From positions 62,001-126,000 of the forward strand of contig JASANH010000812.1 in NCBI GenBank assembly GCA_030248295.1: a DNA stretch of 64,000 nt. The letters run 5' to 3'. Origin of the DNA: Mesodorylaimus sp. YZB2_4 (Eukaryota; Nematoda; Enoplea; Dorylaimida; Dorylaimidae). The notes beneath the pieces are model-generated. The model made no database searches and was not told the DNA's origin. It was given only the letters and a program-made list of their open reading frames with translations. The position numbers and the translations under genes were made by a program. Shown in pieces: positions 1 to 64,000 of the stretch. Numbering within the stretch: the stretch's first letter is position 1; each line of letters begins with the position of its first letter.

Positions 1-1534
1 GCAAAGGTGTCATGACACGGACGAGAGGTACTTGAGGAAAATTTTCGGCCATTGGCGATCAAGTGACAAAAAAATTGAATGAAATGAGGGGAGAATTGTT
101 ATTCGAGCAGAATATTTCCAGTTCGAAAATTGTGGTGCTAGAATCAATTATTATAGCAAAAGGAACCGGGAATAATAAGACTGAAGGGTAAAGAGACTGA
201 CGGCTATTTATATTGGGTTGCCTAGGCCGGCACCCCTAGACGAAAATTCAGAGAATCAGGCCAGGATCAGGTTTTTTGATCTGCTTTTGGCAGACTGTTT
301 TCATCCCCAAAGAAAACTGGAATTTTGCAAGAATAAGGCAGCCCAAATCAATGACCTACCAAAAGGGCCGACGAGTAAATTATTTTTGACTGGTTGTTAC
401 GTATCTTTCTCGAATAAGTAAATAAGAACAAAACACATAGACAGGCCAACACAAATCTAGAAATCAAGCACGCGAAAACACGGAAAAACTCGTTTTGGGA
501 TCCAAACAGAATTAAAATTTTGAATTTGCCTGGATACCACGCGCGCACACTTTCGAGTCGTTTTACGGTAAAGTATAGTTTCAGGTATAATTTCAAAATT
601 GTTAGAGATGTTTAGTCAGGATGTAGTCGAATCTGGAAATTAAAATATCTAGATTTGAAAGAATTCGTGAAAATTGTGTCGCTGGTTTTTCCTGGACAAA
701 ACGTAAGCAGGCACTGTTTGTAAAAGGGGCGTGGCTATGTGATTTAGTAGCCAATCAGAGCGTAGATCGATATGCAGGACCAGAATTCGTGTTTTCATCG
801 TAATTATCATTTTTTGTGCAAAATAATTGCAGCAGACACAGGCGAAAAGTGATTTTTCCACTTCTGCTACTGGATGATTTTCTCTTATCCGACAGGGCGC
901 AAGAATAAGTACACGAGCACTATAATGTAAAGTAACAAGCGGACGTACCATGGTGGCATAAAATACATTAGTCCCAATATCATATCACTGGTGTTACTTT
1001 GATGGTTTGTGTGATCGATTTGTTGATCCTGATAATTTATTGATTGATCAGGTTTTTCATCAGAAATTTGGCTTTGTCGTACATTTCCTCGTTCCATTTC
1101 GACACTGTCTTGGTTCTTGAATTGGTAGGTCGGGCGCAGGTTGACAGGAGAAAGACGAAGAAATAAATAGAGAAAAGAAAAGTTTGTGCTGGATCTGTTA
1201 CTCAAAAAAATCAATTTTCGGGGTGGTCATGGATTCTTTTCAATCGTGTGCTCTTGACGACCAGGACTTTTATAGGTAGCTTAGTAGAACATTTTTGTGC
1301 TGGTGAAAGAACGTTTTGACTGGCAAACGACTTCGGCGAGCCTCATCTGGCAGTGAGGGCGCCCAGGAGCAGTACAAATTTATACTGCAGAATAGCAGCC
1401 CTCAACAATGCATATTGTGGTGCTCAGAGCGAAAACAGGGCCATTTTGTGGTCATCTGCATGTGTCTTTGTGATCAAACGAGGGCCTGGAGGCATGTGCT
1501 AACATAAGTGCCACTAGCGCCTATAACAGCACCA
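1..1534. other. Non-coding stretch, no gene recognised
   Basis: Only short unsupported reading frames on both strands, no splice-linked family resemblance. I see nothing else that I can name here. Confidence 0.5.
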
Positions 1535-1661
1535 GGGGCCAGTTTCACAATCGCCTAGGACATGTCCTAAATATTAGGACACCGTAAGTCCTATCTTACA
1601 TCATTGCGATTTGATCGTCCTAACTGTAGGATATGTTTTAGCTGATTGCGAAACTATCCCC
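1535..1661 (+). mobile_element. 127-bp foldback MITE, copy 1
   Basis: Begins GGGGCCAGTTTCACAATCGC and ends with its imperfect reverse complement closing in CCCC. A second copy of identical length lies in opposite orientation at 22133-22259 and matches along the whole length. In both copies the bases just before the left end read AGCACCA, so the true end may lie a few bases further out. It has no coding capacity. The superfamily is not clear because no target duplication is evident. Confidence 0.8.
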
Positions 1662-1677
1662 AATCCAGTATCTGTTT

Positions 1678-1849
1678 CCGGGTCGTGGCTTAGCGGTTCA
1701 GGCCTTTGGCGTACGCGCTGGGCGCGCACTTAGAGGGGAGGGTTCGACTCCCGCCTGGGTAAAAATGATTGTCAAATATGTGTTACTCAGCCCACGAGAG
1801 CGCTGTATAGTGCTTGGCTATGGATAAAGTATGACACGACATGACATCC
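1678..1849 (+). mobile_element. tRNA-derived SINE with CATGA-type tail
   Basis: The head resembles a tRNA gene: box A-like TGGCTTAGCGG and box B GGTTCGACTCC, about 60 bases apart. It is followed by a unique body and a tail of ATGACA/CATGA pentamers. A second copy in opposite orientation at about 16450-16636 has the same head, body and an expanded pentamer tail. That repetition marks it as a SINE, not a functional tRNA gene. Confidence 0.75.
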
Positions 1850-1998
1850 CTGATAACGTGTTAAAAGTCAAAAAGCAGAGTTCGACCCTGAGGACAGCAG
1901 ATTTTAGTGTCCTTCATTTGTGTTGATCGATCAACAGATTAGATAGTTCCAAATATGGTAAAGGCAGTCTCTGGGGGATGAGATTGTGCCCAGAATAC

Positions 1999-2594
1999 CT
2001 TTGATTTCAATTTATTCTTAACATGTAATAAATTTGTTTCAGTAAGTTTCCCCACCCAGTAATAACAAAATAATTCAAGTACATGAGACGTCGAAAATCG
2101 CTGAAAGCCCAGATTTCCTGGCGAATAGTCAGCGAGCGTGTGAAAACGTGCGTGGGAAGATGAGAATATGACCTTGGCACCCATGGAATCTCGACTATTT
2201 CATGCCGTTTACATTTTTGCCAATAGAGCAATCCTTAGTCCAAGTTCTTATTATTCATCTGGCTCCTATTACCATTTCAAAAGATATGTTCAAGCTACAA
2301 TAGAAACGGACTTAATAATTTTTCAATCGAAATATTGAAGCTGCCATTTACTGGGTCTCGCCGGCTGCGCTTGTATGGCGCGGACTCTTTGGCACAGAGT
2401 TTTGTAATCGAAATAAAGGTGTGTGAAAGTTGGATGCGCCTGTTTATGCATGAGTCTTTGAACCAATATGCGAGTATTTATTTAAGGTGTCGGCGATGGG
2501 TCCCCAGAGCACTCCTGCCTTTGGTCGTCAGCGGTCGAGTTCACTGTCGTGCCCGCCTCCATTTTGTCCCATCGATTTGTGGCTTTGAGTAAGT
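1999..2594 (+). promoter_or_regulatory. Tectonin promoter/first-exon cassette, copy A
   Basis: About 600 bp that recur upstream of every tectonin copy here (B at 6120-6950, C split at 13430-13870 and 15918-16270, D split at 16860-17119 and 17964-18154). It contains an A/T box TATTTATTTAAGG at 2475-2487, then a conserved stretch ending in a splice donor (GTAAGT at 2589). I infer a core promoter plus a non-coding first exon that splices to the acceptor at 4029-4030 just before tectonin gene 1. The alternative is a dispersed repeat that merely travels with the genes. Confidence 0.55.
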
Positions 2595-2667
2595 TTTCGA
2601 TTTCTACAGTAGGCATCCTATTTTATCAGTGGCAACAGCCGACTGGCACCCGCATTGCTTGAGCCAG

Positions 2668-2945
2668 CAGCTCTGACTGGGAGGCCGCAGTTCTGTTCTG
2701 GCTGAAGACGGGTTTAGTAAACCTATTCGCAGAGTGGGATCCAGTCTTTGAGCCCGATTTAGTGAGTATCATCCTGGGACGCTGGTGCTGGCACAGGATG
2801 CCCTCGTGTGGAGACGCACTGAGGTAAGCTGCCGTGAGAGCTTGTCACCTCACGGGCTCGCTTATCATATCAGGACTGCTTGCAAAACGGATGGCAAGTC
2901 CCGTGGGGCAACCACGGCGGTACGGGGCTAACCCACAAAAATTAA
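2668..2945 (+). repeat. Dispersed repeat, probable second SINE family
   Basis: About 280 bp. Begins CTGACTGGGAGG and closes with a segment containing CGCTTATCATATCAGGACTG and GGCAAGTCCCGTGG. Matching segments recur, interrupted, at about 38160-39110. In that copy the head carries a box A-like GGCTAAGCTGATTAAGG and a box B-like GGTTCTATTCC, which suggests a tRNA-derived SINE. It lies in the putative 5'-UTR intron of tectonin gene 1. The rest of that intron to 4030 shows nothing I recognise. Confidence 0.5.
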
Positions 2946-4044
2946 AAAAACAGCCCACTGGCATAGCTGATGATAAGGTTGCGGTAATGTTGGGTTTGCA
3001 TAACTAATTTCAGTTACATAATATGCAAAATACAATGTAAAATCATCTCTGCCCGATATTGTCGCGTGGCATCACAGAACTTGAAAATTCACAAGTATTT
3101 GAGCATAGTGTAGTTAAGCTTCCCCTCGGTTTGATTGCTCCCTGCTATCTACTGTGGTTTTTTCTGATAATATGGACAGAATTAGAGGGTTCAAAACTAG
3201 TAAGCAAAAAGAGGCAGAAGACGGGAAACATAATCTATACGAGTCCGTATCCCCCTCGTTTAGTCCCCCTCTAGTTAACCACACTCTCCCGTTTGGTTCA
3301 AAATCCCTGTGCCCCTCAAATAGTCTACCCGGGGCGGTGCTGGGCGCAGATATATTACGAGAGTAACGCAAAAATGAGAGATGCATTTTTATTTTCTCGC
3401 ATATCCAGACCCTCAGGGCCATTTGAAATGATAATTTTTATGGATTATTACTTGAAAGACTATCAAAAGTCAACCTGGACTTTTGGTCACTCTTACTTAA
3501 GACATATTACCAATTATCTATGGTCCTCCCATGAATATGCAGTTGATAGTTCCATGAAAAATCTGAAGTCCCAGCGTTTTTGATAGCGTTGAGTATTTAC
3601 AGACTTGGAGAGATATACAGTATGTGAGATACAGTTCAGGTACTGATGTTAACTGCAGAAATTCTGAAGCATACCAGACCTCTTGTAGTGACTTATGAAA
3701 CATCAACCGGACTGGATGACTGCCACTTGTGCCTGTCGATGGGCGCACTGACAGCTCGAGAGCACATGTTACACTGTCGTAAGAGGCACTGAAAGGAAAG
3801 TGGAAAGTGCCAAGCAGATCCATACTTCCCAACCAGCACTAATTCCCACTGTGGTTCCTTGTGGATTCCTAGCATAGATCCGAGGGGCGTCTAAGCAGAG
3901 GATACACGGAACCACAAGCAAACCACGATGGGATTCTCAGAATTAGGAATTTCGGGCAAGGCAAAACAATGACATTTTTTCTGATTTCTCAGACTTCCCC
4001 TTTTTTGACTAAAACCAATGACGATTTCAGGTGTTCGACTAGAA

Positions 4045-4845
4045 ATGCTGCTTCTAAAATTTCTCATCTTTTCTTGCACCATCAGCATTATTGGTGCGGG
4101 CGGGGGTGGGCTAATGATTCAACCGAAAGCCAAAATGAGTTCGCAGGAAGAGGCGGAGAGAATCGCTGCTTGGAATCCGAGATACAAAACGTATGTGGGT
4201 CCTGGCGGCGCATTTAAAGTATCAGCCAAGGGCAATGAATTGTGGGCCATCGACGCCTATAATTCTTTATGGCAATGGGTCGATAACGATTGGGTTCATT
4301 ACCCGGGCGTTGCAAACAGTATTTCCGTTGCCTCCGATGGTTACATTTGGGTGTCTGATTCAAATCACCTGATTTGGAGAAGGGATGAAAAGGCGAACTG
4401 GGTTCAGATAACGGGTCGAGTACATCAAATCAGCGCCGCGTCCAAGGATTACGCAGCGGGTATCGCAGCGGACCAAGTGTGGGTCTATCGCAACGGTACG
4501 TGGAGCAACCCTGGCGCTGGCCAACTGTATGTGGCTTTGGGTGAAAGCGATGAGATGTGGTTGATCAGAACTGACCAATCAATTTGGCGGAAAGAGGGCA
4601 ACGGTTGGGCTAAAAAACCAGGCTCTGGTGTCATGATCGATGTGCAAGGCCCGAATCGCGTGGCCCTGTTAAACGGCACTGGTGACGTGTTTTTGTGGAA
4701 AGGCAGCGATTGGGAATGGGTCATGGGAGGTGTCAAAAGTGTCAGCGTCACCATAGATTGCGTCTATTATGTCACTGGCAAATTCGGGGAGCGGAAAAAC
4801 GGTGCAGTTAAAAGGTGGTGCCCGTATGATTGGAGGAATAATTGA
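4045..4845 (+). CDS. Secreted tectonin-domain protein 1
   Basis: Predicted secreted beta-propeller lectin-like protein of 266 aa. Residues 1-18 form a hydrophobic signal peptide. The rest is built of tectonin-type repeats of about 35 residues with recurring Trp, W-x-x-x-PG and ELWAI/GYIWV strands, ending in a Cys-containing tail (C239 and C259, probably a disulfide) with terminal WCPYDWRNN. Tectonin propellers in other animals bind sugars or lipopolysaccharide in innate defence or egg coats; that role is inference here. I start at 4045, not at the in-frame ATG at 4018, because a clear acceptor (GATTTCAG, ending 4030) lies between them and the paralogues start with the same MLLLKFL/MPLLKYL signal. 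It differs from gene 2 by about 20 extra residues (QPKAKMSSQEEAERI) after the signal. A polyadenylation signal AATAAA is at 4990-4995. Confidence 0.85.
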   Translation: MLLLKFLIFSCTISIIGAGGGGLMIQPKAKMSSQEEAERIAAWNPRYKTYVGPGGAFKVSAKGNELWAIDAYNSLWQWVDNDWVHYPGVANSISVASDGYIWVSDSNHLIWRRDEKANWVQITGRVHQISAASKDYAAGIAADQVWVYRNGTWSNPGAGQLYVALGESDEMWLIRTDQSIWRKEGNGWAKKPGSGVMIDVQGPNRVALLNGTGDVFLWKGSDWEWVMGGVKSVSVTIDCVYYVTGKFGERKNGAVKRWCPYDWRNN

Positions 4846-4849
4846 AGGA

Positions 4850-6119
4850 AAAAAGGCGAAATAAAAGCAAGGAAGGCTTGAAAAGTTTTAAACTGTGACA
4901 TCGAATTTCGAAGGCGAGCATAAAATGATAGTATTTATACAATATACAGAACATGCAATTAAAGTGAAGAATACAATATAATGGGGAAAAATAAAGTTTT
5001 TTTCCGCAAACTTTGAACGAGTTTTTTGCATTTTTCAATCAAGTGTCATGCGTCTTTGTTTTTTTTTAAAGAACTCATTAGTCATTACACTTATCTGCTA
5101 ACAGCTGCGGCATGCTGATCAGATAGAGAGGCTGTGTTTACGCGCCCTCACTTGTCAGGGGTGACGAAACGCAGAAGTGATGACACAAAATGTCGAACAA
5201 GAAAACCTCTTACGTCCTACTTTGAGAAAAATTTTGCGCGACAAACAAATTAACGCAAACTTTTTAGTAGATTATATGTACAGTATGTGTAGGGGACTTT
5301 AAGGATTTTGCGACGCTGATAGAAGCTACGGGTAAATTCCTGTCCTTTTTTGGGACTAGTTTCGGTGGACCGACTCATGAACGTTAGGAAGTAAAATCTT
5401 ATGGACGCGCGAAGCTCAAAGCGCGCGAATTAATGCTCTTGACCTGCTAATTGTACGATTCGTGCATCAATAGCTGCATACTCAGCAGCTACTGTATTCG
5501 GTTGGCAGTTTCATCAGTACTAAAGGCACAATCCGCCGCAAATCGGATCCACAGTCACGAAGTATAATTGGACTGTGATGGCTCTCGAATGCTTCAAGGA
5601 CAAAAATTCTTGGGGATGCGATCAGAAGACGTGTAAGGGAAGAGCAGGCGACAGTTGCTAAATCATGCGAGCCACTTTCACCGATTATCACTAATAATTA
5701 TTGGTTTTTCTGTACGTGTGCTCTTCTTTGCGTCCCCGAGCATTTTTATCCTAGAGATATAGAAAATTTCCTAAAAAAATATTAGTGCCAGTTATGGTTG
5801 AGCTTACTGTATGCTTCTTTCCGACTGAGCAAAAATCAGAAGTTGGATAATGCTGCTTCAAGCTAATGGCTGACAAAAGATGCAACAAGCCAAAGAAAAG
5901 GCCCCATCTGCACATTGGGAGAGTTTCTCCTATTGTTCACAAGATGGCCCATTATCTGGGCACTAGACTAGACGTCTTAACCCTCCTGACAGTCAATCAG
6001 GTGCTTCTGGGTCCGTGTCACCCGCATTACGGAAGAGAACTCCTATACATACTGTAAATTAAATTTAAGTGAAAGCGAGGTTATTTCAGAATTTTTGTCG
6101 CTATTCAAGCTCCTATGCT
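4850..6119. other. Intergenic, nothing recognised
   Basis: After the 3' end of tectonin gene 1 there is about 1.2 kb with only short unsupported frames and no repeat that I could match elsewhere in the window. Confidence 0.4.
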
Positions 6120-6950
6120 GTGACAAACCTAACTAAACTATAGGCTCGCGATCAGTTGCGAGGCGTCAGCTGCCAGGGCCTAAGTTGGAAGCTGAAGCAC
6201 CTAATTTGTTATGTGTTTGTTAAAAAAAGCTAGTCGTGCACACCACTGCCACTGTCAAGCTAACAGGTTGGAAGCTTGAAAAGCTGGGGTGGGGAGTTCG
6301 GACAGCCTTGTCTGAAAGAGTAACCCCATAGGTGCCTGGGCAAGTGCGAAACTACCTTTGATTTCATTTTATTCGTAATATGTAATAAATTTGTTTCAGT
6401 AACTTTTCCCACCCAGAAATATCAAAATAATTCAAGTACATGAGACGTCGAAAATCGCTGAAAGCCTAGATTTCCTGGCGAATAGTCAGCGAGCGTGTGA
6501 AAACGTGTGTGGGAAGATGAGAATATGACCTTGGCACCCATGGAATCTCGACTATTTCATGCCGTTTACATTTTTGCCAATAGAGCATTCCTTAGTCCAA
6601 ATTCTTATTATTCATCTGGCTCCTATTACCATTTGAAAAGATATGTTTAAGCTACAATGGAAACGGACTTTATAATTTTCAATCGAAATATTGAAGCTGC
6701 CATTTACTGGGTCTCGCCGGCTGCGGTTGTATGGCGCGGATTCTTTGGCACAGAGTTTTGTAATGAAAATGAGTGTGTGTGAAAGTTGGATGCGCCTGTT
6801 TATGCATGAGTCTTTGAACCAATATGCGAGTATTTATTTAAGGTGTCGGCGATGGATCCCCAGAGCACTCCTGTCTTTGGTCGTCAGCAGTCGAGTTCAC
6901 TGTCGTGCCGGCCCCCATTTTGTCCCATCGACTTGAGGCTTTGAGTAAGT
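6120..6950 (+). promoter_or_regulatory. Tectonin promoter/first-exon cassette, copy B
   Basis: Near-identical to cassette A over its last 600 bp, with TATTTATTTAAGG at 6831-6843 and a donor GTAAGT at 6945. The homology with cassette C extends further left, to a segment containing GTCGTGCACACCA and TTGGAAGCTTGAAAAGC near 6230-6285. It lies about 750 bp before tectonin gene 2. Same inferred role as copy A. Confidence 0.55.
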
Positions 6951-7704
6951 TTTTGAGTTCTATAGTAGGACGTTCTCATCAGTGGCAACAGCCCGATGAC
7001 ACATCTCAGTTGGGTCAACCTGGTTATTGTGGTCCATGCAGGAAACCATGTGGACTTCTGTCTGTTGATGATCATTTGGCTTCACGGCACTCGACAAACT
7101 TACGATTAGATCCAATTCAGTATGCTGACGAAGAGATCCTGCTTAGTCATTTTGTTCAGGCTGTCCAAATGCACTTGCGCAATCTTTGATATGCTGCGCA
7201 TCTGGCGTGAAAGACGCAAGCTTTGAGATTTGTATCTGGACTTTAGTCCTCCTCATCTCGGACCACCCGGGTGCACTGATCGCACTTTTCCCCGACCATT
7301 AGCTATTTCGAGCTTAAAACAGACTTTTGCAAAAGAACAGGGTGTTCTGGGTATAAAAGGAAGGTGCCAAGACAAAAAAGCTGAAGGAGGCTGAAGATGA
7401 GTGATGGAATCTGAATCTAAGTGGTCGATAAGATAACATTTCCGGGTCTGTAGATTTCTTGAAGAAACCTGACAAATTCAGTGACTGTTGGTAACTGTCA
7501 CAAAAGACGATGAATGTGGAGGGAGGCTTGAGCACCAATAGTTTACGACACTACAGCCACAGACTCACAATCAGAGTAAATAGACAAGGCACAACTTATT
7601 ATTTGACCTAGAAGTTTAAAATGATTTTGTAAATTGTTTCTTCGTGTATACTTAAAAAAGCAAACAAACCGATATTTTTAGTTTTTAAGGTTCATTCAGC
7701 AAAA

Positions 7705-8445
7705 ATGCCGCTGCTGAAATATCTCGTTTTTTATACAAGCATCATAAGCATAAGTGGCTACGATGCAAGATGGAGATCGTATCCTGGTCCTGGGGGTGCA
7801 ATGCAAGTGGCAGCCAAGGGCAATGAATTGTGGGCCATCAACGCCTACAATGTTCTTTGGCGTTATGAGAGTGACGAGAATTGGGAGCAAGTCCCAGGCG
7901 TTTCAATCAGTGTTGGCGCAAGCCCTGATGGTTACACTTGGGTGATCAATTCAAATCAACTGATTATAAGAAAGGATGACAAGTTAAAGTGGATACAAAT
8001 ACCTGGTTACTTAGTGCAAGTTAGTGCAGCGTCGAAGGATGTGGCTGCGGGTGTCAACGCGCAGGGCATGGTTTGTGTCCATCGCAACGGAACGTGGAGC
8101 TACCCTGGCACGACTACTGACGGAGTTTGGGTGTCAATTGGCCAAAGCGATGAGATTTGGTTGGTCAAGAGAGATCAAACCATTTGGCGATGGGAAGGTG
8201 ACGCGTGGGCTAAAAAACCAGGCTCTGGTGTCGCGATCGATGTGCAAGGCCCGAATCGTATGGCCCTGTTGAACGGCACTGGAGACGTGTTTCTGTGGAA
8301 AAGCTACAAATGGGAATGGGTCATGGGTGGCGTAAAAAGTGTCAGCGTCACCAGCGATTGCGTCTACTATATCGTTGGGAAAATTGGTGAAAAAAAAGAT
8401 GGCCTGATTAAGAGATGGTGCCCGTATGATTGGAGGAATAATTGA
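7705..8445 (+). CDS. Secreted tectonin-domain protein 2
   Basis: Predicted secreted tectonin-repeat protein of 246 aa, paralogous to gene 1. The signal peptide spans roughly residues 1-18. The repeat core begins at RWRSYPGPGG without the spacer seen in gene 1. The C-terminal half is nearly the same as gene 1 (KKPGSGV, IDVQGPNR, NGTGDVFLWK) and ends in the same WCPYDWRNN, with the Cys pair at 219 and 239. The start is fixed by an acceptor ATTCAG six bases upstream of the ATG. AATAAA lies at 8561-8566. It sits downstream of cassette B in the same orientation, so it is a tandem duplicate with its own copy of the upstream module. Ligand unknown. Confidence 0.85.
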   Translation: MPLLKYLVFYTSIISISGYDARWRSYPGPGGAMQVAAKGNELWAINAYNVLWRYESDENWEQVPGVSISVGASPDGYTWVINSNQLIIRKDDKLKWIQIPGYLVQVSAASKDVAAGVNAQGMVCVHRNGTWSYPGTTTDGVWVSIGQSDEIWLVKRDQTIWRWEGDAWAKKPGSGVAIDVQGPNRMALLNGTGDVFLWKSYKWEWVMGGVKSVSVTSDCVYYIVGKIGEKKDGLIKRWCPYDWRNN

Positions 8446-8569
8446 AGGAGCAAAGGCGAAGTGAAACGATGCGAAAATATGAATTTTTTTATTGTGACAC
8501 CGAATCACAAAGACGCGTATAAAATATACAGTATATGCAATGAAAGGGAACAATATGCTAAATAAAAAA

Positions 8570-10014
8570 AATTTTCGTTCGGAAAGACACATATAGCTCC
8601 TGCTATATACATATAGTCCTGCTCTTACTTTTTGTACTTCCAGCTCTGCGAGTGGAAGCACAAAAAGTAAGAGCAGGACCGACCAACCGCTCTGGTAGGA
8701 AGGAAGCACAAGAGAAAGTGGAGCCTTGAGAAACCAAATAAAGACTATACGATGGGGTCGATGACTGGAACGCACAATAAGTCGGCAGGAAGAGCTCTCA
8801 GCAAATACAGATATAAAGTACATGTGAAACTGGATCATGTAGGGCAAAGGTTCAGGTATGTTTGGCTGCGCGCAAAATGAAGGGACAGATGACTTGATAG
8901 CTGGTGGGTCTGGATGGGCGACCTCGCAGTGGCATGAACGTGAAAAGAACGAGCACGTTTCTTGTTTTTTCTTGCTACAAAAGCATAAAAGAGACTGAGT
9001 TCAGATTTGTCAGACCAAGATTTATAAAAGTGGAAGATTCAAAGCAACAATGGATTGACAACAGACCGACGGGTTGCATCTTGGATCTTGGATGCGTGGC
9101 CCACTCGTGGTCTGTCCTCCACGCTCACTATTGGTGCGCGGGCGCATGTTCGACTCGCGGCCAGATATATCATTCCTTGTGTAATGGGTTCCACCCTCCC
9201 TGAGTGCGCTTGCGTTTGGCGAAGCGGAAAAAAAGAAACAGGGCCATAAAAGTAGACTTTACTGTAGACACGACAATAGATCTCGCACACACACTTTATG
9301 AATGCGGAATAGTTTTTGTAAATGACGTCGGTTTTTCTTTTTGACGTTGACTTTGACGCGAACCCCAGAAAATTTTCAACTTCGACATTGACTCTGACAG
9401 GGGGTTCAAAATTTTTTTGACTCTGACTTTGACTTTGACAGGGCAGAAAAGCTCGATCTTGACATCGACTCAAGATTGACCTTTTTAAAAAAATTTTCTC
9501 AAAGGCTCTGTGGACAAGCCGCCCTGTCCCACCAGGTGTCTCACATGTCGCCCGCCTCTTCACAGCCTTGGCAAAATGCTGGGGGCGGAGGTAAGCGATG
9601 GCCGAGCCTGCCTGGCATGTCAAAATACAGAATGCCCAAGAGCCGCAATATCCAGGCCGAACAATCTTTAGCTGCACATGCGCGCAGTGTAAAGCCGAGA
9701 CAACGCGACTACAACACTCCGTGCGAGAATGCAACTTATTCTGTTAGCCGTGAACTCAAGTGCTTCTTATCAGCTAACTAAAGAACTAGTGGAAATCAGG
9801 TAGCAAAAATACAGTCAGTAACATATCTTGATTTACAAGGAGCGAAGTCCAAAGGTTGACAAAGTACCATTGCTTAAGATTGTTCAAAAGATTTAAAAGT
9901 TCTGAAATACAGTATTAATTTTTCAAGAAGAGAACTCGTTGAAAGACGGCGGTTCAAATGTTTAGAGCGACCAGTAGACACCTTCAAAGAGAGCCTTTCC
10001 CAGAGCAGTAGTTA
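8570..10014. repeat. Non-coding stretch with simple repeats
   Basis: Contains an inverted pair of the 22-base type CAAAAAGTAAGAGCAGGAC around 8615-8680, and a run of TTGAC/TTTGAC-type short repeats at about 9330-9475 that resembles the array at 22838-23100. A B-box-like GTTCGACTCGCGGCCAG at about 9149 recurs in reverse at about 15614-15632, probably SINE remnants. Long frames here have no family resemblance. Confidence 0.4.
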
Positions 10015-11375
10015 AACCGACGATGTTCTATTTCAAGTAACTGATATGTACAAGCCAGGTGAACACACAATTAACCAATGCTGACACTTGATAACAGCCG
10101 CCACTCAGGTACAGGTCATGGGCGCGCAATTCAAGTACAAGAGCTGAGGTTCCAGGTGCTTCTATACTGGCAGATACACCACAGTCCAAATACACTGTAC
10201 AGAGAGCATGGGCACAAGTGACCAGATACCTATGCGCCTCAGAGTCGGTATGTACACGCTGACACAGTATGTATCTCACTGTCAGTTTCCCACACTTCAC
10301 CATTGAACATATACCCAACCCCCCAAGCCCTAATTTTCTCTCATGACCCCCCTCACTTTAGTTCTGTTTAATCAATGCAGCAGCATCGAGTACGCTTACT
10401 TGAGACACACGATAGTCATTTTTTTGCAATAATTTCTCACTTTTCCCCTCATTCTCATCTGAAACTCCCTGAATTCTTCTCTCATTAATTTGCTAAACCA
10501 TAAATAGAAAAAGAAATTGAAGGATCTGCTTGAACATTCGGCTGAATCACAAATAAACCCGCCCACGTTCAGTGCAAACCACCCTGTCAGACAATTCTGA
10601 CAAGCCATTCGATAGATGTTAGTGCTGGCCATGATACAGTAGCCCAGCTGGTTCAATAAAAATAAAAGATCCAAAATCAGAATCAGAGAAATAGTCGAGT
10701 TGACCTCGCCCTTCTTTTGCTGCTGCTGGATGAGGATTGGTTTCATGGACCGTGCATCTGTCGACAAGTGACTCATGGACTTGGGATTCGGTCTACGCAT
10801 TACGTTTGCAGCTCCGACGATCGAATCCAAAGGTGATACAGGCTTGGAAATTTTGATCACTGGCTTAGGAGTAACAGTCGTTTTGCTTTTGGATCGGCGC
10901 AAAATAGTAGATACGATCTATTGTAAAAATACCATAAGCAGGGTGGCCAGACATGGGAATGCCATGTCTGTGACCATGCCCACGTACATGGACACTTGGT
11001 CGAAACGTGCCGGAAACCAGGGCGGTGCCACTCGTCGAACAGCCACGTCTCGAGCAGCGTATCGAACGCGGAATAAGCTGACCAGGGCGATGGCAGTGCC
11101 ACCAATAATGTGCACCTTGCTCCTAAATTGCTTTGAAAAGATTTTGTGAGGCCATCCAAGTGCAACGTAACGTTCTGCAGTCAGTGCCAATGCGCACAGA
11201 TCAGAGGCGAAGGAGCATGAAAATGTGAGTGCGTGGCATAGGACAAAGAACCAAGTGGAGTCATCGCCCCATCTTGACCAGATGTAAGTCAAGCAAAAGA
11301 TTAAATCCAAAATTGATATTAAAAACATGAAGACAAAAAATGATGTCTTTTCTGTGCAAAGTTTTTTCCAAATTG
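10015..11375 (-). pseudogene. Truncated GPCR paralogue (pseudogene)
   Basis: A duplicated copy of the receptor gene at 23555-24637, plus about 370 bp of its 3' flank. Coding homology runs from the stop at 10396 up to 11375, where it ends abruptly at the codons for I-W-K-K-L at the end of TM1. The N-terminus and TM1 are absent. At the TM5/third-loop border an in-frame TAG (10917-10919 region, after MVFLQ) replaces coding codons of the paralogue, in the same frame on both sides. So the copy lacks its start and carries a nonsense codon. The remainder is well conserved (ERY motif, TM6-TM7), so the loss looks recent. Confidence 0.85.
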
Positions 11376-11484
11376 CGCGGAGACATCAAAACTGGCGAGT
11401 GGACTGATCAAGAAGACAAGTCGTTGATGGAAGGCTTGGAGAAATACGGCTTCGGAAAGTGGCGGAAAGCGGAAAGTGGACATT
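11376..11484 (+). pseudogene. Fragment resembling a SANT/Myb DNA-binding domain
   Basis: Starts exactly at the breakpoint of the GPCR pseudogene. The plus strand reads GEWTDQEDKSLMEGLEKYG followed by FGKWRKAE, then a stop. The spacing W-x2-x-ED-x2-L-x6-YG-x-G-x-W is that of the first two helices of a SANT/Myb repeat. Whether it belongs to a host gene fragment or to the neighbouring LINE is unclear; its frame differs from the LINE frame that begins at 11539. Confidence 0.45.
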
Positions 11485-11538
11485 GAGAGCCACGGTACGA
11501 AAGGCGGTGCTGCGAATGGTTGGTGAAACTGGTTTTAT

Positions 11539-13050
11539 ATGACACCAGCAACGTCTTCTCTTCGAATCGGTTTTTCTAATGTTAATGGTATAAAAGGGAA
11601 AATTGATTACATCCATCCAGTAATTATCGAGCAGTCATTTGATATTCTTAGTATTGCTGAAACAAAAATCGACGATTCTGTATCGGATGATTTCCTCTTG
11701 CAAAATTTACGTGATTACAATGTCTATCGGCGGGACAGGAAATCTGGTGGTGGTGGCATTGCGACTTTCATTAAGTCAACGCTTCCAGTTATTCAATTGA
11801 AGTCTGCAAATGATTTAGGGATCGGCCGAGATGATTTGGAAATTCTAGCCCTTCGAATTGGAACTGGTAAAGAGTCAGTTGTTCTGTTGACAGTGTACAT
11901 TCTAAAGCAATGTCCAGCGGCAATTCACGCGCTTTTGCATTATTGTCAACGTGCGTTTAGACACCAATTCGATCGATTGGTCATTGTGGGAGATTTTAAC
12001 GCCGACTTATTACTTCATTCACCTGCCCGAGCAGCAGTTTTTGATCTCATTAGTAGCCTGGACGCCACGCAAACCGTCACTGTGCCCACAAGGAAAAATC
12101 GTACTTTATTGGATCTGGCGATTATTGGGGATGGTCAAAGGCATCGTGAAACAAAAGTATTGTCACCTATTGATTCTTCTGATCACGATGTATTATCGAT
12201 TAGCTTGGGGAATCGACCAAAAGCGAACTTTCCTGATCAACGTCTCGCTTGAAGTATACGACGTGTTGATTGGAAGGAAGTGAATCGTAGGATATCAGCT
12301 GAAGAGAGCCTACACCTGGTCAACTCAGCGTCAGATGTGGATGAAGCTTGTAATCGGCTTATGGACAGGATCACCAAGGTAATCACAGAAATTATTCCAC
12401 GCCGTTCTGTCCAAAGAAGCCAGCAGCATCCGTGGATTGCCTCAGAATTGCTTCGCCTAATTCGTGAGAAGAATCATGCCTACTGGAAATGGAAGAAGTC
12501 AAACGACATCAAAGATTTTGGTTGGTTCAGTCGGCTACGTAGGCAAGTGAAGAAGGATGTTCGTAAAGCGAAACGTCAGTACATTGATCGATTATTCTCG
12601 GAGGCTAAATCGCCTGCTGAATTTTGGGCAGCCTATCGACGTTTTAGTCCAGATGATCGATCAATTCCTCCCTTGATTGACGATTTCAACAAATCGCATT
12701 TTTCATCGGCCGAGAAAGCTACATTGTTGCAGACGTCATTTCAAGGAAATTTCAACCAAACCATGGGCAGCCCATATTCTCCACCTCCTCTTGATAATGG
12801 AGATTATTACGATTGTGACGTCTCATTTAGTTTCGTGCATCGACAACTAGCAACACTCCGTATTCAAAGTGCTCCTGGCATTGATGGACTGTCTGCGCCT
12901 ATTCTCAGAAACATTGCCTCGTCCATTGCTCCAGCTCTTACGGCATCGTGTAACCGCTCGCTAGTTGAGCGAGTTTTCCCGAAAGCATGGAAGGTGGCGA
13001 AGGTAATCCCAATACCGAAACCGGGCGACCGTCATCAAGCTACATCTACA
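11539..13050 (+). mobile_element. LINE fragment: APE endonuclease and start of reverse transcriptase
   Basis: Non-LTR retrotransposon, plus strand. The first open stretch (to 12252) has APE-type endonuclease signatures: SIAETKIDDS, RKSGGGG, VGDFNADLL and the final SDHDVLSI. A TGA at 12250-12252 interrupts an otherwise continuous frame, which resumes with RRVDWKEVN. The second stretch holds the linker (WIASELLRLIREKN, RKAKRQY) and the first reverse-transcriptase block (SAPGIDGLSAPIL, KVIPIPKPGDRH). Homology stops near 13050, so the palm, the YxDD motif and the 3' end are missing. It is inactive. Confidence 0.85.
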
Positions 13051-13429
13051 AGTTCGAAGAGCTCTCAGTTGGTAAAACCCAAATCCGCAGGACAAAGTGC
13101 AAAAAATTCTGACAAAACTTTTTTGTTCCGACAACCCTAATTTTTGCATTTTTGATCAGAATTTCTTCGTCATTCGAAACATTTAATTTTCATCGCCAAA
13201 AAAATATCAATTACCAAAGGCATGAGGCCGCGGCATTTTATTAACGATATATATTATGTATATACCCCACATGAACTGCTACCTTTCTTGGAATCTTGTA
13301 TGCAGCCATTCTATCCCTGGCCCAAAATCTTATAGCCCCTGAAGTAAAAAGTGTGAAATAAAGTAGCACTTCTGGTGGTGAGTGGCCAACTATCAGTGGT
13401 TCCAAGTCAGCATTTTAATCGGAAGAACC

Positions 13430-13870
13430 CTAGCTCGAAGCCCAACCACCTGATTCGTTTTGTGTGAGTTCAAATACGTGAGTCGTGCACACCAGCCGCC
13501 ACTGTCAACCTAGCAGATTGGAAGCTTGAAAAGCGAGTAATGGCGGCAAATAGGCACCACTTTATGTCAAATTTTGTTAGACAGCCTCGCCCTACTTGAC
13601 CCTAAGAGCGACCACATACAGCAGATGTCTAGGCAAACGCAAAAGTATCACGCTTCACATGCTCAATAAATAAGCTTCACAAACTTTTCCAACCCAGCAA
13701 TAACGAAGTTATTCAGGAATGTCTGACATGTCGAAAGTTGCTAAAAGCCTAGATTTCTTGTCGCATAGTCAGAGCGCTTGTGAAAACGTGCGTGGGAACA
13801 TTTGAATATGGTCTTGGCTTTCGCGAAAAATCTTGACATTTCATGCCGTTCATACGTTTTGCCAATAGAG
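13430..13870 (+). promoter_or_regulatory. Tectonin cassette copy C, left part
   Basis: Matches the left and middle of cassette B (GTCGTGCACACCA at about 13485, AACGTGCGTGGGAACA, then TTGCCAATAGAGC at about 13858-13870). Homology breaks here and resumes at about 15918, so about 2.05 kb has been inserted. No tectonin reading frame follows this cassette. Confidence 0.55.
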
Positions 13871-15139
13871 CTTATCAGCAGGCACGGTAGTGCCTGCTTA
13901 GACCAGCCAACCAGACGCCTAATGCTAAAGGACCATTTTCACCGACTAATAACTCGAGAACGATTTGACGAGAATTTTTGATTTTTTGCACACATAGCAG
14001 AATCGGCCGAATCTACAATCGTGCCAATTTTTATCAAAATCCGTCCGGCTATTGTCGAATTCCAGGATAGGCGATTTCTTGTTCAGGGGGGAGAAGACGA
14101 GGAGGAGGAGGAGGAGGATAAACATCAGCCTAGAGCAACAACCAGAGGTCGTACAGGTGTAAATATTAGTTTTTCTGAAAGCTTGCATCTTCAGAATCTG
14201 CCTTTTGGCATTCGTTTTTTGAACGCTTTAGTTTCGAAAAGGTTATTCCAGAAAATAATCACTTTTTTGACTTTTTCAACCCGTCGCTTGTCGAGTACTC
14301 AACAGATTTTGATAAAAATTGACGTGGCAGCGGATCTGACCTATCTTGCAAAGCGTGCGAAAAATAAACTTTTTTGGTGAAATCATTCTTGAGTTATTGA
14401 CTACCGAAAGTAGCTGGCTGTGGTGTTTCTGTTTTTTTCATTTTCGGCGCGCAGCTTAGAAACATCAACTGAACGGGTTGAGGTGCAGCGCTATTGATTG
14501 GCTAGGCTCACTTAGAGCGCTTTCACGAAGATGGGTTTGGTGTACACCAAACCCATCTTCGTAATTTATTACCAGCAAATTCTTTGGTGTATATACACCA
14601 ATAAATTTGCTGGTGATAAATTGAGAATTTGTGAACGAATATAAATGATGTGGAAAGAGATTCCATGGTCAGGACATGTTTCATTAGATGTGGAGGTAAT
14701 ATTGCTGAGGAAAATAGGAGCTAAAAATAACTTATAAAACTTGCGGATCCTAAGTATTCAGTTTCAGCTTCTGATGGAATACTCTGAGGATATAGAACTT
14801 AAGACCACTCGAGCATGAGCTAGTCCTTACGAATTAGAAATCCTTACGAATGAGCTTTATTGTTTTTCATGCCGCCTGTATATCTGAGTACATATGCAAA
14901 AAAATGCGCATTTCATGAGCAGGCACGGGTGAGAGTTTCTGACTATGAAATGGTCGATCGATCTGTAGGCGGTCTTTACGAGTAATTTCATGGGCGCGGG
15001 TTAACGTTCCGCTCTATGTTTCTGTTTTAAGAGGTTTGGAAGAAGGTGTATGACAGTCAAGTCGCTCAATTCTCTCAGTTGTAGGAACAAGTGTTTTGGG
15101 CCAAACTATAGTTTCTAGCAAAAAACGAAAAACGGTTTT
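13871..15139. repeat. Insertion into cassette C, first part
   Basis: Sequence between the two halves of cassette C, not matched to a coding family. It contains an acidic (GAG)n run at about 14096-14119 and two adjacent palindromes at 14525-14620. Confidence 0.45.
14525..14620. repeat. Two back-to-back palindromes
   Basis: 14525-14562 is a perfect 19+19 palindrome centred on GGTGTACACC. 14565-14620 is a second, nearly perfect palindrome of 56 bp centred on GGTGTATATACACC. Both would form strong hairpins and share the GGTGTA core. Confidence 0.85.
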
Positions 15140-15917
15140 ATTATTTCCAAAAAAGTCTGTTATGACAGACTCAAAACTTTTAGGCCAGCCTATGCACACA
15201 GTGGAACCAGGGCTTAGGATGGCTGGTCTACTCGGCCACAAGAAAAAGGGAAAGTGCCCCAACAGGCAGTGCACACACAGCTTGTAATTGCTCGCACACA
15301 TATACTGTATGTATGTATGCATTGATATGTCAGCATCCAAGCCACAAAGCTTGTGTTCGGTGCATGTACTGCTGCTGTTCAGACAGGCTCCCCAAAGGCA
15401 GCTGTGCTGTTCCACACAATTAACCTGCACACTGCATGCTAAAGCTGTAGCGCTGGGAGCAAAGTGATATTGCTTATCGTTACATGCCTAAGCCTCGATG
15501 AACACTGTAAAATCTTTCCCCTTCTTCCAACTTTATGTTCATGCTCATGGTTTATCATATCAGTAATGACACACTCTAGGATAAAAGGGCACATGACACA
15601 AAATGATTTACCTGGCCGCGAGTCGAACACTCCCTAGTAATGATACGAGCAAGCGCTACTACGCATAGCCCGAGAGTTAGACACTCCTAGCCCACTTTGA
15701 GGACCACGAGCACAGGATCGTGTGGCCCTCTACCAGGATCAGTCGTCCTGTTGATATTCATGCAGAAAAAGCAGCTTCTGCTCAGACATTTTTCCTAAAC
15801 CGTGGTTGCGCTTAGCAGAGGCCGAGTAGACCAGCCATTCTAAGCCCTGGTTTCACTCTGTGCATTGGCTGGTCTAAAAGTTTTGAGTCTGTCATAACAG
15901 ACTTTTTTGGAAATAAT
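15140..15917. mobile_element. Inverted-repeat element with about 98-bp arms
   Basis: The left arm 15140-15237 and right arm 15820-15917 are reverse complements over about 98 bp (left arm includes AAGTCTGTTATGACAGACTC and GGATGGCTGGTCTACTCGGC). The inner 580 bp hold no convincing gene; a SINE-like B box lies in reverse near 15614-15632. It is the right-hand part of the insertion that splits cassette C. Likely a non-autonomous DNA element, superfamily unknown. Confidence 0.75.
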
Positions 15918-16270
15918 TCCAAATACTTATTATTCATCTGCCTCCAATTACCATTTCTAGCGATAAAATTCAAGTTACATTAGGAAGACCCTTCATATTT
16001 TTCAGTCGGAATACACACAAAAATTGAAGTTATTATTTGCTGGGTCTCGCCAGTTACGCTTGGATAGCACTGATTCTTTAACACTCAGTTTTGTAATGGA
16101 AATAAAGGTGTGTGAAAGTTTGATGTGCCTGTTTATGCATGCCAATTCGCGAGTACTTATTGGCGTTGTCAGCGATGCATCTCCAGAGCACTCTTGTCTT
16201 TAATCATCAGTGGCACATAGCTCACTATCGTGCAGGCCTTCGTTCGTCTCATACTTGTGGCTTTAGGTGA
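15918..16270 (+). promoter_or_regulatory. Tectonin cassette copy C, right part
   Basis: Resumes with CTTATTATTCATCTG and continues through the region equivalent to the first exon, ending with the donor GTGAGT at 16267 after GGCTTTAG. The A/T box of copies A and B is degraded (TACTTATTGG). Instead of a tectonin exon, a SINE follows about 180 bp later. Confidence 0.5.
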
Positions 16271-16449
16271 GTATCTGACGATAATTTTGGCAGTCATATC
16301 CAATCCATCTCTTCTCCTGGCAGACCTTATGGGGCTGCGATGATGTTGAGTCTGCCTTATTCATGTTTAATTTATCGTTAGACCATGCAAAGATTGTTCA
16401 AACTGATCACTGACCTTCTCATGTGGGATCACAGCACAGAAGAATTTCC

Positions 16450-16636
16450 TCATGTCATCATGTCATGTCATGTCATGTCATACTTTATCCATAGCCAAGC
16501 ACCATAAGGCGCACTCGAGGGCTAAGGAACACTTAATTGACAATCATTTTGTACCGAAGCGGGAGTCGAACCCTCCCCTGTAATTGCGCACCCAGCGTGA
16601 GAGGCAGACGCCTTAACCCGCTAGGCCACGACCTCC
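16450..16636 (-). mobile_element. tRNA-derived SINE, second copy
   Basis: Reverse orientation of the element at 1678-1849. The tail is an expanded CATGT pentamer run at 16450-16480, followed by the shared body (ACTTTATCCATAGCCAAGCA) and the tRNA-like head ending near 16636. Confidence 0.75.
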
Positions 16637-16859
16637 AGTAATACGGCTCCAGTCGAACCCACGCCTGGCAGGCGAAGGAGGGAAAAAGTGGCAAAAACTC
16701 CGACTAGAGCAGGCAAGTTTTGCGATTATATCTGTACCTACGGGTAACATCAACTCGAGTGGTCTCCCAGGATCAGTAATTTTCCCCCTCTCACTGCGGC
16801 CCGCCGGGCAGTGTTGGCATCCGGGATATGTAGTCAGGATTTGTTGGAGGCCCGAGTTG

Positions 16860-17119
16860 ATGAGCGTGTGAAAAGGTGTGTGGGAACATGAAAATATGAC
16901 CTTGGCTCCCGAAGAATCTCGGCTATTGCAAGTTGTTCACAATTTTTGCCAATGGTTCAGTCCAAATGTTTATTATCGTTCTTACTCCTGTTACCATTTC
17001 ATAATATATAATCAGATTACAATAGAAAGTGACTTTTAGAATTTTCAACAAAAATATTGAAACTGCTATTTTACTGGGTCTCGCCAGCTGCGCTTGTAAG
17101 GCGTTGATTCTTTGGCACA
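16860..17119 (+). promoter_or_regulatory. Tectonin cassette copy D, left part
   Basis: Matches cassettes A and B from GAGCGTGTGAAAA through CTGGGTCTCGCCAGCTGCGC up to TTTGGCACA, where a LINE begins. The cassette resumes at 17964. It belongs to the tectonin pseudogene at 18382. Confidence 0.6.
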
Positions 17120-17963
17120 TCATCATCATCATCATATTTACTTCATTGGACAAACGCTAAACCGCACTCCATGTCCAAGAAACACTTTAAAAGAGTTATA
17201 CAGAAAACATAAATTACAATGAGTATCGAAAAGTTAAACGAGAATAAGAGTAAGACGCCCCAAGCGTTCCCCAACGTACAATATTCCATAATTCAATACT
17301 AGAAAAGATAAAGCTTTGTTTATAAGCCCCGAAATAAGGTCTGGACACAATAAGATGATGTGGTTCACATATCTGACGACTATCACCGTGATGAAAGTTA
17401 TGAAACTGGCACATTTTCAGTCCTTTCTTTCTATCATACAGTGAAGACCACCCAGCTTGTTTCAGCCCGTCTTTAAAAGTTATGCGAGAATCGTTCAAAT
17501 ATAATCTCAACGCATAAAGCTGAGCTCGTTCTAACTCTCGAATATCCTTATCCAGCACAGGATCCCAGCATATGGCACCATATTCAAGCACAGAACGGAC
17601 ACAGGCATTATACAGTATACGGTAACCAAAAAACTCGGATCTATGTGTCTTCCCAGTTTGCGTCTAATTGCACCAATCATATTCGTTGCCTTTCGCACAG
17701 TCAAAGAGACATTTGACTGTATTTCATATCTGAGGAAAACAAAATACCCAAATATTTTACCTCTTCAAAGAAATCCAGTTTGTGTCCATTCACCGTTAAG
17801 TCCGGGTGAGGCGGCAGTCTGTTGTGGCCGTATCGGAAAATTATCGCTTGCGATTTCGAAACATTGAAATCCAGTCCTGCTGATCGAACCCAGGTCGAGA
17901 TAAAATCGATAATTGGGTGAATAATGGTTTCGAGCTCCTCCATTTTCCGAATAGGCACGAACA
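17120..17963 (-). mobile_element. 5'-truncated LINE inserted in cassette D
   Basis: Minus-strand LINE. The 3' end lies at 17120 with a short (ATG)n tail in its own orientation. Translations in shifting frames show the end of a reverse transcriptase (GLDFNVSKSQAIIF, VKYLGILFSSDMKYS) and the typical C-terminal block (LEYGAICWDPVLDKDIRELE, RAQLYALRLYL). The 6-bp sequence GGCACA occurs at both junctions (17114-17119 and 17964-17969) and only once in the uninterrupted cassettes, so it is a probable target-site duplication. Frameshifts show that it is dead. Confidence 0.85.
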
Positions 17964-18154
17964 GGCACAGAATTTTGCAATGAAAATGAAGGTGTGTGAA
18001 AGTTGGATGAGCCTGATCATGCATGTCAATGTGCGAGTACTTACTGGCCTTGTACGCGATGCGTCTCCAAAGCACTCTTGTCTGGTCAACAGTGGCACAT
18101 AATTTACTGTCGTGAAGGCCTCCATTCGTCTCATACTTTCGGCTTTAGGTGAGT
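17964..18154 (+). promoter_or_regulatory. Tectonin cassette copy D, right part
   Basis: Continues the cassette after the LINE, through the exon-like stretch, to GGCTTTAG followed by donor GTGAGT at 18149. The distance from here to the pseudogene start is only about 230 bp. Confidence 0.55.
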
Positions 18155-18381
18155 ATCCGACCATTGTTTCGGCAGTCGTCTCCAAGGCATCTCTTCTCCT
18201 AACAGACCTTTCGGGGCTGCGGTGATGTTGGGTCAGCCTGATATATGTTCAACTTTGAGCATGCAAAACGATGCAAACTGATCTCTGACCTTCCCGTGTG
18301 GGATCACAGCACATTAGAATTCACGAACACTGCACTACATCATGCACTACCAAAGACACCTTCCAGGCTTGCTTCCTGCCA

Positions 18382-19190
18382 ATGCTGCTAATGAAGTTTC
18401 TCGTCTTTTCTCTAACCATCAGCATAACTGCAGTTGACGGGGGTGGGCTAATGATTCAACCAAAAGCCGAAACACATTCACAGGAAGAGGCGGAAAGAAC
18501 TGCTGCTTGGAGTTCGAGATACAAAGCCTATTGTGACCGTGGCGGCGCCTTCAATGTATCAGCCTAGGGAAACGAGCTATGGACCATCGATGCCAATAGT
18601 TCTTTTGGCAATGGGTCTATAACACTTGGGTTCTACCTGGGCTATGCAAACAGTATTTTTGTTGGCTCCGATGGTTCCGTTCGGCTGACTGATTCAAATC
18701 ACCTGATTTGGAGAAAAGATGATAAGGAACGGCCCGAAGAAAGGATTCATTTTGGAAAAAGGATGGGAAGTTGAACTGGGTTCAGATACTTGGGCGATTG
18801 AAAAAAATCGACGCGGGCTCCAAGGATATCGTTGCAGGCAATAACGCGCAGGGGTGCTTGTGTGTATGTACAATAGTTCGTGGACCTGCCCTACGATTGG
18901 TGGAGGCTGGCTGTCTTTTGGCCAAAGCGATGACACGTGGTTGGTCAAGTCCGATCAAACAGTCTGGCGATGGGAAGGTGACGGTCTCGCTCGAAAACCA
19001 GGCTCTGGAGTCATGATCGATGTGCAAGGCCTGAATCGTGTGGCCCTGTTGAACGCCGCTGGCGGCGTGTTATTGTGGAGAAGCTACAAATGGAAATGGG
19101 TCATGGGAGGTGTCATAAGCGTCAGCATCACAAGCGACTGCGTCTTTCACGTCGCTGGCAAAATCGGTGAAAAAAAGATGGCCTGATTTA
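18382..19190 (+). pseudogene. Tectonin pseudogene (copy 3)
   Basis: Third tandem copy. The first 61 codons (signal peptide, spacer with SQEEAERTAAW, then the first repeat) are open. A lysine codon of gene 1 is then TAG (18565-18567). Further frameshifts follow, with homology switching frames around 18730-18850. Near the end one A is missing from the poly-A run of GEKK compared with gene 2. The conserved C-terminal WCPYDWRNN is absent; homology stops at about 19190. The extra N-terminal spacer groups it with gene 1. Its promoter cassette is also split by a LINE. Confidence 0.9.
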
Positions 19191-19199
19191 ACATGAACT

Positions 19200-19880
19200 T
19201 GAACAGATGCATAGCAAAACGGACATGATGCTGGAAGAAGTGTTTAACGAAAATACCGGCCTGAAAAGACTTGAATTTTTATATCCACGCGAAAGGAATT
19301 GTCTTGGCTATACTATATGTGATAAATCACTGGCTCGCACGCTACATATTCTGGCGGCAGGCCAAGTTGGCTTAGAATCATGTGCTTGGGCTTATTTTAT
19401 CCAAGAGAACAGGTATTTCAGAAATAAAACGACAGAAGGACATAAAAAGGTCAAATTGAAAAGTAGTACTCCGGCGCTATGTTTGGACGGAAAGTCAAAC
19501 TTTTTAAAATTCCCGCTGGCAGGTTAGTATAGTGCTTATGCCAAGAAGCTGTCGGCTGGAAACGGGAAACAGACAAGCATTAGGCCTGAAGCACACACCG
19601 TTCACCCAACAGTGTTATTCTTGCTTAGCCATGACTGTACTCCCGCACACATCTATAGCACGCAGCCACAGGCAAACTTTGACACAAAGCGACAAATTTA
19701 TTTTTGTTTAATTTAACAAATCGAGGTGCACGTAATCAAAGGCTCAATTAATCCTATGCATTTGTTTTTCAATGTGTGGAGGGGGGGGGTGTTGCCGGCG
19801 CACAACTTGTAATGATCCGTGATGTTCAGGCTCGAGACATACTGTAGAGAGTGAACAAAAATTTGAAATTTGAATCTCTC
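19200..19880. other. Intergenic with a transposon-end fragment
   Basis: At about 19307-19340 a fragment matches the terminal repeat of the foldback element at 45776-46280 (GGCTATACTATATGTG, then ATAAATCACTGGCTCGCAC). No partner end is seen nearby. Otherwise nothing recognised. Confidence 0.5.
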
Positions 19881-19887
19881 CCTAATT

Positions 19888-21237
19888 TTATTTCCTTGCT
19901 ATTGCTAATTTTACAAATCCATATCCTCCCACCATAATCACTGAAATTAAGCATATTATTGCATAGTGATAAACATTCGACTGGCACACTTTTTCCTCAT
20001 CCAGTTTCCTCCTTGATTGGTTTTCTAACAAATCGACTAAAATCCTTGTAAACAAGTGTCTTTTTTCCACTTTGACCACATCGTATATCAAATTCCTCAG
20101 TCCATCCTTTCTCCATCTCCATTTCACTTTTTTATTCAATTCATAACGGCATGAATTTATAGAGTTGCCATGGTCGAGGTTGTGCCTTATCATTTTATAT
20201 TTGGCAATGTCAGGGGGATATCTGATAATCTCGAGCTCGTGCAAGTGCACTCTCTGAGCCATATCGTCGTCCTCTCCACCCCATCCCCAATAATCGTTAC
20301 TATACCCGTTCAATGTCTTGAATTGACCAGTGGTCAAGGCAGTAACACCACCAAAAATTGTATCATAGGGTAATTGATATTGGAATTTATCCACAGCCAC
20401 GGACATGTGTCTTGGTTGAGTTGGACACGTGTACAAATTATGATCATTTTCTGGTAATAAATCAACATCGTGGAAAATTATGCAATGCCATTGGTCCAAT
20501 TTCATTGCTTCCATAAATCCGATGTTTAGTAATTTTCCGCGATTAAATGTTTGATTAGTTATTTGTTCAATGACAAATATGGAATAGTGTAGTTGCTGTT
20601 TTTGTAGGAAAGGGTGCATGTGACGAAGGAAAATGCGCAAGTGAGTGTCCCGGTGGCGATATGGAATAATTATGGCCACTTTGTGTCGTGGTTTACAATC
20701 GATCGGTGTCCAATATCCACCTGGATAAAGGGTGGGGAAACGAGATTCCAGGTCTGGATAGGATGGACAAAAGACAGGTACTTCGATTGGACCGATCAAA
20801 CCTGGCGGCATGATTGGACATACTGGCAGTTTAGAAAATTCGGAAGAATTATCTTTAAAAAATTTGCCATCAGGATTTGTGGCGGGAAATTCAAAATTTG
20901 ATTTTGAAAGAGCAATTTTAGAATCATTTTCGTTTTTCGAATTAAAAATGTCTAGCGCGGGAGTTTGAAATTTTTGTTCTAAGTCACGGATTTTTAAAGG
21001 TTGACTTTTATTTATTAGAGACCACGAATGTTGAAATTGGGAAATACTGTCCTTTACTTTAATGAAATCTGATTTGATTCCATTCCAAGCGTAAATATGT
21101 GCAAAATTTAAAACGTGTATGCGATTGTGATAAACTCTAACACCGACTAAAAATTGAAGAAAGACCAAGGACGCAAGAAAGATTATGAATAATTTAAATC
21201 TGGTAAAGTTAACTGATCGATATAAGAATTCAGTCAT
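19888..21237 (-). CDS. Beta-1,4-galactosyltransferase family protein (GT7)
   Basis: Golgi type II glycosyltransferase of 449 aa in a single exon. It would transfer Gal or GalNAc from a UDP-sugar to terminal GlcNAc or Glc. N-terminal transmembrane anchor at residues 14-33, stem to about 138, catalytic domain after PVCP. Family signatures are present: IPYRHRDTHL (191-200), FNRGKLLNIG (231-240), HDVDLLPEN with the metal-binding DVD at 257-259, WGWGGEDDD (317-325), and metal-binding M349 and H352 in MIRH. Unlike the usual family end, it continues about 45 residues past the catalytic domain and closes with a hydrophobic segment (about 424-445) and a basic tail. Acceptor and donor specificity cannot be read from the sequence. 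The start is the only upstream ATG that gives a clean anchor. Confidence 0.92.
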   Translation of the reverse strand: MTEFLYRSVNFTRFKLFIIFLASLVFLQFLVGVRVYHNRIHVLNFAHIYAWNGIKSDFIKVKDSISQFQHSWSLINKSQPLKIRDLEQKFQTPALDIFNSKNENDSKIALSKSNFEFPATNPDGKFFKDNSSEFSKLPVCPIMPPGLIGPIEVPVFCPSYPDLESRFPTLYPGGYWTPIDCKPRHKVAIIIPYRHRDTHLRIFLRHMHPFLQKQQLHYSIFVIEQITNQTFNRGKLLNIGFMEAMKLDQWHCIIFHDVDLLPENDHNLYTCPTQPRHMSVAVDKFQYQLPYDTIFGGVTALTTGQFKTLNGYSNDYWGWGGEDDDMAQRVHLHELEIIRYPPDIAKYKMIRHNLDHGNSINSCRYELNKKVKWRWRKDGLRNLIYDVVKVEKRHLFTRILVDLLENQSRRKLDEEKVCQSNVYHYAIICLISVIMVGGYGFVKLAIARK

Positions 21238-21239
21238 TG

Positions 21240-22132
21240 CGTCATTCAGTGATAAGAAAAATAACGTCGCGGATTACATGACAAACTGTTAGCAGTAGAA
21301 AATTTTGGTTTCTAATGCATTGTTTTTGGTGTCGGTGATAAGCTGATAAGAAAGAAATTCAAAAAGCTGTGAATGATAACAATACACTGTAGATCTGCAA
21401 ATCACTCCGGTTTGCTGATAAGCCACCAGAAGCTAATAAGAAATCAAAAAGTGATGAGCCACGAGGCATTGACGGTGATGATTCAAAAAAGTTTCGTTAG
21501 CCGCATCTGTCTGAAGAGGACGAATGCATTGAGAATATACTTTGAGTATGGAAGGCCCATAAATGGCAGATGAGAGACAAAAAATTTGACGAACTGGGGA
21601 GATAATAATTGTGTTTACCTTGCCTCCATATAAGACCAGCAGGGCTCTGTTTGTTAACTTCTTCTATCCAGTTCATCGAGAAAATCAATGATTTAGGCAG
21701 CCTAGACAATCTATTGTCTCGAAGTAGTGCCATGGAAAAGACGAGGGTTTAGCTACGTTTGTCGCCTTGACAAGATGACTAGCGAGTCGAACAAGCCTGG
21801 CTAACTGTTGACATGGGACTGCGCGCGGAGTGTGTGCGCTCCCATTTGCTGTCATCCAGCGACTAGTGGGCAGGAAGGGCCTGCTAGAATTACTGACCAT
21901 GGCGAGGTAAAAAGGGCTAAGCAAACATGTCGGGCGCTAATGAGTAGGGGCTTGTTTATGTAAGGCGGGGCACTGTGACAGGCTGACAAGGCTTCTTATG
22001 ACAATGCAATTCGTCAAAGGCCACTTTCAGCTCATCCGATATGATTCGCATATTTGGACGGCATAAACTGGCAGCCTCCTTGTCGTCCTTAATTTCTTGT
22101 TAGTAGCGCTACGAACAGTTTGTTAGACAGCG
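21240..22132. other. Intergenic, nothing recognised
   Basis: About 0.9 kb upstream of the galactosyltransferase with no supported gene. A few GATAAG motifs lie close to its start (21250-21450). Confidence 0.35.
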
Positions 22133-22259
22133 GGGGCCAGTTTCACAATCAGCTGGGACATGTCGTAAAGTTAGGATGTTCAAATCGCAATGATGTAAGA
22201 TAGGACTTACGGTGTCATAATATTTAGGACATGTCCTGGGCGATTGTGAAACTGGCCCC
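22133..22259 (-). mobile_element. 127-bp foldback MITE, copy 2
   Basis: Full-length copy of the element at 1535-1661 in opposite orientation. Its terminal inverted repeats are better preserved (GGGGCCAGTTTCACAATC at both ends). Confidence 0.8.
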
Positions 22260-22837
22260 TGGTGCTTGAAAGTGCCTTTATGCTTGCTCACGCGTGCTGT
22301 AGAGCGCAATGCACCGCTCGTAATGGTCCATGATTTTAGGCGCGCTATATGACACGCGCATGACGAAGTATAGGCTCCCTGAAGAGAGAGCAGTGTAAGG
22401 AGCAGAAGTGGATAGCATGGCATTGACATGATTGGATTTGGGCGCTCGCGCTGGCACTGACGTTGACTGCACATTGATGTTTAGTCCATGCCATGACATG
22501 ACATGTTTCAGGTAAGCCTCACTTTATGCCTCTTGTGACTGTGACATAAACAGAGGAGAAAAAAGAAAGTGGCAGCGTCTTGATGTATCTTGTCACTTTT
22601 GCTCAGGTGCGTTTTGCACTGATGCGAATCTGCCAGTACATGTACACCAGAGCACTTGTACTTTGATGTACACGCCATGTCTGGCTGGCACCTGACCTTA
22701 GAGGTGCTTGTTATCACCTATCAGCTAATTGACGAGTATAAGTTCGGATGAGACAAGGAAGACTTGTACGTTGTGCTTGACTGCAGTTTCAAAATTTCGC
22801 ATCTAAACTAGTGTTCCAATGACCTGGGTTTTTCACT
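22260..22837. other. Intergenic, nothing recognised
   Basis: Contains a short CATGACATGACATG run near 22488-22503 that resembles the SINE tail, and no gene that I can support. Confidence 0.35.
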
Positions 22838-23100
22838 GTCTGACCTGACCCTGACCTTGACCGCCCCTCAAAAAATTATCTGACCTGACCGTGAGCTTGA
22901 CCGCCCCTCAAAAAATTTTCTGACGTGACCTTGAGCTTGACCGATTCCTCAAAAAATTATCTGACCTGACCTGGAGCTTGACCGAACCCTCAAAAACCTT
23001 TCTGACCTGACCCTGACCTTGACCGATCACTCAAAAAATTATCTGACTTGACCCTAACCTTGACCGAACCAAAAAACTTTCTGACCTAACCCTGGACCTG
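22838..23100. repeat. Tandem minisatellite, about 40-43 bp unit
   Basis: Six or so degenerate units of the form TGACCTGACCCTGACCTTGACCG, interrupted by CCCCTCAAAAAATTATC spacers. Confidence 0.85.
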
Positions 23101-23554
23101 CGAGGAATTGTAAATTTTCTTGCTCTGACTTCGACAGTGATCTGAAAAAAAATTTTGCTTAACCGGCACAAGCAACACAGCTTCTCTGTGTTTGCAATTT
23201 TACCACGCAATTTTAACCGACGATGGACTGATTTATGTAACTGATATGTGCAAACCTGGCGAAACATTATACGCACGCCATAAGCCAATGCTGACTGCTG
23301 ATAACATCCACTTGATACAGGTCAGACATTGATGCTCAAATCAAGTACAAGTGCTGAAGTTCCAGGTGCTCATTTACTGGCAGATACACCACAGTTCAAA
23401 CTACTGTACTCTGTATACAGTGTCGTGTGAACAGATACGGAGCATCTCACTGTTTCCTCACCTTAACCATCGAACATAGTGTACACTAGCAGCAGTCCTA
23501 AATCCCCCTTACCCAGGGCTCTAATCAATATCACTGCAGCAGCATCGAGTACGC

Positions 23555-24637
23555 TTACCAGATACACATGACAGTCATATTTCTGCAATAATTTCTCACT
23601 TTTCCCCTCATTCTCATCTGAAACTCTCTGAATTCTTCTTGCATTAATTTGCTAAACCATAAATAGAAAAAGAAATTGAAGGATCTGCTTGAACATTCGG
23701 CTGAATCACAAATAAACCCGCCCACGTTCAGTGCAAACCACCCTGTCGGGCAGTTCTGACAAGCCATTCGATAGATGTTAGTGCTGGCCATGATACAGTA
23801 GCCCAGCTGGTTCAATAAAAATAAAAGATCCAAAACGAGAATCAGGGAAATAATCGAGTTGACCCTGCTCTTCTTTTGCTGCTGCTGCTGCTGGACGGGG
23901 ACTGGCTTCGTGGACATCAAGGGGCCTATGGACTTGAGATTCGGTCTGCAAAGTTCGTTGACCTGATCACCATCGATCGAATCCAATGGCGAGTCAGGCT
24001 TGGAAATTTTGATCATTGGTATCGGAGCCACGGTCGTTTTATTTTTTGATCGGCGCAAAACAGTAGATGAAATCTTGACTGTGAAAAATACCATAAGCAG
24101 GGTGGCCAGACAGGGCAATGCCATGTCTGTGACCATGCCCACGTACATGGACACTTGGTCGAAACGTGCCGGAAACCAGGGCGGTGCCACTCGGCGAACA
24201 GCCACGTCTCGAGCAGCGTATCGAATGCGGAATAAGCTGACCAGGGCGATGGCAGTGCCGCCAATAATGTGCACCTTGCTCCTAAATTGCTTTGAAAAGA
24301 TTTTGTGAGGCCATCCAAGTGCAACGTAACGTTCTGCAGTCAGTGCCAATGCGCACAGATCAGAGGCGAAGGAGCATGAAAATGTGAGTGCGTGGCAAAG
24401 GACAAAGAACCAAGTGGAGTCATCGCCCCATCTTAACCAGATGTAAGTCAAGCAAAAGATTAAATCCAAAATCGATATTAAAAACATGAAAACAAAAAAA
24501 GATGTCTTTTCTGTGCAAAGTTTTTTCCAAATTGTCAATATGGCAAGGGTCGATGATATGATGCCAGCAGGGCAGATGGTAGCCGCTATGACACGTTTGC
24601 CCCATTGGTCCCAGCTAATGGTGATGGTTTGATTCAT
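23555..24637 (-). CDS. Rhodopsin-type seven-transmembrane receptor
   Basis: Single-exon class A-like GPCR of 360 aa. Start chosen at 24637: it gives a short glycosylatable N-terminus (N2-Q-T) directly before TM1, whereas the open frame further upstream is a repeat array. Seven hydrophobic segments at about 15-37, 46-68, 75-100, 121-139, 163-188, 260-284 and 300-328. TM2 carries D58, TM3 ends in ERY (102-104), and TM7 has NFFFY (321-325) in place of NPxxY. There is no Cys in the second extracellular loop to pair with C81, while the third loop has C293 and C296. The third intracellular loop is long, with a six-Gln run (249-254). The pattern suits invertebrate peptide-receptor families, but the ligand is not readable. 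A truncated, mutated paralogue lies at 10015-11375. Confidence 0.85.
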   Translation of the reverse strand: MNQTITISWDQWGKRVIAATICPAGIISSTLAILTIWKKLCTEKTSFFVFMFLISILDLIFCLTYIWLRWGDDSTWFFVLCHALTFSCSFASDLCALALTAERYVALGWPHKIFSKQFRSKVHIIGGTAIALVSLFRIRYAARDVAVRRVAPPWFPARFDQVSMYVGMVTDMALPCLATLLMVFFTVKISSTVLRRSKNKTTVAPIPMIKISKPDSPLDSIDGDQVNELCRPNLKSIGPLMSTKPVPVQQQQQQKKSRVNSIISLILVLDLLFLLNQLGYCIMASTNIYRMACQNCPTGWFALNVGGFICDSAECSSRSFNFFFYLWFSKLMQEEFREFQMRMRGKVRNYCRNMTVMCIW

Positions 24638-24639
24638 GA

Positions 24640-25760
24640 GTGATAAGGACGCGGACTGATATGATAAGGGATATAGATATCGGGTTGGTGATAACAGATG
24701 TGGGGATTTTGTGACAGAATATAGGTGGATTGGTGAGATTGGTGATAAGAGCAGATCTGAACTAGTGATAAGGTGCTGGCACAGGATGAATGGAAAATGG
24801 AATGGGATCAGAGAAACCAATAATGAATATTGGCTGTAACAGCGATAAGGTGATGAGGGTACAAATATGCCCCAGGTCGTTATACGGACTGATATGACAG
24901 AGGATATGGGTATCGAGGTGGTGATAATAGACGCGGGGATTTTATGACAGGATATAGGTGGATTTGTGGGATTGGTGATAAGAGCAGATCTGAACTGAAA
25001 ATCCTGACAAAGGATTATAAGAAAATGTGATGGAATTTCGGAAACCAATAAGTTCTGGCTGTAAGTGATGAGGTGATACAGAGTATAAATATGCGTCAGG
25101 TCTAGTGATATGGATATCAGCTTGGTGATAACGGATACGTCGATGATATGGTAGGAAATAGGTGGCTTCGGGGGATTGGTGACAAGAGCAGATTTGAACT
25201 AGTGATAGGTCGAAGTACTGACAAAGGATGGATGGAAAATGAGATAGGACTGAACAAAATGATAATAAATTCTGGCTGTAATAGTGACAAGGTGGGTGAT
25301 AAGATGCTCAAATATGGACCAGGATCTGGTGATGAATGATACCATAGGAATATGATACAGATATTCGTGAGTTGGAGTTTATAGTGATAACAACTGATAT
25401 AAATGACAATTGATAAGATGATAAAAGCTTCAGGAAATGGACGAGCGTGTGATAAGAGATATCTGGTGATAAGGTAATAGTTTCCAGAGTACTTGTGAGG
25501 GACTGAGGGGATTATGTGGTTATAGAAAGAGGATGATATTTGTCAGTAATCAGGATAGATCAGGCTGGATGATAAGGCTATGATAACGTACAGAAACGAT
25601 ATGATATGGCAAAAATGCGAGGCAGCGTTTTCAGCCAAATAAGTGATACTGGTGATAGTGGAAAGTTGATACTGGTTTGGTGATACGATGTGATAAAAAT
25701 CAATGATAAAGAGTACTCTTAATACTGCAAGGACGGTTAGCTGATTAGGATTCACTATTG
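24640..25760. repeat. TGATAA-rich degenerate tandem repeat upstream of the GPCR
   Basis: Three degenerate units of about 225 bp (roughly 24640-24878, 24879-25101, 25102-25329), each with a core like GGTGATAAGAGCAGATCTGA and a closing ATATG-rich segment with CAGG. A further 430 bp of TGATAA-rich sequence follows. By eye I count about nine TGATAA in 24640-25330 and nine more in 25380-25710. This is the 5' flank of the receptor, so it may be a regulatory array of GATA-type sites, or only a satellite. Confidence 0.7.
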
Positions 25761-27977
25761 CTCGGTGATGGTGATGATCGGATGTGATGACACGATATGA
25801 ATCCGGGTATGTTCTAATCGATCACACGATCACAGATGCCGCCCCAAATGGAGCAAAGCCGCAATGTGGTGGAGGAGTAAGGCGTGATAATGTTTAGTGG
25901 CCTATTCAATTCCTTCGAAACATTGGCTCATCTTTTCTCCGACTTTACACTACGCCCTGTAGAGATCAAATGCACCTAACAGCCCAAGAATATACTGCAG
26001 GAAAGGGGAAGCACTATCACCTACGAGTTTTCAGAGAGACCGGTATGGGTTGTTTTACTAACGATAAGCTGAATAGCATTATGCAGATATGACCCTGGAC
26101 GAGAATGATTGATCTAAGTGCATGTTTTTACTGAATAAATAGAGGTCTCGATAAAAGTGACCTTTACCGTCAGAAAAACAAGGAGCAAAAGACATCCGAC
26201 CATCAGCTCTTCTGACAGGGCCTTTCCTGAAAGACAAGGCAGAGTGCACCAGGAGGATATTTTTAATATAAGTTTTCCGCCTCACTGTACATAAAACCAC
26301 TGATAAAAGGAGTGTCAAGAGGGTAATTTAGGCTCGATAACTGAGGGAGTGTCATGTAGGCTAATGTCATCGTCAGAATGTCAGAATGTCAGAATGTCAT
26401 CTAGATGAACCTGGAACACATTTTGCGAGGAGAAGGTACAATAATATTTATAGTGTACAACTATTTCCAAGATCTCGTACAAAGCAAAACTCCAGTTTCC
26501 CGCTGCAAACAGTTTCACATAGATGATGATCCCTCATTTCAGTGGTTGTGTGCGTGTCCCGATCTCGAAACCTTTTTGAACAAAGTGCAATTTCTTTCAG
26601 CCCATTTTAGAAAAGAAATTCAGTTCGCAACAGAAACTGTTAACAGAAAATTTCTCTTAACAAAGCTAGTGCACAGGCTTCTCAGTAAGGGCGTTTTAAC
26701 TTTGTAATTTTGTCATAAGCGGGTTGAAGCGGGAAATTCAAAATTTACAATGTACGAAGCCTGTGCGATGGTCTGTAAGATGATGACTGGGAAAATAAGC
26801 GGGTAAAGACTCATGGAATGTGCAAGAAAAGTTGCTTTACAGCCATATTTTTAACTTTTCATTTCTTCTGTCAGTCGTGCTCTTCATCAAGTCTAATTTT
26901 GAGCAGTATTGTATCCATGAAAACTTAGGCTTGCATAAGCCGTCATTGATTCCTGTCGGACGACTTTCATTGTACAGCTATCAGAGTAGGCAACGCCAGG
27001 AGACAGCACGGCTGACAGGTCAAATATACCACTCAGTCTACCTCACGCCTGCTTTGACCTAAACGATCTTGCAAAAAATTAATCACTCGGTTGCGAAACG
27101 CGTTAATGCATTATCACTCGTTTGGTGGCACTAGATGTAGACCGCCTATATCAATGCGGTAGGGCACAGCAAAGTGTTATGCACTGCGCAATACTGTAGT
27201 GCTCAGTATGATGGACAGCTAGCGCTTTGCAATAAAGCAGCGCAGGAGACAGTACATCAGCGCAGTAGCACAGTGCACTGCTGCGATGTACCGCATGGCG
27301 CTAAGTTTCTTGTACAGTTCGCAATCTAAATTTTTAAGGTAGCGCAGGAGGGCATTGCATCAGCCTAGTGGCACAGTGCAATGCTACGATGTGCTGTATA
27401 GAGAGGAACTGATGAACTGATGGAAGTGGTATGATATGTTGTGGAGGCGCTCTTCTGTTCATAGCGTCAATCTCTGTGTGGTCGATGTGCGACGGTACAG
27501 GTGACTGTTGCTTACCACGCAGGACTGGACCAGAATCCAATGATGCGGGTTCGAATCACGCTCAAGGCTCAAGTTTTTGTTTTTTCTGAATGCCAATCCC
27601 AATCATGGATCCCTTTCTATTCGAATGCCAATGTTCCAATGTGCTGTTAGTGCTGTGCTGTGCTGTAGTCAGCAGCCTAAAATGCCGAAGTGCCATCCTT
27701 TACTTACCCCATACTGCCAACGTGGTACTGCACTGAACTCATACACTGCGATAAATACAGTAATCCTACCCATTCTATACGCATCGCATATAAACTTTCG
27801 CCCTTTTCCACAATGCATTTATCTGAACAAATTTTTTAACTTCCCGCGCGGAAATACGATTGTCTGCTAGAAGCGGGAAACCAACTAAACGTCATCATTC
27901 TGCAAAATCGTTACATTTCCACACCACACTCCATTGCAAATGGTATGCAAATCGATCTCGTTGCAATAATTTGCATA
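25761..27977. other. Intergenic with short repeats
   Basis: Contains GTCAGAAT repeats at about 26373-26400. A segment near 26655-26740 (TTGTCATAAGCGGGTTGAAG and flanks) recurs at 63850-63940. Two about 55-bp direct copies (GCGCAGGAG ... GCACAGTGCA) lie at about 27240-27295 and 27342-27400, and a B-box-like GGGTTCGAATC at about 27548. The 100-aa frame at 26405-26707 matches nothing I know. Confidence 0.45.
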
Positions 27978-30900
27978 ATGATGACTTCCGGCAGATTTGC
28001 GAAATTGTTTCTATTTTTGTTATGCAATTTATTATTTTTAATTTACACCTCAGATGGAACGTTGTCAAAAAGTGACAAGGATAAGAAAAAACAACAACAA
28101 AAATTGAAAGAAAATAAAGTAAGCCTACTAAACAGAAATTTTAATTTTTTTACGCTCTGTAATTTGCATTAAAAAAAATTATTTTAGCAAGGCGGCAGCG
28201 GAATCGTTGATCCAGCCATCGCGTATGTTGATATTCTGAAGAATTATTTCCGAGTCGACTATGGCGAGAGCAAGAAATTTCTCAATCCTGTTCTCGCTTA
28301 TGTTACGCCAGTAAGTTTAAATTTTTTGTATTATGTTGCATGAACAAAGAAGGAAACAATGGAAAATTAAATTTTTAGTGGAACAATCACGGTTATGATG
28401 TGGCAAAATTTTTGGCCCATAAATTCACGCACGTTGCGCCCGTTTGGTTTCAAGTAAATTTTAATGAAGATATGAACGAGTGGTAAGTGAGCAAGTGCTG
28501 TTTTTAGATAAGAAATTAAGGGGAAATACTTTTCCGGCCAGCGTTTACGTTATCGCATCACCTATATTTGTCAAGATCGATTGCGTAAACATCACCTGGT
28601 TAATAATTAACTGAGTGTGTAATCATTCAGCAGGTGATATTTACGCAAACTCGAGCCCAAACCGGATAGTTGGATGCCCGGCTTCTAATACGATAGAAAC
28701 ACAAACTGTTCCCGCCGGCCTGGCTTGAACTTGCTTTTTTCATTTTCAGCGTTTTGGGTGGCGTGCATGATCTCGATCAAGGTAAGACTCGCGTCTGTGC
28801 TATCTGAAACTGAATTATAACTGTAAAGATTTTGGTAGGGCTAATTTCGGGGTGTTAAAGATAGCTTGTAACTGAATGTTTTTGAGATGGTCGTCTCTCT
28901 TTGAATGTTGTCGAGAGTCCTTTTCTTTCAATTCTGCTCACGATTAGCCAGCTCCCGCTATTCGGATATGTTAGAGACAGTGCTTAGTTCTTGAGTTAAA
29001 CGTTCTTGTGGCAGCCCACCCCCTTGCCCCCCCCCATTGGATGTTGTTAAGACGGCCCCTGTATTTGAATCTGCTCAATATGGTTTTAAAGATGTTCTTG
29101 CTCTAAACATTACTAGCTTATATTAGGTCGCTCTTTCAAGTATTTTTTAGACGGCCCCTCTGAATTTTTTCTTTGAGATGGTCCCTCTTAAGTATTTCTA
29201 AGACGGCCCCTCTCTGTAGCGAGAGCGGCGTTGTGGAAGCGTAGTTGAAGAGAGCGACGAGAGAACCGACTGCTCAGGTCGGCTAGAGGAGAGAGACTGA
29301 ATATATCACAGCTTCGTTACACTGTCTTTTACGGACAAAGATAAGCAGGCGACCACTCTGGTCGGAGACAGAACGAAGAGACTGAGCCACAGGAAAGCGA
29401 GCTAAGCATAAAAAGGAAAGAATCACATTGTTAAGTCACAAATCGACCATGCTTCTCCTGGGCTGTAATGTGAGCCTTGAAATCCATCGCGCTCCGTCGC
29501 GACACTCTCTGAATGTTTTTGTTTGAGATGGTCCCTCTCTACCAGCATCCGAAACCTAGCGCTCGGCCAGAAGGGGAGTCTGAAATTTCTTGGGCCCTTA
29601 AAAGGGGGGTTCTGAAGCAAGAACACAAATTTTTCACCAATGCGTTATAAACTTGCGACAAATGCAACCAATGCGACAAAAATCAAAATTATCCTCTGAA
29701 TTTTCACGATTTGAACCCTGGAATGCAATTTTTCGATTTTTTGATTTTGGCTTAAAGATTCTCATTTTCCCTGATTTTCGCAGGTTTTTCGCTCAGTTTT
29801 CAAATTGTTTTTAAGGTTTTTAAATCGGAACTAACCTTGCTCAGCCTGAGCCCTGGGATCGTACTGCATTCCGTTGCTTGCACACGTTTATGAGGCAGCA
29901 TATTCATTCGGCAGAGAAGGTCTCACGTTGGTTGCAGCGTCCCTGTTTTCTAGAAGGGCCACAAGTTTTAAGTCTGACAGTCTGGCCGGCACTGGAGTTC
30001 AGTCCTCTGTGATAATGGTTGTTACAGCTCCTTGAGTATCGGTTATTCCGCGCAAGCAAAACTCAATGAGAGGCGTTTCGCGCAAACCTCTCACTGCGCT
30101 AGCCAAGTTTACCTCCCGACTGTCATAAGGTTCTTGCACCTGAGCATCACTAGGCGCGGCAAATTTAAAAATATTTGACTATCAGGGAGCTGACTCTTCT
30201 CGCTGATTCCTGTTTACTTCGAGAATGTGACTTGTACTTTATAGCTTGACCCTGTATACTTGCACCCTTGGTCCAGGGGCGCGGCTGGGTCAGGATTGCG
30301 GTGGGGCTCACCAACTTTTGGCTCATCGAGGATAAGGGGGGGGGCGGGATTTCCTTAGCTTTACCGGGGGGGGTCAGTATGTTTTGGCTTGTCTAGAGGG
30401 GGGTCAGACCCGTTTTTCAAAGTTTTAACATTACAAAAGTGATAATTTGTCTAGCTCACGGGGGTACACCCCTCCAGTTTCGGATGCTGCTTTCTATTGT
30501 AGTATTTCTGGGACGGTCCCTCTCAAATTTTGTGACATCCCCTATTTCAGATATTCCTCAGACGGCCCCTCTGAATGTTATTGTCTGAGATAGTCCCTCA
30601 AGTATTTCTGAGACGGCCCCTCTCCATGCCTGTTTTTGTTCGATATGGTTCCTCTTTTAAGCATCTTTGAAACGGGCCCTTGAGAAGTGTCATATCATCA
30701 GGCATACAGTAAATATCAGTTTCAGGTTTGGTCGCTGAGTTGTGAGTGCCCGTAATTATCATGTGGTTTGTTTAGGATGGATTACTGACGTAAAAAAGAA
30801 TAACTCGGTCATCAAGATTGTACCACGATTCTTATTCGAACGATGGACACCCACCGATTTTCAGCGGCTGTTGACTTACGAAGAGGACCAAAATCGTTGT

Positions 30901-32866
30901 GCTCAAGTTATATTGGATTTTATTGAGGTAAAAAAAAAATTTGGACGAAGTTTTTCTAAAAATTTTTAAAAGGAGTTCCATGTGTTCGAATATCAATTTT
31001 TCAACTTACAAAACTTTTTTAAAATTCTCTAGCGGAATCGGTTCGATGGAGCTGTGGTCGAGATTTGGGTCCAAATGCAAGCCACTTTGCGCGGACATGG
31101 TGCCAAGTAAGTTTTTGTCTTTTCTTCATCCTTTTTCAGCTCGGAAAAACATCATTTTTTCAGAGAGCTCGTACCATTGGTCATAAATTTGGCGGAACAC
31201 TTTTCTAACAGAGATAAACAGTTTATTTTGACCGTTCCTCCAACCCTAGGAGCTTCGTAAGTGACGGATTTTTGATTTCATTCAACTAAAGGTCATGATC
31301 TTTTGTTTTAGGAACGATCATCGTCGAATGTTCTCGCCGGAACATTTCATCCAGCTCTCTCCATATGTCGATTATTTTAGTGTGATGCTGTATGATTTTC
31401 CAGGAGAGAAGTGAGTAATTGCAGAGATACCTAATATCTGATTAATCTAATCGGAATGCGGGTTGGCACAATCACAAAGGCGCAAGGGACCATCTCAAGA
31501 ATACTTGAAAAAGGGACCATCTCGAAAACATTCAGAGAGGGGCCGTCTGAGAAATAATTAATAGAGAGACCAGATATAAGCTAATAATGATTAAAGTAAA
31601 CTTCGTAAAAACATTGAGAGGGTAAGCATAGGAAACAGATTTTACTATAGAGACCACCTAAACAGCATCAAAAAAGGGATTATCTCAAGAACATTCAAAG
31701 GAAGGCTGTCAATTCGACAGCATTCCAGAAAAAGGACCATTTTGAAAACAGTTTAGATCCAAGGGCCGTCTTAACAATATTCAGCTAGGGGGACTGTCTC
31801 AAGAATATTCTAAGAAAGAAAGAAAGAGACTTATTCGACAACACACCGAGAAAGGGACCATCTCGAAAACGTTTAGATACCTTTTTAGGACCCTTTTACT
31901 AAGGGAGGGACTTAGTTTAGGACCCTTTTACTAAGGGAGGGACTTACTTCAGGACCCTTTTACTAAGGGAAAGACTTACTTTAGGACATTTTTACTAAGG
32001 GAGGGACTGTCTGAAGAAAATTCAGAGAGAGACGTCAGATTGAAAAAATGGGTCCGCCAAAACAGTATTCAAAGACATGGACGAATTCAACAACATTCCA
32101 TGAAAGGGGACATTTTAGAAACATTTGTTTACAGGGACCGTCGTAGCATAGTTCAGCTAGCGGGCCTGTCTTAAAGGAATTCAGTGGGACCGTCTCAAGT
32201 CTAGTCAAATAGAGGGACCGCCTGAACAGCTTTCATAGAAAGGCACTGTCGCAATAACAGTAAAACAGAGGGGCCAATTCGACAACTTTAAGAAAGGGAC
32301 CGTCTCGAAAATAGTAATTGAAATCATAGTTAGGAACTGATTTGTTTATGAGATGGTCCCCATTACTGTAGCTCTTTTTCAGGCCAGGTCCAGTAGCACC
32401 GATTAATTGGGTTCGACAAAACTTGGAGACATTGATCGATGCAAGACCAGATGCAAGAAAAAAGATAATGATGGGCATGAATTTCTACGGGTACGATTAC
32501 CATCCCATGGGTTCGAATGTGGAGGCTGTGACAGGACCACAGTAAGATATATTAGTCTTGGTACAAGAACTTTCGTCAACTTCAAATTTTTCCAGGTACA
32601 TAAGATTATTAGACGCAGTGAAACCGGATATTATGTGGAATAAATATGGAGCCGAGCATTATTTTCTGTACAAGTGAGAAATACGCGGTATGGTTTTGAT
32701 AGGTGAGAATTAATGCATCGATTTTCTCAATTGCAGGGGCCATCTGATTTATTTCCCGACATTGAGCTCATTGGATATGAGATTAAATTTGGCGCAGGAA
32801 CTCGGAGTTGGTGTAGCCATTTGGGAAACTGGTCAAGGATTGGATTATTTTTATAATTTGTTCTGA
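27978..32866 (+). CDS. CHID1: CHID1-like chitinase-domain protein (GH18 fold), 11 exons
   Basis: Exons: 27978-28118, 28188-28310, 28379-28482, 28750-28781, 30776-30927, 31033-31106, 31164-31256, 31312-31410, 32383-32541, 32596-32673, 32737-32866. They join in frame into 394 aa, close to the vertebrate family length of about 393. A signal peptide (residues 1-26) is followed by a Lys/Gln-rich stretch, then a TIM-barrel with family landmarks [55 protein letters not shown] and [19 protein letters not shown]. The GH18 catalytic DxDxE is not present (DGAVVEIW), so a carbohydrate-binding, non-hydrolytic role in lysosome or secretion is likely, as discussed for the human protein. Two initiator ATGs are adjacent (27978, 27981). 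Introns 4 and 8 are long and carry repeat arrays in opposite orientation. Confidence 0.93.
28860..30670 (+). repeat. Intron 4 array of short motifs (GACGGCCCCTCT type)
   Basis: Inside CHID1 intron 4, imperfect units such as TTTGAGATGGTCCCTCT and TTCTGAGACGGCCCCTCT recur at 28885-29215, 29515-29540 and 30500-30690. The middle of the intron (29220-30490) holds G-rich runs and no gene that I can support. Confidence 0.75.
31470..32360 (-). repeat. Intron 8 array, reverse orientation of the intron 4 motif
   Basis: About fifteen imperfect units such as AGGGACCATCTCGAAAACAT and AGAGGGGCCGTCTGAGAAAT within CHID1 intron 8. It includes four 30-40 bp direct copies of AGGACCCTTTTACTAAGGGA at 31888-32000. 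The sequence at 31525-31555 is nearly complementary to 30551-30580 in intron 4. Confidence 0.8.
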
Positions 32867-33355
32867 TCGAACGACATTCAACAATTCACTAAGTTAGGAT
32901 TTTTTGGTGTTCGAGATACATTCCGCGGGATCAGGGGGAGGAGAAGATTAGTTAGGAAATGTGATTAGATTGTTGTTTTAGAAAATAGAGCCTTGGGATT
33001 TGTGATGTTATTGTCTTCGGCCAAGATTGTCTGCGTGCCTGTGCCATATTTGCAGTTTTCGAAATTTAATTATATCTATACCAAGTGAATGGATTATAAA
33101 TGCGTATTATGCTGCCTTTGTGTTTAGACTACCAGAGATTTCAATTTCAAATCTCGCGCGTTTTGATGTTCAGGTACAGTGTGTGCGTGAAGTGAAATGT
33201 GCCAGGATTACTGTAATGCCTTTTGGAAATGACAAATTCAGCTCCTTTATGGTCGGGATTTGGCCTCGGCGGTGTTTGTTATCTAATCAATAGTGATAAA
33301 GCGATGTAATAAAATTTGAATTTTTTAATACAATTTCCGAAATTGGAAGCAGAAA

Positions 33356-36300
33356 ATGAACGATTCAAAAAAATTGTTGGTTTCGATTTTATTTTTTATT
33401 CATTTCATTATTTCAACGGCTCAATTACTTCCAATGGATAATCGTTTTGGATCACCGGCTCAAAAACCATTTGATCAACCGACCATGATCGGTGTTCAAC
33501 AAGGATTTCAACAGCAACAACAACAAAACGCCCCGCAACAAGCACCGGCGCCAGTTTCTCAACAATTTTCGAATTCTAATCAACAACCGCAATTACAACA
33601 ACAACCCGCATTTCCATTCATCGGACCACGACCCGCATTTCCACCGTTGGAGGGCGGACGACCGAGACAGGACGGAATCGATTTGCCGCCCGGCGTGCAA
33701 GTGATCGATCAGTGGAATCCGTTGGCGCAACCGACCCCAAATCCGGCATCGCCGCGACCCGAAGATGTGATTGTGAAGATCAATCCTGGACAATTGGTTG
33801 GAACGAGGCACGTGATTCCAGGATTGTTTTGGATGCCCGATCGGGATCCGAGAGAACAAATTCCTAAAGATCGATTAACGCAAGAACCATATCCTATTTA
33901 TGAACGAAATCTTAGTGCTACAATTTTCTCATTCTTGGGAATTCCGTACGCGCAAAAACCAGTTGGAAATTTAAGATTTAAGGTAACTTATCCATATAAT
34001 TATTCGGGATTTTACTTTTGAAAGTTTCTGTGAAAAAATTTTCCAAATCGTTTCAAATCGCGAATTGAGGGACCGTCTCAAAAGTATTCGAGAGGGACCC
34101 GGCAAAGGACTATGGAGGGACTGTATCAAACACTTTTAAAGAAGGGTTTGTCACTAATATATTTGAGATGGACGAAATAAATCTCATAACGATTAGCGAG
34201 GGACCATATCAAACACATTTAAAGACAGGGGCCGTCTCAAAAATAACTGATAGAGGAACCAGGTATAGGACTGCCTATTTGAATCCGCACCATTAAAAGG
34301 GACTGTATCAAACACTTTCAAAACGATGGACCTTCTCAACATTAAAAGACTCGATAAACATTTTTAGCCCCCTCAACGTCTACCAAAATTTCCGAACGAA
34401 GTTCTCTACGCGACAAAATTCCCTTCAGCATGTGCTCAAAATATTGATGCCAGACCGACCGTGTGGTTCGAGGAACCATATCCGTTTGATACGAATGAAG
34501 ATTGTCTTTATTTGAATATTTTCACGCCCAGAGTAAGTCGAAATCTTTGTCGTTTTAATAACTTTTTTCAAGGTTTTTTGTGTTCCAGGTTTCCAAGACA
34601 GACGGTGTGATTTATCCAGTAATCGTGTTTTTTCACGGTGGTGGATTTCAGACTGGTGCTGCCAACGATTGGCCTGGTTATGTTCTTGCAACGAAAGGTT
34701 TGGTCGTTGTCACAGTTAATTATCGATTGGGACCGTTCGGTGAGTCAAAATGGCTTGTTTCTTCGTTGAACATATGGGTAGGTAAAATATGGTTTCAGAT
34801 TATTCCAATCTGAAATTATATTTTACCCACGTCTGTCTTTCCTGACGAATCCAGTTAATCAAAACGCCTCAATAGTTCTCTGGAAGTATGGGAATGGATT
34901 GGAAAATGGTCTGATTCTTCCTTTGACGTTCTAGTTAGTAAAATATGGCTTCAGATATTTTTAACCTGAAACTAGATTGCACCCAATTATTACGTTTAAA
35001 CGAAGCTAGTCAATCAGAACGCTAAAATAAGTCATTGGGAGGATTGGGATGGAGTCATAAATTGCTTGATTCCTTCTTTGATGTACAGGTGGGTAAAATG
35101 TAGTTTCAAATTATTCCAATCTGAAACTATATTTCACCCATTTTAGCGTTTTAACGAGTCCAGCCATTCAAAACGGTTTAAAAGTTCACTGGAAGGATGA
35201 AAATACTTTTTATAGGTTTCTTAAGTTTGGGCGAGCGCGGAAGTGGAAATAACGGACTCTGGGATCAGCGACTGGCATTGGATTGGGTACGAGAATATAT
35301 TTACGCCTTTGGTGGGGATCGAAATCGTGTCACAATTGTTGGTCACGACGCTGGTGGGGTCAGTGTTGGCTTGCATATGTTATCGCCCTATTCCAGAGGT
35401 AAGAGTGAAATATTGTTATGTTTTTGGTTTTTGATTTACAGAAACATTGTGCTCTTTGCAGACTTGTTCCACGCAGCGGCGGCCATGAGTGGTGCGGACG
35501 TGTCGTATCATCAAGTGATAACAAATCCTTGGTTGGCTTACAATAATACGATCAAGTTGGGCAGGCAAGTGGGCTGCACGCAGTACACCGCTCGCGAGGT
35601 CATGGACTGCCTGTTGACTCGGTCGACGCAGGATTTGGTCGAAGGAGCGAGGGATATGCTGGTGAGTACATGTGTGGTGTGGCCAGTGGTAGTGGAGTGG
35701 TGACATATACTCGACTGATGTGTGTATTTTGAAATGGTGTACGGGTTCGACTCCCGCTAAGGAACTAGGTTTTTATCCAAATTTTGACAAATAGACTATC
35801 TTGCCAGGCTAAATACCTGTTTGATGGTCGGTCTCTCACAATCAGTGGCTGACATGAAATGGAAGACGTTCCTCTGATGGCTCTCCCATTTTAGCTTCAA
35901 TATATATGCTTGAATTTTACGATTTTAGATCGAATTCAATCGATACGCATTCCTGCCGTTTGTTGATCTCAATTTCGTCCCCGACGTTCCATTGTTGATG
36001 CTGCAAAGGAAACAAGTCAACAGTCCAGTGCCCTATTTGACCGGAGTGTGTCGCCATGATGGCACGGAAACGTTGCGTATGTTCAAACTTATTTTCTTGG
36101 TCTGTTTTTGATCGATAGAAGTGTAATTGATTAATGTCTATCGATCCGAAATATGACCGATTAATATCGATCGTACTATGATCGATGAATATCGATCGAT
36201 CAGAAATAATCGATGAATGTATATATATAGAAGTCTGGTCGATTGATCAGTTATCAGTGTGATTGTGAGCTCTGATCGACTGCAAGATCGATCAGACCTC

Positions 36301-39300
36301 ACAATCAACCCTGGGGGATCGAGAATCATTCCTGATAACTAAGAAATCAATCAGTTTCGATTCTTGTATCGCAGATATGTGATGTGAGCTTTGGCCTATC
36401 TGCTATTTCGATTGAGGTATGCAGTATTGGCAATGTGTTTCAGTATCGGATCGTGATCTCGCTCGCACTCACTTCCACATCGATGAGCAATACTTGGACC
36501 ACATGATCCTGGACTACGTGGTCAAACATAATTACACTATGAATCGGGAAGCAATGATACAAGCCATCAAGTACTTGTATACTTATTGGCCTGATCGACA
36601 GATCGACGAGAAAGTCAGAGACCAGTATATTTATGTAAGTGGGAGATGGCGAGGATGGTCGACTTCCGATTAGGCCAGTCTCAGGCGGAGGTGCCTTGTG
36701 GTACTTGAAATGGATATAGTAGGGTTCCACGTTCATGTGCCACAAATCCAAGCCGGATATGGCTAGTCCACCCTGATCTGAGTATCAAAGTGTGATGTGG
36801 GTGTCAGTGTCAGGAACATTGGCCCATGTTAGGAGGGTGTCATCTCCAAGAATCGAAGTCCACTCACGATGTTTTGTGGTTGTCCAATGGGGGTCGAGGA
36901 TTCGCAGTCACACCTTTTGCAAAGTATTCACCAAATATCTAAGGGTGTCCCGTTTTGGAAGTCCTTCTGGGTCGTGTTGTGATCACTGCATGGTTCTCAT
37001 CTGATTTGTGTTATCTTTGCAGATGTGTACGGATGCTTATTATACGGCCCCTGTCAGCTTAGCGGCTCAGATGCGATCGGAAGCTGGTAGTATCGTGTAC
37101 ATGTACGTCAACAGTTACAACTTTTCGACAGGGGCGTTGAGTCCGAGTCAACATTTTCTTCCTCATTGGATGGGTGAGTGGCCCATGCAGAGCTTGTGTC
37201 AGGGGAAATGCTGTGTAGCGATACCGTATGACTAGAAAGAACGTAGAAAGCATTCAAATGTAAGGGCGAAGGTTCAGATCCCGGGCAGGGTTATACTTTT
37301 TGACAAGAACTCCCCGTTTTTTTTAGAACAAGGGTTCGAATCCCAGTCAGGGTTGTAGTTTTTGACTAGAATTTTCGGCTTTTCTGTGCTGTAATTTCGA
37401 AGGTCGAAGGCAATTTGTTGCGTTTACGTATGGCATGGTTGGCCGTAAAATATAACCTATTTTAGGCGTGTGTCACGAGTGTGATCTGATGTTGTTATTT
37501 GGATTCCCTTGGATGCCGACACATCTTATCCCTCCCCATTTGAGGAAGGTACAATGGACGGATTATGATAAGAATATGAGCGAGGTGTTCATGTCCATGT
37601 GGCAACAGTTTGCCAAGAAAAAGTACGGTTTTTTCGAGTTATGAGTGGGATCTGGTAGAAAAAAGTGTTTTTTGTAGGGATCCAAATTTGCCGAACGACA
37701 ATCAATGGTTCAATTATGCGCCTCGTGATCATTGGTATTTGGACTTGAATGTGACGAGACGATTGTTGCGCGATTTCGATTGGGAGCACGTGGCATTTTG
37801 GAATGTGTACATGGAGCAGGTGAGGGGATAGGGAGATAAGGCAGTGATGAGTTATCAGCGATGGCGAGGATGAGAAGACACTGCGCTGATAAGTTAGGGG
37901 CCATCCATAAAGGTCGACCGCAGCCCAGGGGGGGGGAAGGGGGTTGGCAAAAAGTGGTTAGCGGGCAATGGTCGACCGCAGCAAATTTTTAGACTTTTGA
38001 TGGCAAAAAAACACCTTTTATCTTCACCAGTAGTGCGCGTTCAAACCTTCAAAACTTTTTGTCTTCTCTTCTCCTTGGTCGTTCATTCTCGATAATGCAA
38101 TTTCGGCTTCATCGTGACTCTTATTTCCAACTAGAATGGCATCTGATCCGAAAGAGAAAAGTTGGGAGGCGATGGCTAAGCTGATTAAGGTGTTGATCCG
38201 CCTTTCTGGCCCGCAACCCTGACTGGGAGGTCGAGGTTCTATTCCGACGGAGGACAACAGTTTAGTAGCTTGTCGTTGGCTTTGGTCACCTGGCTCCGGG
38301 CGACACCACGTTACTCTCAAACGGCGGACGCTTACCCAAGGGGCAGAAAATTGGGAAACTGTCCTCAAACACCAGTCGAGAAGGTCCCTAAGCTAACGAT
38401 AAGCCCAAGCTCCTTCTCACCCAGTGTGCCCTCGTGTTCAGGTGGTCCCAGTGAAGACACAGGGAACCTGCCATGAGAGCTGGTCACCTCTAAGGATAGG
38501 TCGGGATCACCGTTTTCCAGGATCGAGATCAGGGCAAGACCGATTGGGATCGGGAGTTTTTTTGAGGTCGAACAGTTTGCACGCACGAAGGAGATGAGTC
38601 TATTTTCCAGACTAAAGCTCACTTTAGTCATCCAGGTTTTTTATCAGGTCGAGTTTCAGTCATTATAAATAAGCTGAAATTGATGAGTACCGTATTTCCT
38701 CGAAATTCTCCTCCACGGGAGAAATTTTTTCAGATGGGTCTCTGACGGGGGGGAGAATAACAGAGGGGGGGGGGAGGATTTCGAGGAAATACGGTTTCGA
38801 CATTCGCAGTTTCGATACGCGTCCAGCAAGGTCAGCCTAGCTAGGCTAAGTAAAATCAGTGTTGCTTGTCGATTTGAGCTGATGTTGCTGTTGCCTCTTC
38901 ATCGCTACTGCTTCATGGCAGATATGATGGATCAGAGTGTACCTGCCATGCATATGCATATCATGATTATTTGCAGAATCCCGATGCCTCAATGTCAGGA
39001 TCAGGATCGGGATCCCAACCTATCCCTCACAGCCGCGCTTATCATATCATGACTGCTTGCCAGCTAATATGATTGGAAGTCCCGTAGAGAACTGAGCCGG
39101 CGCGGCCCAATTCGCAAAACTTTTACAAAATAAGGGGAAGCTCCATAAATCAAAAACGATTTGTCTTCCAAGGAGATGGCATCTTGTCGAGCTCGAGAAA
39201 GCATAAGATGAAACATTTCCCAAAACTGCGTTTGGAAGGGGGAGGGGGTCTGGCTGAAGTGGTCGACCATTTTTAAAGGGGGTTTGCGATAAGTGGTCGG

Positions 39301-40222
39301 CATGCGGTCAGGGGGGGAGGGGGGTCAAAAAATCGAGATTTTGCGCGGTCGACCTTCATGGATGGCCCCTTATCAGTGATGGTGAGGATGGTGGTGTGAT
39401 AAGCTAGCCTTATATTGCATCACAGATACAGTAAATGGTTTAGTTGAATCAGCTGTATCCTTATCAGTGTGGCTGTTTTTGGTGATCTTCATCCTTATCA
39501 TAGGGATAATTGTTATCAGCACCATTATGAATCGTTAGTCAATCTTTTTCGGCGGCTTTTTTCGCCAGGCTGGGAAGGGTTAACAAATATGGTAGTGGTG
39601 ATAAGCTTATCAGCATTATAATCGATCGATAACTTATCACTGACAATTTTAATGATATAAGTTGAGGTCAATTCGGTAATAATCAGGGCTCGCTTGTGAG
39701 AAGCTTATCACTCGTACGTCCTGAGGCCAATCAAATCTTATCAGTGAGCTGAGTGTAATGCATCTCATTAGCTCAGGTGGATTGAAAATCAGGATACTAG
39801 TGTCGATATGGACCAGATCGATTTGTATGATATTTTATCAGTGCCAGAGGCGATAGAATTTTTTAACAGTGCCACGCTGCCATGTTTGGTGAAATTTTAT
39901 ATGGTTTCTTATCAGTTGATAAGATATGATCATTGATAAGATTGATCAGAGTTTTAATCAATTTGGGTGGTTCTAGCTGGCCCTGTTGGTCACTACCACA
40001 TTTTCACCAACCATGGTTGCCATACGCAAAGAATTGATCGCCTTGAAAGCAACGACTGGCACATTCGTCGTGTTGTGCTGCGTGGCATTCACAGTGGCTG
40101 CAACTTTGGCTTATCTACTTTTTGAAAAAAAGAAACGTCAAAAATTGAAGGAGCTAAGAAATGGATCGAAAGTGAAATATGAAGAATATGAACCAGGTTT
40201 TGCCAGAACCAGTAGCTTATAG
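33356..40222 (+). CDS. Cholinesterase-like adhesion molecule (neuroligin/gliotactin type), 11 exons
   Basis: Exons: 33356-33982, 34368-34532, 34589-34739, 35216-35398, 35462-35661, 35929-36076, 36444-36634, 37023-37173, 37466-37622, 37678-37819, 39977-40222; in frame, 786 aa. Signal peptide (1-21), a Gln/Pro-rich region (about 45-110), then a carboxylesterase-like domain: FLGIPYAQKPVGNLRF, NEDCLYLNIFTPR, HGGGFQTG, VTVNYRLG, NNGLWDQRLALDWV, GGDRNRVTIVGHDAGG. The nucleophile position (359) is Asp instead of Ser. The block normally carrying the catalytic Glu reads RHDG, while GVCHE keeps the His. It is therefore almost surely non-catalytic. Single transmembrane helix at about 733-754, basic stop-transfer, short cytoplasmic tail ending RTSSL, which fits a class I PDZ ligand. 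Related proteins act in cell adhesion and septate-type junctions. Which orthologue it is (neuroligin, gliotactin or other) I cannot decide. Confidence 0.9.
34070..34345 (-). repeat. Intron 1 copy of the GGGACCGTCTCA motif array
   Basis: Units such as GAGGGACCGTCTCAAAAGTA and GGGGCCGTCTCAAAAATA in the first intron of the adhesion-molecule gene, same orientation as the CHID1 intron 8 array. Confidence 0.75.
34770..35200. repeat. Three tandem units of about 156 bp, each with a hairpin
   Basis: Within intron 3. Each unit contains a palindrome of the form GTAAAATATGGTTTCAGATT ... AATCTGAAAC-TATATTTTACCC (at about 34780, 34938 and 35092), followed by a conserved spacer with TCAAAACG and a TGGAAG/GGGAGG-ATGG stretch. 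A similar GGGTAAAATATGGTTTCAG occurs at 60965. Confidence 0.8.
38160..39110 (+). repeat. SINE-like repeat copy, interrupted
   Basis: Shares with 2668-2945 the segments CTGACTGGGAGG, a CCTCGTGT-containing block, CCATGAGAGCTGGTCACCTC, and TTATCATATCATGACTGCTT with AAGTCCCGT. It is expanded by inserted sequence, including the MITE at 38689-38795. Confidence 0.5.
38689..38795. mobile_element. 107-bp foldback MITE
   Basis: Terminal inverted repeats ACCGTATTTCCTCGAAATT and reverse complement AATTTCGAGGAAATACGGT (one mismatch), G-rich centre, no coding capacity. Confidence 0.75.
39370..39960. promoter_or_regulatory. Dense TGATAA/TTATCA cluster in intron 10
   Basis: By eye about fourteen TGATAA on one strand or the other in 590 bp, including paired sites GTGATAAGCTTATCAGC (near 39598) and CTTATCAGTTGATAAGA (near 39908). 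It lies in the last intron of the adhesion-molecule gene. A GATA-factor enhancer is one reading; a decayed repeat is the other. Confidence 0.45.
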
Positions 40223-40875
40223 AATGGACCAAAATGACTGCCTGTTTTGCCTGCCTTTTTCTGGCTGATTATTTTTACTAATTGAAAGTGTAAAGTGCAA
40301 GTTTTTATTTTCTGCTTTTGTGATTGAAATTTGTGTGAAATCAGGTTGTGAATATGGATTGTTGATTTTATCATAATTGCACATTCCTTTGTAAGTTTTA
40401 ATTTTTGTATGGATTTAAAAAAAAATTTGTTGAAGTTGTGGGGAAGTGGATTTTTGATTTTTCATTTGGTCGAATCCATTATTGATTGATTTTTTCCAGT
40501 TCGAATTTGCGGGGGTAAAGTATTTAAAGTTATTATGAATTTAGATTTTAAAGCTAGTTTTGGTTTTGGAAATTTTCAGGTCAAAATTACTGCTAGTGAA
40601 TTTTTAAGCGCAGTTTTAAAAATATAATTTTATGAAGTTCACAAAACGATTATTGGAACTTTGCTTCGATTTTAAAATTTTCGAAGGCGATTGTTTAAAT
40701 TTTGATTAAAAAACGCTTCCAATAAATTTTAAAATTTTTAACCATGAATTAACGGAACGCAACTTCTCACACTATTTTTTTAAAAAAATACAAAAATTAT
40801 ATTCGCGCAAAAAATTGAAATTTAAAAGTCACATCCCACTTAAAAATTTTTCAGTCAGCTCTTAGAAATTTTAGA

Positions 40876-41139
40876 ATGGATACAGACGAACAACGTCAAC
40901 GTTCAATTTTACGCGATCGATTTTTGCGATTAATTAAGTATCTTAGCGGGCGTCGATCATCGATCAAAATGCACGAAAAAACGGAAGTCAATGCTATATT
41001 TATGCATGCAAATATCGAATTCGATCACGTGATGGTCTCGGATTTGCAATCACCAATTGGCACATTGCCACTTGCTGTCGTGCGCTCGTCTGATATCGTA
41101 TCGATGGAATTCCCAATCGATAATCAGACGAAAAAATGA
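40876..41139 (+). CDS. GEMIN7: Gemin7-like Sm-fold protein
   Basis: Compact 87-aa protein, one exon. It matches the Sm-like core of Gemin7, a subunit of the SMN complex that loads Sm proteins on snRNAs in the cytoplasm: an N-terminal helix with RSILRDRFLRLIKYL (10-24), then strands around SSIKMHEKTEVNAIFMHANI, VSDLQSPIGTLPLAVVRSSD and DIVSMEF. The human protein has LRERYLRSLL, LHEGVRVAAHF and SQLQTPIG at the same spacing. The human N-terminal extension is missing here. An acceptor-like AAATTTTAG abuts the ATG. The next gene starts 281 bp downstream on the same strand. Confidence 0.82.
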   Translation: MDTDEQRQRSILRDRFLRLIKYLSGRRSSIKMHEKTEVNAIFMHANIEFDHVMVSDLQSPIGTLPLAVVRSSDIVSMEFPIDNQTKK

Positions 41140-41420
41140 TCATCACTAATCGATCGGAAGTAATCGATATTTAATCTTTGGATATGGGTTTGTGAAAAAC
41201 TGATCATAAATCGTCTGCATAATGGTTAAGACTCATTTTGTTCCATGGCATGAAGCTTTGATTATTCTTGTTCAATTATCGATCGATCGATCAGTCGTTT
41301 TTTAACGTTGATGAAATCGATTCTGGATAAAAGTCGAAGATTTTTATTGATTTGTTAATAGAATGAAAATTTTAGGTTTTGACAAACGATGATTAATCAT
41401 TGATTAATATCTGATCAATA

Positions 41421-43319
41421 ATGGATCAAGATTTGGAGTCAAATCGATTGCAATCGATTTTTCGCATCTTAAAATTGTTTTCCTATTTGACTGACGCGTA
41501 TGTCATTGACTTTTTTGTTGAAGACTTATGGTCTAAACTTCCGATCGATTGGGCCAAATTTTTGGATTCGATCGATATTTGGATATTGGCTGATTTATTG
41601 GACATTGAGAAACCGTTTCTGATCGATTGTAAGTGCAGTACACGCCTGGTACCACCCTTGAGTCTATTGGCACTTCGCAAATGTTGCCAAGTGTATTCCT
41701 TGAAAAGATGTCCGGTTATCGACGTTGATCAGTTATATCGATTGATCGAGAACGATCCGATATGTAGTGATGAGGCGGTGGGAAGTGATCGATTATTAAA
41801 AAAAGGAAATGTGATCATTCGTGATCAGTCAGAAGATCGATCGATGAATAATGGTGGAAAATTGTCAATATCACTCGATCAATCGATTAATGCTGGCTTA
41901 TCGGTTGGCGAACAAAATGCATGTTCGAGTTGTCCATCGTTGCACTCGAGTGATGGAAATAATCGAACTAATCGATCAGTGAATTGGACACCTCCACCGC
42001 AAATATTATCTCACATGAATCCAAAAAAGAAGCACGAAATTTACCGATTGGCTGATGTAATTGATTTATTGATCGCAAATCAGGACGCAAAGGAAATCAC
42101 GTTTTTGGACGTTGGATCAGGATGCGGACATTTGGCGAGATATTTGAGTTTGGTTAAAAAAGTCCCAGTGACTACGATTGAAGCTAAATCATATTTAATT
42201 GAAAGAGCTAAGAAATTTGATGAAAAAATCGCATCGCGATTGAAAAAATCGATTAGTGATCGATTACTGCCGATACATCAGAATAATTTTTTTAACGAAT
42301 CGTCATTACAGGCATTTAAAACCGAATCGATTAGTGATCAAGGAGGAAGAATTTGGATGATGGGACTGCACACATGTGGTGATCTGGCGGCCTCAATGTT
42401 GCGATCATTTATCAAAGATCCTGCGATTGAAGTTCTGATATCGATTTCATGCTGTCATATGAAATTAACTACTGCGGCTGATCGATCGGTGGAAAGTGAT
42501 CATCATCTGAGTGGGTCATCGGCAAATCAGAGTAAGATCAAAACTGATCACGACGACAATGCAATATCGATCACCAAATCAATCGATAAAAGCATGGATG
42601 GGATGCTTCATGATATTTCTGTGAATCAGTTATCAAATATCGATTCTGATGCAAGTCGATATTCATCACCTGGATCAGGGAGTCAGAATCAATCACCTGA
42701 TCAATCGATATCAATTAATCATCACGTTCCGATCAGTTCATGTTCAAATCGTGATAACCTATCGATCAACACAGATTTGGGATACCCGATGAGCTCGTTA
42801 GTAAAATCGATCGATCACCACAAATTGACTTATATTGCGCTAGAAATGTCGTGCCACGCCAATGAACAGTATATCGGAAAACTTCGATCGAGGGACGATC
42901 GATATTTAAATTCAATAAAATCGCATTGTTATCGAGCCGCAGTAGAAAAATTGATCACCAGAAAATATCCAAATCGACGTAGAGAAGGAATAAGAAGTGT
43001 GAAAAATGTTGATAAAATGACATTGGCAGAGTATGTTCGAGTGGCCATGTCGAGATTGGATGGCGTCGATGCAGAGCGGATATTGGATGGAGGTGATCGA
43101 ATTGAGGCAGAGTGGATGGAAATGATTGATATGTGGGGAAAAGTGGTCAAATTCTATACATTGCGGCTTTTATTAGCTCCGTTGATCGAATCAGTGATTT
43201 TGCTTGATCGATTAGTGTACTTGAGAGAAAACGGATATCGAAAGTGTTGTATTGCGCCTGTGTTCGATGCTGCAATGTCTGCGCGTAATTTCATGATTTT
43301 AGCGATTAAAGAGAAATAA
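41421..43319 (+). CDS. METTL25/METTL25B-like methyltransferase
   Basis: 632 aa, single exon. N-terminal helical region (YVIDFFVEDLWSKLP, 27-41), then the family landmarks: MNPKKKHEIYRL (199-210), SAM-binding motif I FLDVGSGCGHLARYL (228-242), MGLHTCGDLAASMLRSF (314-330), SISCCHMKLT (341-350), GYPMS (454-458), ALEMSCHA (473-480), SHCYRAAVEKLI (501-512), TLAEYVRVAMSRL and a C-terminal LLLAPLIESVILLDRLVYL (583-601). The Cys-Cys-His block may serve in the active site. Human members have been linked to RNA or protein methylation, but the substrate cannot be read here. Between 351 and 450 lies a Ser/Asp/Asn-rich insert not typical of the family. The coding sequence is unusually rich in GATCGAT-type hexamers. 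Confidence 0.88.
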   Translation: MDQDLESNRLQSIFRILKLFSYLTDAYVIDFFVEDLWSKLPIDWAKFLDSIDIWILADLLDIEKPFLIDCKCSTRLVPPLSLLALRKCCQVYSLKRCPVIDVDQLYRLIENDPICSDEAVGSDRLLKKGNVIIRDQSEDRSMNNGGKLSISLDQSINAGLSVGEQNACSSCPSLHSSDGNNRTNRSVNWTPPPQILSHMNPKKKHEIYRLADVIDLLIANQDAKEITFLDVGSGCGHLARYLSLVKKVPVTTIEAKSYLIERAKKFDEKIASRLKKSISDRLLPIHQNNFFNESSLQAFKTESISDQGGRIWMMGLHTCGDLAASMLRSFIKDPAIEVLISISCCHMKLTTAADRSVESDHHLSGSSANQSKIKTDHDDNAISITKSIDKSMDGMLHDISVNQLSNIDSDASRYSSPGSGSQNQSPDQSISINHHVPISSCSNRDNLSINTDLGYPMSSLVKSIDHHKLTYIALEMSCHANEQYIGKLRSRDDRYLNSIKSHCYRAAVEKLITRKYPNRRREGIRSVKNVDKMTLAEYVRVAMSRLDGVDAERILDGGDRIEAEWMEMIDMWGKVVKFYTLRLLLAPLIESVILLDRLVYLRENGYRKCCIAPVFDAAMSARNFMILAIKEK

Positions 43320-43680
43320 TTTTTTGAGTTTTTGAGTAAGCTGTTTTGTTAACGAGGCAGTACGAGGGTATTCTAATGTCTTACTGAGGTCGCAAATTAG
43401 GTGGCTGAGCCCTTTTTGGACTTTTGACCTGGTCGTACTTCTGACCTGGGCTACCCTGGTACCTATGGTAAGCGGTGCGCCAGGTCAGATGTCCGTTCAC
43501 CAGTTGCGCAACCCATGCCAGCACTTGAATCCCAAAAATCTAGTCATTTCGAGATTACCACGTCAGTATTGGAAAAGAACAAATGCAGTTACAGCATCGG
43601 TGAAAAAAATTTGAAAATTTTCTGACACCCAGATCCCATGGTCACTGAGATCATCATTTTGATCTTTTGTCTCGTTCTGT

Positions 43681-44877
43681 CTACTTCTCACTTGGACTGC
43701 TTCGATCGGACGGCCTGGCCTTGCTCTTGACCGAGACAGGACGCGCTTTAATGATGGCGTTCATGGCTTGTTTCCTTCGCAGTTTTTCCTCCATAACCTG
43801 TGTCTCGGCAGTGGCAGCTCGTTTCTTCTTGGCCACGCGGCACACGACAACGACGATGACCACGATGATCACCAGCACCACCAGGCCGACGGCACCGCCG
43901 ATGAAGGCCACCATGTTCTGCTCGGAAAACTCTTTCAGACCACCCGACGGAGCGATTGTGGTCGATCGAGCGACATACCCGGGATGAGTGGGTTGCATGG
44001 TAGAAGCAGTGGTGCTGTGGGTTTGCTTGCCCAAGGTGCTGGCGTGGGTGTCTGGAGCTTTCGCGCTCGACATTGGTCGCGTGGTGATTGTGGGAGGCTG
44101 GCACAACCTATCGCGGATGCAGCTGTTGTTGCAGTCACGATTACTGCAACTGGTCAGGGCCAGATCGATGGCTTGGCAGCGAGCGTTGTTGTCGCCGAAA
44201 AAGTCGGGTTTCATCAACGGTTGGCGCTTCTGCGCTTTGCATTCAGTTCGAGCGGAATCCTGGAACATACAGAAACTGCACAAGTCGCTGACGATCACAT
44301 TGTGCAGTTCAGCAATAGTTTTCATTCGATCTGATGAAAGATCTGTCGTGGTCAGAACGAGTTTTGTTCGAGCGAGACTGCCTGTGATTTCAACAGACTT
44401 GTTGAAAAGACTCTCGGAAAGATACACATTGGCGTAAATGTATCCGCCAAGATCGCTAAATCGTCTGGCTTCGTCTTTAGCAAAGTCAGAGTAATAATAA
44501 TAATCTAAGAAAATTAAAATCAGTTTCGCGCGGTTTGTGTCGCTGAAATCGAACATTTTCTCTCGAACAAACTTCAATGAGGGGATTTTATCGCAACGAT
44601 AGGACAGAGACGTAATTTTCCAATTACTAAAGAAGGTTTTTAAGGCGGCTTCGTCGCCTGACAATGGGAAAATGACTTTGATGTCATTGTTTTGGTCCTT
44701 GTCACGATCGCAATCAAAAACAGCCACTCGAACTTTTTCTTCGCTCATTTCGATGTAATCCGGCAAGATGGCGAAGGATTTCTTGAATAATTCGAAATCA
44801 CCAAGTTCCATCATATTTTGAATAATCAAAGCCAAGTCAATCTTGCCATCGAGCTTCTGACCATCACAGAACGGCAT
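43681..44877 (-). CDS. Single-pass membrane protein with VWA-like ectodomain
   Basis: 398 aa as drawn. The N-terminal 1-210 shows the alternating hydrophobic strands of a von Willebrand A fold: KIDLALIIQNM, KVRVAVFDCD, AKLILIFLDYYYYSD, YIYANVYLSE, TKLVLTTTDL. The metal-site DxSxS motif is not visible. A Cys-rich block follows (C200, C203, C213, C234, C244, C249, C253, C259), then a Thr/Ser/Pro stalk (about 262-310), a very hydrophobic helix (323-346) and a basic cytoplasmic tail of about 50 residues. No signal peptide follows the ATG at 44877. The frame is open upstream to a stop near 44959 and encodes a hydrophobic KIIRLLICAA just before it, so a 5' exon is probably missing from this model. 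Similar VWA proteins act in adhesion or matrix binding; function here is unknown. Confidence 0.7.
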   Translation of the reverse strand: MPFCDGQKLDGKIDLALIIQNMMELGDFELFKKSFAILPDYIEMSEEKVRVAVFDCDRDKDQNNDIKVIFPLSGDEAALKTFFSNWKITSLSYRCDKIPSLKFVREKMFDFSDTNRAKLILIFLDYYYYSDFAKDEARRFSDLGGYIYANVYLSESLFNKSVEITGSLARTKLVLTTTDLSSDRMKTIAELHNVIVSDLCSFCMFQDSARTECKAQKRQPLMKPDFFGDNNARCQAIDLALTSCSNRDCNNSCIRDRLCQPPTITTRPMSSAKAPDTHASTLGKQTHSTTASTMQPTHPGYVARSTTIAPSGGLKEFSEQNMVAFIGGAVGLVVLVIIVVIVVVVCRVAKKKRAATAETQVMEEKLRRKQAMNAIIKARPVSVKSKARPSDRSSPSEK

Positions 44878-44889
44878 CGCAGCGCAAAT

Positions 44890-45766
44890 CAGCAGCCGAA
44901 TGATTTTGCGATTAAATATGTTTTGGCGAAAGAATCGACAGAAAGCGTTGATTTTGTATTAGTCGAAGAAACACACCACGCGCCGCGACGATAGACAGTG
45001 AAAATGAGCTAGAAACACTTGAATACTCGCTAAAGGCTCGACTTTACAATCTCTTTTTCTATTATTTTTAACACCAAAATTTCCATAAAAATGCGACCAC
45101 TTAGAAAAACTGCTCATACAATTGATTTAGCTCATAAAAACTTTGTATATATAATTAATTTTTTTACTTCACCTCAGTTTTGTGCAGGTTTTTTGGATAT
45201 TGTAGCGCGTTTTTATTTAAAAAAAAAAAAAAAACCCACACCACGTGACTACTGATCGATATACTCGCCCTTTAATGCATCTATAATTCTTCAAGCCCAA
45301 CGTCCTTCTAACACAGGAAAAACGATTTTCGTCGGTTTTCTCAAACTTTTCAGCAACAAATATCCTCAACCACAACGTGAAAGTTGTAGAGAATTTCGAG
45401 CTCTACAAAATCGTATCAATATTTTTTCGATTTCTAATTTGATCGTTAGATAATCGATAATTTCTTTAACGTGGGAAAATGGTTCTTGCCGATTTTCTTG
45501 AAATTTTCGGTTACGACCACCCTCGACCCTAATACGGAAGCCGAAGAGAACTTCGTGCTCTTCAAAACTGCTGTACAGTAAATCTTATATTCGATTTTCG
45601 ATCAGATCGCTGAATAATCGATAAAACTAAAGTTACCGCTAGGGGGCGTGGTCATATGAAAGTGTGAGTGTGTCCTGGGTGGCCATACGTCCAGGGATGC
45701 CGACCAATGGTCATCTACAGTATACAAAATATGATGCGCAAGTACATCTTCTGTTTCGAAAGTGTA
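44890..45766. repeat. Intergenic with a degenerate tandem duplication
   Basis: At about 45317-45626 two diverged units of roughly 160 bp follow each other (GATTTTCGTCGGTTTTCT / GATTTTCTTGAAATTTTCGG, then GAGAATTTCGAGCTCTAC / GAGAACTTCGTGCTCTTC, then a TCGATAA ending). A 16-A run is at about 45220-45235. Confidence 0.55.
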
Positions 45767-45775
45767 TCGGAAACC

Positions 45776-46280
45776 ATGGCTATACTATATGTGATAAATC
45801 ACTGGCTCGCACCGCCGCTCGCGCCCCCCTCCCCCCCTCCCCCAGCGGTATGAATCGGTCACTAGGGGCACGAAACGGCGTGAAGGCTCAGAAGAGAGTG
45901 ATAACAAATGAACAGTGCCAAGAGGCATGAAATCAGCCACATATGGTTAATTGCCAAGGAAATTGGAATATGGCAATTTAGCGAATATTTTGAATTTGCC
46001 GCCGATCAGCTTTGGTGTCATGGTGTCTGCTAGAAGCGCCAAAAAGTGACCATCAGCCAGACCATGGTCTCGGATTCTCGTTAGTGAAATTTAACAAATA
46101 AAAGTCAATCTAACCTAATCTACGAATAATGAATGAACGAATCCAACGAAAGAACGAGGATCCGAGATCATGGTCTGGCTGATGGTCACTTTTTGGCGCT
46201 TCTAGCAGACACCAAGACACCAAACCTGATCGGCGGCAAATTCGGCGGCGGCGGTGATTTATCACATATAGTATAGCCAT
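45776..46280. mobile_element. 505-bp foldback element with 9-bp target duplication
   Basis: Terminal repeats ATGGCTATACTATATGTGAT and reverse complement at 46261-46280. An inner pair of about 79-bp arms (46000-46078 and 46157-46234; AGCGCCAAAAAGTGACCATC and its complement) surrounds an A/T-rich centre. The 9-mer TCGGAAACC flanks both sides (45767-45775 and 46282-46290), consistent with a target-site duplication. The length suits Mutator-like elements. No transposase. A terminal fragment is also at 19307-19340. Confidence 0.8.
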
Positions 46281-46394
46281 GTCGGAAACCGTGCGCACTA
46301 CCACATACAGTAGGATGTAACAGAAGCGCGACATTGCTTTTCTATTAAAACTTTTTGGGAATTTTCGCGTAAATTGATTACGAAAGATTAATGG

Positions 46395-46790
46395 AAATTA
46401 TGGTGCAGCGCGATTTACTAATACGATTCACGGAAATCTTGACATGCTTGTTTGCGAAACCCGTATCAATAAGCGTGGCGGGCCTGGCACTGATACCGCT
46501 TATTACGAATGCGAGAAATGCAAAGAGTTGGGAGATCGCCGAAAAAGTCGCGTAGCTTTCGCAATAGGATCGTGATTTCGAATCCAGACGCTGGCCATCA
46601 CGAGCACTGCGGTCCAATCAGTCAAGCCGAAATGGAAGTTTTGACAATCAAGAGAAGAGGTTCAGGCCTCCAAAGATGGAAAGCGGCCAAAAGAAGCGCA
46701 CCGTAAAGCCTTGGCCGAGACTTCTCGGCAATTTGCTAATGACCAAGCACTGCAGGAGAAGATTTAAGCTTCCATGCCCAGCTTTTCAAA
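46395..46790 (+). pseudogene. Decayed FLYWCH-like zinc-finger fragment
   Basis: In shifting frames the plus strand reads AYYECEKCKELGDRRKSR, then NRIVISNPDAGHHEHC, then QAEMEVLTIKRRG, then MPSFSKIRSSLY after a TAA. The order C-x2-C, H-x-H and a PSFSKIRSSLY-type end resembles FLYWCH/MULE-associated zinc-finger proteins. At least one frameshift and stops show that it is not functional. Resemblance is moderate. Confidence 0.4.
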
Positions 46791-46799
46791 GATTCGTTC

Positions 46800-47760
46800 A
46801 TCTCTGTACTAGTAAGTGTTCTCTCATTATCCAACCCAGCGCATCTCTCATATAACTCTTTATCTTGGTTTTAGCGCATTGAGCTGCAAAATACTGCCTA
46901 TTCCTGACGTGAATCATTTGCCTGTTCAATACAGGTTAGGCTGCGCGGTCGAACTGCTCACGATGCAGACCCCAACAACGGAATGGTGGGGATCAATCGT
47001 TGTGATTCTTGATCATGTATACCATGGAACAGAGAGCCACTGGGAGCGTGTATAAATTTTGTATCAATTTGTATGATTAAAAATTGGGTAGAGTGTCAAA
47101 ACCAATATTTAGAATATACAGTATGTGGTCAGACTTCGCCATTGTACAGTAGGTAGGGATGAAAATGCAGTTAGCACAGTTCATACATTTTGAATTTCGC
47201 GCCTATCGCACCCCTTACTAATAGTCGGCAACCTTTGTCGGACAGGTTTGACCTCTTCCGTATGCTTATACATTGGTCGGCAACCCTGGACAGTCGGCAA
47301 GGCTGGACAGTCGGCAACCTCGGACACTAAGAGAAGGGGGGGGCGTTGTGATGCTCTTTGCCTGCAGTGTACAGTCATTGTGTTGTTGAGCCCAAGTGTG
47401 GATAGGTATCTGTAGCTGGGGGTATGACTGGGATGGGTATCTGTAACTGTCTGTACCTATTTGCGTAGAGCGCTATGTTAGTGCACTCTAGAAAATTGCG
47501 AGTGGTGCGAGCTTTCTAGAGCGCACTAGAACAAGGAGAAGCCAGAATATAAAAATGCTTTGAAAAACCAGAATATTTCTGAGTCTGACTCTGAGTCGCC
47601 CGACGAGGCTGCTTTGGATCAGCGTTTATACCTCACAGTCGTTTAATGAATTATAAATATTTAGAAATTGGTTATTCTATATTTAATATTTGGATGTGGG
47701 CGATGGGCCACCGTAGCTGGCTCAAAAAGAGGCCTTTTCAGCCTTTTTTGGCATTTCAGC
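46800..47760. other. Intergenic with GTCGGCAA repeats
   Basis: Short repeats with GTCGGCAACC and CTGGACAGTCGGCAA at 47224-47325; a related segment is in reverse near 45680-45712. No gene supported. Confidence 0.4.
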
Positions 47761-47761
47761 T

Positions 47762-49740
47762 TCATGCTCGACCAACTTGAGCATGCTGAACCGGTTCCAA
47801 AGGCGGTCGAGGGCTAGCAAGGAAGATGAGATCCACAGGTTTGAGGGCCGTCAAGACTTTATTGATCACAGGAGTTAATCGATAATAGGCTTCATCCACG
47901 GAAAAAGCAGCAGCTACCAGCTGTGATAAGTTGCACTCTGTCAACCGACGATTGGCCAGTTTTCAATCCACACGCTTCAATAGCCAGATTCGCTTTATTA
48001 TTGGTTGGTGAGGTTTGAGCGCCCAACTAACGAGCAGTGATCAATCCTCCCATGTAGAATGACCTATTGTCTGGATCCCACCCAACACAAATAGCAGATG
48101 GAGGAGACGCCAGTTGTCGGGAGAATCTACTAGGAAGTCAACGTTGAAATCGTCAATGTTCACCGAATTCTGGAGGTTTTTTTCCAAAATTCCTGAAACA
48201 GATACTTTTTTAAAAGAGGGTTTTTGAGAGACTCGAATCAACAGAATTTATAGCTTCACTTATTTTTCATGAAAGACAGATGCTCTAGCACAGAATTGAA
48301 CCGAGAAGTAGTGAAAAAGTGAAAAGGTTATAAATTTACTGTTGATTCCCAGAGTAAGAAGCCAAATCCGCGGCACGCGGGCGCGAAATTCGAAAGGTGC
48401 ATTCAGTGGGCACTCCACCGAATTTGAATTTTCTTCAATATCCTGGGCAAAATTTAATAAAATTTTGACGCAGAAAAAACCGTTTGAAAGCTCTTTCCAG
48501 GGGCTACGAGATAGGCCATTACTTATCAGCGCTCCTGATCAACAGTTGAAATTATTGATCAGTTTTGGCTAACATTGCCTAAATGGGGTTCAGTTATCTC
48601 AGATATGCACAATGAGCCAAGTTTCCCGACGACCTAGATTTTTGACCAAAAATAGCTATTTCCCTTCTCCCTCCAAAATTGTCAAATCAGACACGTTTTT
48701 TTCACGCTACTCTAGTGCAGAATTCAAAGACTAGTCGAATGAGCGTACGCAGAGCTTTGTAGCTTGCCGGGATCGTGGAATGCACAAGAAAACAGGCGTG
48801 TCATTACATACTGGCTAGTGAAAAAACTTCCAACTTGAGGAGTGGACCAGACGAAGTTTGCTAATGCCTGTTTGCTACGGGAACTTCGAGAATCCCTAGC
48901 ACACCTTGGTCATTATAAAAAGAGGCGCGACTGGTCTCTTTCTAAAGCCCATTGAATTCTGCACAGCATAAGTGAGAAATAGAGGTGACCCGTTCTTTAC
49001 ACTCGCTTGGCGGGGTTCAGTGTAAAGTAACCCTAGTGTCGAAAATTTGAATTTCGCGCGAAAATGTTGAGTAGCGCGAAAACTTTTTAAATCGACAAAT
49101 TTGAAAGCCAGATTCGGATTCTACGTTCAATTCTCTATCAGCTTAGTTGTGGAAATGGTAGTCAGCTGAATGATTGATCAGATATGGGCGATATCGCCCA
49201 GCCTACTTTTTGCAAAAATTTTCTAATCCCAATATAAATCACTCTAATCCCAATATAAAGTCAACGGACGGGTTCCAGGCGAATACAATAGCAATGATGG
49301 GGTACACCTACGCGGTACACCCCATCAATTAACACTAAAAATCGCAATTCTATTTTTTTAGGTTGTCCAGCAAATAGTCGATTCTTACAGAAAGTCTGTC
49401 TTAAAACGTCTACGGCGGCCAGCAAATTGTTTGGAACTTAAACTGTAACACAAATGATCGCACTGGAGCCAGTACGGACCCGCGCAGTCAGACTTTCCGT
49501 CTTTTTGGTTGATGTCATATGCAGCTGGATCTTTTAGGCAAATGCAAGCGTGGGAATTGCTTGAATAGAAGGCAACACCACCACCTTCTTTCTTACGATC
49601 CGAACTTAACAGGTCATAGCCAAGAGTTGAGAGCTTCTTGTCCGTGATCGATGCATCGATTTTCGTCTCTGCTATGTTCCAATTCATCCAATCCGATCCG
49701 ACATTTTTCTGGCCTGGCCCGAACTGATCCAACGAGCCCC
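47762..49740 (-). mobile_element. Decayed minus-strand LINE, split by about 1 kb
   Basis: Three pieces in the right order on the minus strand: endonuclease N-part at 49385-49732 (NIAETKIDASITDKKLSTL, DRKKEGGGVAFYSS), endonuclease C-part at 48041-48241 (IDDFNVDFLVDSPDNWRLL), and the post-endonuclease linker at 47762-47944 (AAFSVDEAYYRLTPVINKV, KPVDLIFLASP). All parallel the LINE at 11539. The stretch 48245-49380 between the first two pieces is unrelated, has a short hairpin near 49296-49330 and holds no supported gene. Confidence 0.65.
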
Positions 49741-49744
49741 CTCC

Positions 49745-50122
49745 AATCCTTTTGATCCGTCGATCCTTAGGAACACTAGATGCTGCTATGACACTAAATT
49801 TTCTCTGTTATTTCAGCGTAAGGTGCAATTCTGAGTACGTTCTGAGGAATAAGTATGTCTGAGTAGTTAAAAAATTGATAGTTTTCTAACAAATCTTAAT
49901 GCAGGAGTAGTCACATTTTATTACAATTTGAAAACCTAAGTTGTCAGGAATACATGGCATATTCTGTGCCCAAGGATTAAATATGCGTTAATAACTTCCT
50001 CGTCAAGCATTCATGTCATTAAAACAAATTCTGATCAATCTGACCTGAAACTTCGGGTTGGGTTGAAACGCACTTGGAAATACGTACAGCCATGTAAAAG
50101 AAAAGTATGGCAAAAATTCGCA
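49745..50122. other. Intergenic, nothing recognised
   Basis: Short 3' flank of the following minus-strand glycosyltransferase; no feature seen. Confidence 0.35.
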
Positions 50123-51238
50123 TTAAAGCATGTTCTCCGATTTTCGCTCTTTAATCTTCTCACAAACTCTGGAATCAAGCAATTTTAAAGAGTCCAACGT
50201 CTCTTCAGCATCCACCCATCCGGAATGTATTTGAGTTTTTTCAATCACATTTTTGTATCGAACTTCGCAATCAAACAAGGCGCATCCGACAAATGTACCA
50301 AATATGGTCATTTTTCTTGGTAATAACTGACTAATTTTCGTTATATTTCTATAAATTACAGCCATTTTTTGATGGTGAATAAATAAAAAAGGTGTGGCTT
50401 TCAGTGGAAGAATTTTATGTTCAAAATTTTCGAATAATTCTTCCGCATCGTGAGTAAGTCCAGCCTTGACCAATTGACCAACAGTGCTGACTCCATTGAA
50501 ACCAAAATATTTTATCAAACCTTTTTTTACAGGTTCATTGAACTTTTTCATTCCGCTAGGTCCAAATATTCCCCAAGCAAAATTACTACAAGGCGATTTT
50601 TGTATTAATTTTATTTGATTTTGTGCCCATAATTTGAAAAAACTTGTTCCCGCCCTCACAGGTCCAATAGCACTAATTGCAGTAACTTCATTTTCCCAAT
50701 CAGCAGTGACAAAATCGTATTTTTCCAATTTTTCATACCATGGATAAAGTTTATCCAAAGCGAATGTGTCCACATCGGCGTAAGCACCTCCGTAATAATA
50801 CATGATATGAGCACGAAAAATATCAGATTTATGATTATTTGACAAACATTTAAAAAATTCTTCTTTCAAATGAAGATCTGGTAAATAATTATAAATTGTA
50901 GAATCGTGGACTAAAATTGTACGAAATTCAGGATTTCGACATTGCATAGCTTCGAGTAAAAGACGTACATAAAGTGGAATAGTTGAATTATTATGCCAAT
51001 ATTGCCAAATAATTGGTTTTCCATCTAATTCGTAAACATTGGTTTTAGGGTTTAATTGAAAATTTTCGCCCACTATTGATCGATTTTGATCAAGATTCGA
51101 TGAAATATTTGATACAATGATTTGATCAGATTCATCCATCGGCCATAAGAAAAATGTTTCAGTGTAGTGTTTTTGAATAAGTAATAATCCGATAAGAAAA
51201 ATTGCGATAATTAAAAAAATGCAATAATTTCTTCTCAT
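50123..51238 (-). CDS. Type II DXD-motif glycosyltransferase (GT32 / capsular-synthesis-like)
   Basis: 371 aa, one exon. N-terminal signal anchor at residues 7-22, short stem, then a catalytic domain: PIIWQYWHN (75-83), MQCRNPEFRTILVHD (98-112) and NHKSDIFRAHIMYYYGGAYA (135-154) followed at once by DVD (155-157), the nucleotide-sugar DXD. This order is that of the GT32 superfamily (alpha-1,4-galactosyltransferase, Och1-like and capsular polysaccharide synthesis proteins). WQYWHN before a DSTIYNYLP-type segment is closer to the capsular-synthesis branch in my judgement. Likely Golgi. The donor and acceptor are not readable. Start chosen because the anchor begins directly after it. Confidence 0.82.
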   Translation of the reverse strand: MRRNYCIFLIIAIFLIGLLLIQKHYTETFFLWPMDESDQIIVSNISSNLDQNRSIVGENFQLNPKTNVYELDGKPIIWQYWHNNSTIPLYVRLLLEAMQCRNPEFRTILVHDSTIYNYLPDLHLKEEFFKCLSNNHKSDIFRAHIMYYYGGAYADVDTFALDKLYPWYEKLEKYDFVTADWENEVTAISAIGPVRAGTSFFKLWAQNQIKLIQKSPCSNFAWGIFGPSGMKKFNEPVKKGLIKYFGFNGVSTVGQLVKAGLTHDAEELFENFEHKILPLKATPFLFIHHQKMAVIYRNITKISQLLPRKMTIFGTFVGCALFDCEVRYKNVIEKTQIHSGWVDAEETLDSLKLLDSRVCEKIKERKSENML

Positions 51239-51239
51239 A

Positions 51240-52620
51240 ATTTCAATCGAAATAGTTTCTTTTTTTTACGAAACTTGACGCCGTTTTTTGAGAAAGAGAA
51301 ACCTAGAAAAAAATTATCCTTGAGAGGGTATCGAACACCCACACTGAAGAAGCAAAATCGAGATTTTGCCAAGAACAAAACTTGAAATGTTTTTAAAAAT
51401 CCCTAGAAAACCTTATTTTCGGTTGCAACCTGAGAATTAGCAGAGAGAACATACAAAATTTAGACTGCTTAAATCTAAGAATAGAAGCATAGTATGCCAG
51501 AACCGGGAGCAAATGAAACCCGCGTCTGTTCATTTTCGTTCATGCCAAAATTTTAAAAAATTTTGAATTTTCTGAGTTAAAAAATTCTGACGAAGAATGT
51601 AATTGCAAATATTATCACACAAGGAGTGCAGATGACGAGATTCTGAACTGACGCCTGGAGACGCGAGTTCGACTCCCACCCAGGGTGTTGCGCTTGTAGA
51701 CTGGGGAAAAGCGCAAAGACAAATTGCGTTCAATAATTCAATCAATCAAGGACAAAGGACAAATCAGTAAATTCAAAAAATCAATAAAAATTTTGATCCA
51801 TCTATAAGAATAATAGGAAATCGAGGCGAATGCGACTTTGTACATCAGTTCAGGATCATGGTGACAAAGTTAGTCCTACACCTTGCGTGTCAAGTACTCG
51901 CGCTTCACCCAAAGATCTTAGCAAACATTTTCTAGCTCTCATAGGATAAACACACTAAAAAGCACTGATTCATCGAAGAGCAACGCCAATCACAATCATT
52001 GTCAAGGGGCCACACAAATGTAAGTTCCTATGCTAAGGAGGTAGCAGACTTTGTGCGCGACTGAATTTCTGCTTTCACATGTGCTAGTTCTTATAGCTTC
52101 CCTGCCGAACAGTCACCGCGCGTCGAAGAGGTGTGCAAAAGAGTATCGTGCATGGCCAGCGCGGGCGGAGCGTAGCGTCGTGAGTAGAGTTGCACACATA
52201 CAAGCTACATCGATACGAAACAGATGGTGTATGCGCACCCCCGGTCGGAAGAAAGGCAGGCTCAAGGCTGTGACCCTCAAGGTGAAACGCCACATTTATT
52301 TTCCTGCAGACTGCAGTCACAGTTTCTGGGTCAGGCATGTAGCATCCGTCAAAAGGCTTGGCTGCTAGTGCAAAACAAATAACTCACGCGATAACCTCAC
52401 AGAAAAGTCGGTGAAGCAATTTATTCGATAAATCAGAAATTTTAAAAATAATAACCAGTTACAAAAATCAAAAAAGTGCCGAGTTTGTCTCCTAAAAGTC
52501 CATGCATTTACGTATTAGGACTCACTAACCTTTTTTGGACTCGGAAAGATATATTTATCTAGCTATGGAGCTCAAGGCTGTGACCCTCAAGGCGCATTTA
52601 TAGTCGACAAAATTTCTACT
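51240..52620. other. Intergenic with a SINE-like remnant
   Basis: A box B-like GAGTTCGACTCCCACCC at about 51667-51683 suggests a tRNA-derived SINE remnant. CAAGGCTGTGACCCTCAAGG occurs twice (about 52263 and 52573). No gene supported. Confidence 0.4.
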
Positions 52621-52689
52621 CCTACCCCTAGGGTAGGTGTAATGGACATATACTTAAGCGTATGCTATTACACCGACCCTAGGGGTAGG
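52621..52689. repeat. 69-bp near-perfect hairpin
   Basis: CCTACCCCTAGGGTAGGTGT at 52621 pairs with ACACCGACCCTAGGGGTAGG ending at 52689, leaving a small A/T-rich loop. Either a mini-foldback element or a structured RNA; no further support. Confidence 0.8.
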
Positions 52690-54690
52690 CCTGCCGTGGC
52701 TCAAGGGGGGCCCGCATTAGGAAAACGATCTTTCACGACAGGGGAGGAGATAAAAACTCATTTATGCGCCTTAGCCAGCAAAAATCGCTAGCGAATTTTG
52801 TTGATGCTACCTTTCCCAGCTTTTTCCTTACGTTTTCCCAAAACTCTGCCATATTTTGGAACGAAACTGTTTCAATGACAGAGAAAACAATCAGGAGTCC
52901 ATCACCCGATCGATGTACTGATCGCCTGACGCGCTGAAAACGAATCCTGAGTTTTAAGCATAATTTCTCAACAAAGATAAGAAAATGCATTTTTACCACC
53001 TGAGATAGAATATATTTTGTCAGATTTGTCATCTGTTAGTGTGTTTCTATTATATTTTCTGTCTGTACAACTGCCATTCGCATGCGTGTTTTATCAGTCT
53101 TCTGATAAGGTCTTATCAGTGCTAGGCTATCTTATCAGCACGTAATTCTACCCATCTGAACATACCTGAACTCTTCTTGACCAGCTGTATGCAAAATGTC
53201 CAACAGACAGCATTCGTTATCAATGACTACCTGTTTGAGATAAAGATCCTCTAAAATTGGGCTTATTAGTAAATTATCAGAAAGTACAATTATCCAGTTA
53301 CTGGACTGCATGGCCTGTCACGATGATCCGCGTCACAGAGGCTCATCATGCCGTTACTAAGTACTTAACTACACGAGAAATCAGCTCAGGAGGGTCTGTA
53401 AATGCCAGATCGTTTGGGAAAGCGATCAATTTTTAACAGTAACGGGGGGGGGCGGAAAAAGTAGTTTACTGATCATGTACAGCCCACGTCATGAGCTGTG
53501 CTAGAAGTGTAATGTTAGGTTGCTACCAGAATAGTACGTATATGCGATCTTATTTTTCTAAATCATGCATCCAGCTACAGTGGTGTGGTACAGCATTTTC
53601 TAATAAAGAGTCGGGAATTTTCACTACAAATCCCTCCAGGGGTTGTCTAAGGGGTGACGCACTATTTGGCAGACCTTCTTTTTGTCATTTTTGACTTCAG
53701 TATCATCCATATCCGTAAAAAACCTCTCGCAAATTGTCTCTCAACGCCATTGATTTTCCGAAGCAGCTCAATTTCCTATTGCAGATCGGGAAGCAGGTGA
53801 AAAAAATCTGCGATGGTGGTACAGTTCAGAGTCTCCACTGGAAAAAAAACTGTTTTATAACGTTGGCGCTTCTGTGCTTACGATGAGTACCAGTTACTGA
53901 GTTGAGACGGCGCGACCGCGAAAATGCTTCAACGACAGACAATTTCATCATAAATATAATAAGACAGACAAAAAATATTAAAAAGGTACCCAAATTGAAA
54001 TCTTGTCCTTATCAAAACCCTTTTGAAAAAATTGACAAATTTTCAGACACTTTTCTTCACTCCACAAGATTCATGCTGTTCCATCTGGCTGTTTTTTGAA
54101 AAATCTTTTTGCGTTAATTTGCTCATGTTGCAAATTCAATATTACATAATCGTCTTGACGATCATAGCGATAAGTTTCAGCGTGATCTTGCCGTTGAGCA
54201 TCTTCCACACGGACATGGGTTTCAAGCAGTTGATTATCTTTGATATCGAATGTGATCTAAAACTCAATGCATTGCATAATATTCCTAAAAACTGCTTGGT
54301 TCATTTTGCTAGCAGTGGAATGGCGGCAGAACATATTTAAATTCCGCGCCATTTAGGCTGTTTACATCAACAGGTCACTGTCAGCTTTCGGCAAATGTGC
54401 GTATCGTAACCCAAGCTTATCTAGAATAGATTCGTTTCATTGCGCTGTAATTTATACATTTGCAGGCAGGGCAATTGGGTATTCACAAGTACAAGCGTAG
54501 AAGATAGAGGGCAGAACCCAAACAGTTATCAGAGATTTTAAAATTTTCGCATTAGACAGGAGTAAATTACGGAAAATCCACTCCCGCTGGATCATATTAT
54601 CTTGTGTGCTAAGAGTTAATTCTTAGGTACAAAAACCAAACAAAGGAAAAACCGACTAACTATTGTGTTACGATAGCACAAAAAATTGCG
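52690..54690. other. Intergenic; TGATAA cluster; no confirmed gene
   Basis: Four TGATAA motifs in about 50 bp at 53093-53145. A 71-codon plus-strand frame from 54125 begins with a hydrophobic segment (MLQIQYYIIVLTIIAISFSV), but has no other support. Downstream exons of the fatty-acid-binding gene were looked for here and not found. Confidence 0.4.
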
Positions 54691-54703
54691 GTCACCCGCT
54701 TAC

Positions 54704-55000
54704 TTTGTGCATTTTCCCATCGAAGCCCTTTCCTTCAAATGTTTGACCAAATTGGAATTTCCATAAAATTGTACTCATTGGGCTTTTATTAGTTAAACTG
54801 TAAGTGGCGTCATCCACTTTTTCAAAAACTTTAGTAATCCATGAAGCTTGCATCATTTTTCGAATTAACCATGGCACTCCTGCGAAAAAAAAATAGTTCT
54901 AGATAAATTTTCAAAATCAAACAAAACGACCTCTTGCAGTCAGATACTCGTCGAACATTTCGCTTCTTTCTAAACACCAAGTGCCCAAAAATCGGTCCAT
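54704..55000 (-). CDS. Fatty-acid-binding protein, first two exons (partial)
   Basis: Exon 1 is 55000-54931, exon 2 is 54879-54704, joined across a 51-base intron. They give 82 residues of an intracellular lipid-binding protein that would carry fatty acids or retinoids in the cytosol: MDRFLGTWCLERSEMFDEYL is the family start (FxGTW, ExFDxYL), then GVPWLIRKM, VFEKVDDATYSLTNKS and KFQFGQTFEG (the FxxGxxF block). Exon sizes (24 residues, then 58) and phases match the classic FABP gene structure. The remaining two exons (about 50 residues, including the Arg-x-Tyr carboxylate site) are not found downstream, so the gene either has a long intron or is truncated. Confidence 0.75.
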
Positions 55001-55009
55001 TTTAAATTA

Positions 55010-55680
55010 AAAATGCAACAGAATGTAGAAAACATCAATCGCAAGAAAATTTTGCAGATTGCTTGGACACGGCGATAAAAAATAAACAGCCTGCCGACAG
55101 CACGGCTAACAGAAGAATAGTCGAATCACATGGACGGTGGCTCTAACTTTCTCGACCTCCTGGCAAGAATCCTACTCCAATCAGATCCATGCCATGAAAT
55201 CAGGGTTATCGAAAAAAATTACTGGTTTTTTACACTTTGTCAAATTGAAACTGCACCCTTTAAGGCAGGACTTACTTGGTAGGCATGATAACTGGGTTTT
55301 TTTAGGCGTTTTTATGCTGAGATTTACGTGGGTGAGCAAATCTCTTATCTGGCTTCATGACCTGACCATGCTGTGGCAGCGCATTGAGGATTAAGAACCG
55401 AGTTTTCTCCACGACAAAACTGTGATAATGACTGGTAACTGAAGTCACAATCAGATTCAAACTTTAAGTGGGCACGGATTTTCTAATAATTTTTTGCTTT
55501 TCGTTTACCAGCTGATTTAATTTTCTTTTTTTCATCTTTCACTATGCTATTACATTCCAGGGCACTTTCGAACACTTTATTGCATGACTCCTTCTTCGGC
55601 GCATAACTCATTGAATGGGAAAAATGATACCATAGAAGAAAAAGAATGCGCTTCCGCCAATATGGGCATTCAAGCCCAAA
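55010..55680. other. Intergenic; a small minus-strand ORF of uncertain status
   Basis: Minus strand 55483-55605 or so encodes MSYAPKKESCNKVFESALEC and a Lys-rich end, with one C-x9-C. Its upstream part runs into the MITE at 55681. It could be an exon or chance. Confidence 0.25.
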
Positions 55681-55804
55681 GTATAGTTCGATGCGATTCG
55701 TCAAATAAGCGTGCGATGCGACACTTTTGGGTCAACTGACAATGTAAAAAGATGCCTTAAACGTCGCATCGCAAGCTTATTTGACGCATCGCACCGAACT
55801 ATAC
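55681..55804. mobile_element. 124-bp foldback MITE
   Basis: Arms of about 40 bp: GTATAGTTCGATGCGATTCG at the left, with reverse complement ending CGAACTATAC at 55804, both followed inward by TCAAATAAGC-GCGATGCGAC type sequence. No coding capacity. Confidence 0.85.
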
Positions 55805-55918
55805 TTCCAGCTTCAATGAAACCCTCTGATGTGAAACCCTTTTCTAAAACATCGATACGGGCTCATAATGCACTGGTTTGTGAAATATTGTAACAGTCTT
55901 CAGGCTTGTTTGTAATAC

Positions 55919-56053
55919 TAGGGCCTCCCTATAGTGGGCGTACCTAGACTGTTCTGTTCTCGCTAGGTGCTTTCAAAAATAGACATGTGCCTGCGAGCCC
56001 CTCCAGTACTGGATGACAGGGAATCATCCCTAGAACACGAAGGGAAGGCCTAG
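55919..56053. repeat. Possible small TIR element
   Basis: CTAGGGCCTCCCT at 55919 and AGGGAAGGCCTAG ending at 56053 are imperfect inverted ends about 135 bp apart. Weak case. Confidence 0.3.
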
Positions 56054-56203
56054 GTAATTACATTAGTCAAGACTAAAATGAGCTTAGCATGTTTCTTGGA
56101 TACCCCGGAAAGGTTTCTTTGGAACTGCAGCTCTACAAGTGGCAAAAAGGTACATATGCTGGTCATTTTATTCCTACTTCCGTAATACCATGATAATCTC
56201 GGT

Positions 56204-56606
56204 TGGGGTGGTATACAGTCCCGTCCATCCCAAAATATTTTGGCCACAGGACGAATTTGGACTGTCGAGGCCGATTCAATGAGTTGAATTACTTACGCTT
56301 TTTCACCAGCAGCTATTGCAAGCTGGGAAACCTGTGCCACTTGATTCTTCGTCTGCTTATTTGATCCGAAAAACCTTCTTATAAAAACTTGTCTGCTTAT
56401 TTGATTTTAATCTTAATTGATATTTGGTGATTTTGATGAGTGCAATCAAATAAAAAGACGGAGAAAGAATGACACAGGTTTCCCAGCTTGCAATAGCTGC
56501 TTGGAAAAAAGCGCTAATGATTCAACTCATTGAATCAGCCTCAACAGTCCCAATTCGTCCTGAGGCCAAAATATTTTGGGATGGACGGGACTGGATACCA
56601 CCCCCC
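56204..56606. mobile_element. 400-bp foldback element with about 130-bp arms
   Basis: The left arm (about 56204-56342) contains GGTGGTATACAGTCCCGTCC, AAAATATTTTGGCC, ATTCAATGAGTTGAATT and GCAAGCTGGGAAACCTGTG. The right arm (about 56474-56606) has the same blocks in reverse order and complement. The centre is A/T-rich. The right end abuts the minisatellite. Confidence 0.85.
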
Positions 56607-56609
56607 CCC

Positions 56610-57500
56610 CCCCAATGGAGTATGATACGGACCCTTTTTGTGGACTAGGATACTGTCCCCCATCATTTTGCACAAAGATACCCACCCTATTTTCGGACTT
56701 GCAAGCTGCCCCTTGTTTTTTGTGTACTCTGATTCTGTTTTATTTATGGACTACGGTAGGATGCGGCCCAAAATTTTATGGACTAGGATACTGTACCTCC
56801 CGTGATTTTTGGACTAGGACGGCCCCTGGTTTATTGACTAGGCTACCGCTCCTCTATGGAGTGAGATGATACCATCCGTCATTTTCAAAATGGGAGCTGC
56901 CCCTGGTTTTACGGATAAGGACCGTTCCCCATGTTTTGACTAGGATAACGCCCCATTTATGCGCTACGATACGGCCCCTGGTTTATTGACTAAGATAACG
57001 CTTCCATCATTGGACTAAAAACCGCCCCTGGCTTTTAAAAAATAGATACTGCCTCTGTTTTGCTGGATTTGGATATCGTCCCCCATTTTTTGACTACAGT
57101 ATGACTCACCCACCAATTTTCTACTCGAATACGGCCCCCCATTTTATATACTAAGACACGGCCCCTGTATCAGGGGTAGGATCTGCCCCTGGTTTATGGA
57201 CCTGGAGTAGGCCCCTGGTTTTTTGGTTTAGGATACCACACCTAGCTTTTTTGACTCGAATACGGCCCCCCATTTTACCATTAGGATCGCCCTTGTTTAT
57301 GGAACGACACGGCCCCTATTTCAGGGGTAGGATCTGCCCCTGGTTTATGGACTTACAGTTGATGCCGCCCCCTGGTTTTTCGGTTTAGGATACCCCCCTA
57401 ATTTTTTTGACTCGGATACGGCCCCCGTTTTACTATTAGGATCCGCGATTTGTTTTCGGACCAGGATACGACCCCTAATTGTGTCGGCTAGGACACTCAT
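56610..57500. repeat. Minisatellite of GGCCCC-TGGTTT-GACTAGGATA units
   Basis: About thirty degenerate units of 25-32 bp of the type GCCCCTGGTTTATGGACTAG followed by GATAC. Units differ in small substitutions and gaps. Open frames through it are an effect of the repeat. Confidence 0.85.
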
Positions 57501-59815
57501 TTCATGGAAGTCTCACAAAGTTTTTTAGTATCAGCAGGTTCCAACATACCCTAGAAATTGCAATTAGTTCATCTCTTTGACCCAACAGCGCAAGAAAAAA
57601 TTTAGATAAAACGAACAAAGCCTGCAGTACGAGTGTGTGTCAGATTTTTAAATCCTCCTAATCTATCCGGTGCCATCCAGCGTCAGGGCTTTCCAGCCCC
57701 CTTCACTGTACTGTACGAATAAAATGACGTCTGTTTTTGCTGCTCAGATGAGCCGGATAAAAGTTGTGAAATCTGGAATGGCCCAGATTAAAACATGTTT
57801 CCAATCTGACCAGGAACGATATATCTTTGTAGCATTAGCTCGGAAGATGTTCAAGGTAGCGGAAAAAGTTTATTGCAGGTTAGCAGCACTAGGTCGGCTG
57901 ATGAATACCTTAGGTACCTTTCTGTTTGACCCTGCATGCCCACAATCGTTCGCCATACCTATACCTAGAAATCTGTCTCCATAGCAACGCTGTTGAATTT
58001 TGCTCTCACCTTTGGAGGGAGCACTGAGTTTTATTACTTTTATATCACTCTACCTTTCTCTCGTCCTATTGCCAGCCATGCATTTCGCCCCGATGGTCAT
58101 CTTCTCTGCCCTTTATGTGCACATCTTGCCTTACTAGTCCGACATCGAGCCAAGTTTGTCTGTGCTTGTTTTGAAAGTGTCTCTTCGATGCTAATGCCAT
58201 CGCTGTCCTCGAGAGTACTCGTTTTCTTGACGGTCCACTCTCCGAGCTAAGAAGAAACTAGCTGGTTGCCGCAAATCAGCTAGGCAGCGCGACTGATGAC
58301 GGGTTCGGGTTTGTTTGCTTCATCGACTGGCCTGCGGCTCGAGTTGATTAAAATTTATTTTTATGTTTCTTCGCAATGCTCTTGGCCAGCTTGTCAATTC
58401 GAGTTGGTCTGTCTAAGCTGGCGTTCGTAGCCTCTTGTTCAATGTTTCTACAATTTCTTATTGCTTCCTCAGGCTTCGAATTGACGGCCTTTCCAACTAT
58501 AAAGCTCTCTGTCCAATAACCAAAACGACCAGGCTTAAATTGATTTGAAAGAGGCGGAAACGGGAAATGGGGAGGGGGCTGGGTCTTGGATGTGTTCGGC
58601 TCATTTGTCACTGGCACACTTGCGGCTCGATTAAACGAGCTGTCTCTGCAGCTCACTTACTTTGAACAAATTAGGAAATGGAAAAGGACACTTTTTGACG
58701 AGATAGTACAAGCATCTGTACTATCTCCAAAGTCCGCATTTACAGCTTAGCGTACAGTAAGATATGACAAAAATGTGAGCCTGGTTGTGATCATAGGGTT
58801 TTCTGTTAGCCGTGCATTGCACAAGTCAGACACGAGGCCAATGTTTTATCGCTGCAGGGACTCGCGGCCTACTTTTTTATTGATGGCCGTGTCTTCCTTT
58901 CGTTTTGATGGACAGCGCTCTGCTGCAGATGACGATGAGGAGACAGTTACAGTTCTGACTTTTGCCCTGTCAAGGCACGGCTAACAGGAGAACATTTCTG
59001 AGAGCCCAAGCTGTTGCGATGAACGGAGTTTGCCCTTCCTGGACAACTGCCTTCATCAGTTCGAAGCTGTATGGCACACACCGCAATTATGCCTAGTATG
59101 TGGCACGTCCGGTTTTAAGGAAGGCTATTCTTAACGCTTCCACAGTAAACGTGTTTTCCATTCGCGCCTGGGGCGCATACTGTAATTAGCTACCCTATTC
59201 TACCCCGATGTTTGCTGACAAACGACGTTGTTAGCCGTGCCGCTCAGTAACTACATCTCCGCATCTTATAAACTGCGAAAACCAGGCATATTTCTAGTAT
59301 AAAACATAGTTTCAGATACGGATTAAGTCAAAGCAAGAATAGTGCAAGTTACCGTATGAAATTACAGTCTTAAGCAAAGATTTTTCGCAGACTTATCGAT
59401 TTGCGCGGATGATGGCGGCAACGGAATGAAATTCTAGCGCGTTCGCGTTTGATGACCCGTTTTATTCATATATGAGATGTTTCCTCACCATTTTTGTTAT
59501 TCTTCACATCTTTTTGCTTATATTCAGGTCGTGTGGAAGAGAAAAAAAAGAGTTTGCGCAATGGCGGCATGACGTTTACGTCGAATAATAAATAGGAAGG
59601 CGGCGATAGAAACGAACACAAGCACTAGCGTTTTTCGAAATCGTTTCCGTTTTCTCCTAGTCTCCATCCGAGCAAGCATCTTTTTCGAATTCATTGGCCT
59701 TGAAATCTATAAACGGGAAAGTATCCCCGCGGCGAAAGCTAACACCAGGGTCGAGGCCAGCACCAGCCAACAGCGGAGTAAGCTATAGATTATCGCCCTG
59801 CTCGTCTAGGCTTAT
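57501..59815. other. Intergenic, no confirmed gene
   Basis: Frames at 57670-57984 (plus) and 58348-58656 (minus) have neither family resemblance nor repeated support. The minus frame ends in a Lys-rich RIDKLAKSIAKKHKNKF and could be a terminal exon. The last 300 bp before 59816 are the likely promoter and 5' UTR of the G-alpha gene. Confidence 0.35.
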
Positions 59816-62800
59816 ATGGGCATCGGCGCCAGTGCCTCTTCGTCGTCGGCTAGAGGAACGGCGGCGACGAGCGGCGGTGCTCGTGTGCTAACCGGCAGCC
59901 TCAACGGCGACTCGCAATTGGTAGAAATGGCCAATTCAACGAATCGAACTAATAATCAACTGGTCGACAAGGAAGCCATCGAAAGGAGCCAACGCATCGA
60001 CAAAGAATTAGCAAAGGCAAAAAGTGAAGAACTGAAAACAATCAAGTTATTACTTCTGGGTATAAAAAAATGTGCTTAAAAAGTGCGAGGATGAAGATGT
60101 GATTTATTTCAGGAGGCGCAGAATCTGGAAAAAGTACTTTTGTCAAACAAATGAAGTAAGTCAGTGCGTCACTGATATGCAAATTTAAAAACTTGAGCTC
60201 AGGTCTAAAAATTTTCGGAATTTGCACAATATTGATTAGATTTTTCATAATCTTATTATAAGACGTCTTCAGGACACGTGCAATTTTTTTTAAAAAGTTT
60301 TTATCGATGATTTGTTCAGGCTCTTCGACGTCAAAATATAAAAGGTTTTTCTTTCCTTATACCAAAATCTGCCTTCTGAATTGTAAATCTTTGACGTCTT
60401 CGAGAATTAAGGTATTAAAATTACCTCAAAGTTTCATCCTAGATCCTTGATTTAGTAGCTTTTTTCTAAGCTGATCTTTTTTAAAAGTTCAAACCCTTCT
60501 CGCATGTTTAAAGAACATTTAGAAAAAGAAAACATCTTTTCATTTTCAAAAGCGATTTGAAAATCTAGCTTTAAAAAGATCTTTCAGCGACTTTATATTT
60601 CCATGTATAGCCGGATTATATTTGTCCGCTCGAGTTTGTTTTATCGAATGGAAAGTCCCACCTTTTTTCGCCCACACATATCCTGATGGGCTTCCTTGGC
60701 CAAGTGTGGAACCCAGACCTAGACTACTCAGAGTTGAGTGGGCGTCTGGAATAAATCGAAATTGCTAACTGTACCGAACACAGTTGTTTAATCAAGCATG
60801 CAAGCGAGGCCTAGAAACTTGTTCGATAATGACAAATTTGAGTTTAAAAGTTAGATGCAATTCTAATTAACGATACGAGTTTATTGCTTATTTTTCTGCT
60901 AATCACGAGGCTACTTGGCTGTATTCATTTATTGCGACCTGTGACCAAACCCTCCCTGCATATTGGGTAAAATATGGTTTCAGCTTATCTGACGCTTGGG
61001 GCAGAGGTATGATAAACATGTACAGTAATATGTATTTCCCTCATAGGTTTCTCTGTGCCTGCATCCAAACGTTCATTTCAAGGAAATTCTTATCTGGAAC
61101 TATATTCCACAAATTTGCTAGCAAAAAGTTTGTAAAATGAAGTTTCAGATAAAAGCTTCTTGGTAAAAAGCGTATAAACCCGATTCGATTCTGTTCCACG
61201 TTGCGTTCATGCCGCGAGTAGCCTAGGCGACGCGCGTACACAGCGTGTCTGTGGCTGATAATTAGTCAAGCATGAGCATACTGTAGCTCTCATTTACCCA
61301 GTGGACAAAATGTTTATAATTTACCTAGAAAGATAAAAAATCAATTCTTACTCCGTGGTGATCATGGTCGTGACCAGTCATAAACTGACTGAATTATATT
61401 GCAGGGAAATATAAAACGAAGCAATTTCCTTGTCGAAAGTGATAAATTGAGGAAAATATTTCTTTGAGTTTGAGGCCTTTAATAGGCTTGGTTTATTAAA
61501 AATTAGGTTTCAGAATATATTTACAGTCGCCTTTAAAAAAAATTTTTTTTATCAAACACGTTTCACTAGGCGTTTCGATTCGCAAATATTTTTCACATCT
61601 GTTCCGAGTCAATCAGCATTAGAATCGCTAATCTTATTATTCTAGAATTCATTTCGTGAGCATATGCTCAACATAATCGCCTACCTACTCGAATGTGTGC
61701 TTATTTTAGACTCTTGGCTCGACTGAGGAATGACGTAAAACGAATTGAGTGCATAACGCCTGAGAACGGGGAGAAAATTAAAATTTTGATAATATAGAAG
61801 AATTTATACTGTGAAGATAAAGAATGCCAAGAAAGCAACATAAAAATATTAAAAATACTGAAGCTAGAATTATTTTGACAAGTTAAATTTGAATCAATGT
61901 GCATGAATGCTTGGACAGGTTGCGAGAAATGATACCAACATTGCTGACTTTGTCTGCGGGCAGGGGGGCTGATCTTCTTCCAGGGGGGGGGGGGGGGCGG
62001 AGGTCGGCGACATGGCGGCCCATTATGGTTGCGTGTAAAAATTGAATTCTTCTGAATTTAAATTTTTCCCGCGAAAATTTAAAGTTAATTTGGGCCTTCC
62101 AAGGCAAAACATTGGGTCTTTTTTACTATGAAAAATTAAATTTTTCTTCTAGGGGGGGGGTTAAAATAGCAAAGGCACCTGCACAACCTCGCCTGGCGGG
62201 ACAGGAGGGTCTTGGCCATGTAAAAAATTTTCTTCTGATAAAAATAGTAGGGGGTAAAAACAGTAAAGGTACCTGCACACCCTTGCCGGGCGGGACAGGG
62301 GGGTCTAAAAAATTAGGAGGGCTCCCCCTTTACAAAATTTTTTAAAAAGTTCAAAGGGGTCTTTGCTATGTAAAAAATTTTCTTCTGCCAAAAAAAGTAG
62401 AGGGTCAAACGCAGTGAAGGTGCAGGGCACAGACTGCGTGACCTGCACACCCTTGCCGGGCGAGACAGGGGGTCTAACAAATGAGAAGGGACCCCCTTTG
62501 CAAAATTTTTCCAAACTTTTTCAGGGGAAGGGGATCTACACTACCTTGGATACCCAGTCAGCGATGATATGCCATGATGATACCCCATTTCTAGGTTTTC
62601 CCAAAACCGAGGCAGTAGTCAAAAGGTAGGCACTAACAAAGGCAGAAGCTACCAAGCTTGACCGGAACCCCTCATGCTGGTGGCCTTTAAAATTTTTACA
62701 CGCCCACAAGTTGTCCCTTTTCACTCCTGAAAGCATAACAACTGGGTAAAATTCCTTGAAATGCAATTCTGCACAACAACCAGTTTGAATAAAAAACTTG

Positions 62801-63176
62801 GTTTTTTTAGAATTTTACATCTGAATGGATTTTCCGAAAGCGAATTAATCAATTATCGTTATTTGATTTATGCCAATGTTGCACTGGCATTGAGTCAAAT
62901 AATTCGGGCTATTGAAGAGCTCAAAATTGTGCCTAATGAAATTCTATCGGTAATCAAATATGTACACTGTTTTGAAGCTTCAATATTGCGCAAAAAAATT
63001 GTTTTGTGATAGGAGGATATGGAAAGCTTTAAAGAAGCTGCGGGCGGAGCATCACTTTGTAATTATGATCTAACACCAGAATTGGGTGAAGTAATGCAAC
63101 GATTGTGGAAAAGTCAGGCGGCGCAGGAATGTTATGATAGACGACAAGAATTCGAATTGTTGGATTCTGCGAAATA
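59816..63176 (+). CDS. Heterotrimeric G-protein alpha subunit, first four exons (partial)
   Basis: Exons 59816-60059, 60113-60155, 62811-62949 and 63013-63176 join in frame; the rest lies beyond the window. G-alpha binds GTP and couples receptors to effectors at the membrane. The first residues MGIGAS fit an N-myristoylation signal. About 40 low-complexity Ser/Ala/Gly/Asn residues precede the alpha-N helix (KEAIERSQRIDKELAKA). The nucleotide-binding loop spans the exon 1/2 junction: LLLLG-GAESGKSTFVKQMK, with GGAESGKS in place of the usual GAGESGKS. Exons 3-4 give the helical domain (ILHLNGFSESEL, RAIEELKIVP, LTPELGEVMQRLWKSQ, ECYDRRQEFELLDSA). Class is probably Gi/o-like or a lineage-specific form. 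The switch regions are not in the window. Confidence 0.88.
60156..62810 (+). other. Long intron 2 of the G-alpha gene
   Basis: 2.65 kb. Holds a G-rich run (15 G at about 61983-61998) and GGGTAAAATATGGTTTCAG at 60965, which matches the hairpin repeat of 34770-35200. Also holds the tandem array at 62110-62520. No nested gene seen. Confidence 0.6.
62110..62520 (+). repeat. Three tandem units of about 100-165 bp
   Basis: Each unit has GGGTCTT-x-CTATG, AAATTTTTCTTCT, a short G-rich run, GCAAAGGCACCTGCACA or a close variant, and CTTGCCGGGCGGGACAGGGG. Units 2 and 3 also carry CCCCTTT-ACAAAATTTTT. Sits just upstream of exon 3. Confidence 0.8.
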
Positions 63177-64000
63177 GTAAGTTTGAAAAAATGAGATTAT
63201 ATATATTATTTGACATTGCATAGCGATTGAAAAAATAAAGCAAGTGTAGCATGCAAAATAAGAAAATATGTTTGTCGGTGAACCACATTATTGGCTCTAG
63301 TGTAGGTCTCCGTGAATTGCGCGCCAATTCCAGCCTAAAGTTTTCTCGCTAAAATCAAAATTTAAAAATGGCGGTAAGATTAAAAAAGGATTTTGCTCAT
63401 GCCTCTCCAGCTGCAGCAGAAAATTGTTGGAAAAAGCTACTAAACTTTTGAAACGACAGGTTTGTTTTCCTGTTGGCCAAGCAGTTTACAATAGACGGCA
63501 GCATGAGCTATAAGGTCATGATTTTATGACATGACTATTGGAGGCTGGCTGCAAAGGGTATCAACGATAAAGCAAATTGAGTCATAGCTAAGAAAAAGTA
63601 CTGAAATACGGGAGTTTGAGAGTATAGACCATTTGACAGATTTTGTACATCGCAAGATTTGAATTTCCCGGGCTGCAAGCCGCGTATGACAGTTTAACAT
63701 TGATAATAAGTTTTTCACTTCAATGCTTTTGCGCGTTTCGCCCAAAAAAAAGTTTTGTCCAAAAAAGGAACAATTTCTAGCTAGTTTCTGAAAAGAAAAA
63801 CCAAATAAAGTCGTGATTAAGAAAACCTATCTGTAGAATATTTGTGCTAAACCAGCTAGCGCACAGGAAGGGACATTTTGTTTATGTAAAATTGTCATAA
63901 GCGGTTTGTAGCGCGAAATTCAAATTTTCCACTGAAATGATGTATACTTTGAAAACAATGATTTGCAATCGCTATGTCAATTTTAGCTTTTTGGATGATC
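63177..64000 (+). other. G-alpha intron, right edge of window
   Basis: No exon continuing TA-phase from 63176 is found. At about 63850-63940 a segment (GCGCACAGGAAGGGACATTT, ATTGTCATAAGCGG) recurs at 26655-26740. Confidence 0.5.

Follow-up and report, generated by a model that had tools for sequence, protein, structure and literature searches.

A compact tandem family of lectin-like tectonin genes is described here in which the promoter and the protein seem to have separate histories. Probably, whole genes were duplicated in tandem and one of two copies, A and B, later received the promoter and exon 1 of the other, through gene conversion or some other form of non-allelic recombination. The family lies in a window of 64,000 nt (the whole stretch of DNA analyzed, positions 62001-126000 of contig C32), and all coordinates below are positions in that window. 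The genome searched comprises 145 Mb in 1067 contigs, and its repeats and gene content, for example a beta-1,4-galactosyltransferase-like gene, point to an animal.

Four copies of one upstream module

One upstream module is present in four copies (A, B, C and D), observed directly in the sequence, all on the plus strand and spread over 17 kb. Cassette A (1996 to about 2648) consists of an upstream region, a putative core promoter, a putative non-coding exon 1 and the first 60 nt or so of the intron; cassette B (6353 to about 7001) is intact as well. Cassette C is split, with part 1 and its upstream flank at 13432-13871 (the module itself beginning at 13653) and part 2 with a stretch of intron at 15918-16446 (module to 16290). 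Cassette D is also split, into 16862-17119, where some 135 nt are missing from the start of the module, and 17964-18366 (module to 18170). An earlier note on this DNA had described four such copies, two of them split, with A, B and D standing before tectonin copies and C before none; DNA and profile searches bear out the four copies, and the relationship to the coding copies was likewise confirmed.

Ten consecutive 60-nt windows of A (1996-2595) scored 50-58 against B, and their shuffled versions (12 for each) scored no more than 18; with shuffled windows so far below the real ones, chance is excluded as the source of the A-B likeness. The match lists of the whole-genome DNA searches, which are lower bounds given that very common words are skipped, hold six matches for cassette A, namely the six pieces of A-D, and five for the 3’ part of C, every one of them in the window. 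Hundreds of cassettes elsewhere with no tectonin gene nearby would have spoken against the reading of the earlier note, by its own test; the genome search returned A-D only and did not refute it. A profile built from the four cassettes was run against the window and 21 fetched loci (other tectonins and their flanks), and beyond A-D it gave nothing below E = 0.19. A cassette standing before the other tectonins was rejected on this search, with tectonin matches beyond the 21 loci covered by the whole-genome DNA search alone. A known RNA gene was rejected as an identity for the cassette too, since positions 1-22000 of the window gave 0 matches to Rfam at gathering score.

The cassette might instead be a mobile or dispersed element that landed by chance upstream of tectonin genes. 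There are four copies of it, and that of C is not followed by a gene, as might be expected of such an element, but the searches of the 145-Mb genome give no match outside the cluster and homology runs past the cassette’s edges (into the intron beyond it in C and D, into the flank before it in B and C), so that we regard this origin as extremely improbable.

Gene models and predicted proteins

The layout of A and B fits a gene whose first exon is non-coding, about 80 nt long and putatively spliced to a coding exon. A TATA-like sequence was read at 2475-2487 in A and at 6831-6843 in B (plus strand), which would place the core promoter there; it lies about 100 nt 5’ of the donor in both genes and is altered in C and D. 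The donor is kept at homologous positions in all four cassettes (GTAAGT at 2589 in A and 6945 in B; GTGAGT at 16267 in C and 18149 in D). The nearest ATG before the donor of cassette A is at 2496.

An acceptor-like AG precedes the ATG in all three coding copies, at a distance of 14 nt in A, 15 or 5 nt in B and 15 nt in D. The putative intron of gene A extends from 2589 to 4030 (plus strand; acceptor CAG ending at 4030) and contains a dispersed repeat at about 2649-2951, then a stretch at 2958-3092 that is homologous to the intron of C and D. The putative intron of gene B (6945-7689, plus strand) ends at an acceptor placed at 7690 by position, with 7700 as a second candidate; the AAG followed by G at 7690 matches A and D by its distance to the ATG and is probably the homologous site. 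D keeps its acceptor too, read in the sequence at 18366/18367 as a CAG ending at 18366, after a short putative intron. Acceptors just before the start codon, which the earlier note had reported for the intact genes, are thus present in A, B and also D, but the site in B is probably 7690 rather than 7700. The note had further described the conserved part as ending at the donor, and a donor does occur at the homologous site, but A-B similarity continues, more weakly, for about 60 nt into the intron.

The coding exon of gene A (4045-4845, plus strand) encodes 266 aa, with a hydrophobic N-terminus followed by a Tectonin domain (PF19193, E = 6.7e-15, 55.6 bits), and that of gene B (7705-8445, plus strand) encodes 246 aa with the same domain (E = 2e-17, 63.8 bits; cut-off 30). 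Both frames are open. A Pfam family search of the fragment of pseudogene D at 18845-19183 returned no family. Hydrophobic N-termini were read by eye in A, B and D. Compared by sequence with solved structures, protein A matches fungal Tectonin 2 (PDB 5fsb, E = 4.8e-10) and fish-egg lectin (PDB 4ruq, E = 0.0027). Tectonin proteins, which include the Limulus galactose-binding protein and human hTectonin, have been linked to innate immunity (PMC2707011). The relationship of A to the known tectonin lectins (Tectonin 2, fish-egg lectin, Limulus galactose-binding protein, hTectonin) is distant, and the likeness is one of sequence. The lectin-like proteins of A and B are probably secreted, and may bind sugars and serve in defence.

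Extent of the duplicated unit and decay of C and D

The flank of B at 6183-6284 (plus strand) is homologous to 13432-13534 of C, upstream of the cassette (103 columns, 81%); a counterpart of this flank was looked for upstream of A and not found. C and D have the start of the intron in common (178 columns, 78%), with homology ending at 16446, adjoining a SINE-like repeat (16465-16633, minus strand), and the intron of A past its repeat matches both C (62%, E = 2e-6) and D (68%, E = 4e-11). A and B also have a 3’UTR in common. Since an upstream flank, intron and 3’UTR are shared besides the promoter and exons, the duplicated unit was, on these homologies, an entire gene that ran from the upstream flank through promoter, exon 1, intron and coding exon to the 3’UTR. 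The unit proposed in the earlier note (promoter, non-coding exon and coding exon) is therefore upheld as to the tandem duplication of these parts, but it was larger, with no separate cassette. The intron of B gives no significant match to the introns of C and D (E = 0.42 and 0.18, respectively) and no significant similarity to the intron of A beyond 2649, and a genome search with it matches itself alone; it may simply be too diverged to align.

By their sequence, C and D are dead copies, in agreement with the later loss that the earlier note had suggested for both. Cassette C, whose coding exon is gone, is split by a mobile element of 2046 bp (13872-15917, no strand assigned). Among the 40 of 1175 candidates that were scored, 11 other near full-length copies of this element are found at 97-99% identity, so the insertion is probably recent. 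Cassette D is split by a fragment at 17120-17963 (minus strand) that we take to be derived from a non-LTR retrotransposon; it has a GGCACA repeat on both sides, and seven other near full-length matches at 84-87% are found among the 40 of 99 candidates scored. Both inserts are observed directly. The tectonin pseudogene of D (18382-19188, plus strand) has an in-frame TAG at 18565, frameshifts and an extra 44-nt insert near 18730, and lacks its 3’ end. Between the C and D units lie the SINE-like repeat and about 220 nt unmatched to the units, and a single deletion, from the C intron into the D cassette, would account for the loss of both the C coding exon and the 5’ part of D. Tandem gene families are subject to birth-and-death evolution, and the A-D cluster is like such families in having two intact and two dead tandem copies within a larger family.

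Probably different histories of cassette and coding exon

Cassettes A and B differ at 40 of 647 sites (93.8% identity over 1996-2640), and the remaining five cassette pairs show 23-25% differences. By part, the A-B differences number 22/473 in the upstream region, 1/40 in the core, 6/79 in exon 1 and 7/56 in the intron start, so that the upstream part is conserved no less than exon 1. The coding exons of A and B have a dS of 0.63 and a dN of 0.26 over 242 codons (dN/dS about 0.41), and 84 of 242 third positions differ (against the cassette, Fisher p = 1e-24); the intron start, considered by itself, likewise falls under the synonymous level (p = 3e-5). Similarity to B falls to background at 1996 and again after about 2650: none of 27 windows of A outside the segment (1756-1995 and 2656-4035) scores above 15 against B, and three beat their own shuffles by 1 point.

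The segment shared by cassettes A and B is thus diverged well below nearby silent sites and has sharp ends, yet differences become more frequent within the intron start, ahead of its 3’ end, with 7/56 plus five gap columns there against 29/592 before it (p = 0.03). Along 1996-2640 as a whole, the spread of differences shows no clear departure from uniform (39/645 columns, p = 0.08). In A, the dispersed repeat lies right where the shared segment stops on its 3’ side and may conceal how far that segment really extended.

The patterns A=B, A=D and B=D occur at 92, 10 and 11 sites of the cassette, at 39, 74 and 13 sites of the first coding part and at 46, 26 and 50 of the rest, although such three-sequence patterns reflect branch lengths as much as topology, and the branch of D, a pseudogene, is long. 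The best break in the coding exon is near 4451 and was matched in 0 of 300 permutations. Protein trees were built from A, B and D with five outside tectonins as outgroups. The tree of the first coding part recovers A with D (99/98) and rejects A+B (p = 0.0115) and B+D (p = 0.0106), and the best tree of the last part recovers B with D (94/89), with its alternatives unrejected (p = 0.08). A 24-residue insert, in a loosely aligned region, is common to A and D and absent from B and the five outgroups. By cassette divergence, A and B are nearest, in a tree that is unrooted for want of an outgroup.

The disagreement among segments is observed directly: on these segment-wise groupings, A resembles B as far as about 2648 and D over the stretch that follows, to about 4450. 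The cassette tree and the tree of the first coding part are likely in conflict, and the coding exons themselves look mosaic. A single history of cassette and coding exon throughout, as supposed in the earlier note, is not supported: site patterns and trees group the copies differently from segment to segment.

The strongest competitor to recombination is selection acting on the promoter. Without any exchange, strong purifying selection would hold the promoter and first exon of A and B, with the dead C and D drifting freely. The diverged cassettes are indeed those of the dead units, with an altered TATA-like site; a cassette tree without an outgroup allows slow rates in A and B; and the higher A-B difference in the intron start than before it is what such selection would leave. 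On the other hand, selection would need to slow a non-coding stretch of about 590 bp to around one tenth of the synonymous rate, next to a protein with a dN/dS of about 0.41. The conservation of the upstream part at no less than the level of exon 1 also argues against it, and the A+D grouping of the intron and first coding part would be left unexplained. We therefore consider selection without exchange unlikely.

Recombination, the preferred reading, could have taken more than one form. An unequal crossover in the intron, which we entertain tentatively as one variant, would have made A a chimera with a B-like 5’ part and a D-like 3’ part. The partner switch falls in the intron, and one event would yield a B-like promoter together with a D-like intron and first coding part, but A lacks the B-like flank (6183-6284 in B) that C has kept, and thus either another break near 1996 or subsequent loss of that flank would be needed.

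Under the history that we propose, with recombination inferred as its cause, a tectonin gene whose first exon was non-coding, lay upstream and was spliced would have undergone tandem whole-gene duplication, giving rise to at least A, B, C and D. Later, non-allelic homologous recombination, in its simplest form gene conversion, would have homogenized about 600-650 bp (promoter, exon 1 and intron start) between A and B. The outcome would be two living genes with nearly equal promoters and old, different proteins. C would have died by losing its coding exon, perhaps in the same deletion by which the D cassette lost its 5’ end, and would then have received the young mobile element; the retrotransposon fragment, the stop and the frameshifts would account for the death of D. 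Changes found in A only and in B only are nearly equal in number (11 and 10) and favour neither direction of copying.

Tectonin genes elsewhere in the genome

Protein A has 30 matches in the genome at E up to 0.01. Five are on C32, the contig that contains the window (A and B, plus D in three pieces), and the remaining 25 on other contigs. With the Pfam Tectonin model, the genome yielded eight matches: two on C32 (A and B), two each on C303 and C15, and one each on C257 and C153. The same search of 14 control genomes gave none. Upstream of seven outside tectonin genes with a placed N-terminus, TATAAAA was read by eye in three and TTATTTAAG in a fourth, and these TATA-like boxes (four of the seven genes, by eye) lie within about 80 nt of the ATG. 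An acceptor-like AG was seen, also by eye, about 20-30 nt before the ATG in two of the seven upstream regions, and an intron may thus lie there too.

The upstream spliced promoter may be particular to the A-D cluster. A bolder reading, which we put forward as doubtful, is that the ancestor of the cluster captured a new promoter with a spliced non-coding exon 1, and that repeated conversion keeps this promoter uniform while the proteins diverge and coding segments shuffle. It is based on the lack of a cassette at the outside tectonin loci compared and on the TATA-like box near the ATG in four of seven genes (by eye); the acceptor-like AG in two of the seven outside regions lowers its odds. Were it true, a control region would be in concerted evolution above a diversifying protein repertoire.

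Comparison with known promoter conversion

Promoter conversion between tandem paralogues is already known, and the A/B case adds no new mechanism. In a report on mammalian globins, a conversion tract between catarrhine delta-globin and beta-globin extends from 71 bp of 5’ flank to 123 bp into intron 1, and independent conversions are said to have given delta a beta-like promoter in galago, cat and microbat; conversion is described there as largely restricted to coding regions (PMC4390247). In delta-globin a tandem paralogue gains its neighbour’s 5’ flank, first exon and intron start by conversion (PMC4390247), and the A/B case would be like it in this. Unlike the A/B segment, the delta-globin tracts described there include coding exons, and their direction is known from many species (PMC4390247); in A and B the putative exon 1 does not code for protein, the segment extends some 500 bp in the upstream direction, and the comparison is within one genome. 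The cluster also carries a warning: the likeness of paralogue promoters need not mirror how old the genes are, and a duplication should not be dated from one segment.

In the literature searched, tectonin was not found together with gene conversion, nor together with tardigrade; it was found together with gene family expansion in one paper, on Laccaria. A tRNA search of the window gave 0.

Mobile elements and repeats in and around the lectin cluster

Cassette C, one of the four copies of the upstream module, is split by a young mobile element of 2 kb (13872-15917), for which 218 matches were counted and 40 of 1175 candidates were scored. The right end of this element carries a 98-nt arm, an inverted copy of which lies internally at 15140-15237, and there is a short hairpin close to its left end. 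A broken retrotransposon on the forward strand (11527-13140; endonuclease domain Exo_endo_phos, E = 5.7e-10) sits between units B and C.

Two dispersed repeats lie 5' of cassette A. The first (1531-1662) is partly self-complementary and 92-95% identical to its other copies. The second (1680-1847) is SINE-like, with tRNA-like promoter boxes as judged by eye, mostly 85-89% identity to other copies, and an inverted copy at 16465-16633.

Neighboring and additional genes

A beta-1,4-galactosyltransferase-like gene on the reverse strand (19888-21273; matches to Glyco_transf_7N and 7C) lies close to the lectin cluster on its downstream side. Another local duplication inside the window comprises two highly similar reverse-strand open frames (10396-11385 and 23555-25198), which by eye resemble portions of a seven-helix receptor; a Pfam search with the frame at 23555-25198 returned no family at or above its cut-off.

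Elsewhere in the genome, more tectonin genes occur on contigs C303 and C482 (loci L039-L041 and L043), several of them clustered on C303, and some of the genes on these contigs have TATAAAA boxes near the ATG.
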